From: Tetrahymena thermophila SB210 | Lineage: Eukaryota > Ciliophora > Oligohymenophorea > Hymenostomatida > Tetrahymenidae | Assembly (NCBI RefSeq): GCF_000189635.1 | Contig: NW_002476167.1 | Location: 1 to 64,000, forward strand | DNA: 64,000 nucleotides | Reading direction: 5' to 3' | Part shown: piece after piece, positions 1 to 64,000 of the stretch | Position numbering within the stretch: position 1 is the stretch's first letter | Layout of the letters: the number at the start of each line of letters is the position of its first letter | The notes under the pieces: generated by a model | What the model was told of the DNA's origin: nothing | What the model saw: only the letters and a program-made list of their open reading frames with translations | The model's database searches: none | Program-made: the position numbers and the translations under genes

Positions 1-3000
1 ATTTTAAATAATAGTTATATTCTAAAAGATAATTTGTTTGGTAAATTTGTTTTAAGTGATGTTGATAAATAAATTTTTATTATTTTAAAAGTCGAAATTG
101 AAATTAGCAAGCTGTAAAATTTCTTGACCAATGTTTTAAAAAGTATTATTTTAAAGAGCTATAATATTATTTTAAATATCATAAGGTGAAAAGATAAATT
201 GATTATTTTTTAATTAAGATATTTATTGAAATACATTTGATATTTTAGAGCTAGATATTTATAAGTTGACTTAACTCTGCCAATTTTATTAATTGATCAA
301 AGAAATTCCATTCACTGTTATAACCTCTGTTTATTTGGGCTAAATATAAGTTAGTTCTTATTAAATAAATTCATAGTCTTAACTTGAAATCAAAGCAGAA
401 CATCCTGATATTGAGTCTTTACTGAAAATATCTAAATTGTAATTATTTTCAAAAATTCCATTTTAATGTAAGCCTAATATATTTACTATATTTTTTTGAG
501 AGTCAAATTTATAGCTTAAAAATTGAGGATATCCATAGCTTTACTAAGCTACAATATCGAATTTAGTACCATTTATTATTAGCAGTTCGAATTTATCAAC
601 GAATAATATAGCTATTAAGTTTTTTGCTATCAATTTGAAGAAAGTTATTCTATCTGTAATAAAATCTTTTTTAATTGCTGTTAAAAATTCAATTTTAGTG
701 TCAAGGACATACAAGTTTATTTAAAATGAGCATTAAATAAGTATGTAGCTTTGTTCTATAGCAAAACTATTAATTTTTATATTAGGTAAAAATAAATTTT
801 ATTCTTGTTTATTGTTTGAGTAGTTATAAATATAAGCTTTTTTCTATCCACTAAAACTAAAAATATATCTCTGATAAGCAAAATCAATCAAAAAATTTGC
901 CAATTTAATTTAAGGATCTTCTTTTACTAGAAGTCTTAGGTCTATTTATGAAATAACATTTATATTTTGGATATCTATTTTTATTAATAGTGCACCATTA
1001 GAAATAGCATAAGCATATTATTATTTATCTGAGTTTTCAATCATTTAAATTTTTATTATTTAAGTTTACAAAGAACCCTATTAAGTGGTGTTATATAAAA
1101 AATATTATTAGCTAATTAAGTTATATTAAAGCAGTTAACAATCACTAAATCCTATTATTATTAAATCTTAATTAAAAGTAAACGAAGTGACTAATTATGT
1201 TGAATTATATTAAATTTCTTTGATGATAACACCTTTTTCAATATTTAAATGTAAAATTTTTGAATCGCAAGCAATAGCAATACTGTCAGTTATAAACTGC
1301 TAAAATTAAATAGTGTCAAGCTTGTAAATATTAGAAATTAGGTTATTATTTCTACTATATTAATATTATTAATAAAATAAAATAGAGTCTGAAAAAGCAA
1401 GTATTAAAATATCTTTGCTTTAATTGTATTTTATTTCTACTATTTAATTTTCATTACTTATTGCAAATTCAAATTTTACTTTCTATCCTGTATATCTTTA
1501 GATTACATTATATTTGTTGATAATAAGAAAATCAGCCTGAATACTATTAATAGATATTTAAACAAACAAATTTTGCTGCTCGTTTAGAATAGGTTGATAC
1601 TAGTTTCCCAATAAGTTATAATCTAATTTATAAATCTATTAGTCAGAATAAATAAAAACATCATTTGTTATTCCGTCATAACTAAACTTTTGTATTTTTT
1701 CTTATCCATCAGTAAATTCACTAATTTTAACAAGGCTCTGAAATGGAAGTTTAGGATCTATGGAAGACAGATAAAATGTTCCTTCTGCATCTAAAAACAT
1801 TACATATCGAATAGAATTTTCATCATATTCTACTTGAATAATATTTTTATTGTCTAATGAGTTATATTTAACTCCAGATAAAGTCATAATTTTTTATTAA
1901 GCAGAAACATCATATAAAGAAATTTAGTCCTATCTGTCATTTGTGTTAAATAATATGTAATTTAGCTATTCGATGTATATTAATTATATAATATAACCAG
2001 AGCTATCTCTAATATCAAATTAAATAAAATCAAAGGTTTATCTATCTATTAAAGTCATATCTAATTTTTAAAATAAAATTAAAATTAATTTAATTTAATA
2101 CATTTAAAAGTTAAATATCTTATTGCTATTTTAATATAATAACATAATTGATGTTTTTAGAAATTAATAAAAATGATTTTAAAATTTATTTTTTTACATT
2201 AAGAAAATGAGCAGAAATACTTTTTAGAGTAAAGATAGCATCTTTCTTAATTTCCTTCAATTGTTTGTTTTAAAATTCCATCAAAGTTATAGATTTTGCT
2301 TTTATTATACCTACTGTAAATAAAGATGTTTTGGTTTGTTTCATCAGTAATAAATTATAAGTCATCATATAAAATTAAAAATTTTTGAGAAGTTTTTTCT
2401 ATCTTATCATATAAAAAAATATAATAGTTATAAAGTATGGAATATAAACATATTATTTTTTTTTGTAAGCTTTTACAATTCATTTGGATATAGTCACCAT
2501 TTTCGTCTACAATTTTCTAAGGAGTAAGCTAGGCATTAATAACATAAATGCTACTTCCATATATATAAAGATTTTTTTCATAATAATCATAAACATATCC
2601 AATAACAACTTTCAAATCTTGAAAAAAATATTATTGGTCTGTTTAGATATTTATAAAAATAAATGTATTATCAGATTTCCATATTAAAAAGATTTCATCA
2701 AATAAATCAATTTGTCTTAACTAAACGTTTTAGATAAAAATTTATAAAACGCTATCATTGAATATATCAAAGGAGTAAACTGACTGGTAATTAAAAATAT
2801 AATATTTTCCAAATTTAGCGCTTCTTTTCATATAAGTTGCATAATTAATTTGATAATCACCTAAATCAAGTTTAGAGTATCTATTATTTTAAATTTAGGC
2901 TGAATGCAGTAAACCAGAACTGCTTTCAAAGTAATATATTGAAGTATTCTAAGAGTTTTTTTAATTTTCTAATGGTGTAAAAGGAGACTAAATATAGATA

Positions 3001-5420
3001 TCTGTATAAAAATAATCTATTCCACTAATTTAAATAATATTTCTTTAGATGTCTATAAAGTATTCATAAAATTATTATTTATCATAAACATAGGTGGAAT
3101 AATATTTTTTCCCATTTAAATTTACTTTTTTTATTAATTAACCAATATAAAATGTTGATTTTATAAAGGTTTAGGTATTACTTGAGATGTCTATTAAAAC
3201 AATACCTTCCTATCCTGATAAAACATAAATCTAATCATCATACATAACCCGACCCAACGAGCTAACTTTTGATATTGGCAGCTAATTTATTAAGTAAATC
3301 AATGTCATATCTGAACTATAAACTCTAAAATAGCCTGATTCATCGAAAATTAGAATCTAATCTAAATAAAAATTATTGTTAATTTCATCTTATAAAGAAG
3401 AAAATGATTTTATTATTTCAATATTTTTAGCAAAAGTATTTATATCCTGTATCCATTAAAGTTAGTTATTCAATAAATCGATTTAAAATAAGGATACATA
3501 TCCATAACCTCTTATAATAAATTTTAAATTCTCTATCAAATAGATTTCTAAAATATACTGAGTTTATAGAGTATACACAAATATCATTTGCAGGTCTAAA
3601 GAATAAAGTTTTAAATCATAACCTGAATTAATTAAGATTTTATCACTATAAGTGTCTACATTGCATTACATACACAACATTTCTTACATTTTTTTTGTAA
3701 AAACATTTATTGTTATTATCTTTTACCTATTATAAACAATTATTGTATTATAACTAAGTTTTTTTATGAAATCTATATTATCCTTTAATTACAATTTTTT
3801 TGATAATTAGCCATTGTTCTCATTTGACAAGTCATAAAATATGATTTAATTATTTTATTGGCGTTTAATAAGAAGAGGTGGATAGTAGCTAAGAAATAAT
3901 AAACTTTCTTAAAACTAAAATCCATTTAAGAATGTAGCAGGAAAAGGCGAATAAAAATTCTATATAATGTAAAATGACATTAATTATCTTTGCTATTGCT
4001 ATAGGCTACCTTATTTAATTATTTAAATAGAATCATTATTTAAAATAACTAACTCATAAGCAATTTCTTTTTACGCAGAACTTTGATATTATATTTTTTA
4101 GATACTTTTTGAGGAATAATTCATAACATATTGTTTTTCAGATAAAACAAATTGTTATAAACTTGAATCAAGGTAATAAAATGACATTTCTATTTAATTT
4201 TTAATCACAATTATATAATTTTCTTTTCCCCATAAACTGAAGATCTCAAAGTCTGTAATTTAATCACCACCATTTAAAGTTATTATAAAATTCACAGAAT
4301 TTGTTTATAAATCAATGATAATTAATTGCAAATCAGTATTAACTATCAAATATTGGTTTAAATCAGTGTCTTATGATTAAAATATTTTACATTTTTTTAT
4401 ACTTCTATTCTATTAAAAACTTAAATTAATTTAATCAAATGAATTATTGTCTAAATCGATTTTAAATATTGAACTATCGAAACATGAGTAGTATATTCCA
4501 CTCTAAGATGTAGAGAGAATATCAAAAAAAGTACTTTGTGGCATAGTTTAAGCAATAAAACTATTTATAACTTATAAATTTAAGTGATTATTGTCAACAT
4601 AATTTACTGTTACTGATTAAACTTAAATGCTTTATGAATCATAGATAAAAATATATTGGCCAATAAATATAATTGATTTTGCGATAACACTTATTGTAAA
4701 AGGATTAGAAAAAGTAAATATTTGATTCAATTCATCATAAACAATCTATAGTTATATTTATTCTTTTTGTTAAATGTAAGCTATGCAATACAAACTTTAA
4801 AATGAAGTAATTGAATCAAATGAGATCATATCTTTGTATTGTATTGATTTTCTTGAGTCATTCTTAATATCCCATATAAATAAATAATAATCAGCTCCTT
4901 TTATGAAAATTATATCGTTTATGTGAAATAAGAGAAGATCATTGGTTTAGAATTACATGCTTTTTATGAGAGAAACATCAGTTCTATTATAAATAAAGAG
5001 AGATCCTTCTTTTTAGGCAACATAATAATCAGATTGATATATAAAAAAGTCTTTTGTGATGATGGTTTCTTGCAAAATTTGCTATGAAGGTCTTTAAGTG
5101 TTACATCTTAATTAGGTTTTGCACAAGTTTGTCTTATCATCTTGCTAGGTAGAAGAATCACAGATGGCTACACAGCCGCTCTCTTAAGTGCCATCATGTT
5201 AATTCTTGTCATAAAATTAATAGTTATTACATTTAATGTAAATGCATACATTTTATTTTGAATCTAACTGGTAATCCAAATCACACTAAGTGCATTAATT
5301 TTAATTATTAGCATTATTGATGCAACTTAGACACCCTTCTATCTCTGTACATAGCTCTTTTGCTTTTAATTGGATTACTAAAAACAAAATAACTTTTACA
5401 GTTATATACTTAATCATCAT
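1..5420 (-). CDS. Giant secreted or surface protein, partial (runs off left edge)
   Basis: The gene starts at a tandem ATG (5420) and reads leftward in the ciliate code without any in-frame TGA to base 1, giving at least 1761 residues. One intron lies at 2061-2197 (137 bp, GT...AG); the frame changes across it and stays open on both sides, which supports it strongly. The protein opens with MMIKYITVKVILFLVIQL, a clear signal peptide. A cysteine-rich stretch follows (about residues 22-100, spacing like CLSC and CTQC), resembling growth-factor-receptor-type cysteine repeats. The rest is a very long, cysteine-poor region rich in short segments of alternating hydrophobic and polar residues (for example SDYYVAQKEGSLFIYNRT), suggestive of beta-propeller blades. 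I recognise no catalytic motif. The 3' end lies outside the window. Function unknown; a secreted or cell-surface role is inferred from the signal peptide. Confidence 0.8.
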
Positions 5421-7500
5421 GTAATAGATAATCTTTCTTTTTTTTTTAATAGCTAAAATTTGTTGTAATAATTTATTTATATTTATTTCAAACCTAAAAC
5501 TTGACTATGAATTTAAATACCTCTAAATTTAATTTCTAAATTTTGTTTTTACACTTTATTTATCTGATTTTAATATTGAAATTCTTATTCTGTTTACAAA
5601 TTACATCATTCATTCATTCATTCATTCATTCATTAATTTTATGAGATGGGGTATTTTTTTAATCAAATAATCTGAGACTTTGAAATAGTAATTAATAAAA
5701 ATAATTATAGCTAATAGTTGTGTAAATAAGAAAATATGTTCTTTCGAGCGAAAAAAATAATAAGAAGAATTTCCTTAATATATCTATCAAAATTGAATAA
5801 AATTAATTATAAATTTTCAAATTTTTTATTTGCGACTCTTCTATCAAACATTTTTAAATCAGTTAAAGCAAACTATTTAAAGTATATATAAGAAACCTTT
5901 TTATAATTTCTTTTTAATAAAATTATAGAATCATTTTAACAAATAAATAAGTAAATATGCTATTGAAGTCGGAATTTACTTTTATTTTTTAGTAAGTAAA
6001 AAAGCTTTTTTATATTAAATGACAATTAATTTAGGATTAAATTTTTTAAAATTTTTGAAATTTGCAATTAAGAGCTGCAGAATGGCCCTCAAAAAATGGA
6101 GAAGTGGGTTTTCTTAATTAATTAATTTAATGAGGAGTTAGAGTAATTAATTTTTTTGTTTATCTAAGTTATCTGTAAGCATTTATTGATGATTCAAAAT
6201 AATTTTATCATGTATGTGTTTATCTATACTTAGATATTTCATGCTAGATTTTATTTTTTTAAATTTGTCATTAACTAACTCTCATAGCCATTGAATATTA
6301 AGATGGTATTTTTATCATTCTAAACAGGGAGTTTACAGAGTTTAAATAATAAAGAGAAAAAATTAAGAATTTTTATTAAAGGTTGTGAATTTATATGCAA
6401 AAAAATATTTTTTAAGTTGGGAGGCATATTTTTAAATATAATTCTGACCTACTTCTCGGAGATAAAGTAAGAAATGTAAGTTGCATGAATAAATAGCTAT
6501 GTACGTTTGTATATAAGTATGTAAGAAGTATTAGTATTATTTTACAAAATTTAATTAATTTAATTTCCTACCAATGTCCAATTTAAGGGGGGAAAAATTA
6601 ATGTTTAATCAATTTATTTGCCATAAAATTGAAATCGCTTCAATTGATATATATTAAAAATATATTTTTTAATTATGAAAGAGCTATAATTTTAATATGC
6701 ATTTTGTTAATTTCACAACCATGAATTTTCTCCCAAATTTAACTTATGGCTAATACTTTCTCTGATAAACATTTTAATTTATTTAAATGAAATGTGTATT
6801 GGGCACTTTCTTATCTACAGAATCTTTTTGGCTGATTGATCTTTTAACTGTAATCAATTATTTTTTCACAAACGAATTAAAGTAACTAAATAAATAAAGA
6901 ATGAATGAATGAATATGCTTAATTTTAAGATATTTAAAACTTTATAATATTTTAATTTTAATCACTTTATTTTTTTATTCTTTTGATTATTTAAAAAAAT
7001 AAGTGAGTTTACAAGATTAAAAGTAAAATAAATCACATTTTTTGTAATATTCCAAAAACTTCTGTCTTTAATTCAATCTTCAAAATGATTAAATGTATTC
7101 AAACAAGTTTTTAAGACTTTAATCAGTCAAATTATGATTTTTCTTTCAGGGTTAAAATTGATATGCAAATTACTAAATGTTTTTTGGCTAAGAATATTAA
7201 TATATTCATTGTAAATAAATAAAAAAAATAATATTAAATCTTAAATTAACTAGAAGTTTTTTCAAATTTTAATAAATAAAATATTATAGTTATTACTATT
7301 GTCAAATAAGCATATTATTTTTACAAATCTAAACTTTTTGTAATAATTTGCAATGTTTATAACACTTTGAAGAGAAAATCAATATATAATATGAAAAAAT
7401 AAATTAAATATATCCAATTATTATTAATTAATATCTATTTTATTTTATATTTTTTGTTATTTACTTTAATATTTGATATTTATTTATATATCTATCATTA
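5421..7500. other. Intergenic AT-rich DNA
   Basis: This lies between the giant gene's start and the 3' end of the transporter gene. I find no coding frame. It holds a CATT microsatellite near the gene start, a short GAAT run near 6901-6913, and small islands of less AT-rich sequence around 6070-6105 and 6415-6530 that I cannot assign. Confidence 0.6.
5607..5634. repeat. (CATT)7 microsatellite
   Basis: Seven perfect tandem CATT copies lie about 190 bp upstream of the start codon of the giant minus-strand gene. It is a simple tetranucleotide repeat with no assigned function. Confidence 0.95.
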
Positions 7501-9129
7501 TCATGAAGGTTATTATAATTAAAAACTATCGATTTTTTATCCTTTTAAATCTAATTAAATAATACTTTATTTAGGAGATTGCTATTTGATGGATAATATC
7601 TCGTTTAAGTTTTCTTTGTTAAATTAAGAAAGCATTAATGAGCTTGATAAAATTTAAAAGCACAATATAACAAAAATAAAATAATATTATGCTATGCTTT
7701 CCATAAAAATGCTGATCAAAATAGTAATCATTACTCCCATTCCTTAAAAGAATCTAAAAATGCTAAAGCTTTCAATTTAACCATTAAATTTTACTTAGCA
7801 TATGTAGCTCGCCACACTAATTTAAAAGCAATCTACAAAACCCCAAAGGAATCCGCAAACAAAACAAAGAGCATAACTCTGAAGGAAATAAGCAATAAAA
7901 CTAAAGACTACACATAGCTATAGAATTATATTAGAGAAATAAGCTACTTTTGTATAATGAATCTTACCCATCAGTTTACCGCAAATAGCAGCAGCTAGTA
8001 TTTCGCTGAAGCCAAGTACTGTAAATACATAAGTAGTTTTAATGTTGATGTCTTATTTTTATTCATCATTTAGTTAAGCTGTATCCAAAGAGTATCCAAG
8101 GGAAGATTAAATTATAATATACAAATAGCTAGAATAAAAAGCTATAGCAACACCATTCATAAAGAAAAATGAAAAGTAGGACTACATTTCTTTCTATAAA
8201 AGTAAATTTTTAAATTTTTAAACCCTTTTTCTTGTATTTTCACTAAGCACATAAGAATATTAAGAATTCATAGATAATTAAATTTCAGATTATTTAATTA
8301 AGTGAATTGGAATGTCTTCATAAAAGAATAACATAAAAGCTCCAAAACCAGCAATGCCAGTCATAAAAACCATAAACAAAGTTTAAGAAAAATACTTGAG
8401 CAAAACGAAAGCCATGATAGAACCTAGTCCTTGACTTAGCTAAAAAATGCTCCAGAATATTCCTATTAATTTTCCTTCCTTTTCAGGATATAGTTTACAG
8501 AAAAACATCATGAATGCGCTCTAAGAACTCTTTTAATTGATTAATTAATAAATTAAAGTAAATTAAATTCTATTTAATTATTTTCATTTTTAGATTCTTA
8601 ATGTAAAGCCAAAGTTTGTTAGTTAATTCATATGCCATTTAAAATATTTTTAAATAATTTATGAAAATAAAATTTTTAATTTAAGTTTTACCCATAGTAC
8701 TGCGCTGTTTATACCATTTAAAGCTGTGACAAATATTACAATAGAATATATTAGTGGTTTTTTGCATATAAATAAATCATCATCTTAATGATCTGAGCAA
8801 CTTGACACTAAAATGCCTAAAGAAATAAAACCAGTTATGATCAAAGCGCATATGAATTGAAGCCATTTAACACTGAATTTCTAAGTAATATAAGGCGAGA
8901 TAAAATTACCTAAACCAAAGAAAGCATAAGTTACAAATACGGATATATTTCCAAGATATTTAAAGTTCATTTAATCATACAATTAAGTTACTAAACTCAA
9001 AAATGTGATCTCTGAAATAAAAATAAAAAAATAGCTAAATGCCATATAGATTATCCTTCTTCCAACTCCCTTATATGTATATTTTTTTTTGCTTTAATCA
9101 CTTAGCAAAGACTGTAAATTATCAACCAT
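7501..9129 (-). CDS. UNC-93-like major facilitator superfamily membrane transporter
   Basis: Two exons (9129-8692 and 8520-7501) are split by a 171-bp GT...AG intron at 8521-8691, giving 485 residues and ending at TGA. The product is a polytopic membrane protein with about ten to twelve hydrophobic segments, the first after about residue 25. The segment ALNGINSAVLW just before the intron, followed by a conserved-looking FMMFFCKLYPEKEGKLIG and GIFWSIFQLSQGLGS, resembles the UNC-93 branch of the major facilitator superfamily, which is expanded in ciliates. A central cytoplasmic loop (about residues 240-280) is hydrophilic, and the C-terminal tail is Q/S-rich. Neither substrate nor regulation can be read from the sequence. 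UNC-93 proteins are known as potassium-channel regulators or trafficking factors in animals; whether that applies here is unknown. Confidence 0.78.
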
Positions 9130-10182
9130 AAACCCTAACTAAAACTACTTCTATACAATATCTACTTATTTGGTAATTTAATTTGATACACTAAATATTA
9201 CCAATTAATCCTATTCTTTCAATGAATTAGGATACAAATTAGATAAAATTTATATTTTTTAACAATTAAATCCCTTCCTTTATGGCCCCAAATTTACGCT
9301 AATATAGTTAGATGTAATCAATAAGATTTTTCATTTTTGTTTTAACTTATAAAAGAAATAATTAAGTACTTCAAGTAATATAAATCTTTTCCAAAAAAAG
9401 CAAAAGCTTACATAATTACATTATGACATTTTTTTATAAATAAATTTTTCTTCTCAAATAATTTTAAATAATAATTTATAACATTATATTATGAAATTAT
9501 TTGATGTATATATGTTTGTTTGTTTAAAATTATTAAGTTAAGGATGGATATAAATCAAAATTCATATGTATTTTATACAGTAGATCCATCCTCGTATTTA
9601 AAAAATTTAATTATTTCTATCTTTAAGTAAAATAGTTAAAAAAAGGTAATAGTCTTATATTCGAATTATGCTATTATATTAAGCCCTTAATTTTTTAAGT
9701 AAAAATATTATTTATAGCTATTCTAATTAAGGAAAATTTCTAAAAATTTAGGACTCACTTAAAGAAGAGCTTAATTCAGAGAAGTATTTTGACTATTCTA
9801 ATTCAGCCTCTTTCTAGAAAATTTAAAAAATGATAGGGTTTATTTAAAGCAGAGCTTAGTTCAGAGCATAGACTACCTCTTTTTGAATAATTACAGAATA
9901 TAGCAGTCATAAGACATTTATTTATAATTTTCTTAAAAAGCTAAAGTTATTACTTTATGACTTTAAACCCAATATTTTAATGAAATCAAATTAAATAATT
10001 TATGTTAAATAAAAAAAATATTATTAAAATAAGAAATATTTATTGTTAGTTATAATTTTTTATTGATTTATCTGAAAATTTCCTTTAAAACTATGTATGA
10101 TAAATTAATTATTCACAAAAAGAAATAAACTGATACATTCATTTTTAAGTATTTAAAATTTGTTTATAAAGCAATTATGAAG
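9130..10182. other. Intergenic DNA with a hairpin and a short direct repeat
   Basis: No coding frame was found. A perfect 9-bp stem (AGGATGGAT at 9541-9549, ATCCATCCT at 9584-9592) encloses a 34-nt loop. A 27-bp imperfect direct repeat (9758-9784 and 9843-9869, core AGAGCTTA-TTCAGAG) lies downstream. Neither matches an RNA family I recognise. Confidence 0.5.
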
Positions 10183-10264
10183 GACACTTTGGCCGAGTGG
10201 TTAAGGCGGCGGCCTGCTAAGCCGTTTCCCTCTGGGAGCGTGAGTTCAATTCTCACAGGTGTCG
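10183..10264 (+). tRNA. tRNA-Ser(GCU)
   Basis: The 82-nt sequence folds as a class II tRNA. A 7-bp acceptor stem (GACACUU with AGGUGUC, one U-G pair) and a D arm are present. The 5-bp anticodon stem GCGGC/GCCGU encloses the loop CUGCUAA with anticodon GCU at 10216-10218. A long variable arm (CCC-UCU-GGG) and a T arm GUGAG/CUCAC with UUCAAUU follow, and the discriminator base is G. The long variable arm and discriminator G identify serine, decoding AGY codons. There is no intron. A run of seven T residues directly downstream serves as the RNA polymerase III terminator. It is far more GC-rich than its surroundings. Confidence 0.97.
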
Positions 10265-10273
10265 AATTTTTTT
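10265..10273 (+). terminator. RNA polymerase III T-run after tRNA-Ser
   Basis: AA followed by seven T lies immediately after the tRNA discriminator base, the usual polymerase III stop signal. Confidence 0.8.
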
Positions 10274-10789
10274 AATTTTATTTAAACTAAAAATTCTTAA
10301 GATGAAGAAATTAATTTAATTTTCAACAAATTAACAAATTAGATTTTTAAGTAAAATTAATAAATTGATTTTTAAGTAAGATTATTAAATAGATTAATTA
10401 GATTATTTAACATTAAATAATTAAAAAATATTGATGAATATTAAAATAAATAACTCACTAGTTAAATTTAAAAAAAAAAATATTTATATTATAAGCAAAT
10501 TGTATTCTTTATATTATTTAAGAGTTCAAATACATTCATAAATTATATAATAATTATTGATTTATTTATTTATTAATATATTATTTTTTCTATTATATTT
10601 TATTTTGAAAACATTAATTATAAATAATACTACAGATTTTTATATTGAGATAAAAGAAAGTAATATCTTTCTTTTCTAAATTTGTAATTAAAGTCTGTTG
10701 ATTTTTAAAATTACTTATCAAAGTAGTAGGGAGTTATTTATTTATTTGAGTTATTTTTCAATTTTTCTATTTGGTCTGATTTTATTTAA

Positions 10790-11383
10790 TCAAATACTTA
10801 CTCCAATGATTAAAATCAAACTAATAGCTGATAAAGATAAAACGGTGGATTTAGCACAGTACATGATTGAATTAACATAATTTTACACATCACCATCAGC
10901 ATATTAGCAATTTTGTGTCACACAATCTTATAATGTAGAATTTTAGAACTGACTTTCACAATTGGCCAAACAGTTCTTGGACTCAATAATTAGGCCATTG
11001 CAGGTTGAATTGTTAGCTGCACATGGACTCTGAGTTTGATTTGCACAGAGTAAGAATCCTTAAAAGTATAGAGAAAAATATGCTGTATAAATTGATTAAG
11101 TACAGGTGCATACTTAAACATAGATACTAAAAACACTTTCGTTCTTAGCAATATTTGCACACTAATCTTAAAAGCATTTCAATTGAGTTTCATTCTATTG
11201 ATATTAAGAAGAGCAATCACTAGCACACTTTGCTAGATTTATTTATTAAGTCTAGCATTAATCATCTCCTTCAGAACAGACTTTTCTTTACTAAGATGTA
11301 CATGTTTAAAACTGTGTAAATGACTGGGCATTAACCAAACTGTTTATTATGATTATTAGAGCAGCTAAAAATTATAAGAACAT
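10790..11383 (-). CDS. Small secreted cysteine-rich protein, probably GPI-anchored
   Basis: A single exon of 197 residues runs from ATG at 11383 to TGA at 10790-10792. The signal peptide MFLQFLAALIIIINSLVNAQ is followed by two cysteine-rich blocks of about 60-70 residues with a similar C-x(n)-C pattern (for example CSEGDDQC, KCASDCSSQY, CFQDQC, then SPCAANNSTC, NCLANCESQF, DCVTQNC). A hydrophobic C-terminal tail (LSLSAISLILIIGVSI) with no following charge is typical of GPI-anchor addition. The two blocks look like an internal duplication. Three tandem genes near the right end of the window (57057-57650, 60029-60625, 63105-63701) belong to the same family: same length, same cysteine layout, same NSTC element. 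The function is unknown; surface coat or immobilisation-antigen-like roles are only a guess. Confidence 0.82.
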
Positions 11384-13300
11384 GTTTGTTTATGAGAAAG
11401 CCAACAATAGATAGATTCTAATTTAGTTAAATAATTTTTAAATAATTTATTTTTAAAATTTTGTTTTGTAATTATTTGAATTGTATTTGCAAATAGATTT
11501 ATTTATTTATTTAAATATTAAAGTTAAGTAAAATATATATTGGTTTATTTATTTCTTTTTGATTAAATGAAATTTAAAAGTTTGAAGAATAGCTTTTATA
11601 AAGATATATTTTAATTTAGCTTTCTAGATTAATTTTAATGTTTTTTACTGAACTTTTTAAGAAATAAGCACTTTTAAGCAATTCAAAATAAATATTTTCC
11701 AATTTATTATTGTTATAATTAACTAGCAGATGTTTTGAAAGATCAAATAGAGTTGAAAGAATAATTTTAAATAAGAAAAAAATGAATTTATTTCTATTTA
11801 GCTTTTTAATTATTAATTGATATTTTTTTGTATTTATTTTTTATTAGTTTTTTACATAAAAAAATATTATTATAAAATATAATTGAATAAAATTATTTGT
11901 CTTTATGATGAATTTATTGAATTATTTTCATCAATAAATATTGAAGTAGATTTTATAAAACAATCTCGCTTATAATAATTGCTTATGTAAAATATTTAAG
12001 ATTTTTATTTTAAAATAATAATCTATAAGGATACAAAGTAATCAACAACCACATTATGTATGTAAGTATGTATGTATGTATGTTTTATGTTAAAGGCTAG
12101 AAAAAATTCAATCTTGTAACTAAATAGAAAAAAATTTAAATATTTATCTATTCGAGTGTTTAAAGCATTATTAGAAATTATTCTTACTTTATCTATTTTC
12201 TAGATTATTTTTATAGAATTGTTTAGATCCAAATATTTATTTATTTATTTACTTATTGTAGTGTGTATTTATTAAATTTAATAGCGCTAAATTTTTAAAA
12301 GCAAATTTTTCTAATTTTTGTCTGAATCAGTGAATAAATGAATGGGTATATTAATTATCATTAATGAAATTCTTCAACTATATTATAAATTGTTTATATT
12401 TTCTTACTTTTAATTAAATAAATACCTAGTTTTTATCTAATTTCTTAGAAAATATTATTTATAAAAATGAAGTTCTACTTAATTATATTTGAAATAAATA
12501 CAAAATGAAGGATTCTATTGTTGTATCTTAAATGGTTGAATATTAAATATATTCAATATTTAAAAATATATTATTTGCTTAAAATAATTAAAATTTAAAT
12601 CTTTATTTATAATTTAATCCTCATCTTAATGAATGATATATAACTAGATATAAACAACCTTTTTATATATAATATCTCAGCAAGCGTCTTTTAAATTAAT
12701 CAAATTTAATTTCAAAAATTTTTATTAAATAATTCTAAATATATTTGAATTTATTTATTATTTTTAAATACATACTAATTGTAATATTTTAATTTATATT
12801 CTATAGATATTTTTTTCTATTCATTTATATATTATTATTTTTTCTATTATTGATTTACATTGAAAAAAATATGGGTTTGACATTTAACTTCATAAAATTA
12901 AGAAAAATTATAATTTTTAAACAAATAAATATAAATAATTTAATTAAATTTTTGTATAATTTCATCTCAAATACATTTTTCATTTACTGTTTCTATAAAA
13001 TCATTTATTATATATAAAAAAATAATTTTTTTAGATGATTAACAATCTTTTATATACCTTAATATTTTAATCAATAGATTGTCTTTGTAAAGTAATAATT
13101 ATTATTTTTCATATAAAAAAAACCATTTTTTAATTCATAAAAACCTTCAAAGATTACATCAATTTTTTAAAAACTACAATTGATAGATTTTGAAATTTTA
13201 ATTAAATTTTCTTTTTACACAAATAATTTTTTATATTTGTATTAATTAATTAACCAATTATCTTCTATCTTCGTCTAACTAATGAAGCGGATTAGTCTGT
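11384..13300. other. Intergenic AT-rich DNA, no gene seen
   Basis: Very AT-rich with no sustained open frame on either strand. It contains a small TATG/TAAG microsatellite near 12057-12082 and scattered TTTA runs. Confidence 0.6.
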
Positions 13301-13786
13301 TAAATCTAATTAATAGACAAAAATGGCTTATATTTTTTGAGTTATAAGTCCCATTTTATTATTAAGCAAAATTAAAAAGTCATTCTACTCTGTAAAATAT
13401 TTAAAATTATGAAGCAATTTGAATCTTTAAATTATATATTGTGTGTATATGAAATAGATAGATAGATTAGTAAATCAATTATTTTGTTCTATTTTTTGTA
13501 GAAAATTAAGTTAATTCAATAAATATTAAATATTTTTGATTTCCTTATTAAATACATTATTATTTCTTATATATATAATTATAGTATAGAGGAAATTTAT
13601 TTCGAAATTTTTACATTTATTTTAAAAGGTTAATTTTAATTTGTTCTAAGGCATTTTCTTTAGAAAAAACCTTTAAGCTATTTTTTTTATGCTTTTGATT
13701 ATAATAGATATTTTATTTTCAATTATTTTATGAAATATCTATGCAAATTATAAAAAATGGTTATAAAATTACTTTAAGCTATATAA

Positions 13787-13886
13787 NNNNNNNNNNNNNN
13801 NNNNNNNNNNNNNNNNNNNNNNNNNNNNNNNNNNNNNNNNNNNNNNNNNNNNNNNNNNNNNNNNNNNNNNNNNNNNNNNNNNNNNN
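13787..13886. other. Assembly gap (100 N)
   Basis: One hundred N characters sit inside the diverged repeat region, so the assembler probably could not bridge the repeats. The true length is unknown. Confidence 1.
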
Positions 13887-14334
13887 TTAATCTGTAGTAA
13901 GTCAGACATTTTCTTTAGAAAAAATAATTAAATATAAGCTATTTTTTTAAAGCTTGTAAATTGAGTTTTTATTTTTCTTCGAATTATTTTATTCAATCTC
14001 TTTGCAAATTATAAAATAAACTTGGCTATGACATTATTTAAGAAATATAAATTTAATTGTCAAATTTATTTTTAAATAAATAACAATTAATTGATAGTTT
14101 GAATTAATTTTAGTAATTTTTTTTAGTTAAATTTTATTTTTTGTATTTCTTCACTAACTCATTTTTTGCACTACAAGTAAAAATATATGGCATTTAAAAT
14201 TTGAAACCAAAATCTTCATATTTAAATCGATCTTTTTATTTATAATTAAAAGTAGAATGTTTATATTATGCTCTAAATTCATAATTTTGAAATATGATCT
14301 CGAATTTTGTATTTAATTAAAATTATATGATATA

Positions 14335-14490
14335 AGAGAGAAGCAATATCAAGGAGAGAATAAGAAAAAAAAAGTTAAGTATTTAAGATTCTGCAAGAAA
14401 TACTGGAATTTAAGAGATAGTATTTACATTTTTTATGTGATACTCCTATGGAACTGCTTCATTGATTAATTATAGTTTCATATGTTTTGC
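14335..14490 (+). pseudogene. Decayed fragment of the downstream 912-residue membrane protein gene
   Basis: The stretch around 14380-14480 is clearly similar to 16955-17065 inside exon 3 of the intact gene at 16206-19051. Both contain AAGAAATACTGGAATTT, GAGAT-GTATTTA, GATAC-CCT and a block matching the codons for NCLIGVPMFW. The copy lacks any sustained frame or flanking exons and lies about 2.6 kb upstream of the intact gene in the same orientation. It is a relic of a duplication of this gene region. Confidence 0.7.
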
Positions 14491-15308
14491 TAATTTATCC
14501 TTGTAAATTAATATATTTTATTATATATCATAATCCCAGATATGTATGTATGACAAATTATATTCATAAAATTTAAATTTTATAACTTAAATTAAAATAG
14601 AAAGCAAATAGCTAGCTATAATTTATTTAAAAAATAAATGATTTATACATTATAGATATTATATAATTAGAGGGTCAGATATTATTTTGAACATTCAATT
14701 TTTGGATAATTTATTTAGTATAAATGAAATAACTAGAATGAATTTATTTATTAAAATTGTAAAAAGTTGCTTTATCATTGATTCATTAATAATAAATATA
14801 TTCTACTTTTATTTAACTAATTTTAAATTATGAAACAGTCTTTAAATTATATATTATGAATGTATTTAAGTAATAGATAAATTAAATGTTCTATTCTAAT
14901 GTTTTAAACAACTAGACAAATTTTAATACTTCTTACATTTTATTATTAAATATATTATTCGCTTTTAAATAATAATATTATAGAGGCCATTAATATTAGA
15001 AGCATTGTTAATTTTTTAAAAGATTCATTTTAATTTATAATAAAATAGTTTCTTTAGAAAAAATATGTAAATACAAGCTATTTTTTTCAAAGCTTGTAGC
15101 TTGCATATTTACTCTACTTTCAATTATATTATTTGATCTCTTTGTAAATTATATAATGTGGCTATGATATTGTTTGTTTTGAGATAAGTAAATTTTTTAA
15201 TTTACATCAAATATTTAAAATAATGACACTGTTTGAACCTTTATTTAGATTATTTTAAAGCTTTCCACTTGAATTTTTATTTTACTTTCAATTGTTTTAA
15301 CAAATATA

Positions 15309-16025
15309 AAATGTGGGTGGCTATTACATTATTTTGAGATAAGATAAATTTAAGATATTAATTCTAATTTTAGATAAAAAGTTATTAGCTCAAATAATTT
15401 TTGTTATTTTTTTGTATTTATTTTATTAAACATGAATATTATTTATGCCTAAAATCTTCTGAAAAAAAATTATTTTAGTAGTTTTCAGGCCAAATATAAT
15501 AAAAAATTTTACTTCATTAATGATTTGAAAAATGTTTTATTTTTTTACTCTCTCATTTTTATTTAAATAAATTCTTATAAAATATGGTTAAAAAAAAGCC
15601 TACAATATATTACTTTTAATTACACATTTTTTAAATTTAACATAAGAAAGATAAAGATTTCATTAGTTTAATACTATGTTGAGAAAAATATCTATTTTAT
15701 TTGCGTTTAACACATAAATTATAAAAAGTGGCTATAACATTATTTTGAGATAAGATATATTCAAGATATTAATTCTAATTTTCGATAAAAAAACCATTAA
15801 ATTGAATAATTTTTGTTATTTTTTTGGTTTTATTTTATATTTATTCATAAATATTTTAACATAAAATCTTCTGAAAAAAATAATTTTTAAAATTTTCAGG
15901 TCAAATTAAATAATAAATTTTATTTCATTGATTTGAAAAATGTTTAATTTTGCTCTCATATTTTTTTTAAATAAATTCTTATAAAATATGATAAAAAAAA
16001 CTTACAATCTATTTCTTTTAATTAT
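15309..16025. repeat. Two-copy tandem repeat, about 0.42-kb period
   Basis: The block at about 15309-15640 is repeated at about 15730-16025. Shared blocks in order are ACATTATTTTGAGATAAGAT, AAGATATTAATTCTAATTTT, AAAATCTTCTGAAAAAAA, GATTTGAAAAATGTTT and AAATAAATTCTTATAAAATA. It lies directly upstream of the gene at 16206. Confidence 0.75.
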
Positions 16026-16205
16026 ATATATCTATGTTATTTGCGTTTAGCTCATAATTATTTACAGTTATATATATTGAAATATTAAAATAATATATTA
16101 TACATATATACATAATCTTTTAGAGCTTCTATTTACTTACTTAAATTATCATTCATTCATCATTAAAAAAAAATATTATTTAATTTTAAACAAAATAAAA
16201 TAAAA

Positions 16206-19051
16206 ATGAATTATTTAAATAGTAAAAAAGAAAAACTCAAATAATTATTCGAAAATAAACCAGATAAGGTTGAGATAGCTTATGATAATTAGCTTAATGA
16301 ATAAGAACTATCTTTTTTAAACCATCTTTTTGAAGAAAAAGACCTTAAAGAAAATTATGATTGGTAAAATATAAACAGAATTTTACACCAAGTGCTTACT
16401 AAATTAAGTGATATAAAATTGTATTTCAGTAAAGATGATAATTAGAGGGAAAAAGCTTATTCAGAAAACAAGTAATACATATTATAACCATCTGAAAGCT
16501 TTGGGGGAAATTAAGATCCTTCTAATATTTTAAAAAACTACTGTCCATCAAATATCAACTTTAAACCTTTACAGTATCAAATACATCCAAATCCGAATGA
16601 AATGAAACCATCTGTAATAGGAAGGTCTTTAACCAAAACTTAACTGCAAACTATTTAGTAAATCGGTACATTTACTACGTAAATCATTTTATTTTAAATA
16701 GATATTTCAATTTATTTTAATTTATCATAGAATAACTGAAGGAGGCTAAATAAAAACTTGGCAAATTTCAGAAAAATTTTTTATGTCAAGCCAATCTATC
16801 TTGAAGTTAATCAATAAAATTGGACAACCTAATTTTAGTGAAATGTATCTCAAAATAATTTTTAATGTATTTAAATTAAAAAAAATTATAAAATTATAGA
16901 TACTGCAATTCATTTACAAGGAAGAGAATTATAAATTAAACTTTTGAGGATTCTAAATTCAATAAGAAATACTGGAATTTTAGAGATGGTATTTAAACTT
17001 TGTTTTTTGATACGCCTCGGGAATTACTTAATTGTTTAATTGGAGTTCCTATGTTTTGGTATTATTACTAAGGTTTAGATTACTATATCTAAAAAATTTG
17101 GGATCAAGAAAACTTTACAAAATAATACTCAAACCTTGCTTTTAATTCAAAATTTTAAAAGATTGTTTAAGAATTCAACATGGAAAAAGCTATGGCTGAG
17201 CAAGTAAAATAGCTGTAATTGAGCTAAGAATCGTATAGATATCTTTAAAACTTGAAAATACACTTACTTGTTAGGTGTATGATGTAGTTTTTTAATTAAC
17301 AGAGTCTCATGCAAGTCTCAAACGAAATCGAGCCGTTTAAAGATGAATTTCTGTCTAATTTGATCATAAATTATTTTAAAAAGGAAATTTTAAAGTAAGA
17401 AGATAGGATAGAAAAAGTAAAAGTATTGATGGTTGAATGCTAATCAGTGCTAAGATACTACTAATTAAGGACTTATGAAAAATAAATCAACAATTTAAAT
17501 TATTAAATCTCTAGTTTGAGCTAGGAAGCACTATTTAAATTGTCTAAAAAAATCAACTATGATAAATATGATAATTACTTTTACAAAATTAAAGATCTAT
17601 GGAAAGAATTTTAATCATTTGAGTGTTTCACATGTTTTGAATACTAGATTAAAATTGTATGGATATTTATTTTTAGCACCAAGGATTGTGATAGAACTAC
17701 TGTTCATACTCTTTTCAATTTGGTTAAATAAAAAATTAAAATTAATATGAAAAAGTTAGAAGACTAAGCTGACGAAGATCACAACAATAATGACAATGAA
17801 GATGGTATTTTTGGAGGTTGCTGTTTTAGATGCTCTTGTGGGTCATATTTTTATAACTATTTTTGTCTCTATTTCTTAATTGGAATAATCTTGATTAATA
17901 TTGTATGTAGGATAATTGGAGTTTTCTATCTCTTTGTGTAAGTAGCTAAGTTAGCATTACTTTACGTATTAGCTTTATTTATTATTTTGCTACAATACTC
18001 ATATTCTGTGATTATTTATAACAAATATGTGAATCCTGAAAACCTAAATTATTCTTGCTATTTTCCAATTTTGTAAATATTAGTTGTTAACCCTATTTTA
18101 GGAGTCCTTAAAATATTCTACTCTTTATTTTAGTTGATAGTTTATTTTTTCAAGTATTTATCAATAAAGCTTAGAATACTCCCAATTTATTTAAAAAATT
18201 GCATTAATTTCATGATAATTAGATTACTAGGCTAAATCCCTGATAGAGATTCTAGTTATTGCTACTTAATTTCGAAAAATGAAGAGGATAAAGATTTATT
18301 TGGTTAAGAAGATCTAAAGCTAAAACAGAACAAGGAATCATAAGACAATTGTTTAAATGAAAAGGTTGCCTTAAAATATTTTAACATAGAATAAATACTA
18401 TTTTATATTGATCAAAAAATAAATAACTCTTACTATAAAAATTTGGAGAAAAAATTACTTCGTTAATATAATTCAAATTTAGAACAATACAAATAGATTT
18501 TGTAAATAAATTTATAATAATTACCATTTCCTAAAACAGATATTTAAGAAACACTCAATTCTAATATGTAATCTTTTAAATAAACTATTTCTTAAACCTT
18601 AGAAAGATCTTACCTAACATAATGTAAAATACAATATTAATAAGGCTGGAAGATTTACTATGAAAAAGGATACTTATAGTAAGTTTATTAGCAAATATAA
18701 GATCACTTTTTGTTATTATAAGATTAATCCCCTGAAAAATTCTCACATTTATGGTAAGAACTCTTAGTTTAAAAAGGAAATTATTATATGCTAGCTGAGC
18801 GTTTCCTGAAGGAAATGTTTAATTAGTATTTAAAAGAAGAAAAATAGTTTGATTAAAATCTATTTGATATATTCACAAAAAGCAGAAACTTCAATTTTAA
18901 CAATCCAAATTTATTATCTGAGATTAATACTCATTTAAATATTTGCTTCTTATAAGAAGCTAGGCTTTTTGAAAAAATAGATCTTAGCTTTAAGAATTAA
19001 ATACAATAACATTTTATATAAAATCTCAAAATTTAAAATAGTGTATATTGA
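16206..19051 (+). CDS. Large polytopic membrane protein of unknown function
   Basis: Three exons (16206-16678, 16731-16844, 16900-19051) with tiny introns of 52 and 55 bp, both GT...AG, are needed to keep the frame. They give 912 residues ending in TGA. The N-terminal 450 residues are soluble, with a segment FFDTPRELLNCLIGVPMFW around residue 240 and helical, charged stretches after it. Near residue 500 an acidic linker leads to a cysteine cluster GGCCFRCSCG. This is followed by several hydrophobic segments (about residues 510-660, including FLIGIILINIVCRIIGVFYL and ILVVNPILGVLKIFYSLF). A long Q/N/K-rich, probably cytoplasmic tail completes the protein. I do not recognise the family. A decayed piece of the same gene lies at 14335-14490, so this locus has been duplicated before. 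Confidence 0.8.
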
Positions 19052-19878
19052 AATCTATCTTATAATTTTCTAAATATTTATATATGTTGTATTTAAAAAA
19101 ATGATTTGTTTATTTTATAAATAGTGAACTCTAATAATTTTTTGATTAAATTTCAGAGAATATATGAATCATCTAAAAAAATTATTCTATATTTTATTGA
19201 TGAATTTAAGTCAATATATTTCAACTTTTTAATGTAAAAAATAAATATTTGAGAATTCAGTTTAGCGATTGAAATTAATATTAAAAATTAATAATTACAA
19301 ACTTTTACTCTAGGTATGGAAAAATAAGTTGTCCTTTTAGAAAGATTATTGAGAGTGAGGTTAATGAAATTTTTCGCCTTTATTATGTTATAGAGGAGAC
19401 CTTATTTCATAAGATGACAGCAAAGTGAAAACTAGTATGTGTATGAATCAATCAATCCGAGAAAAACTAAAAAATATATCCGCTAAATCATATATTTTTT
19501 TTTAAAATAATGAATAAGAAATAACTAGAAATAACAAATACTTTGAATATAATAAATGATATATTAATATCAAGCGAAATAAAATAAATTAACCCCAAAC
19601 CTCCTAAAAATAACTTTAATTAGCAATTTTGTAATAAGTAACAGAAATGAGGGAAGGAAGTTATTTATATCAGCCTCTGTTTAAAATGCAAAAATTTTTA
19701 GTAAATTTATTCAATATTAATAAAAATTCTTAAGAAATTCGTAATATCAAGTTTGAATATTCTAAAGTAATTTAAATATGAAAAAATATTTTATTAACGA
19801 TTTGATAATATTGCTGTTAATAAATAATAAGTTAAAATTATAAATTACAAAAAATATATTTATTTTATTTGTTTATTT
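19052..19878. other. Intergenic DNA between convergent genes
   Basis: The part nearest 19879 (about 19540-19878) is shared with the 3' flank of the downstream paralogue (about 21840-22158), so the duplication unit included it. A less AT-rich stretch at about 19310-19480 has no frame longer than roughly 35 codons and is unexplained. Confidence 0.55.
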
Positions 19879-21012
19879 TCAGTTGCTAAATAAGTCATAC
19901 AACGTTTGAGTAGGAGAAAATTCCATAAAATCTTTTATATTTTTTTAAAAAGCTAGAATCATTAACAAGTAAATATTACAGTTATATTTCTTATTTTTGT
20001 AGGCAAAAGGTTAGCCAAATGGATGATTTATTGTCCTAAGATTAGCAATTTATTGTATTTCCTATTCATCAAATTAATAATTTTGAACCCATGATTAGTA
20101 ATTTTCATATATTAGAAATTAAGACTCTACTAAATATTATTTAATTGTACGTTTTGAAATAAATCCCAGTGCTTGTATTATGTTTTTTTATTTATTGTTT
20201 ATCATTAAATCAATATTTTTTAAATGATTACTAGCATATGCTAAATTTTTTAAAGTTCTTAACTATTCTTGCTCATTTTCTTAAGCATTAACATTTTCTG
20301 CGCAAAATATCTTAAAGTTAATTTGAAATACATTTAACTATTTAATATCTTACTCTAGTAGCTAATTCAGCTTTTACAAGCTTGTTTAAATGTATACTTC
20401 ATTTATTTCGTGCTTAATTTATTTCCCTTAGAAATAATTATTTTCTATTACTCTAAGTATAAAGTAGACTGTAAATAACTTAGAAGAAATAGAGTCGAAT
20501 TTAAAATAAAGGTTTAAAATGAAAAGGTGCAATGCTATTCTTAAATAAGAGAAAAAATTTGCAATTAAGTCTAGCTCTTTGCTATATGAAGCTTGCATTA
20601 TAATCAGTAGCATAAATATATTTGGTAAGTTTTAATGTTCAATATAGCCAGAGAAGTATTTGACCATTATTTCTATGATTAGAAGGTCACATAATGTCAT
20701 AATCATTTCTTTCACTACAATCTTTTTATACAGCTAAGGATTGGAATACTCTAATTTTTCCTTCTATGCCAGAACATACTTAAATCTTATCAAAATACTA
20801 TTTAAATAGATAAGTATTAACTTCTACTACATCTCAAATTTTGTAAGAAAGTATAATAAAATAAAATCTTAATTATTATGACATTTTTAAATCTGAATGA
20901 AATAATAGTGTAAGCCATTGAATAAGGGTTTAATACTTAAGATTAAAAAATGAATCTAGCCAATGAGAACTAATAAAATTAAAAGCTATAACCAACGAGA
21001 GCTCTCTTCCAT
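19879..21012 (-). CDS. Tandem membrane protein paralogue A, unknown function
   Basis: A single exon of 377 residues runs from ATG at 21012 to TGA at 19879-19881. The N-terminus has a hydrophobic segment (RWLQLLILLVLIGQIHFLIL, residues 6-25). More hydrophobic stretches lie around residues 95-185, including a helix-rich MLLIIMQASYSKELDLIANF and RIALHLFILNLYF. The C-terminal 180 residues are soluble and Q/N-rich, ending in NHPFGQPFAYKNKKYNCN and a short hydrophobic piece. No catalytic or transport motif is recognised. The gene has a second complete copy immediately downstream in coordinates (22159-23292), same strand and exactly the same length. Confidence 0.8.
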
Positions 21013-22158
21013 TAAAATTTAAATGGTAATTATTAAGTAGTTTGCTTAGAGTAAACAAAATATTGTAAAAAAAGTTAATTTATGAATGATATTCATAACT
21101 TTTTATTAAATTTCAAAGATTCAAATTTAAAATAAAATCTAATTGATTATTTTACTAAATTAAATATTATGTGATATTTTCAACAAGCAAAGTATTTAAT
21201 TTTTTGATTTATTAATTTATTGTCCACAGACTTATATTTTTCTATTCTTTTTTTAATCCTTCTTCTAAAAAAATATATTATTTTAATAAATATTCTAAAA
21301 AAAATATTAAAATATTATTCAAGCAAAGATATATTAAAATTATTTAAGCAAAAATAAATAAATGAAAAAATATTCTAACAAATAAATTCTAATATTTATT
21401 AGAACTCCATTAATATGCCTTTCTTGAAGTATTCTACTCTTTTAGTCTTGCGAATTTAAATATCATATCAGAAAATCTTAAATGATAGAATATAAATAAA
21501 GATAAATTAAATTCTGCAATTTGAATTAAAAGTATGGCTCAAAGTTTGTATTTATTTTGCTTTCGATATATAAACTAAGTTAATCAATTTCTAAATTCTT
21601 AAATATTAATATGAAAAAATTAATGTAAAATATATATTTTAAATAAGCCAAATGCAATTTAATATTATTTAAATAAATAATTTTATAATAGAATTTAATT
21701 AATAATACTCATAATTTTAATTTATATCAATCTTTCTTTATGATTTTTTTATTAAATTTTTAATTATACAATCATATTTTTATTTAGATTTTATAGATAA
21801 CTATGGGATTACAAAATAATATTTTATAGTAGATATATGCATGTAAAAGTAGAAAGAATATCAAGTGAAATAAATAATAAATTAATTCCAAATCTCCTAA
21901 AAACGACTTTAATTGATTGGCTACTCACTCTGTTGTTAGTAACAGAAATAAATGACGGGAAATTATAACAACTCTTTAAAATGCAAAATTTTAAAATAAA
22001 TTTATTCAATAATCATAAAAATTCTTAAGAAATTCGAAATACCAAGTTTGAATATTCTAAAGTAATTTATTAAAATTAAAAAATATTTTATTTAGGATTT
22101 AAATATTTACAATTAGAGTTAAATTATAAATTACAAAAATATATTTATTTATTTGTTT

Positions 22159-23292
22159 TCAGTAGCTAAATAAGTCATACAAGGTTTAAGTAGGAGAAAA
22201 ATCCATATAATCTTTTATGTTTTTTTAAAAAGCTAGAATCATTAACAAATAAATATTAAAGTTATATTTTTTATTTTTGTACACAAATGGTTAGCTAAAT
22301 GGATGGTTTATATTCCTAAGATTAGCAATTTATTATATTTCTTATTCATCAAATTAATAATTATGAACCCACGATTAATAGTTTTCTTAAAGAAGAAATT
22401 AAGATTCTACTAAATATTATTTAATTGTAAGCTTTGAAATAAATCCTATTGCTATTATTATGTCTTTTTCTCTATCGTTGATTATTAAATCAATCTTTTT
22501 TAAATGATTTTTAGCATATGCTAAATTTTTTAAAGTTCTTAATTATTCTTACTAGTTTTCTTAAAGATTAACATTTTCATTACAAAATATCTTAAATATA
22601 ACTTAAAATGCATTTAGCTATTGAGAATCTTACTCCAGTAGCTAATTCAGCTTTTGCAAGCATGTTTAAATGTTTATTTCATTTATTTAGTATTTAATTT
22701 ATTTTCCTTAGAAATAATTGTTTCCTACTACTCTAAGTATAAAGTAGGCTGTAAATAACTTAGAAGAAATTGAATCAAATTCAAAATAAAGGTTTAAAAA
22801 AAATAGATGGAGTGCTATTCTTAAATAAGAGGCAAAAGTTCCAATTAAGTCTAGTTCTTTGCTAAATGAAGCTTGTGTTATAATCATAAGTATAAATATA
22901 TTAGGTAAATTTTAATGTTCAATATAGCCAGAGAAATATTTGACCATTATTTCTATGATGAGAAGGTCACATAATGTCATAATTATCTCTTTCACTTCAA
23001 TCTTTTTAAATAGCTAAGGATTGGAATACTCTAATTTTTCCTACCATGCAAGAACCTACTTAAATCTTATCAAAATGCAATTTAAATAGATCAGTATTAA
23101 CTTCTACTACATTTAAAATTTTGAAAGAAAGTATATCAAAATAAAATCTTAATTATTATGACATTTTTAAATCCGAATGAAATATTAGGGATAGCCATTG
23201 AATAAGGGTTTAAAATTTTCGTTTAAAGATAAAATCTAGCTATAGAGGGTGAACAAAATTAAAAGCTACAACCAGCGAGAACTCTCTTCCAT
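22159..23292 (-). CDS. Tandem membrane protein paralogue B, unknown function
   Basis: A single exon of 377 residues, the same length as its neighbour at 19879-21012. I checked the frame codon by codon for TGA and found none before 22159. Homology extends through the coding region and into roughly 300 bp of 3' flank, so the duplicated unit is about 2.3 kb. Both copies keep an open frame of identical length, which suggests selection on both. The layout is as in paralogue A: N-terminal membrane segment, further hydrophobic helices in the first half, soluble Q/N-rich second half. Confidence 0.8.
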
Positions 23293-24144
23293 CAAAATTT
23301 AAATGGTAATAATGAAGTAGATTACTTAGAGGCAACAAAATATTGCAAAAAAAGACAATTTATTAATGCTTATCATAACTTTTTAATAATTTTCAAAGCT
23401 TCAAATTCAAAATATTTAATTAATTAATTAATTATTTTTCTGAGTCAAATATTTATTATGTTATATTTTTTCTATTCCTACTTTAATTCTTCTACTAAAA
23501 AAGTAAATAATTTAATATAATATATTTAATAATAAAATATTAGAATATTTAACAGGTTAATATTTAAGTTTTAAATTATTTGACAAGAATAAAAAAATAA
23601 ATGAAAAAATATTCTTATTAATAAATAAATTATAATATTCTAAAATTCATATCAAAAAACTTATCTGATAAAATATAAATAAAGTAAGCTAAATTAAATT
23701 TAGCTAATTTGAAATAAAAAAATAATAAGCTTGGCTCAAATTTATTTGTTTTTTGTTTTCTATTTATAAATTAAGTTAATTTCTCAATTCTTAAATATTA
23801 AAATGAATATAAAATATATATTTTAAATAAATTGGAATTAATTTTAATTTGTAGTAGGAAGTGTTGCTGAGCTATACTGCTATTTTTATGTGCTCATAAT
23901 TATCTATATATTTATTATTTATTTTAGTAATATTAATTTAAATTATCTCTAAAAAGCATAAGAAAAGCCTGTCTAAGAATACAAAAAATAAATAAAAGTA
24001 TTTAAATATAATTAAATTGTTTAATGTTGTTTTCTAATGATAGTAAATAAATTTTATACTTACTTTTTATAGTTTATCTTTACATATAAATTTGGTTTGT
24101 TTTATTGATTAATATTTAAGTTAATTTTATTAGATTTTGCCTAT
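23293..24144. other. Intergenic AT-rich DNA
   Basis: Spacer of about 850 bp between the membrane protein pair and the receptor array. A weak similarity to 21060-21600 (upstream flank of paralogue A) suggests the 5' flank was duplicated too. No gene seen. Confidence 0.5.
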
Positions 24145-27100
24145 TCAAGAATTAAAAAGGACTGATATAAATTCTTACTCATCATTAAAATTCTCTTCAT
24201 TTCTCAATTAAATAATTTTAGAAATAAATTTATTTTCTTCATTAAATGATTCATATTCTATTAAAGAAGAGCTATTATCAAAGGTATTAGTTTTTTATAA
24301 TGAAAATTCTTTTAAGTGATAAACAATAGGCTTTTAATATTTAATAATTTCTTATTAAGTCATAAATTTACTATTTAAAAAAAAACAGTCGTTTTCTTGG
24401 TTTTTAGAAAATAGCAAAATAACTTTTTTATTCTGATGTTTTAACATTCTTTATATTTCTTCATTTTCATTTTTATTTTGATTGAATTTTAGAGATACTT
24501 AATCACTTATTTTCAAATAATAAATAGAATTTAAAGATGAAAATAATGCCTCCTACCAATATAGTTATTTTTTTGTTTCGACTTCGATTATTGTTTTATA
24601 AATTTCCTTAAATGAGTTTATTATTAAATTTAAGTGCTGCATATTTTTGATAATGGTAAAAGGCATGAATGTATGTATTTCTGTATCAAAAATTAGTATC
24701 TAAATTCTATCATGGCCTTAAAAGAAATTAGATTTTTAAAGGCTTTAAAGGCATAATTCAACACAGTAGAGTATTATTTATAATAATCCAACTAAAGCAA
24801 AATAATTAAATCGATTGGAGGATTTGAACTGCTTAAAAACTATTCTTTATCTTCATTTACCAGATTTTTGAGCTGAGTATTATTAGTATAATCAATAAGT
24901 TGGCTTAAGTGATAAATTGCTTTTTTTCTTAAACAAGGACTGTAGAAACTACCTTCTTCTATACTTTAAGTAAATAAATAAATTGCTTCTAAGTGTTTGT
25001 TTTTATTTTATTGAATCAATGCTTACAAAAAAATGTGTCTACTTTTCTGGATTTGAATTATTTATTTATTTAAACATGGATTTAAATTTTACATTACAGT
25101 TTGCCTCTGGTTTTTCTTTCCATAAAATTAGGCTTATATTGACTCATCCATGATGTTATCTTTAACTTATGAATTACCTAATAGCATCTTCTCTTTATAA
25201 ATGAGTTTTTAAACTTAAAAATTATTAGTCTATCCTAAAAATATAAATATCTCAATTATTTCCTAGTATAGAAATATTTTGAAAATATCTGAAAAGCTAG
25301 ATTCATTATTTTCCATAAATCTCAAAATGATCTAAAAGATTTCTAAAGATTAGTTTAATTCTTTATTTACTTGTTAAATAATTTCATTTAAATTTATAGG
25401 CTATTTTATATGATTGTTATTAATTTAGTTGTTTAATAATTAGTTTTTTCCAAAAATTTTTTAGTTTTAATCATTATAATAAAATTATAGAGCTTATTGC
25501 TTAATGCAATGTGCTTATGAAAATATTCTTTTTACTAAAAGCAAAATTGGTTTTTCATCACTATTTTAAGATTTATTTAAGATTTTATAGCCCATTAGGC
25601 TGTAATAATCAACTCCTAATGAGTCTAAGCTAAGCTAAATAGATGATTCGAAATATTCTTATGAAATACTATAATTTTAGTTTAGAAGAGATACAAGACC
25701 TAAGTTGTAATAACATCTGCCCAGTCCTATTTAATTTTATAGTTGCTAAAATGTAGACTTAGCCATACTAAAATGAAAGAGAGAGTTAGTGTAATCTTCA
25801 GAGTTATATTTTTGAGCATCTATTGAGTAGTTTATGAGTCTTTCAAGATCTTAAAAAACTTATTTAATAATTTTCATTTCTAAGAATAAAGGTTTTAGAC
25901 CTTTCAGAATTTAATTTTTATCTTCCTATTTATTTTTAATAAGTTTGTCATTTAACAAAGATTTAGTGCTCTTTTCAGTAATTGTTTTAAATGTACTTGT
26001 ATTTGATTAAAAGTTAGTTTTATTTCCTGGGATATTTTACTCTAAAATAGACTAATTTCCTATTATTTATGATTACTAGACACATTCATTTATTTTTTAA
26101 GAGATCATAGGAATCTAAGATGGTGATTAAGTGTTATTGTTATTATTTAAGCTTAAAAATTCAGATACTTCTTTAAAATCTTATTTAATTTTTTAATGAT
26201 TAACCTAGTATTTTTATTGATTATATGTTGATTATTATTTACTTTATTAATTTGATATTGTCAAATTTTAAGATTAAAAAATCGAACTATCTTGTAATTA
26301 ATGCTATTTTTAGATTTAATTATTATTTTTATTTATTTTATTAGAATTTTACCAAAACTTTTAAAATAAATTTAACTTTTAAGCAGATTTAAAAGATAAA
26401 CTAGGTCTGTTTTTAATTTATTTAAACTTCTTTTATATTTTTTATTAAATTTATATTTCAATTTTGTTTTGATTTCCACTTGTCTGATATGTTAATTATT
26501 CCAAGTAACTCTTCTCTAAAAATATTATAAGCATTTCAATAGGATTTTAAATTTAAAACACCAAAAAAAAACCATAATTACTAATAAATATTAGTATTAT
26601 TATACTAAGTAAAGCAAATCCAATTAACAAATAAGCCTTAATAATATTTGTATTTAATATGTTAAACAATTTCAGTTAATCACTATTATCAGTTATTACT
26701 CTTGCCAACAATAAGATTGCATAAGAGTATGGTTTTTAAGTATTAATCCCTTTAAGCTTGCTCTAAATAGGAAATACAATACTCATCCTTAATTAAAAAT
26801 AAAATAAATTAATTCAATAAAAAATGCTAGGGTTTTTTATTAAAAAAAATAAATTATAAATGAATAAATAGGGTATTAACAGGCAATAATTAAATTTAAA
26901 TAATTTTACTATTTTTATCCAAATCTTTCCCAGCTTGAGTAAAGTTAATCCAAATTTGTTTAGCTATCAATCTAATAATTTCCAGTTTTAATGAATTATA
27001 TGGTTTAGTTTAATTTGCTCATAAATTATTATTTTTATGATAAGCAAATATCCATCTCTTCATTAGAATTATTGCAAAATTAATTAATATTTAAAAATTC

Positions 27101-28759
27101 TACGTCTGCCCATGTTGTTGTTTAATAATAAATAAGCAACGGATGATAAAAAACCTAAATTAGTTAATAATTTATGAATTTGAAATTATATATTCAATTA
27201 ATATCTATCTAAAAAAACAATTACTGTTGCATCGAATTCATGAAATAATACTGTATAAGAATTTTCACTTAAATAAGAGTTAAATATGTTTACTATATTT
27301 TGCATTTTAAAAATGATAGCACCTACAGAATAAAACTAATAATCTTTTAAAATTTAGGTAGAAATACTCATTTATAATGCTCCTGTTAATGCGTCATTAT
27401 AAGGCTAATAGATAAACATACCTATTTTGTGAATATGTTGATAATATAAATTTATTAACTTAATTTTTTTATTTTTAATACAAGAAAAACTGTTAAACTA
27501 AGCACCCTAATAAAATAACTGAGCGCTCATTAAAAATGAGCAAAAATCATCACAAATTAATTTAATTTTTTTATAATAAAATCCATATATAAATTTGGCA
27601 TTTAATATATTTTGGGTATTATTTTTGGTCTCTTATTAAGTTAGGTGTACATACAGTTTAGATAATTTTGAATATACTTTTTTTTAAATAAAAATATAAT
27701 TTTACCTTCATTTTATTTAGCATATTAATACCAAAATCTACATCTTGGATCATATGGTTCTATATATTATGTTCCTTCACAAGTATAGTAGGTAGATTAT
27801 GTATAATTGTACAATCTTTTCATTAAATAAAAATAATTCTAAATCAAACTATTTCATTTTTATTTATGTGATTTTACACGGAAGGATTGACTGTATATGT
27901 TGCAGTTGTATCTGCATCATGAATACTATTTATTTAAATTATTCCGCTTTATTATGCTGCTAAAAAAGCTGCTCTACCATAAAAAGATAAGTCTTAGTTC
28001 TAATACAAATTTATTAAAAAAGTTAAAATTTTAAAAAGTTTTGCTTATTTAAAATAATTTTTGAATACCATTTTGATGAAATATTGTTATTCAGGTGGAA
28101 GAAGATCGTATTTGAATATCGATCTCACAAAATAAAGCTGTGTATAGAAAATACTTCTATTAATCTAATCATATACATTTTGTGGACATTAGTTTAGCAT
28201 GTACTCTCTATATGAGCATAATAGGTATGTTGTTTGATGGTTATCTATTTTAGATGTTTTAGATTAAAAAAATCTTAAATTTAAATTTAAATTTTACATA
28301 ACATTTAACCAGACTAGTAGTTATTTAACATATTTTTGATCACAACCATGTGAAGTTCCAGCTTTTATTAGTAAAAGTAGGTTCAAAAATTCAATCATAC
28401 AAATTATGAATAAAAATAATTTAAGAATAAAAAATACTTAGTTAAAGCTATACTCTAACAGGATTTACTATGAATATATAGAATTGTATAGTACTTGCTT
28501 TTATGTTTACTCAACCCAATTAGCACTATCAAATTACCTATTTTTATTGTATTAATAATTATTAGATTTAATATTCATTAATAGATGATAATTATGAAAG
28601 CTAGCTCTAAAAATTAATATAAATTTTAGTTTTATTATGTTTTTACCATTGATTTAGGGCTTACCATAAGAGCTAATAAAATATGCTCAATACAACCCCA
28701 ACTCCTAAAATAATAGGTAGAGATACTGTTAAAATTAACCTGAAAATTAAATACTTCAT
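24145..28759 (-). CDS. Receptor array gene 1: Cache / HAMP-like / TPR / vWA-like protein, frame-shifted near the end
   Basis: ATG is at 28759. Exons follow the same plan as the gene at 40038-44745: short exons for an extracellular sensor, then one long exon from 26787. The N-terminal anchor (FRLILTVSLPIILGVGVVLS) is followed by a Cache-type sensor with the signature IEPYDPRCRFWYQYA near 27740. The second membrane helix (about 26600-26680) leads into FLVFQIQNPIEMLIIFLEKS, HAMP-like. TPR-like helices (RCYYNLGLVSLLNQNYSISQ) follow, then a vWA-like domain. Relative to its paralogues the gene has an extra 2 bp (AC) near 24752, within the vWA-like part. Beyond it the paralogous frame continues open to TGA at 24145-24147, whereas the uncorrected frame stops near 24525. 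It is either a recent pseudogene, a C-terminally altered receptor, or a sequencing indel. The sensor half is near-identical to array gene 2. Confidence 0.72.
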
Positions 28760-29402
28760 TGCTGTAAATTAGCAATGTTTATTTGTTTTTACTTCTACTT
28801 TTATGATTTTACAATTTACTGAAAGAATAGTTTAAATAATTAGGATAGTAAAAGAAATTTATTTAATTTATATATTTAATTTATTAATTTTTGGCAGTAA
28901 AATTTATCACTGCTTGATGACTTTAAAATGAATAGAGTAAAAGAAAATAATATTTTAATATTAACACAAAATAAATTAATGATGAAGGTAATTAAATAAT
29001 TTAATACAGAATTGCTTAAAATTTTGTATGCTTTCGTCTGATTAAATTTTAAATAAAAAATAAATTTTTTAAAATTTAATTAAATAACTAATTGCTAAAG
29101 TAAAACTAATTTGTTAATTTTATTGTGATTACTAAAAATAAATAAATAATTTTTTTTGAAATTAATTTACTAATTAAAAGAATCCTTTTTTAGATTATTT
29201 TTTTTTAAATTTTTAATTTTAATATTATTTCTTTTTTTTATTTTATCTTTAAAAGAATAAATTAATTAAAGTTAAATAATTATGTATTTTCTACTAATTC
29301 ATAAAAATGAAAAAATTTACAATTATTTTAAAACCAAAATTAATTAATGATTAAAATGAATTTAATCTATAAAATTCTTTCTTTTCTTTAAAAAAAAACT
29401 GC
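28760..29402. other. Spacer between receptor array genes 1 and 2
   Basis: About 640 bp of very AT-rich DNA with no frame. Part of it (about 29095-29170) recurs at 34745-34825 in the next spacer, so the tandem duplication unit includes gene plus spacer. Confidence 0.6.
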
Positions 29403-32400
29403 TCAAAAGTTATAAAGAATAGATAAAAATTCTTATCCTTCATTTAGATGATCTTCTTTCCTCAACTGTATTAATTTACTAACTATTTAATTCTCATTTT
29501 CCAAAGGCTCATATGAAATGAAAGGAGAGTTAAATTCTTTTTTATTATTTTAGCTTGTCGATTCCTTCAAGTGATAAACTATTGGTTTTTAATTATTTAT
29601 TATTTTTTAAAAGTTATTTAATCTCTAACTTAACTTAGCATGATCATTTTCTTAGTTATTAGATAAAAGTAAAATTACTTTTTTAATTTCATTTGTTAAA
29701 AATTTCTGGTTACTCCTTTCATTAATATTGTTTTAAATTACTTTTGAGTCAAAATATTATTATTTCAAAGATACTAAATGATCAAGTCGTCTGAAATCAT
29801 TTATAAATTATAATGATTAAAATAGGGCTTCTTACCAACTAAGCTAGGTCTTCATTTTATCATTAATGATTGTTCTTTCAATATCTTTTAAAGAGTCTAT
29901 AATGACATTCCAATCCTAGCTGCATTAGATCACCGTATATGATATAAAAATGTCAATTTCCGAATGATAAATTAGGATCTAAATCCTATCTTATTCTTCA
30001 AATAAGTTGGTTTTTTAAATATTTTAAAGAATGCTTTCAATTGTATAGTTCTCTTTGCAGTAATCCAATTAAGCAACAATAGTTAAATCTATTGGTGTTT
30101 TTTTGTTGTAAAAGAACTATTTTTGAGTTTCAAATACCAAACTTTTGAAAGGTATATCATTAATTGCTTATTTCATGTGAATTATGAGCTTTTTTCTTAA
30201 TTAAGGACTGTAATGACTACCTTCCTCTATGCTTTAAGTAAATAACTCAAATGCTTCAATATTATTATTTTTACTTTATTCAATTAGCCCTAACAAAAAT
30301 AGCTATCTACTTTTTTGGATTTCAAGAATTTATTTATAAGTATTTACAGAAGAAATATAGCTTGGTTCGCTCATTATATTATCTTAATATTTTTAATTAT
30401 TCATTATTTGATTTACTTTTTCAATTAACTTGTAAAAAATTTTATTATTATTTTATCTTAAAAATATGAATATCTCTATAATTTCTTAGTACAAATGTAT
30501 TTTGCAGATATCTGAAAAACTCAATTAATTGTTTTCAACAAATTTCAAGACAATTTTAAATGTGTTTAAAGATTAATTTAATAATTAAAGGGTTTCATTA
30601 GAGCTGCTTCTTTACTATATTCTTTATATGTCATGATTATGTTTAAAAAAATTTCTATTAAGCAAACTAGATGACTCATTAGTTTCATTTTAATCAAGGT
30701 AGTAAAATGATAAAGCTTACTATTTCAAACAATATGCTTTTGAAAATATTTTCTTTGTCAATATTTAAAGTTAATTTTCATAATTATTTTAAGATTTATT
30801 GAATATTTTATAGTTTTCAATACCTTGGTAATCGATCCCTATAGTCTCCAAGCTGAGCTCAATAGCAGATTCGAAATATTCTTATGCTAAATAGTAATTT
30901 TTGTTTAGAAGAGATGCAAGACCTAAATTATAATAACATCTCCATAATCCAATTTAGTTTTTTAATTGCTAAAATGTAGACTTTGCCTTACTAAAATGAA
31001 AAAGAGATTTTGTAAAATCCTCTGAATTATAGTTTTAAGCATCTATCGAATAGTTGATAAGATTTTCAAGGTCTTGAAAAGTTTATTTAATAATTTTCAT
31101 TTCCAAAAATAAAGGCTTTAGCCCTTTCAGAATTTGATTTTTATTATCTTGTTTTAATTTAATAAACTCATCACTTTGGAAAGAAGTAGTGCTTTCTTCT
31201 GTTGTTAATTTAGCTGTACTGGTAATAATTTGTAAATTTTCTTTATTGAGATGATTTTATCCAAAGGAAATAGACTAAACTTATTTTAATTACTTTTATT
31301 AAATATTGAGATATGTTATATCAAAACTTATAGGAATTTTTGGGGACTATGAATAATTTTTAGTGAATTGAATATCAGATTTCAAGGTATCATCACATTT
31401 ATCTAATTCTTTTAATTATTAAAATGAGAATTCTTTCGTTTGAAAATTAAAAGACTGTTAATTTTAAAGTAGCAAAGATGAATTATCCTACTTGTAAAAT
31501 TAGTTTTAAATCTAATTCTTATTTTTACTAGTTGATATTAAAATATTATTATTGTTCGATAAGAGCATTTAATTTGAAGTTTTTTTGTTATTATTTTTTT
31601 AAAATATGCTATTCTTTTTATTTTGATAGATTTTCTTTTATTTGTTTTATTCTTAATTTGGTTCAGTTATATTTATTTTACCAAAATTTTGATACGTTAA
31701 TTATTCTTAATAGCTTTTCTTTAAAAATAAAATTAGGAGCTTGATAGGCTTTTAAATTTAATAAACCAAAAAAACACCATAATTAATTAAAAATACAAGT
31801 ATGATTATACTCAGAATAACAAAACCTACTATTAAATAAAATCTAAAAAGTTGTATATCTAAAAGATTAAACAATTTCAATTAATCAGTCTGATCTGTTA
31901 TAACTTTAGCAATCAATAAAATTGCAAATGAGTATGGCTTTTAATTATTATATCCTTTAAGCTTGCTTTTTATCGGAAAAACGACACTTATTCTATTAAA
32001 AAAATAATTTAATATATAAAAAAATAATTTTAGTATGCTATTTTTAATTTAAAAATTTTAAAATAAATTAGAAAGGTAGGTTTTATTAAAAAATAATCTA
32101 TTAATAAAACTCATAATAGTGAGTTGCCTAGATATTAGAGTTAAATTAATTCAAATATATTTTATTTAAGGATTTTATCATATTTTACAATAATTTCAAA
32201 ATCCTAAAGCATATTTTTCTGAATTTTAAGAAGAAGATAAAATATTTTTTAAATTTAATCTTTGTAGTTTTTTTAGATTGAATTAACTACTAATTTATTT
32301 TTTTTGCAATAAAACTTTTTTCACATTAATTTTTGTAAAGACTAAGGCANNNNNNNNNNNNNNNNNNNNNNNNNNNNNNNNNNNNNNNNNNNNNNNNNNN

Positions 32401-34433
32401 NNNNNNNNNNNNNNNNNNNNNNNNNNNNNNNNNNNNNNNNNNNNNNNNNTATTATTATTATTATAGTATATAATTTAAAAATATTTATTAATTTATTATT
32501 ATTATTATTATAGTATATAATTTAAATATGAAAATAAAGAACCAATCAATAATAAAATTTAAATAATTTTACTATTTTTATCCAAATCTTTCCCAACTTG
32601 AGTAAAGCTAATCCAAATTTGTTTTACTTTCAATCTAATAGTTTCCAGTTTTAATGAATTATATAGTCTAGTTTAATTTAATCATAAATTACTATTTTTA
32701 AGATATGCATATATCCATCTCTTCATTAGAATTATTGCATAATTAATTAATATTTAAAAATTCTACGTCTGCCCATGTTGTTATTTAATAATATATAAGC
32801 AACGGATGATAAAATACCTAAATATTTAATGATTTATGAAATATAAATTATATATTCAATTAATATTTAACTAAAAAACAATTACTGTTGCATTGAATTC
32901 ATGAAATAATACTGTATAAGAATTTTCACTTAAATAAGAGTTAAATATGTTTACTATATTTTGCATTTTCAAAATGATAGTACTTACAGAATAAAACTAT
33001 GAATCTTTTAAAATTTACGTAGATAAACTCGTTTATAATGCTCCTGTTAATGCATCATTATAAGGCTAATAGATAAACATACCTATTATGAGAATAAGAT
33101 TTTAATATAAATTATTAATTTATTAATTAATTAATTAAATAAGTTAACTTAATTTTTTTATTTTTAATACAAGAAAACAAATTGTTAAACTAAATACCCT
33201 TATAAATTAACTAAGATCTCGTTAAAAATGGGAAAAAATAAATAAATAAATTATCACAAATTTAAATTTTTTATAATAAAATCTATCTAAAAACAAACTG
33301 GGCACATATTATGTATGTACAGCTTAGATAAGTTGAATGTGCTTTGTTTTTAAAATAAAAATATAATTTTACCTTCATTTTATTATGCATATTAATACCA
33401 TTATCTGCATCTTGGATCATATGGCTCTATATATTATGTTCCTTCACAAGTATAATAGGTAGATGATGTATAATTATACAATCTTTTCATTAAATAAATA
33501 AATAATTCTAAATCAAATTATTGGTTTTTAATGTTGTTTTACACAGATGGATTGACTGTATAAGCTGCAGTTGTATCTGCATCGTGAATACTACTTATTT
33601 AAATAATACCACTTTTTTATGCTGCTAAAAAAGCTGCTCTACTATAAAAAGATAAGTCTTAGTTCTAATACAAATTTGGTTAAAAATGTTTAATTTTTAA
33701 AAGTTTTGTTTATTTTAATTCATTTTTAAATACCATTTTGATGAAATATTGCTATTCAGGTGGAAGAAGATCATATTTAAATATAGATCTCACATAATAA
33801 AGCTGAGCATAGAAAATACTTCTATTAATTTAATCATATACTATTTTTGGACATTAGTTTAGCATGTACTCTCTATAGGAGCATAATAAGTATGTTGTTT
33901 GATGATTATCTATTTTTATATATTTTAGATTATGAAAAGCTTAAATTTATTTTAAAAATTTCACATATCATTTAGCCAGACTAGTAGCGATTTAACATAC
34001 CTTTAATAACAACCATGTGAAGTTCCAGCTTTTATTAATAAAAGTAGGATCAAAAATTTAGTCATGCATATTCTGAATAAAAATAATTTAAGAACTAAAA
34101 ATTACTTAGTTAAAACTATACTCTAACAGGATTTACTACGAATATATAGAATTATATAGTAGCTACTTTTATGTTTATTAAGCCCAATTAATACTATCTA
34201 ATTCCCTATTTTTTTTTGTATTTATTACATTTAATATTCATTTTTAATTAATTTAATGGATGATAATTTTGAAAGCTAGCTCTAAGGGTGATATAAATTT
34301 TAATTTTATTATGTTTTTACCATTGATTTAGGGCTTTCCATAAGAGTAAATAAAATATGTTGAATACAATCCCAACTCCTAAGATAATAGGTAGCGAAAC
34401 AGTTAAAATTAACCTGAAAATTACTAATTTCAT
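29403..34433 (-). CDS. Receptor array gene 2: Cache / HAMP-like / TPR / vWA-like receptor (mosaic)
   Basis: ATG at 34433 opens MKLVIFRLILTVSLP. The sensor exons occupy about 32590-34433 and contain the Cache signature region near 33400. The single long cytoplasmic exon is 31992-29403; I checked its frame codon by codon and it is open to TGA. It encodes the end of the sensor, a membrane helix, the HAMP-like FLVYQIQKPIKLLILFLKKS, a polar linker, TPR-like repeats around 31100-30850 and a vWA-like domain (DRIQILIYHSEIDIFI) near 29960. The intron between sensor and cytoplasmic exon is unusually long, contains a 100-N gap and a short direct repeat. The sensor exons are near-identical to gene 1 while the cytoplasmic exon is near-identical to gene 3. 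Predicted role: membrane receptor for small extracellular molecules; ligand unknown. Confidence 0.75.
32350..32449. other. Assembly gap (100 N) in an intron
   Basis: One hundred N characters lie in the intron between the sensor exons and the cytoplasmic exon of array gene 2. This is where its similarity switches from gene 1 to gene 3, so a collapsed or misjoined assembly must be considered. Confidence 1.
32450..32527. repeat. Short direct repeat at gap edge
   Basis: A TATTATTATT...TATAGTATATAATTT block occurs twice next to the N gap (about 32450-32478 and 32500-32527). Low-complexity and non-coding. Confidence 0.7.
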
Positions 34434-35007
34434 TGATATAAATTAATAATTTTTTTACTTCTACTTTTTTTATTTTAAAATTTACTGAAATAATAGTAAA
34501 AAAATTAGAGTAGTAAATGAAATTTAATTCAAATTTTTTATACATTTAATTTATTAATTTTTTGGTAGTAAAATTTATCACTGATTAAATTATGTAAAAG
34601 AAAATATTTTTTTTATATTAATGTAAAATAATATTTTATTAAGGCAATTAAATAAGTTAAGACTAAACATTTTGTTTTATATCTGATTAAATTTTTAATA
34701 AAAAGAAGCAATAAATTTTAAAATTTAATTAAATAACCAATTACTAATGAAAGACTAATTTGTTAATCATATTTTATATTGTGATAACTAAAAATAAATA
34801 AATAATTTTTTTTGAAATTAATTTACCAATTAAAATAATCCTTTAAATAAATTTTATTTTTAATATTAATATTATTTCTTATTTTTATGTTTTCTTGATA
34901 AAATAAATTTATTAAAAAGTAAAAGTTTACAATTTTTGAAATCAAAATTAATAAATTATTAAACTGAATTTAAATATAAAATTCTTTCTTTTCTTATAAA
35001 AAACTGC
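34434..35007. other. Spacer between receptor array genes 2 and 3
   Basis: About 570 bp, AT-rich, sharing a segment with the spacer at 28760-29402. No gene seen. Confidence 0.6.
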
Positions 35008-38000
35008 TCAAAAATTATAAAGAATGGATATAAATTCTTATCCTTCATTTAGATGATCTTCTTTCCTCAACTGTATTAATTTACTAACTATTTAATTCTC
35101 ATTTTCCAAAGGCTCATATGAAATGAAAGGAGAGTTAAATTCTTTTTTATTATTTTAGCTTGTCGATTCCTTCAAGTGATAAACTATTGGTTTTTAATTA
35201 TTTATTATTTTTTAAAAGTTTTTTTAATCCTGACTTAGTTTAGCATGATCATTTTCTTATTTATTTGAAAAAAGTAAAATTACTTTTTTAATTTCATTTG
35301 TTAAAAAATTTTGGTGACTCCTTTCATTAATATTATTTTAAATTGCTCTTTGATTTTAGTCAAAATATTATTTCAAAGATACTAAATCATCTGGTCTTAA
35401 ATCATTTATAAATTATAATGATTAAAATAGGGCTTCTTACCAACTAAGCTAGGTCTTCATTTTATCATTAATGATTATTCTTTCAATATCTTTTAAAGAA
35501 TCTATAATGACATTCCAATCCTAGCTGCATTAGATCACTGTATATGATATAAAAATGTCAATTTCTGAATGATAAATTAGGATCTAAATCCTATCTTATT
35601 CTTCAAATAAGTTGGTTTTTTAAATATTTTAAAGAATGCTTTCAATTGTATAGTTCTCTTTGCAGTAATCCAATTAAGTAACAATAGTTAAATCTATTGG
35701 TGTTTTTTTATTTTAAAAAAACGATTTTTGTGCTTCAAATACCATATTTTTGAAAGGTATGTCATTTATATCATTAATAATTTATCTCAAGTGATATTTG
35801 AGCTTTTTTCTTAAATTAGGACTATAATGACTACCTTCCTCTATGCTTTAAGTAAATAACTCAAATGCTTCAATATTATTATTTTTACTTTATTCAATTA
35901 GCCCTAACAAAAATAGCTATCTACTTTTTTGGATTTCAATAATTTATTTATAAGTATTTACATATGAAATATAGCTTGGTTCGCTCATTATATTATCTTA
36001 ATATTTTTAATTATTCATTATTTGATTTACTTTTTCAATTAACTTGTAAAAAATTTTATTATTATTTTATCTTAAAAATATGTATATCTCAATCATTTCT
36101 TAGTACAAATGTATTTTGCAGATATCTGAAAAACTCGATTAATTATTTTCAACAAATCTCAAAACGATTCCAAATGTGTTTAAAGATTAATTTATTAATT
36201 AAACTATTACATTAGAGCTGTTTCTTTACTATATTCTTTATATGTCATGATTATGTTTAAAAAAATTTCTATTAAGCAAACTAAATGATACAAAATTTTC
36301 ATTTTAATCATTGTAGTAAAATGACAAAGCTTACTATTTCAGGCAGTATGCTTTTGAAAATATTTTCTTTGTTAATATTTAAAGTTGTTTTACATAATTA
36401 TTTTAAGATTTATTGAAAATTTTAAAGTTTGTAAGATCTTAATAATTGATCCCGATTGTCTCAAAGCTCAGCTAAATTGCAGATTCAAAATATTCTTATC
36501 CTAATTAGTAATTATTATTTAGAAGAGATGCAAGACCTAAGTTATAATAGCATCTACACAATCCAATTTAGTTTTTTAATTACTAAAATGTAGACTTTGC
36601 CTTACTAAAATGAAAAAGAGATTTTGTAAAATCCTCTGAATTATAGTTTTAAGCATCTATCGAATAGTTGATAAGACTTTCAAGATCTTGAAAAGTTTAT
36701 TTAATAATTTTCATTTCCAAAAACAAAGGCGTTAAACCTTACAGAATTTGATTTTTATTTTCTTCTTTTAATTTAATAAACTCATCATTTTGGATAGAAA
36801 AAGTGCTTTTTTCTGTTGTTATTTTAGGCGTGCTGATGACTTGTAAATTTTCTTTGTTAAGATGATTTTATCCAAAGGAAATAGATTAAACCTAATTTGA
36901 TTATTATTATTTAATATTGAGACATGTTATTTCAAAACTTGTGGGAATTTTTGGGGACTAAGAATTATTTTTAGTAAATTGAATATCAGATTTTTAGGTA
37001 TCATCACATTTATCAAATCCTTTAAATTATTGAAATGATAATTCTTTCGTTTAAAAATTAAAAGATGGTTAATTTTAAAGTAGCAAAGGTGGATTATCCT
37101 ACTTGTAAAATTAATCTTAAATATAATTTATATTTTTATAAGTAAATATTAAATTATTATTATTATTATTATTGTTTAATAAAGGCTTTTAATTTAAAGT
37201 TTTTTTGTTATTAATTTTTTAAAATATGCTACTCTTTTTATTTTATTAGATTTTCTTTTATTTATTCTATTCTATTTTTGATTCTGTTTTATTTATTTTA
37301 CTTAATTTCTGATGTGTTAATTATTCTTAATAGCTCTTCTTTAAAAATAAAATTAGGAGCTTGATAGGCTTTTAAATTTAATACACCAAAAAAACTCCAT
37401 AATTAATTATAAATAGTAGTATGATTATACTCAGAATAATAAAACCAACTATCAAATAAACTCTAAAAACTTTTGCATCTAAAAGGTTAAATAATTTCAA
37501 TTAATCAGTCTGATCTGTTATAACTTTTGCAATCAATAAAATTGCAAAAGAGTATGGCTTTTGGTTATTATATCCTTTAAGCTTGCTTTATATTGGAAAA
37601 ATCACACTTATTCTATTAATTTAATATGTTATTAAATAATTTTAGTTTAATTTTTTTTAATTTTCAAATTCTAAAATAAAATAAAAAGAAAGGAAGGAAA
37701 AACTAAAAATTAATTTAAAAAAAAATAATATTTTTTAATATTTAAGGAATAAATTTTCTATTTATTTTTACTCTTTTTATCCAAATCTCTCCCACCGTTA
37801 GAAAAGCTAATCCAAATTAACTTTATTTTCAATAGAGTATTCACCAGTTTTAATAAATGCAATAGTTTAATTAATTTAATTCAATAGTAACTGCTTTTAG
37901 GATAAGCAAAATGTCATAGTTTCTTAACTATCGTTGCAAAATTATTTTATGTTAAAAAATTCTACGTCTACCCAAGTCATAGGCACATTGAAAATATGTA

Positions 38001-39425
38001 AAGGATGATAAAAAACCTATTATTTAGTAAAGAGATTATTTATTTTAGAATGAAACTTAAAATAAAATAAAAATACTGAAATATCAAATTCATGAAATAG
38101 TACTGAATAGGAATTTCTACTAATTTATGCACCGTAAAGTTGCATTAAATTTTACATTATAAAAATTATACTTATAACTGAATAAAATTTTGAATCTTTA
38201 AGAATTTTTTGTGCTAGATTCATCTATAAAGTTCCTGATAGCGAGTCATTATATGGTTCATAAATAAATATACCTTATTTATATTAAAAATTAAAATGGC
38301 TTAATCTTTTAGTTTACTTATTGATAAATATAATATTGTTTTAATTAGCTTATTTTAATAATTTTTTCTACCTTCATTATTTTTTGCATATTAATACCAA
38401 AATCTACATCTTGGATCATATGGCTCTATAAATTATGTTCCTAGACAATCATAGTATTAAGAAAGCGTGTAATTATATAGGCTAACAGTAAGATTAAAAA
38501 TTATTTATTTATTTATTTTAAAAATATTTATTTAATTTTTACACTGAAGGAGATTCTGTCTTTATAGAAGTTTAATCTGAATTATGAAAATCAGTTATTT
38601 AGATTAAGCCATTAGTTTATGCTGCTAAATAAGCAGATCCACTGTAAAAAGATAAATCTGCAGTCTAATAATAATATAATATAATAAATAGTTTAAAAAT
38701 AAAATTATTTTTTTATAGTACCATTTTAATGAAAAATTGTTATTCAGGTGTAAGAAGATTATAATTAAACACTTCTCTCACAAAGTATAGTTATGCATAA
38801 AAAATACTTTAGTCAATCTAGTCATAAACATTATCTGGACATTAATCATGTAGAAACTCTCTAAAAGAGCAAAATGAATAGGTAGTATTATGATTATCTT
38901 TTTTAAAATGTTAAATAATGAAAAGGTAACTTGAAGAATACTTAAATATACATATAATTTAACCAGATAGATATTTATTTATTAATGCTTTCATGACTAC
39001 TGAATGTAATTCCAACTTTTATTCCAAAAAAATCATCAAAACTTATCATAATATATATTTTGTTCTACTTTAAATGAAATATAAAAAAATTACTTGATTG
39101 AAGCTATACTCTAATAAAACCTACTACGAATATACAGAATTAAAGAGAATTTGTTACTAATTTTTATTCATCCATGTAATGCTATCTGTCTCCCTTAAAA
39201 TTTGTATTTTATTAATGATTTACAAAAATGAAAAATCATTATAAATAAACTATTTTGATAGATGTATTTATAGCTAAAGCTTCGTTAATTTAAGTATTTG
39301 TGCTAACATTACCATTAATCAAGAGCTTGCCACATAAGTTTGTAAAAAATGATTGAAACAAATGCAACTCCTAGTATTATTGGTAACGATACTGTAACAA
39401 TTATTCTAAGAATTAACTATTTCAT
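35008..39425 (-). CDS. Receptor array gene 3: Cache / HAMP-like / TPR / vWA-like receptor
   Basis: ATG at 39425 (MKQLILRIIVTVSLPIILGV) gives an N-terminal membrane anchor. Sensor exons lie between about 37780 and 39425; the Cache signature block is near 38400. The long cytoplasmic exon, 37612-35008, was checked codon by codon and is open to TGA. It holds the final strand of the sensor, the second membrane helix, a HAMP-like segment (about 37350), a Q/N/S-rich linker, TPR-like helices near 36700-36480 and the vWA-like domain near 35580. Its cytoplasmic exon is almost identical to that of gene 2, but the sensor exons are clearly diverged from genes 1 and 2. That pattern suggests different ligand specificity with conserved downstream signalling. 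Confidence 0.76.
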
Positions 39426-40037
39426 ATTTATAAATCAAATAAGATTTTTATATCTACTTTTTATTCATTTAATTATTAATTAATTAATTATTAAAAAAAT
39501 CTAAACGATTAAAAGTAATTAATTGCAGCTTAACTTTTTGCTTTAAATTAATATGAATATTGTTCATTATTGATTTGATTGATTTACTTAAATTACTAGT
39601 TAGCACTGTTAAAAAAATAATAGGATGTATTTTTTTCTTGTTCAAATAAATGAAAGTATGACATAATGTAATCCCTCCACCAAAAAAACAATTATGGTGT
39701 ATATATGTAATAATATTTGGAAATTTTTTGGTAAGAAGTTTTTGATACAAAGAATTAATTTTTAATAATATATTTGAGGTTTAACAATAATTAATATTTT
39801 ATTATACTTTGAATTGAATTTTCTAAAGTATTTTTTATTTATTAAAATATTTTTAATTCAATTATATCTAATTTACAATCAAATTATATTAGAGATAAAG
39901 TAACCTTTTTATAGCATTTAAAATTTTAAATTATATAAATTATTGAATAGATTAAATATTAATAAATAAATTTATATCAAGTTTTATTTTATAATTAGAT
40001 ATCAACTTATTTTAAAAATTTAAAATACAAAATATAC
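39426..40037. other. Spacer between receptor array genes 3 and 4
   Basis: About 610 bp without a credible gene. A minus-strand frame at 39484-39750 exists but has no family match I recognise and lacks a counterpart in the other spacers. Confidence 0.5.
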
Positions 40038-43000
40038 TCAAGTATTATTAAGAATAGCTAAAAACTCTGATTCATCATTTAAATTTTCTTCATTTTTAAA
40101 TTTTATTAAATTAGATATCAGTTAGTTTTCATCATAAAATGATTCATAAATTATGTCTTAAGAATTGAAATTAGATATGTTACTTTGTATCAAAGGATAC
40201 TCTTTTAAATGGTATATAATAGGTTTGTTGTATTTGATTTACTTTTACTATAATTTTAATTAATAATTAAATTTATTTGATTAATCTGTTTGTTAATCTT
40301 TTGAGAAAAGTAAAATTACTTTATTCGAATTATTTATTAATATTCTTTTAAAAATATTTTGATTATTAAGAATAAATTTGGAGTTTTTAATATGATTTTT
40401 CTAATTTGTTTAATCTAATTAGAAATTTTATTTGAGAGAAATTAAATCAGATTGATTGATTTCATAAATAAGATTTATAGATTAAAAAAGAGCTTCTTAC
40501 CATGTCAATTGCTATTTTTATGATATTTCATCGTAAAGTGCTATTCTTTCTAAAGCTTTTAAAGAGCCAATTATTAAACTCCAGTGATTATTGTTTTTGA
40601 TGTGAGTAAATGGCATAAAAGTAGTTACATTCGAATCATAGATTAAAATTTAGATTCTATCATAGCCATTTAATAGATTAGATTCTTAAATTGTCTTTAG
40701 ACAAAATTCAACAGTTGAATGTTATTTATAATAATCAAGTTAAAGTAGAACTATTAAATCAAGAGAAGATTTTTATTATTTAAAAAGATAGGTTTAATCA
40801 TCATAATCTAAAATATCTTTAAAAGGAATCTCACTAACTACATTAAAAAGTTAGCTTAAATGAAAAGTAGCTTTTTTTCTTAAAATGGGATTGTAGTGAG
40901 TCCCTTCTTCTATACTTTAAGTAAATAACTAAATTGATTGAAGATAGTTATTATTAAATTACTCATTAAGACCAAATAAGAAAAGTTATCTGCTTTTTTA
41001 ATTTTAAATGATTTATTTATTTATATCTAAGTTAATTTCATTCATTATGCTTTATTTAAAGCATTTTTTTTGATCAATAGAAGCTTTTTACTATACTTCA
41101 CCAATGGTTTAATTTAATTATTTTGAGTTACTTAAAATCAAATGAACTGCTTTTATGTATTTATTAATTTTATAATTATTGTTATCGTTGAAATTTAAAA
41201 ATATTAATACTTCTATTATTTCTTAATATAAAAATATTTAAAATATCTCTGAATAACTATATTAATTATTTTCAACAAAATTTAAAACAATCTAAAATGT
41301 TTCTAAGGATTATCTTAATAACTAAATTTATTCACGAGAAAAGTTTTATTGCACTGCTTATAAAATATCTCTTCGTTTTTTTATGCAGAATTTATTATTA
41401 TTATTTTCAATATTTAAATTTTCATATTTATAATAATTTTATAAAGCTTACTATTTCAAACAATAAGCTTTTGAGAATATTCTTTTTGATATAATCAAAA
41501 TTGTATTTTCGGTATTCTCTTCGCTCTATTTAATGATTTTTTAATTAATTATATTTTAATAATCAGTTCCTAATGCCTCAAAGCTAAGCAAAATAGCAGA
41601 TTCAAAATATTCTTCAGCTAAATTGTAATCACAGTTTAAAAGAGATACAATACCTAAATTGTAGTAGCATCTACCTAATCCAGTTTAATTTTTAAGTTAC
41701 TAAAACGTAGATTTTGCCATACTAAAATGAATAAGACTTTTAGTATAATTTTAGGAGTTTTGGTTCTAAGCATCTATAGAATAGTTAATGAGACTTTCAA
41801 GATCTTTAAAAACATTTTTTATAATTTTCATTTCTAAAAATAGTGGCTTTAGCTCTTATAAAAAAATATTTTTGCGTTCTTATTTTTTTTTGTAATAAAG
41901 CTCATCTTCTAATTTAGAATTTTTTTTCCTTTAAATTTTTTGTTTGAAATAAATTGTGTTTAATGAACAATTGTTCTTATTAACTGAGTAGCTTTGCTCA
42001 AAAGATTCAGTGTTTTTTTAATTTAAATCTGATTGGTAACAACTATCATATATTTTTTCGCTGCTTTAAGGAATTTTTTTTATAGAATTATCTTTCTACA
42101 TTTAAAAGTCTTATTTTGAATTACTAGTTTATTTTAATTATAAAATAGTGTTCTAACTTTTGATTTGATTGATAGAATATTTAACTAATTTGTTTTGTTA
42201 ATTTGAAAAATTATAATTTTAAGAATATTCATGAGAATTCTCTTCTTTAAACCATTAAATATTACTTTATTCTATATATTTTTGGTTTTATGTTTGATTA
42301 CTGTATTCATTTTGAATAAATATTTAAAATAAATTTTATCTGCTGCTACTATTATTTTTTTTATTATTAGTGCTATTTTAGGATTTAAGATTTTTCTAAG
42401 ATTTTTTTTTTTTTAAATATTACCATGATTTCTTTTTATTTTTTTTCACTTTAGTTTAGCTTGTTTATTACTACTGATAGCTCTTTCTTAAAAATAAAGT
42501 TAACAATTCAATAGGATTAGAAATTTGATAAACCAAAAAATATCCATAATTAATAATAAAAAAAAGTATTAAAGAGCTTATAAGAGCAAATTCAATTATC
42601 AAATATATTCTTATTATGTTAGTGTTTAAAAGATTAAATAGCTTCAAATTATCACTTTCGTCAGTTATCACTCGAGCTATCATTATTATTGAATGTGAGT
42701 ATGGGTATTAGTTATTTAGCCCTTTAAACTTGCACTAAATAGGAAAAATAATGCTTATTCTTTATTAAAATAATAATGTATCAATTTCATTTATAATTAT
42801 TAATTTTTAAAAAATCCAATTTATTTTTCTTATACTAAAATTTTATAAGCAAATTTAAATATCAAATTTAATTTAAATTAAATTAATGCCTTTTTAAAGC
42901 AATTTAATTACTATACTAGGAGGGGAAAATAAAATATATTTCTTAATAAATGATAATAGATTTTTAATAATATTATATTTGGTATTTTGAAAAACCATTC

Positions 43001-44745
43001 ATTCTCTTAAAAATACTAACATCCCCCCACCCTTTAACCTAAAAATTTAAGGTCTTTTTTATTTTGCTAACATGGAATTTTCTTTGATCAGAAAAATCAA
43101 AAAATTTTAAAAAAAAGAGAAAGATTTATTACTATTTCTGTCCAAATCTTTCCCAATACTGATAAAGTTATTCTAAATTAAATTAGTTTTCTATCGAATA
43201 ATTTCCTGTTTTTATAAATTGAACTGTTTTGTTTATTTAATTTGAGAGCTGTTCCTTTTAGTTATAGCAATATTCAAGTAGCTCTTATTTATCACTACAA
43301 AATTAATTTATATTGAGATACTCAACATCTACCCATGTCATTTTTTAATAGAAAACAAGCGATGGGTGATATAAAACCTAATAATTATTTTCAAGATTTA
43401 GTTAGACATTTAATAAAATTTTGATTAAAATATTACTGTTGTATTAAATTCATGAAATAGTACTGAATACGAATTTTAACTTAAGTAAGCATTAAATATT
43501 TACACTAAATTTTACATAACAAAATTAATTGTATGAACTGAGTAAAATTTAGAATCTTTTAAAACTTAAGAAGAAAGGCTTAGCTCTAAGGTTCCTGTTA
43601 GTGCATCATTATAAGGCTAAAAAATGAAGATACCTTTATTTAAAAAATAATTATAAAATTATAGCATAAAGTTAGAAGATTTTCAAGGAATTAAATTCAA
43701 CCTGGATATTATTTTGCATATTAAAACCAAAATCTACATCTTGCATCGTATGGTTCAATAAATTAATCTCCGTTACATGTTTGATAACTAGCTTATGTGT
43801 AATTATACCATCTAATAATCAAATAAAAAATTATAAATTTTTAAACTATTTTTAATGTTCATTATTTATTGATTACACAGATGGAGATACTACCTATAGA
43901 GAAGTTGTATCTGAATTATAAATATTACTAATTTAAATTATGCCATCTGATTATGAGGCCAAAAATGCTGCTCCACTATAAAAAGAAAGGTCTTCATTCT
44001 ATATAATTTCATTATAAATTATAGATCATTAATATTTTTATGAAACTAAAGTACCATTTTGATAAAATATTGTTATTCAGGTGTTAAAAGTTCAAATTTA
44101 AATAGTGACCTCACAAAATAAAGTTATACATAGAATGGGCTCTCATTTATTTAACTATAAACATTTTTAGGGCATTCATTAAACATAAACTCTCTATAAG
44201 AGCAATATGTGTAGCTAGACTAATTTCTATCTTTAATAAAACGATAATAAGGCAAATAATTTCACAAATTTATAATTAATTATACAAATCATTTAACCAG
44301 ACTAGTATTTTTTTAATAATCCCTTCATTGCTACCATATGTAATTCTAGCTATTTTTAGCATCATAAAGATAAAATTACAAATATTATTAATTAGCTTGA
44401 TATAACATAAAAATTATAACAAATAAATACTTAGTTAAAGCTATATTCTAATAAAATCTATTAGGAATATACAGAATTGTATAAAATTCTCTGCTATGAT
44501 AAATTAATCCATATAGCACTATCATTCTACCTTTATAATTAGTAAAAATCTTATTCATTTGTAAAATAGTAATAATAATTATCAATTTAAAGAATAGAAT
44601 TTTATTAATTAGAATCAAGGCTATATAAATACCATTGATCTAGAGCTTCCCACAAAAGTTTATAAAATATAGTTAAAACAAGCCCAACTCCAATTATTAT
44701 AGGTAAAGATACTGTTAAAATTAACCTAAGAACTAAATATTTCAT
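40038..44745 (-). CDS. Receptor array gene 4: Cache / HAMP-like / TPR / vWA-like receptor (reference model)
   Basis: Nine exons were resolved: 44745-44633, 44530-44431, 44349-44298, 44230-44055, 43998-43877, 43811-43702, 43633-43437, 43377-43133 and 42759-40038. All have GT...AG introns and consistent phases, giving 1278 residues. Residues 1-37 hold an N-terminal anchor (LILTVSLPIIIGVGLVLTIF). Residues about 40-370 are an extracellular double-Cache-like sensor with CSYREFMFNECP and the signature EPYDARCRFWFQYA. A second membrane helix (IIEFALISSLILFFIINYGY) runs into YQISNPIELLTLFLRKS, matching the start of HAMP domains. A polar linker of about 200 residues follows, then TPR-like helices (RCYYNLGIVSLLNCDYNLAE). 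Last comes a vWA-like fold (LDLIVLLQLDYYKQ, GYDRIQILIYDS) without the DxSxS metal motif. No kinase or cyclase domain is present. Confidence 0.85.
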
Positions 44746-45359
44746 ATTTATTTGGTAGAGAGTTTGTTATTTATTATTCCTACTTTTTAATTAGTTAGTA
44801 CTTTTATAAAATAAAAATCAAAAAGATAAGCAAAAATAGTTGATACTTCTTTTGGTTATAAATTTTTATTTAGTTTTCTTAGATTATCGTAAAAGAAACT
44901 ATTTAATATTTAATGAACTATCTTTAATTCATGGCTAATTTGTATATCTTTACTTCTTGGCTAATCTATCAATATTCAACTATTTAGTAATTGTATTTTT
45001 TGAACAAAATATGAAATTTTCAATGGTTTAATATTTAATAAATAGGGGATTAAAAATAATTAATTAATATTTTAATAAGTATGATATTTTTAAAATAATG
45101 GAATTTTTTATGAACATAAAAATATAAATTTAAAAATAATTCCCTTGCATGCGTCTTAATTAATTTGCATATAATAAATATATTAAATTAAAATTATTTA
45201 TTTATTTAATAATTTATATTTACTAATTTAAACAATTTAAATAGATTTTACATTAAATTTAAATTATTGTTAAATTTTATTTTTTTTTTGAGATTATTTA
45301 CAAAAATAGAATATTGAATCTGTATCAAAAAATTTAAAATAATAAATATTTATTTATAC
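44746..45359. other. Spacer between receptor array genes 4 and 5
   Basis: About 610 bp of AT-rich DNA with no frame of interest. Confidence 0.6.
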
Positions 45360-48300
45360 TCAAGAATTATTAAGAATAGCTAAAAACTCTGATTCATCAT
45401 TTAAATTTTCTTCATTTTTAAATTTGATTAAATTAGATATCAATTAGTTTTCATCATAAAATTATTCGTAAATGATATTCTCAGAATTGAAATTTGATAT
45501 GTTACTTTGAATCAAAGGATATTCTTTTAAATGATATACAATAGGTTTATTGTATTTTAATTACTACAGTTATATCTTTAATTATTAATTGAATTTATTT
45601 GATTAATCAGTTTATTAATCTTTTGAAAAAAGTAAAATTACTTTATTTGGATTATTTAATAATATTTTTTAAAATAAATTTTCATTATCAAGTATAAATT
45701 TGGAATTTTTAAGATCTTTTTTCTAGTTTTTTTTACTCTGTTAATAATTTTATTTTAGAGAGATTAAATCAGAGTGATTGATTTCATAAATAAGATTTAT
45801 AGATTAAGAAAGAGCTTCTTACCATGATAATTGTTATTTTTATTTTGTTTATTCTTATAGTGACATTTTTTCTAAGTCTTTTAAAGAAGCAATTATTAAA
45901 TTCCAGTGATTAATGTTTTTGATGTTAGTAAATGGCATAAAAGTAGCTATATTTGAATCATAAATTAAAATTTAGATTCTATCTTAGCCATTTAGTAAAT
46001 TAGATTCTTATATCGCCTTTAGACAAAATTCAACAGTTGAATGCTATTTATAATAATCAAGTTAAAGTAGAACTATTAAATCTAGTGGAGATTTTTATTT
46101 TTTAAAAAGATAATTTTCATCATCTTAATCCAACATTCTCTTAAATGGGATATCACTAATAGCATTAATAATTTAGCTTAGATGATAAATAACTTTTTTT
46201 CTTTAAATGGGATTGTAGTGAGTCCCTTCTTCTATACTTTAAGTAAATAGCTAAATTGCCTGAAAATGGTTATTTTTAAATTATTCATTAAGAGCAAACA
46301 AGAAAAGTTATCTGCTTTTTTAAATTTAAATGATTTATTAATTTATATCAAAGTTACTTTCACTCATAAAACTTTGCTTGTAACATTTTTTTTGATCAAC
46401 AGATGCTTTTTACCATGCTTCGCCAATTAATGGGTTTTGATACTTTGAATTACTAATTATTTGACGAACTATTTCTATATATTTATTAATTTGATAGTTG
46501 TTATTATTATTAAAATTTAAAAATATTAATATTTCAATCATTTCTTAATATAAGAATATTTAAAATATTTCTGAATAGCTATATTAGTTATTTTAAGCAA
46601 AATTTAAAACAATCTAAAATGTTTCTAAGGATTATTTCAATAATTATATTTCTGCACAAGAAAAGTATTAATTTTTTGCTTTATAAGTATCTCTTTGTTT
46701 TTATATGCCGAATTTAGTATTATTATTTTCAAAATTTAAATCTTCATATTAATAATAATTTTATAAAGCTTACTATTTCAAACAGTAAGCCTTTGAAAAT
46801 ATTCTTTTTGATACTATCAAAATTAAATTTTCTGTATTTCTCTCACTTTATTAAATGATTTTTTAGTTGATTAAATTTTAATAATCAGTTCCGAATGCCT
46901 CAAAGCTAAGGAAAATAGCAGATTCAAAATATTCTTCAGCTAAATTATAATCACAATTTAAAAGAGATACAACACCTAAATTGTAATAGCATCTGCCCAA
47001 TCCTATTTAATTTTTAAGTTATTAAAATGTAGATTTTGCCATACTAAAATGAAAGAGAGTTTTAGTATAATTTTAGGAATTTTGATTCTAAGCATCTATA
47101 GAATAGTTAATAAGACTTTCAAGATCCCGAAAAACGTTTTTAATAATCTTCATTTCTAAAAATAGTGGTTTCAGCTCCTTTAAAAAAGTATTTTTATCTT
47201 CTTATTTTTTTTTATAAAGTTCATCTTCTTCAGAATTATTAGTCCTTAAACTTTTATCTTTAAAATTACTAGTGGTTATTGAGCAATTATTCTTATTAAT
47301 TGAGTAACTTTATTCAAAAGATTCATTATTTTTTTAATTTTAATCTGATTGTTAGCAACTATCATAAATTTTTTCACTGCTTTAAGGAATCTTTTTTGAT
47401 GAAATTTAAGATGAATCTTTTTAAATTTGAAAGTCTTATTTACTATTACTTTATTTTACTTATAAAATATTAGCTTAGCTTTTTGTTTGATCAATAGAAT
47501 TTTAAAATAATTTGCTCTATTGATTTTAAAAATTATAATTTTATGATTACTCAGGGGAATTCTCTTCTCTGACCAATTGAATATTGCTTTGGTCGATATA
47601 TTTTTGGTTTTATATATTATCATTGTATTCATTTTATATAAATAATTAAAATAGATTTTATTTGTTGTTATTTTTCTTAAATATGCTATTTATATTTTTA
47701 GATTTCAGAGTTTTTTTAAGCTTTTTTTTTTTTAATGACTACTATGATTTCTATTTATATTTTTTCACTTTTATTTTACACATTTGCTGCTATTAATAAC
47801 TCTTTCTTAAAAACAGAGTCAATAATTCAATTGGTTGAGAAATCTGATAAACCAAAAAAAATCCATAATTTGTAATAAAAATAATAATCAAAGAGCTAAT
47901 CAAAGCAAATTCTATTAACAAATATATTTTTATTATACTCGTGTTTAAAAGATTAAATAATTTCAATTAATCGCTATTATCAGTCATTACTCTAGCTATC
48001 ATTATGATTGCAAATGAGTATGGATATTAGTTATTAAGTCCTCTGAGCTTACTCTATATGGGAAAAATAATGCTTATTCTTTTAAAAATAATAAGATATA
48101 TATATTGTCATTTTATGAATTAAATTTTAATAATTAAATTCTAATTTAATTTTCTCATTCCATAATCAAATTAATACAATTTAATAAAAAAAATTAAATC
48201 AAATCTATATAGATAAAAGTCTTTATTTAGATCCTTAATTTTAAAGTTCATTTATGGAACCAAATATTATTTAAGGTGGGATAAACGAACCTTTTTTTAA

Positions 48301-50019
48301 AGATAGTTTTAGCCTTTTAAAATCAATAAAATTTAAAAAAATAGAAAATTTTTACTATTTTTATCCAAATCTATCCCAGTACTAATAAAGTTGGTCTAAA
48401 TTATATTATTTTTCTATTGAATAATTTCCTGTTTTTATGAATGAAACTGTTTTGTTTACTTAACTTGAGAGCTATTCTTTTTAACTCTAGCAAAGATTAA
48501 GAATTTCTTATTAATCACTACAAAATTAATTTATATTAAGAAACTCAACATCAACCCATGTCATTTTTTAGTAGAAAACAAGTAATGGGTGATATAAAAC
48601 CTAATATTTATTATTAAGATTTAGTTAGGCATTTAATAAAATTCTGATTAAAATATTACTGTTGTATTAAATTCATGAAATAGTACTGAATACGAATTTT
48701 AACTTAAGTAACCATTAAATATCTACACTAAATTTTACATAACAAAATTAATTGTATGGACTGAGTAAAATTTAGAATCTTTTAAAACTTAAGAAGAAAG
48801 GCTTAGCTCTAAGGTTCCAGTTAGTGCATCATTATAAGGCTAATAAATGAAAATACCTTATATTTAAAAAATAATTATAAAATTAAAGCATTAAGTAAGA
48901 AGATTTTCAAGGAATTAAATTTTACCTGGGTATTATTCTGCATATTAGAACCAAAATCTACATCTTGCATCGTATGGTTCAATAAATTAATCTCCATTAC
49001 ATGTTTGATAACTAGCTTATGTGTAATTATACAATCTAATAATTAAATAAAAAATTATTATTTTTTAAACTATTTTTAATGCTCATTATTGATTACACAG
49101 ATGGAGATACTACCTATAGAGAAGTTGTATCTGAATTATAAATATTGCTAATTTAAATTAAACCATCTGATTAAGATGCCAAAAATGCTGCTCCACTATA
49201 AAAAGAAAGGTCTTCATTCTATATAATTTCATTGTAAAATAATGTTCACTAATATTTTTATGAAACAAAAGTACCATTTTAATAAAATATTATTATTCAG
49301 GAGTTAGAAGTTCAAATTTAAATACAGATCTCACAAAATATAGTTATACATAGAATATACTCTCATTTATTTAGCTATAAACATTTTTAGGGCATTCATT
49401 AAACATAAACTCTCTATAAGAGCAATATGTATAGCTAGACTAACTTTTATCTTTTTAAAAATAGTAAAATTCAAATATATTTGCTAATTTATAATAAATT
49501 TTACAAATCATTTAACCTGATTCATATTTTTTTAATAATCCTTTCATCGCTACCATATGTAATTCTAACTGTTTATGGCGTAAAAATAAGTTTTATAACA
49601 GTAATAATTCAATTAATCATGATCAATATAAAAATAATAATAATAATAATAGCAATGATAAAATATAATATAATACTTAGTTAAAGCTATACTCTAGCAA
49701 AATCTATTGCGAATATATAGAATTGTATAGAATTTGTTACTATGTTTAATTGATCCATATGCCACTATCTTCCTACCTTTACAGTTTTAAAAATTTAAAA
49801 AAGCTTATGCTCATGTTGAAATAGTGGTAAATAAATAGATAATTATTGTTTTATCAAAATTAACTTAAAAATGTGTTTTATTATTAGAATTAAGCTATTA
49901 ATATACCATTAATCAAGAGCCTACCACAAAAGTTTATAAAATATAGTTAAAACAACTCCAACTCCAATTATTATAGGCAAAGATACTGTTAATATTAACC
50001 TAACAACTAAATATTTCAT
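45360..50019 (-). CDS. Receptor array gene 5: Cache / HAMP-like / TPR / vWA-like receptor
   Basis: ATG at 50019 starts an anchor like that of gene 4. The sensor exons (about 48350-50019) are very similar to those of gene 4, and the long cytoplasmic exon is 48078-45360, open throughout by codon check. The HAMP-like segment reads FLVYQISQPIELLTLFLRKS. The linker is visibly Q/N/S/K-rich (for example QSNIQLVREENSPEQSQN). TPR-like helices sit near 47150-46900 and the vWA-like domain near 45960. Genes 4 and 5 resemble each other over their whole length, unlike the mosaic pattern of genes 1-3, so they arose by a separate duplication of a complete gene. Confidence 0.8.
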
Positions 50020-50980
50020 ATATATTTGTTAATCAACTTTATTCCTACTTTTTAATTAATCTCCTTTCTGAATTATGAATAAAATAAGATCAGTAATTTA
50101 ATTTGCTATTTCTTTTGGTTAATTTTTTATTTAATTATGCTTGTTATACTACCTCAAAAAATAAATAAATAATAAACTAGATTTAATTAACAATAAATTA
50201 AAATTAGTGAATGAATTACATTTTTATTAATTTATATTTCTCATCAAAATATTTAAATAGATGTCATAATTTATGAAAAATCGTATAAAAAACAATTTTA
50301 TTGTTAGAGAGTTAATTAATAAATCTATTGTATTATTTAGCTATCAAGTCTCTAAAATTAGATTATTGTATGTATTGCTAATCAAGGTATTTAAATATGA
50401 TGAACTGGATAGCATTATATTTTAATACCTGGATTATGCTTAATTTAAAATTTAAAAAATAAATTAAAGTATTTATGAAAAAGAATGTAAAGGTACTATT
50501 CAATAAAATTCATAAATTAAATATAATATATAAATATATAGTATAAAAAGTGTTCAAATACAATATTCAATATTTTTTCAAATTTTTGGTGATTTTCGTT
50601 AAAAACAATAATAAAATCTATCTATCTATTTTTATTTTAGGTTAAAAAAAACTTTTTCAAAATATTATATAATAAAATATATAATATTATTCAAACATTT
50701 AATATTTATTCATCTTTTTTTCACCAGTTGTTTATCATTAGAATAAAATATCAAAGACAACTAATCTTTTTGATTTAAGACACTTGCTTATTACTTTGAA
50801 TTCTTATGATTCATACATTTATCTAAAAATTTTAAAATAAATTTGTGTAAATTTTAAATAAATATCAAATAGAATAAACTTTTAAATTAAAAATTATTTC
50901 TTAAGTTAATAAATAAAATAAAATAAGTAAAGATAAAAAAATAAATCAAATAAAAACTATCAAATTATATTCATTTTTAT
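50020..50980. other. Intergenic AT-rich DNA between receptor array and leucine-rich repeat array
   Basis: No gene was recognised. The 13-bp sequence AATACCTGGATTA at 50424-50436 recurs at 55814-55826, so it brackets the leucine-rich repeat array. If the repeat gene has a terminal exon it should lie here, but I could not identify one. Confidence 0.5.
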
Positions 50981-50984
50981 AGTT

Positions 50985-53900
50985 TAAAATATGAAAAAAT
51001 GAAGAAAAAATATGAAATAATAAGATTAATTAATAATAAAAGCAAAAGTTGAAAATAAAATGATGAGTTAAATTAAAAAAGAAAGAACAAAAAAAGCAAG
51101 CACAATAAAAAGAAAAAGAAAAATGAGCTTTATTATTGTATTAAATTAGTTTTTATAATTAAAAATATCAAAATCTAAAACAAATAAACTGTTTTTACGG
51201 AAGGCTAATTTTCAAATTTGATAGATTAATGCACTTTGCTAAAGCAGAACCTAAGCCTGATGCACCCATTGCACCAATTTTATTCAAACTTTTTAAATAT
51301 TGAAGAAATAATATATGATTAAATAGTTAATTAGAAGGAAAAAATGAAGAAAAAATATGAAATAATAAAATTAATTAGTTAATAATAAAAGCAAAAGTTG
51401 AAAATAAAATAACAAGTTAAATTAACAAAGAAAGAACAAAAATAAGCAAGCACAATAAACAGAAAAAGAAAAAAGAGCTTTATTGTTTTAAATTAGTTTT
51501 TATAATTAAAAATATCACAATCCAAAACAAATAAACTGTTTTACTTAAGATCAAGTGTCAAATTTTAGAGATTAATGCACTTTGCTAAAGAACAACATAA
51601 GCCTGATGCACCTTCGTCACCAATTTCATTGCGACTTTTTAAATATTGAATAAAAAATATATGATTAAATAGTTAATTAGAAGGAAAAAATGAAGAAAAA
51701 ATATGAAATAATAAGTTTAATTAATTAATAATAAAAGCATAAGTTGAAAATAAAATGGTGAGTTAAATTAACAAAGAAAGAACAAAAAAAAAGCAAGCAC
51801 AATAAAAAGAAAAAAGAGCTTTATTGTTTTAAATTAGTTTTTATAATTAAAAATATCACAATCCAAAACAAATAAACTGTTTTTACTAAAGATTAAGTGT
51901 CAAATTTTAGAGATTAATGCATTTTGCTAAACCAAAACCTAAGCCTGATGCACCTTCGTCACCAATTTAATTGCCACTTTTTAAATATTGAATAAAAAAT
52001 ATATATATTGATTAAATAGTTAATTAGAAGGAAAAAATGAAGAAAAAATATGAAATAATAAGTTTAATTAATAATAAAAGCAAAAGTTGAAAATAAAATG
52101 GTGAGTTAAATTAACAAAGAAAGAGCAATAAAAAGCAAGCACAATAAAAAGAAAAAAGAAAAAAGAGCTTTATTATTGTTTTAAATTAGTTTTTATAATT
52201 AAAAATATCACAATCCAAAACAAATAAACTGTTTTTACTAAAGATTAAGTGTCAAATTTGAGAGATTATTACAATTTGCTAAAGCAGAACCTAAGCCTGA
52301 TGCACCCATTGCACCAATTTTATTCAAACTTTTTAAATATTGAAGAAAAAATATATGATTAAATAGTTTATTAGAAGGAAAAAATGAAGAAAAAATATGA
52401 AGTAATAAGATTAATTAATTAATAATAAAAGCAAAAGTTGAAAATAAAATGATAAGTTAAATTAACAATGAAAGAACAAAAAAAAAGCAAGCACAATAAA
52501 AAGAAAAAAGAAAAAAGAGCTTTATTGTTTTAAATTGGTTTTTATAATTAAAAATATCACAATAAATCAACTGTTTTTACCCAAGCGAAAGTGACAAATT
52601 TTAGAGATTAATGCAATTTGCTAAAGAACAACCTAAGCCTGATGCACCCATTGCACTAATTTTATTGCCACTTTTTAAATATTGAATAAAAAATATATGA
52701 TTAAATAGTTAATTAGAAGGAAAAAATGAAGAAAAAATATGAAATAATAAGATTAATTAATAATAAAAGCAAAAGTTGAAAATTAAATGATCAGTTAAAT
52801 TAACAAAGAAGGAAAAGAAAAAAGCAAGCATAATAAAAAGAAAAATTAGCTTTATTGTATTAAATTAGTTTTTATAGTTAAAAATATCACAATCCAAAAC
52901 AAATAAACTGTTTTACTTAAGATCAAGTGTCAAATTTATGAGATTAATGCACTTTGCTAAAGAACAACCTAAGCCTGATGCACCCATTGCAAAAATTTAA
53001 TTATAACTTTTTAAAAATTGAAGAAAAAATATATGATTAAATAGTTTATTAGAAGGAAAAAATGAATAAAAAATATGAAATAATAAGATTAATTAATTAA
53101 TAATAAAAGAAAAAGTTGAAAATAAAATAATAAGTTAAATTAACAATGAAAGAACAAAAAAAAAGCAAGCACAATAAACAGAAAAAGAAAAAAGAGCTTT
53201 ATTGTTTTAAATTGGCTTTTATAATTAAAAATATCACAATCCAAAACAAATCAACTATTTTTACCCAAGCGAAAGTGTCAAATTTAAGAGATTAATGCAA
53301 TTTGATAAAGAACAACCTAAGACTGATGCACCTTTGTCACCAATTTAATTGCCACTTTTTAAATATTGAATAAAAAATATATGATTAAATAGTTAATTAG
53401 AAGGAAAAAATGAAGAAAAAATATGAAATAATAAGTTTAATTAATTAATAATAAAAGCAAAAGTTGAAAATAAAATGGTGAGTTAAATTAACAAAGAAAG
53501 AACAAATAAAAGCAAGCACAATAAACAGAAAAAGAAAAAAGAGCTTTATTGTTTTAAATTAGTTTTTATAATTAAAAATATCACAATTCAAAACAAATAA
53601 ACTGTTTTACTTAAGATCAATTGTCAAATTTGAGAGATTAATGCACTTTGCTAAACCAAAACCTAAGCCTGATGCACCTTCGTCACCAATTTAATTGCCA
53701 CTTTTTAAATATTGAATAAAAAATATATGATTCAATAGTTAATTAGAAAGAAAAAATGAAGAAAAAATATGAAATAATAAGTTTAATTAATTAATAATAA
53801 AAGCAAAAGTTGTAAATAAAATGGTGAGTTAAATTAACAAAGAAAGAACAAAAAAAAAGCAAGCACAATAAAAAGAAAAAAGAAAAAAGAGCTTTATTGT

Positions 53901-55500
53901 TTTAAATTGGTTTTTATAATTAAAAATATCACAATCCAAAACAAATCAACTATTTTACTTAAGATCAAGTGTCAAATTTTAGAGATTAATGCATTTTGCT
54001 AAAGCAGAACCTAAGCCTGATGCACCTTTGTCACCAATTTCATTGCGACTTTTTAAATATTGAATAAAAAATATATGATTAAATAGTTAATTTGAAGGAA
54101 AAAATGAAGAAAAAATATGAAATAATAAGATTAATTAATAATAAAAGCAAAAGTTGAAAATTAAATGATCAGTTAAATTAACAAAGAAGGAAAAGAAAAA
54201 AGCAAGCATAATAAAAAGAAAAATTAGCTTTATTGTATTAAATTAGTTTTTATAATTAAAAATATCACAATCCAAAACAAATAAACTGTTTTTACTAAAG
54301 ATTAAGTGTCAAATTTGAGAGATTATTACAATTTTCTAAACCAGAACCTAAGCCTGATGCACCCATTGCACCAATTTAATTGCCACTTTTTAAATATTGA
54401 ATAAAAAATATATGATTAAATAGTTAATTAGAAGGAAAAAATGAAGAAAAAATATGAGATAATAATTAATTAATTAATAATAAAAGCAAAAGTTGAAAAT
54501 AAAATGATCAGTTAAATTAAAAAAGAAAGAACAAAAAAAAAGCAAGCACAATAAAAAGTAAAAAGAAAAAAGAGCTTTATTGTTTTAAATTGGTTTTTAT
54601 AATTAAAAATATCACAATCCAAAACAAATCAACTATTTTTACCCAAGCGAAAGTGTCAAATTTGAGAGATTAATGCACTTTGCTAAAGAACAACCTAAGC
54701 CTGATGCACCCATTGCACCAATTTTATTCAAACTTTTTAAATATTGAATAAAAAATATATGATTAAATAGTTAATTAGAAGGAAAAAATGAAGAAAAAAT
54801 ATGAATAATAAGATTAATTAATAATAAAAGCAAAGGTTGAAAATAAAATGATGAGTAAAATTAAAAATGAAAGAACAAAAAAAAGCAAGCACAATAAAAA
54901 GAAAAAAGAAAAAAGAGCTTTATTGTTTTAAATTAGTTTTTATAGTTAAAAATATCACAATCCAAAACAAATAAACTGTTTTACTTAAGATCAAGTGTCA
55001 AATTTGAGAGATTAATGCACTTTGCTAAAGAACAACCTAAGCCTGATGCACCCATTGCAAAAATTTAATTATAACTTTTTAAAAATTGAAGAAAAAATAT
55101 ATGATTAAATAGTTAATTAGAAGGAAAAAATGAAGAAAAAATATGAAATAATAAGATTAATTAATTAATAATAAAAGCCAACGTTGAAAATAAAATGATG
55201 AGTTAAATTAAAAAAGAAAGAACAAAAAAAAAGCAAGCACAATAAAAAGAAAAAAGAAAAAATAGCTTTATTGTATTAAATTAGTTTTTATAATTAAAAA
55301 TATCACAATCCAAAACAAATAAACTATTTTTACGGAAGGATAAGTGTCAAATTTGAGAGATTAATGCACTTTGCTAAAGTACAACCTAAGCCTGATGCAC
55401 CTTCATCACCAATTTAATTGGAACTTTTTAAATATTGAAAAAAATATATATCATTAAATAGTTAATTAGAAGGAAAAAATGAAGAAAAAATTTTAAGTAT
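50985..55500. repeat. 13-unit tandem array, period about 345 bp
   Basis: Thirteen head-to-tail units measured from the core GCCTGATGCA (51255, 51603, 51943, 52295, 52637, 52973, 53321 with one change, 53667, 54015, 54352, 54699, 55041, 55390) have periods of 336-352 bp. Units stay alike over their full length, including AAGAAAAAATATGAAATAAT, AAGCAAGCACAATAAA and the AATTAGTTTTTATAATTAAA block. Each unit contains one 90-bp exon of the gene at 51199-55423, so this array is an exon-intron array rather than a plain satellite. Confidence 0.95.
51199..55423 (-). CDS. Leucine-rich repeat protein encoded by 13 tandem one-repeat exons (partial model)
   Basis: On the minus strand each unit has an exon of exactly 90 bp between an acceptor (...TTTAAAAAG) and a donor (GTAAAA). 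In transcript order: 55423-55334, 55074-54985, 54732-54643, 54385-54296, 54048-53959, 53700-53611, 53354-53265, 53006-52917, 52670-52581, 52328-52239, 51976-51887, 51636-51547, 51288-51199. All have the same phase, so they join into 390 codons of 30-residue repeats such as RNEIGDEGASGL and LAKCINLQNLTLDL. This is a ribonuclease-inhibitor-like leucine-rich repeat pattern known in large ciliate protein families. No exon contains TGA. Introns are about 246-262 bp and nearly as conserved as exons. First and last exons, start and stop are not identified, so whether the gene is functional is open. Confidence 0.7.
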
Positions 55501-55804
55501 TTTTAAAGAGGAAAATTTTGCCACTTAGAGCAGTTTCCGAAAGCCAAAAAAGACATATTCTTATATAGCTAATTTTGTTCTATAATAATATATAAATAAT
55601 ATCAAAAAAAAATTTAATCTGATTTTTTGCGAAACTCTTATATAAAGGATATTGGCAATGCGAACTCAATAATATTGTTAACCATTTTTCAATTTTACAC
55701 GTTTTATTAATTAAAAGGCCTTTCTTTTTAATAAAATCACAGGTAGATCTGTCAGATAAATTCTGACTAATTAAAATAAAAAAAGCAAGAAGGCTACTTA
55801 GCAT
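55451..55804 (-). CDS. Small open frame next to the repeat array, doubtful
   Basis: A 117-codon frame in the ciliate code starts MLSSLLAFFILISQNLSD, which could be a signal peptide, and contains a few cysteines. Its last 25 or so codons run into sequence shared with the repeat units' introns (AATTTTTTCTTCATTTTTTC), so the end is unlikely to be protein-coding as read. It sits where a 5' exon of the leucine-rich repeat gene would be expected, but I could not find a splice site that joins it convincingly. Confidence 0.25.
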
Positions 55805-55854
55805 TCAAATTTCAATACCTGGATTAGCAATAAATCAAATAAATTAAAAGAGTT

Positions 55855-55965
55855 TTAATGCTTTAAATTAATTTTTATAATTAAAAATATAACATTCCAA
55901 AACTAATAAACTGCTTTTATTAAGTGTAAGTCTGAATAGCAAAAAATGAAGAAAAAATATCAAAT
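55855..55965. repeat. Diverged partial unit of the 345-bp array
   Basis: This segment matches the intron-to-exon boundary part of the array units (TTTTTATAATTAAAAATAT, ATTCCAAAACTAATAAACTG, then AAAAAATGAAGAAAAAATAT). The exon itself is almost entirely missing and the donor GT is lost. It is an old, broken edge unit separated from the array by about 360 bp of unrelated sequence. Confidence 0.65.
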
Positions 55966-56724
55966 AATAAAAAATGAATAATAAATAATTTAAAATTGAA
56001 TTGAATTGAAAATTAAGTTAAAATAGCTAAAAAAATTTTGTTTTAATAAAAATCAATGGATAATGATGATAATTTCTAAAACAATAATTATTTATTTTAA
56101 TAAATAGAAAGTTAAATATATAAAAAATATTAATAATAATAAAAATATTTGTAAAAAGAATATACTTTAGACTAATATGGAGAGACTAATGAGATAAAAG
56201 TGATGAGCTTAAAAACTTTTTTTATTAATTTATATAAATTTAAAGGATATTAATAAAAAAATTAAAAATTACTTCTTCTAATTTTTTGTAATATTTAATC
56301 TATTATATCATTTATTTTTCTTTTCAAAAATATTGAATATCAAGCAAGCAATTTATGGAATTTAATTAATTATAAATGGATAAAAATAACAAATAAAATA
56401 TAATAATTAATTATCAAATATTAATTTATAAATTTGGTTTTATGAAGAGATATCACATAAAAATTAATTTAGCATTAATTATTTAATCTTAATATTTGTA
56501 TTTAAAACATATACTTAAAAATATAGTAGGAATTAAATATGACCAGTTAGTCATATTTGAAAAATTCTAGTAATTAATTAATTAATGTTCTTAAATTTTA
56601 TAAAAATAATATTAATAAGTAGATTTTTCTGTTTTTGCTCTGTAATTAATAAAATTAATATTTATAATATCTCTAATTATTCTCTAATCACATTAGTTTT
56701 TTTTTTGCAAGCATATTTTATTTA

Positions 56725-56790
56725 CGTATATACCGTATTCCCTCGATAAGACCCACCTACGTCAACCGAGGTAGGTCGAAAATTGGATAT
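56725..56790. other. GC-richer island with a small inverted repeat, possible transposon-end relic
   Basis: In otherwise extremely AT-rich DNA the stretch TATACCGTATTCCCTCGATA followed by AGACCCACCTACG stands out. ACCTAC (56755-56760) and GTAGGT (56771-56776) form a 6-bp inverted repeat around 10 nt. The opening resembles terminal repeats of some DNA transposons and MITEs, which is a weak recollection rather than a match. No transposase frame or partner end was found nearby. Confidence 0.3.
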
Positions 56791-57056
56791 TTTTGATTAA
56801 ATATTTTATTAAAACTTCCCCTATTGAATGAGTTATACTCTAGGCAAAATAATTATCTAAAATATTTTTTTAATAAAAATTAAATTATCAATTTGTAGAT
56901 GAAAAAAATGTGTATAAATTATAATTAAAAGTTTTATTTATTATAAAGCAAACACTAATAAATATATTAAATAGCACATATTTTAATATACTTATTATGT
57001 AATTCGTAATAATTATTTAGAATAATTTTGTTTTTAATAAAATCCAAAAAATTGAC

Positions 57057-57650
57057 TCATTAAAGCAAGTATATAAATGCATAAACAAAAAATAATTTTT
57101 TTACTATCTATAAAATAGTAGAGATTGAGCATTATAATATTTGATCAACATAATCTTAAATAGTTTTTTCATTTGATTTACAGCTTTTTTAAATACAATT
57201 ATAGGGATTAGAAGTGTCGTCCTAATCTAAGCAGTTTTTAAAGCAAATTTTAATATCTGTAATCATATTAACACAAGTAGAATTTTATTTATTACAAGGT
57301 GAAATTAAAACATTTTAGCACATTTATAGTTTTTTAAATTATCTTGACTTTAATTTAAAATCCTCTTTCAATGAGCAGTAAGACATTTTCATTTAAAAAT
57401 TAAAAGTTGATGGGAGAGTAGCTTCATGAGAACAATTTTATTAGAAGCACCAAGCCTAATCTGAGTTAGTAATTTATTAAGAAATACACTTTTTTGCGCA
57501 TTCAATAAGAAGATTTGATTAATTAATGCAATTTTTATCCTTTTTAGGACAAATTGCTCGCTTGGTACTCATGCATGTTTCAAATTATGTCGTAGCTCTA
57601 ACTATATACTAAATTAAAAGACCGTTTAACATAATACTGTTCAGCTTCAT
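57057..57650 (-). CDS. Tandem cysteine-rich secreted protein, copy 1
   Basis: A single exon of 197 residues from ATG at 57650 to TGA at 57057-57059. A hydrophobic N-terminus (MKLNSIMLNGLLIQYIVRA) acts as a signal peptide, though it is weaker than in copy 2. Two cysteine-rich blocks follow (ICPKKDKNC, ECAKKCISQQ, CFQQNC; then SPCNKQNSTC, ICFKNCLDQD, NCIQKSC). A hydrophobic tail (LFFVYAFIYLLQ) suggests a GPI anchor. It is the most diverged of the three tandem copies but keeps all cysteine positions and an open frame, consistent with selection on the fold. The family also includes the gene at 10790-11383. Confidence 0.8.
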
Positions 57651-60028
57651 GGTTAAATAATTATTCTTCTTAAAAATAATTGCAATTTTTTAATAATTTC
57701 TAAAATATTGTTTATACAAACAATCACTCAGTATAAATTGTTAAAATAAGTACACCCTATCTTTTTGATAATTTACTATTAATATCTGTAGTCTTTTGAG
57801 CTGGCTAATATTTATATTTTTTAGAGAAAGCTAATGACTAGAAATTATTGGTAAAAATTTTTTAATTTACATTACAAACATAAAGTTAATCTTTTTTTAT
57901 TATATTTATAAATTTAAAATCAATATTAGTAAAACATATATTTTAATAAAAGCAAAAGATAAAATAAGCTTACCTCTTTGTATATATTATCATTCCTTTT
58001 GGTATTTTTTCATCAAAACAAAAATGAGAGATGAAATTTAAATGCCGTTTAAAATATTAATTTATTTAACTTTGATTGTGAAAATACAAACATTATTTAA
58101 AGACTTTATCTTAGAATTGATTAGTATTATTTTATTGTTTAGCTTAAACAACATAGAAAAATTAATCTACTTTCTTTAGGCAAATAATAAATAGGTCTAG
58201 GATTTTTAAGCTTCTTTCTCTAAAACAAATATTCAAAACAATTAACTTCCTTAATTCAAAGCATTAAATGATAATATTATTTATTTATTTTACTAATATT
58301 TTAATTATTTGCAATCTTAATTTTATAAGATAAAGCTAAATTAATAGAATTTACGACAATAATAATAAATAATAATTATTATCTTTAGTATTATTAAAAA
58401 TTTTGAGTATTTAATTTAATCAAATTACTAAATATTTTTTAAATAAATCCAAGATAGCTATTTAAAATATTATATAAAATGATAATGTTACATTTCAAAA
58501 ATATCGAATAAAATATATGAATTATATATATTTGAAGATAGTGTTAGAAAATTTTTAATTTAATCAAGAAAAGGTTTGATATGTAACAAAAAATAATAAG
58601 ACTATAAATTTTTAAAATAAAAAAGTCTAAATAATTAAAAAGAAAACTTTCTGATAGATGTTTACTATTTTTTGTTAAGTACTTTTATTACATTTTTTAA
58701 TTACAAATACAATTTTTAATAATTTTTTTGAAGTGATGCTTAAGAAAAAATTGTCAATCTTTTATTGCTTATAATAATTTAAACAAAATTTATTTTACTA
58801 TTTTGAAGAGAGGATTTAGTTAAATACTAAAGTATCTTTCATTTTTTATAAAATAATCTGATAATAAAATATATCACAGCAAAAATAGCATTTATATTAA
58901 ATAAATTAATACATAAATTATTTAATGTAAAGGATTAAATTTTACTTTTTCAAAAACTCTTTTTATATCCTGCTATTTCTTACATTTTTTTTTAAATTAC
59001 TAAGTTTGGTCTTAAGTGGATTTGCTTGTCTTAATATATGAAAATTTATAGTATTATAATTTTGTAATAAAAAAAATTAATTCATCTATTTTTGATTCAA
59101 ATAAATTTAAATATTATCAATAAGTTATCTCATTTTTATCTCATCAAATATTTTAAACTATTTTATAATTCTAATGCTTAAAATACATGCTTAAAAATCA
59201 GATTTAAAAGGTAATCTATTTTTGATAATTTTTTTCTACTTAAATTAGTAATAATATAATTAATTGAAAATAATTTTGAATCTTATTTTTTTTTATTAAT
59301 CCATCCAAATATTTTCTAATCTTTCTTAAATCTATCCTCATCTATTAAATTCACAAAAAATAAAAAAATTTTTATATAAGGAACACAAAATACTTTTCAA
59401 TTAAACAAATATCAAATTTATCTTTATATTAATTGCTATGAATAAATTAAAATATGAAATTAGTGGGTATGAGTAGTTAAATGTAAATATTAAATATTAC
59501 TAAATTTTTTATGAAATAAAAAAACCTAGACATAAATAATTCTGGATAATACATAAATAACTTTGGCAATAAAACAATATTTTTTTCAAATCAAATCTAC
59601 ATAGATTATTGTAGTTTGGTATACTTTTTTTATTATGTCTTAATAGGGTTAAAATCAATTGTGTGTTAATTAAATGCATAAACAATTCATATAATTAAAA
59701 TTATAAAATTTTTATATTAAATTAGTTATTAATTTATATTTAATAATAAATATTTTTTATATAGTTAATTACTCAAAATATTATCTAAATTATTTTTTAA
59801 CGTATTCTATTAATAGTTTCTACTGTCTTAAATATTTATTTAATAAAAATTAAATTATAAATTAGATAATTAAAAGTGTATTTGATATTAGACATCCTAC
59901 CTACTGATGTAAAAATAAATATCTTTATTAAAAATCAATAAAACAAAGTACCTATTTTAATCAATTAAATTAGATTTTATAAATAATTTGAAATTTTTAT
60001 TTGAAAAAATTAAATTCAAAAAATGGTT
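57651..60028. other. Intergenic AT-rich DNA between cysteine-rich gene copies 1 and 2
   Basis: About 2.4 kb with no credible frame. Portions upstream of each copy of the family (for example around 57700-57730, 60660-60700 and 63730-63770) are alike, so the duplicated unit of about 3 kb includes promoter-side DNA. Confidence 0.6.
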
Positions 60029-60625
60029 TCATTAAAATAAATAAATAAACATATAAACAAAAAATATTTATTTTATAATTATCTACAAAATAGAAGTGAT
60101 TGAGCATTATAATATTTGATCAACATAACCTTAAATAACTTTATCTTTTGATGTACAGTTTTTTTATACACAATGATAGGAATTAGATGTATTGTCATTA
60201 TCTAAGCAGCTTTTAAAGCAACTTTTTATATCAGTAATCATATTAACACAAGTAGAATTTTTATTATCGCAAGGTGATATTTGCCCATATTAGCAAATAT
60301 AAAGATTTTTAAATTAGTTTGACTTATTTTTAAAATCCTCTTTCATTGAACAATATTAAATAAGCCTTTAATAATTAAAAGTTGCTTAGAGAGTAGCTTC
60401 ATGAGCACATTTTTATTAGAAGCACCCAACCTAATCAGAATTAGAACTATATTAAGAAATACACTATATTGAACACTCATAAATAAGTTATTCTTAATGG
60501 ATGCAATTTTTATCGTTATCAGGACAAAGCGATCTTTTGGTATCCGCAAATATCTCAAAATGTGTTGAAGCTCTCACTAAATACAAAGCAAGAAAACAAT
60601 TTAATAAAACACAGTGTAGTTTCAT
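60029..60625 (-). CDS. Tandem cysteine-rich secreted protein, copy 2
   Basis: A single exon of 198 residues, read completely and free of TGA. The signal peptide is MKLHCVLLNCFLALYLVRAS. Cysteine blocks include LCPDNDKNC, ECSIQCISQY, CFQQKC, then SPCDNKNSTC, SCFKSCLDND and KNCTS. It ends in a hydrophobic segment IFFVYMFIYLFQ before TGA. It is highly similar to copy 3, including about 150 bp on either side, which points to a recent duplication. One change removes the first cysteine of the family pattern (EIFADT where copy 3 has EICVNT), which would leave a partner cysteine unpaired. Confidence 0.83.
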
Positions 60626-63104
60626 CACTTAGTACATTTGCTACTTAATTATTTTTGTTAATTTATTAATAATTTCTAAATTATTGTTAATACAAATTAA
60701 TCACTTGGTATCAATTATTAAAAGTAATATATCCTAACTATTTGATTGATTATTTTTATCAATTTAATCTGGTAAAGTATTTGAGCATTTTATAGTGAAC
60801 TAGTAAATAGTAATAAATACTCTTAATTAATTTTACATTAAAATTATGATGTAACTCTTTTTTATTAGATTCATAAATGTTAAATCTATATAAATTAAAT
60901 ATTCATACTAATAAAATCAAAAGACATAGAAAATAAAATACTCATATTCTTGATGGTTTCTTGAAGTATTTAAACATAAAGAAAAATTAAGAATTAAAAT
61001 TTAAAAGATTTTTCAAAGATTAATTAATTTTAGTTTTGACTGTAAGAATAAAAAAATTCAAAAAAAGTTTTACCTAAAATAAATTAAAATTTTTAGATTA
61101 TTTAGCTTGGATGATATAAAAAGAGTAATCTAATTTTTTATGGTCAAATGATAAATAGACCATCGATTTTATTACTTCTTTCTTTAAAAAACAAAACAAT
61201 TATTAAAAAAGATAAATTTTTGAAAAATGAACACCTTCAATTACTGATTATTTATTAATTTTATTCATAATTTTTTAATAAATTATAAACTAAGTTCTAA
61301 AGAAAAGATATTTTATACAAAAATTATTGTTATTATTATCATCATCATTTATAAAATTAAAAATTTCTAGTTTTCTGATTTTCAAAACCAAATTCTTATA
61401 TATTTTTTTAAAACATTTTAGTATTTGTGTAAAATATTAATGTAATTTTAAAAATAATTATACTCTATCTACTCTAATTATTATCCTCAAATACAAATAA
61501 TTATTTAAAGAAAATGTAAGAAAGTTTTAATTAAATCAAAAAAAAAAAATGATTCGAACATAATTAAGGATATAAATTATCTTAATTTAAAAGTCAAAAT
61601 AATTCATAAAAAACAGCGTTTATTTCTTCATGTTATTTTCTATTTAAATAAGTAATATTATTATATTATTTAAGAACAAAGTCACATTTTTACTAATTTT
61701 TTTGAATGGATGTTTAAATAAAAAAAATGTATTCAATTTAATTTAATATTAGTAAAATATGTATTGATTTTGAATTTTATTAAATTTTCTGATACTTTCA
61801 TGTTTATCATTTAATAAAAATATTTGATAGTAAAAGTAATATAAATATTTGATAAAATTATGCTATTAATATATAAATTGAACAAATAATTTTATATCTT
61901 TATTTGTTTTATAAAATTCACTTATTTTTTTAAAGAGGAAAAATTTAAATGATGTAAATAGCTTTTTTCAATTTATAGCTTGAATAATTTATTAATAGCT
62001 TAAAAATTTACTAAAACAAATTTAAAAAAAAAATATTTAAATTTTGAGCTATATTTGACGATGTTTTTTCAATCTAATTTAAATAGAAAACAATTATTGA
62101 AGATCATAATATTTTTTTTTAACTTTTAATAAAAAAACTAAGTTGTTAAAAAATCATTTCCATTTATTTTATATTACATTTCATAATAATATTTATCTAA
62201 TTCAAATAAAAAGCTACTTTATAGACATTTATTTTATCTTCAAGTTTCTTTTTTGAACAAATTTAAATTTAGTTGGTATGACTTGCTTAAAATAGAAAAT
62301 AAATATTATTTATAATTTTATGAAATAATAAACATTAAGGCAACTTTTTTAATACATATAATTTCGGTATAAATAATAAATCTATTCTAAAACAAATCTT
62401 AAATATTTTATATAATATTTCTTTCATTTTTACCTTAATTATTGAAACAAATTGTGAGTTTAATTTAATATATATGCCACTCATATTAATAAAATTATAA
62501 AAATTTTATTTTAATTTAGTTGTTTGGTGAATATATTTTTTTAATATTTTTAAAAATATTTTTGATTAAAAATAAGGATTTTGCATTTCATAAAAAGTTG
62601 TGAAAAATACATAAATCTTTTTAATATGCATTTCTGTTATTATCGCATAAAGTGTTCCTATTGTATTGATAACAAATCAGACTCAATGAAGAAAGTTTAA
62701 AGAAATCTCAAAAATACTTAAAAATTTCAAAAAGTTAATTCAACTTTATTAGCATTAATTAAGTATCATTATTAATGAATTCTTTTTTAGTTTAAATTAA
62801 AATTTAGCTTTTTATATATTTAAAATGTGCTAACATATTTTATTAATATTTTAGGAGAATTAATTACTGTCTTAAATATTTTTTTAATGAAAATTAAATT
62901 ATAAATTAAAAGATTAAAAAGTTTAATAGATATTAGAGATCTTACTGATGTAAAAATAAATATCTATTTTAAAAATCAATAAAGTATAATCGATTTAAAA
63001 TGGATATTATAAATAATTTAAAATAGATATTATAAATAATTTAAATTAGATATTATAAATAATTTAAAATTTTTTTTTGAAAATATTAAATTCAAAAAAT
63101 GGCT
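60626..63104. other. Intergenic AT-rich DNA between cysteine-rich gene copies 2 and 3
   Basis: About 2.5 kb without a gene. The end near 62830-63104 is similar to 59800-60028 and contains a small three-copy tandem repeat (ATTATAAATAATTTAAA type) at about 63003-63070. Confidence 0.6.
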
Positions 63105-63701
63105 TCATTAAAATAAATAAATAAACATATAAACAAAAAATAATTATTTTGTAATTATCTACAAAATAGTAGAGATTGAGCATTATAATATTTGATCAAC
63201 ATAACCTTAAATAATTTTTTCATTTGATGTACAATTTTTTTATACACAATCATAGGAATTAGATGTATTGTCATTATCTAAGCAACTTTTAAAGCAACTT
63301 TTTATATCAGTAATCATATTAACACAAGTAGAATTTTTATTATCGCAAGGTGATATTTGCGCATATTAGCAAATATAAAGATTTTTAAATTAGTTTGACT
63401 TATTTTTAAAGTCCTCTTTCATGGCACAATATGAAATGAGCCTTTAATAATCGAAAGTTGTCTAGAGAGTAGCTTCATGAGCACATTTTTATTAGAAACA
63501 CCCAATCTAATCGGAATTAGAAATATATTAAGAAATACACTTTATTGAACAATCATAAAGAAGTGATTCTTAATGGATGCAATTGTCATCATTGTCAGGA
63601 CAAAGCGATTTTTTGGTATTCACACATATCTCAAAATATGTCGAAGCTCTCAGTAATTACAAAGCAAGAGAAAAATTTAATATAACACAGCACAGTTTCA
63701 T
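63105..63701 (-). CDS. Tandem cysteine-rich secreted protein, copy 3
   Basis: A single exon of 198 residues from ATG at 63701 to TGA at 63105-63107. The signal peptide MKLCCVILNFSLALQLLRAS is followed by cysteine blocks EICVNT, LCPDNDDNC, DCSIKCISQY, CFQQKC, YICQYAQ, SPCDNKNSTC, SCFKSCLDND, DCVQKNC and QILQCS. A hydrophobic tail (LFFVYMFIYLFQ) suggests GPI anchoring. The two halves of the mature protein have parallel cysteine spacing, indicating an ancient internal duplication. The array may continue beyond the right edge, since the upstream flank here resembles those of the other copies. Confidence 0.83.
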
Positions 63702-64000
63702 GGTTTAGTAGCTTTACTACTTAAATATTTTTGCTAATTAATTAATAATTTCTAAATTATTGTTTATACAAACAAATCACTTGGTATCAATTATTAAAAT
63801 AAGTATTTCCTTTATATCTATCTATTTGATTGATTTTTGCTATCACCTGTACTATTTTAATCTAATAAAGTATTTGAACATTTTATAGTGAACTAATAAA
63901 TAGAAACAATCACTTAACTAATTTTGCATTAAAATTAGAATGTTAATCCTTTATATTACATCCATAAACGTAAAATTTATATAAATAAAATATTCATACT
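63702..64000. other. Upstream flank of cysteine-rich copy 3, to window edge
   Basis: AT-rich sequence similar to 60626-60910, the upstream flank of copy 2. No gene seen. Confidence 0.55.

What the first reader, a model, noticed from the sequence alone, without database searches (positions are those of the whole stretch)
51199..55423. An apparent 345-bp satellite is a one-exon-per-leucine-rich-repeat gene
Each of 13 tandem units has a 90-bp exon with identical phase and plausible splice sites, and every exon is free of TGA and encodes a 30-residue leucine-rich repeat (IGDEGASGL and LAKCINL elements). Introns are homogenised with the exons, so whole exon-intron modules are being gained, lost or converted. 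This gives a direct way to vary repeat number by unequal crossing over without breaking the frame.
Basis: partly seen in the sequence, partly recalled or inferred. Interest (0 to 1): 0.8.

Follow-up and report, generated by a model that had tools for sequence, protein, structure and literature searches.

The report
Ciliate leucine-rich repeat exon array
The repeat is a gene of a kind already described in the ciliate Tetrahymena, built from near-identical exon-intron blocks that each encode one leucine-rich repeat, and the sequence suggests that the few codons expected to touch a binding partner vary far more than the rest of each block, as in a repertoire of recognition proteins.

Summary
On the minus strand, 13 exons of exactly 90 bp (55423-51199) form a 347-bp tandem array with phase-2 introns of 246-262 bp. 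With TAA/TAG = Gln all 13 lack TGA and encode RI-type leucine-rich repeats. A family-conserved terminal exon follows; no first exon was found.

The architecture is known: Xiong et al. [quoted passage not shown] thermophila, a 257-bp intron peak, and propose unequal crossing over.

Exons are more divergent than introns (84.2% against 94.7% identity; pN/pS 1.63). In 25 of 25 arrays sampled from this genome, window included, codons 28, 30 and 1 (x5, x7, x8 of LxxLxLxxN) diverge more than introns: 0.51 on average, 12.8 times, while framework codons stay intron-like (0.03-0.04). I found no report of this in what I searched. Best reading: recombination copies modules while strong diversification acts on a binding surface. 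Selection and a codon-targeted process are not separated. There is no expression evidence.

The parts
55334..55423 (-). LRR exon 1 of 13 (90 bp, phase 2)
54985..55074 (-). LRR exon 2
54643..54732 (-). LRR exon 3
54296..54385 (-). LRR exon 4
53959..54048 (-). LRR exon 5
53611..53700 (-). LRR exon 6
53265..53354 (-). LRR exon 7
52917..53006 (-). LRR exon 8
52581..52670 (-). LRR exon 9
52239..52328 (-). LRR exon 10
51887..51976 (-). LRR exon 11
51545..51634 (-). LRR exon 12
51199..51288 (-). LRR exon 13
50735..50822 (-). terminal exon (QMYESQEFKVISKCLKSKRLVVFDILFQ, stop TGA), entered in phase 2 after a 376-bp intron
   Evidence: similar C-terminus at 8 other places among the fetched loci; 24-aa query: own place plus 147 others at E <= 0.01, 150 of 252 candidates scored; exact exon ends read
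55829..56400 (-). upstream segment shared with other places in the genome (85-89% identity), probably 5' flank or leader of the family
   Evidence: 39 other places match all or nearly all of query 1-572; only 40 of 1392 candidates scored, so a lower bound; 5 of them aligned
55709..55830 (-). dispersed repeat lying where other family members have their presumed first exon
   Evidence: (36 of 39 other listed matches start in this 122-nt part; all 39 are at 77-95% identity; 40 of 56 candidates scored)
50993..55491 (-). whole tandem array, period 347

Best explanation
This is a member of the young ('group III') 90-bp-exon LRR gene family of Tetrahymena, most likely T. thermophila. Each exon encodes one 30-residue RI-type repeat, shifted by the phase-2 introns, so any whole number of modules keeps the frame. 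Unequal crossing over or conversion copies and deletes whole modules, which keeps introns and framework codons nearly identical. Against that young background the codons for x5, x7 and x8 of LxxLxLxxN (28, 30 and 1, on the predicted concave face), and more weakly codons 6-7, 3, 15 and 18, are diversified. The protein would then be a solenoid whose binding surface differs from gene to gene, probably a recognition protein. Shown: array, frame, terminal exon by similarity, the codon-restricted excess over introns. Inferred: splicing, expression, concave location (from LRR homology), recognition role, species, and selection as the cause.
For: 13 of 13 exons exactly 90 bp, phase 2, TGA-free. LRR_6, 55.8 bits, on 7 joined repeats, though no single stretch passes alone; 11 PDB sequences match, 5 of them named as leucine-rich-repeat proteins. 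Unit of 347 bp and introns near 255 bp match the 347/257 bp given for T. thermophila group III. Within arrays: framework pS 0.030, framework pN 0.036, introns 0.039, codons 28/30/1 0.506, above introns in 25 of 25 arrays, window included. Per-base diversity is 0.60-0.71 at seven of the eight core bases, while codon 29, between 28 and 30, is CTT in 143 of 152 exons and codon 2 is AAT in 147 of 152. Hold-out: the 8 most variable columns of the other loci have diversity 0.601 in the window against 0.101 for the other 82. 103 distinct junction triplets (28, 30, intron, 1) among 114. Codons 30 and 1 are adjacent in the protein but lie on either side of a nearly constant intron, so variability follows the protein and not the DNA neighbourhood. 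D, N, Y, S, G, R, E and Q make up 83% of core residues; I, L, K and F are scarce compared with seven long ORFs of the window, assumed coding. Brown-algal ROCO LRR exons (72 bp, phase 2) show positive selection at concave-face sites (PMC11378527 passages); that these are the same motif positions is my mapping.
Against: No RNA evidence. No first exon was identified, and a dispersed repeat lies where paralogues have their presumed one. Xiong et al. report Ka/Ks below 1 (median about 0.4 for the youngest LRR genes) between paralogues. In the seven variable codons taken together (1, 3, 6, 7, 15, 18, 28) pS and pN are both 0.29, and NNC exceeds NNT at codons 28 and 1 (68:47 and 68:20 against 681:2696 in the long ORFs); selection on amino acids alone predicts neither. 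pN exceeds pS in 22 of 25 arrays, so not in 3. In the window itself framework pN (0.073) exceeds framework pS (0.026), so the excess is not wholly confined to the core. Loci were chosen by similarity, are partial arrays, and some may belong to one gene (L010 and L012 share identical exons; L013 and L040 overlap in range). Concave position was not modelled.
Confidence: 0.68

Rival explanations
1. Codon-targeted change: the core codons are rewritten as blocks, by short-tract exchange from a genome-wide pool or by a mutational process, not by point mutation plus selection.
For: Among 46 of 436 within-array exon pairs with no framework difference (74 nt), codon 1 differs at 0/1/2/3 nt in 19/10/4/13 pairs and codon 28 in 13/12/18/3. 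A stepwise model needs a rate 68-98 times the framework; block replacement fits better on raw counts (logL -63.1 against -67.0 for codon 1; -58.0 against -59.8 for codon 28). Synonymous change in the variable codons is as high as non-synonymous, and third positions of codons 28 and 1 are biased to C.
Against: When pairs are weighted by array the models are nearly equal, block against stepwise -22.8 to -22.1 for codon 1 and -20.2 to -20.9 for codon 28. Pairs are not independent. Short-tract exchange needs a pool that is already diverse, which moves the question back. The nearly frozen codons 2 and 29 touch the core codons. I know of no such mutator (recall, not searched).
Confidence: 0.17
2. 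Old binding-site alleles on a young background: gene conversion homogenised introns and framework while selection kept old alleles at the core, so the intron is too young a clock.
For: Introns differ less within arrays than between (0.040 against 0.067), so there is homogenisation. Recombination between codon 1 and codons 28-30 is visible in the window.
Against: Codon 29 lies between both core codons and its synonymous positions are nearly frozen; conversion tracts would carry the neighbours along. Different leucine codons predominate at different framework positions, so codon preference does not explain it.
Confidence: 0.08
3. This copy is a pseudogene, broken at its 5' end by the dispersed repeat.
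For: Family similarity of the 5' flank stops at about 55829 and a repeat found at many other places begins there; no first exon was recognised.
Against: 13 of 13 exons with their splice sites, and the terminal exon, look intact. First exons of the five paralogues examined could not be fixed either, so absence is weak evidence.
Confidence: 0.25
4. A non-coding satellite whose open frames are chance.
For: Low G+C, and the code leaves only TGA as stop, so long open frames are common here: 271 of at least 120 aa.
Against: Fixed exon length and phase, no exon length change against many intron indels, LRR_6 match, conserved terminal exon; expressed relatives reported in print (PMC6564038).
Confidence: 0.02

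Closest known systems
Tetrahymena group III 90-bp-exon LRR genes (Xiong et al. 2019, PMC6564038)
   Same: Exactly 90-bp exons, phase-2 introns, about 257-bp introns and 347-bp units in T. thermophila, variable unit number, unequal crossing over proposed, recognition role suggested.
   Different: The paper reports purifying or relaxed selection (Ka/Ks below 1). Its main text has no 'hypervariable' or 'positive selection', and I saw no intron-clock comparison in the sections read; figures and supplements were not seen.
Brown-algal ROCO genes (PMC11378527; passages seen)
   Same: One LRR per exon, phase 2, exon shuffling, positive selection at concave-side sites 14, 16, 18, 19.
   Different: 72-bp exons and a 23-residue LRR, fused to a ROC-COR GTPase, alternatively spliced. 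Here the predicted terminal exon ends the protein soon after the repeats.
Lamprey variable lymphocyte receptors (PMC3900441; passages seen)
   Same: LRR solenoid with variable residues predominantly on the concave surface.
   Different: Diversified by a deaminase-mediated gene-conversion-like process (start of its abstract); that this is somatic is recalled. Nothing here shows somatic change.
TAL effector repeats (recalled, no call)
   Same: Near-identical repeats that differ mainly in a few specificity residues.
   Different: DNA-binding helical repeats without introns; unrelated.

Membership tests
Tetrahymena group III LRR genes | tandem array of at least 3 exactly 90-bp exons | tested here: met
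   13 of 13
Tetrahymena group III LRR genes | phase-2 introns on both sides | tested here: met
   13 of 13 by predicted splice sites
Tetrahymena group III LRR genes | intron length near 257 bp (T. thermophila) | tested here: met
   246-262 bp, 12 introns
Tetrahymena group III LRR genes | repeats detectable at the nucleotide level, many related copies in the genome | tested here: met
   TRF score 6890; 233 DNA matches with 40 of 1488 candidates scored, a lower bound that includes the window's own units. The paper's CRS library itself was not used.
Tetrahymena group III LRR genes | intact, expressed gene | tested here: inconclusive
   array and terminal exon look intact; first exon not found; no RNA data
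Tetrahymena group III LRR genes | species is Tetrahymena | tested here: inconclusive
RI-type leucine-rich repeat | LxxLxLxxNxL-like consensus and profile match | tested here: met
   PF13516 LRR_6, E 2.2e-15; PDB matches. The repeat is 30 residues with LxxLxLxLxxNxI; 'RI-type' is recalled.
Somatically diversified receptors (VLR-like) | variability on the binding face | tested here: inconclusive
   variability at x5, x7, x8 is shown; that these form the binding face is by homology only
Somatically diversified receptors (VLR-like) | somatic generation of diversity | not testable with these tools
   one assembly only, no germline or clonal comparison

The most novel reading that the evidence does not exclude
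Tetrahymena carries a germline repertoire of modular binding proteins in which an active process rewrites, codon by codon, the concave-face positions (28, 30, 1) of otherwise copied modules, as a natural analogue of a designed repeat-protein library. The high synonymous as well as non-synonymous change in the variable codons, the C-rich third positions and the nearly frozen neighbouring codons would be its trace.
Probability: 0.15. Interest if true: 0.88.

Novelty: new member of a known kind. Interest (0 to 1): 0.55.

Why it matters
The gene type is known but its purpose is not. Xiong et al. suggested recognition of bacteria or environmental cues as a hypothesis and reported Ka/Ks below 1. Each module carries its own clock beside the exon, an intron of about 250 bp. 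Measured against it, the codons expected to contact a ligand differ 12.8 times as much on average, and more than the introns in each of the 25 arrays sampled. That points to a recognition repertoire, names the residues to test, and makes 'selection or targeted change?' a question that parent-progeny sequencing can answer.

Tried and rejected
Satellite without coding function: rejected (frame, phase, constant exon length, LRR profile, terminal exon). Relaxed constraint on surface residues: rejected, because the core diverges far above introns and not merely up to them. Higher-order repeat from block duplication: lag analysis gave a weak maximum at lag 6 in exons (0.895) and hardly any in introns (0.954 at lag 6, others 0.940-0.952), so not claimed. 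Linkage between core codons: mutual information against within-array shuffles was modest in 10 pairs tested, highest z 4.7 for 1-3, 3.5 for 1-6/7, 2.2 for 1-28, and 0.6 for 30-1 across the intron. A first exon from paralogues: frames were not consistent across 5 loci, so none is proposed. A second copy of the dispersed repeat near 50436: score 43, below the maximum of 46 in 50 shuffles; on the other strand a match at about 50375 scored 52, above that maximum, and was not followed. Broken units in other arrays: gaps above 420 bp between accepted exons occurred in 7 places; 4 hold an LRR-like unit without a clear acceptor and 3 hold none; these were not counted as exons. The exon filter for the other loci (at least 8 of 11 framework residues, no TGA, AG and GT at 90 bp) can depress their framework non-synonymous change but hardly synonymous change; in the window the 13 exons were found by splice context alone. 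The set of codons 28, 30 and 1 was fixed after looking at pooled data that include the window, so the permutation test is not blind; the hold-out columns in that call were chosen without the window. Double counting: L013 and L040 overlap in range but share no identical exon; without L040, core exceeds intron in 24 of 24 arrays and pN exceeds pS in 21 of 24. Of L001-L042, 26 loci were used with the window; 2 (L001, L002) had fewer than two accepted exons and 14 overlap those used or the window. 25 arrays, window included, had at least three exons and two introns. Loci hold the match and at most 1500 bp on each side, so arrays are partial.

Papers: PMC6564038 abstract, sections 9, 10, 11, 15, 23, 27 and passages; PMC11378527 and PMC3900441 passages; others only as search listings. 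No supplements or figures were seen.
Full report
What is there. Tandem Repeats Finder reports one dominant array, 50993-55491, period 347, 13.1 copies. On the minus strand, 13 acceptors in the context TTTAAAAAG are each followed by a GTA donor exactly 90 nt later (13 of 13). The 12 introns between them are 246-262 bp. Each exon is 1 nt + 29 codons + 2 nt, so the introns are phase 2. With TAA and TAG as glutamine the frame is free of TGA in 13 of 13 exons and reads, for example, GNQIGDEGASGLGFGLAKCINLSNLTIDL-N; 10 of 13 exons use an in-frame TAA. Seven joined repeats match Pfam LRR_6 (E 2.2e-15, no single stretch passing alone) and 11 PDB sequences (best E 2e-13, 'Leucine-rich repeat protein'; 5irm, listed as uncharacterized and recalled as NOD2, at 6.9e-09). 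Intron pairs of this array show gap events at a rate that would give 1.2 per 90 bp, yet all 13 exons have one length.

Ends of the gene. Downstream, an AG acceptor leads in phase 2 into a short last exon (50822-50735) ending ...SKCLKSKRLVVFDILFQ-TGA. A similar C-terminus occurs at 8 other places among the fetched loci, and a 24-residue query finds 148 places including its own at E <= 0.01 (150 of 252 candidates scored). Upstream, 56400-55829 is shared with at least 39 other places at 85-89% identity (40 of 1392 candidates scored), but 55828-55499 is not part of those matches. The stretch 55830-55709 is a dispersed repeat: 36 of 39 other listed matches start in it, at 77-95% identity. Five paralogues have a different sequence there that may hold their first exon, but their frames did not agree. 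So the 5' end is unresolved and this copy may be damaged.

Known kind. Xiong et al. 2019 (PMC6564038; [quoted passage not shown] thermophila introns peaking near 257 bp (units of 347 bp), and unequal crossing over, possibly with REP retrotransposition, as the mechanism. This array meets the structural marks that I could test. The genome (101 Mb, 445 contigs, no name) fits T. thermophila, but that is inference.

Pairwise, introns of this array are 94.7% identical and exons 84.2%. Codon position 3 varies least; pN/pS is 1.63. I extended this to 26 further loci of the same genome, giving 152 exons and 114 introns with the window. These come from the 30 best DNA matches (of 233) and 10 best protein matches (of 150), overlapping ones dropped. 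Exons exceed introns in divergence in 25 of 25 arrays with enough units, and pN exceeds pS in 22 of 25.

Where the change is. Per-base diversity is nearly two-valued. Codons 1, 28 and the split codon 30 have 0.60-0.71 at seven of eight bases; the middle base of codon 28 has 0.25 and is A in 131 of 152. Codon 7, the last two bases of codon 6 and single bases of codons 3, 15 and 18 reach 0.37-0.62. The third positions of the remaining codons average 0.036, and 253 intron columns 0.064. Within arrays: framework pS 0.030 (95% bootstrap over arrays 0.017-0.046), framework pN 0.036 (0.026-0.046), introns 0.039 (0.030-0.049), core codons 0.506 (0.470-0.540), 12.8 times the introns, core above intron in 25 of 25. 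Without one locus whose range overlaps another the result stands, 24 of 24. As a hold-out, the eight most variable columns of the other loci have diversity 0.601 in the window and the other 82 have 0.101; and none of 100,000 random sets of eight columns reached the window's value for codons 28, 30 and 1, a set fixed after seeing pooled data. In terms of the motif LxxLxLxxN, these are x5, x7 and x8. In brown-algal ROCO genes, also one LRR per phase-2 exon, positively selected sites lie on the concave side of the LRR (passages), and lamprey VLRC varies mainly there too (passages). The concave assignment here is by homology, not by a model.

What it means. Codons 30 and 1 meet in the protein but are separated in the DNA by a nearly constant intron, which argues that protein function sets the pattern. 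Codon 29, wedged between 28 and 30, is CTT in 143 of 152 exons, so the framework is young or copied while its neighbours have changed greatly. Core residues are mostly D, N, Y, S, G, R, E and Q (83%), and there are 103 distinct neighbouring triplets among 114. This looks like a binding surface under strong diversification.

What does not fit a simple selection story. In the seven variable codons synonymous change (0.29) equals non-synonymous change (0.29). Third positions favour C over T (68:47 at codon 28, 68:20 at codon 1; 43:27 and 40:14 when counted once per array) although NNC and NNT are synonymous, and seven long ORFs of the window, assumed coding, show 681:2696 and framework codons 449:1673. 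Among 46 of 436 within-array exon pairs with no framework difference, whole-codon differences are common (codon 1: 13 of 46 differ at all three bases). A stepwise model would need 68-98 times the framework rate. But weighted by array, stepwise and block-replacement models cannot be told apart. A targeted or block-exchange process is therefore possible but unproven.

Limits. One assembly, no RNA, no relatives' genomes, pairs not independent, partial arrays chosen by similarity to the window, and some loci may belong to one gene (L010 and L012 share identical exons). Four protein-found arrays alone give intron 0.063 and core 0.517, so the contrast is not due to choosing by DNA match, though it is smaller. 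In the window itself framework pN is 0.073 against pS 0.026, so some framework residues change too. The four-gamete sign of exchange appears in 2 of 21 arrays, the window being one. Literature searches for a prior report: in an open-access library; none of their listings showed one, but figures and supplements of PMC6564038 were not seen.

Noticed in passing
55709-55830 (-): Dispersed repeat: 36 of 39 other listed genome matches start in it, at 77-95% identity. It lies where family members have their presumed first exon; perhaps a remnant of a mobile element.
   Followed up: partly
exon codons 1 and 28 in window and 26 loci: Third positions favour C over T in these hypervariable codons, unlike the framework and seven long ORFs; unexplained.
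   Followed up: partly
29403-32150, 35008-38373, 40038-42998, 45360-48107 (all -): Four long minus-strand ORFs (915-1121 aa, table 6), each with weak TPR matches below the Pfam cut-off; whether they are related to one another was not tested.
   Followed up: no
16805-19051 (+): ORF matching Pfam PF25228 (Lips protein), E 2.8e-32.
   Followed up: no
62993-63070: 23-bp minisatellite, 3.4 copies, 94% matches.
   Followed up: no
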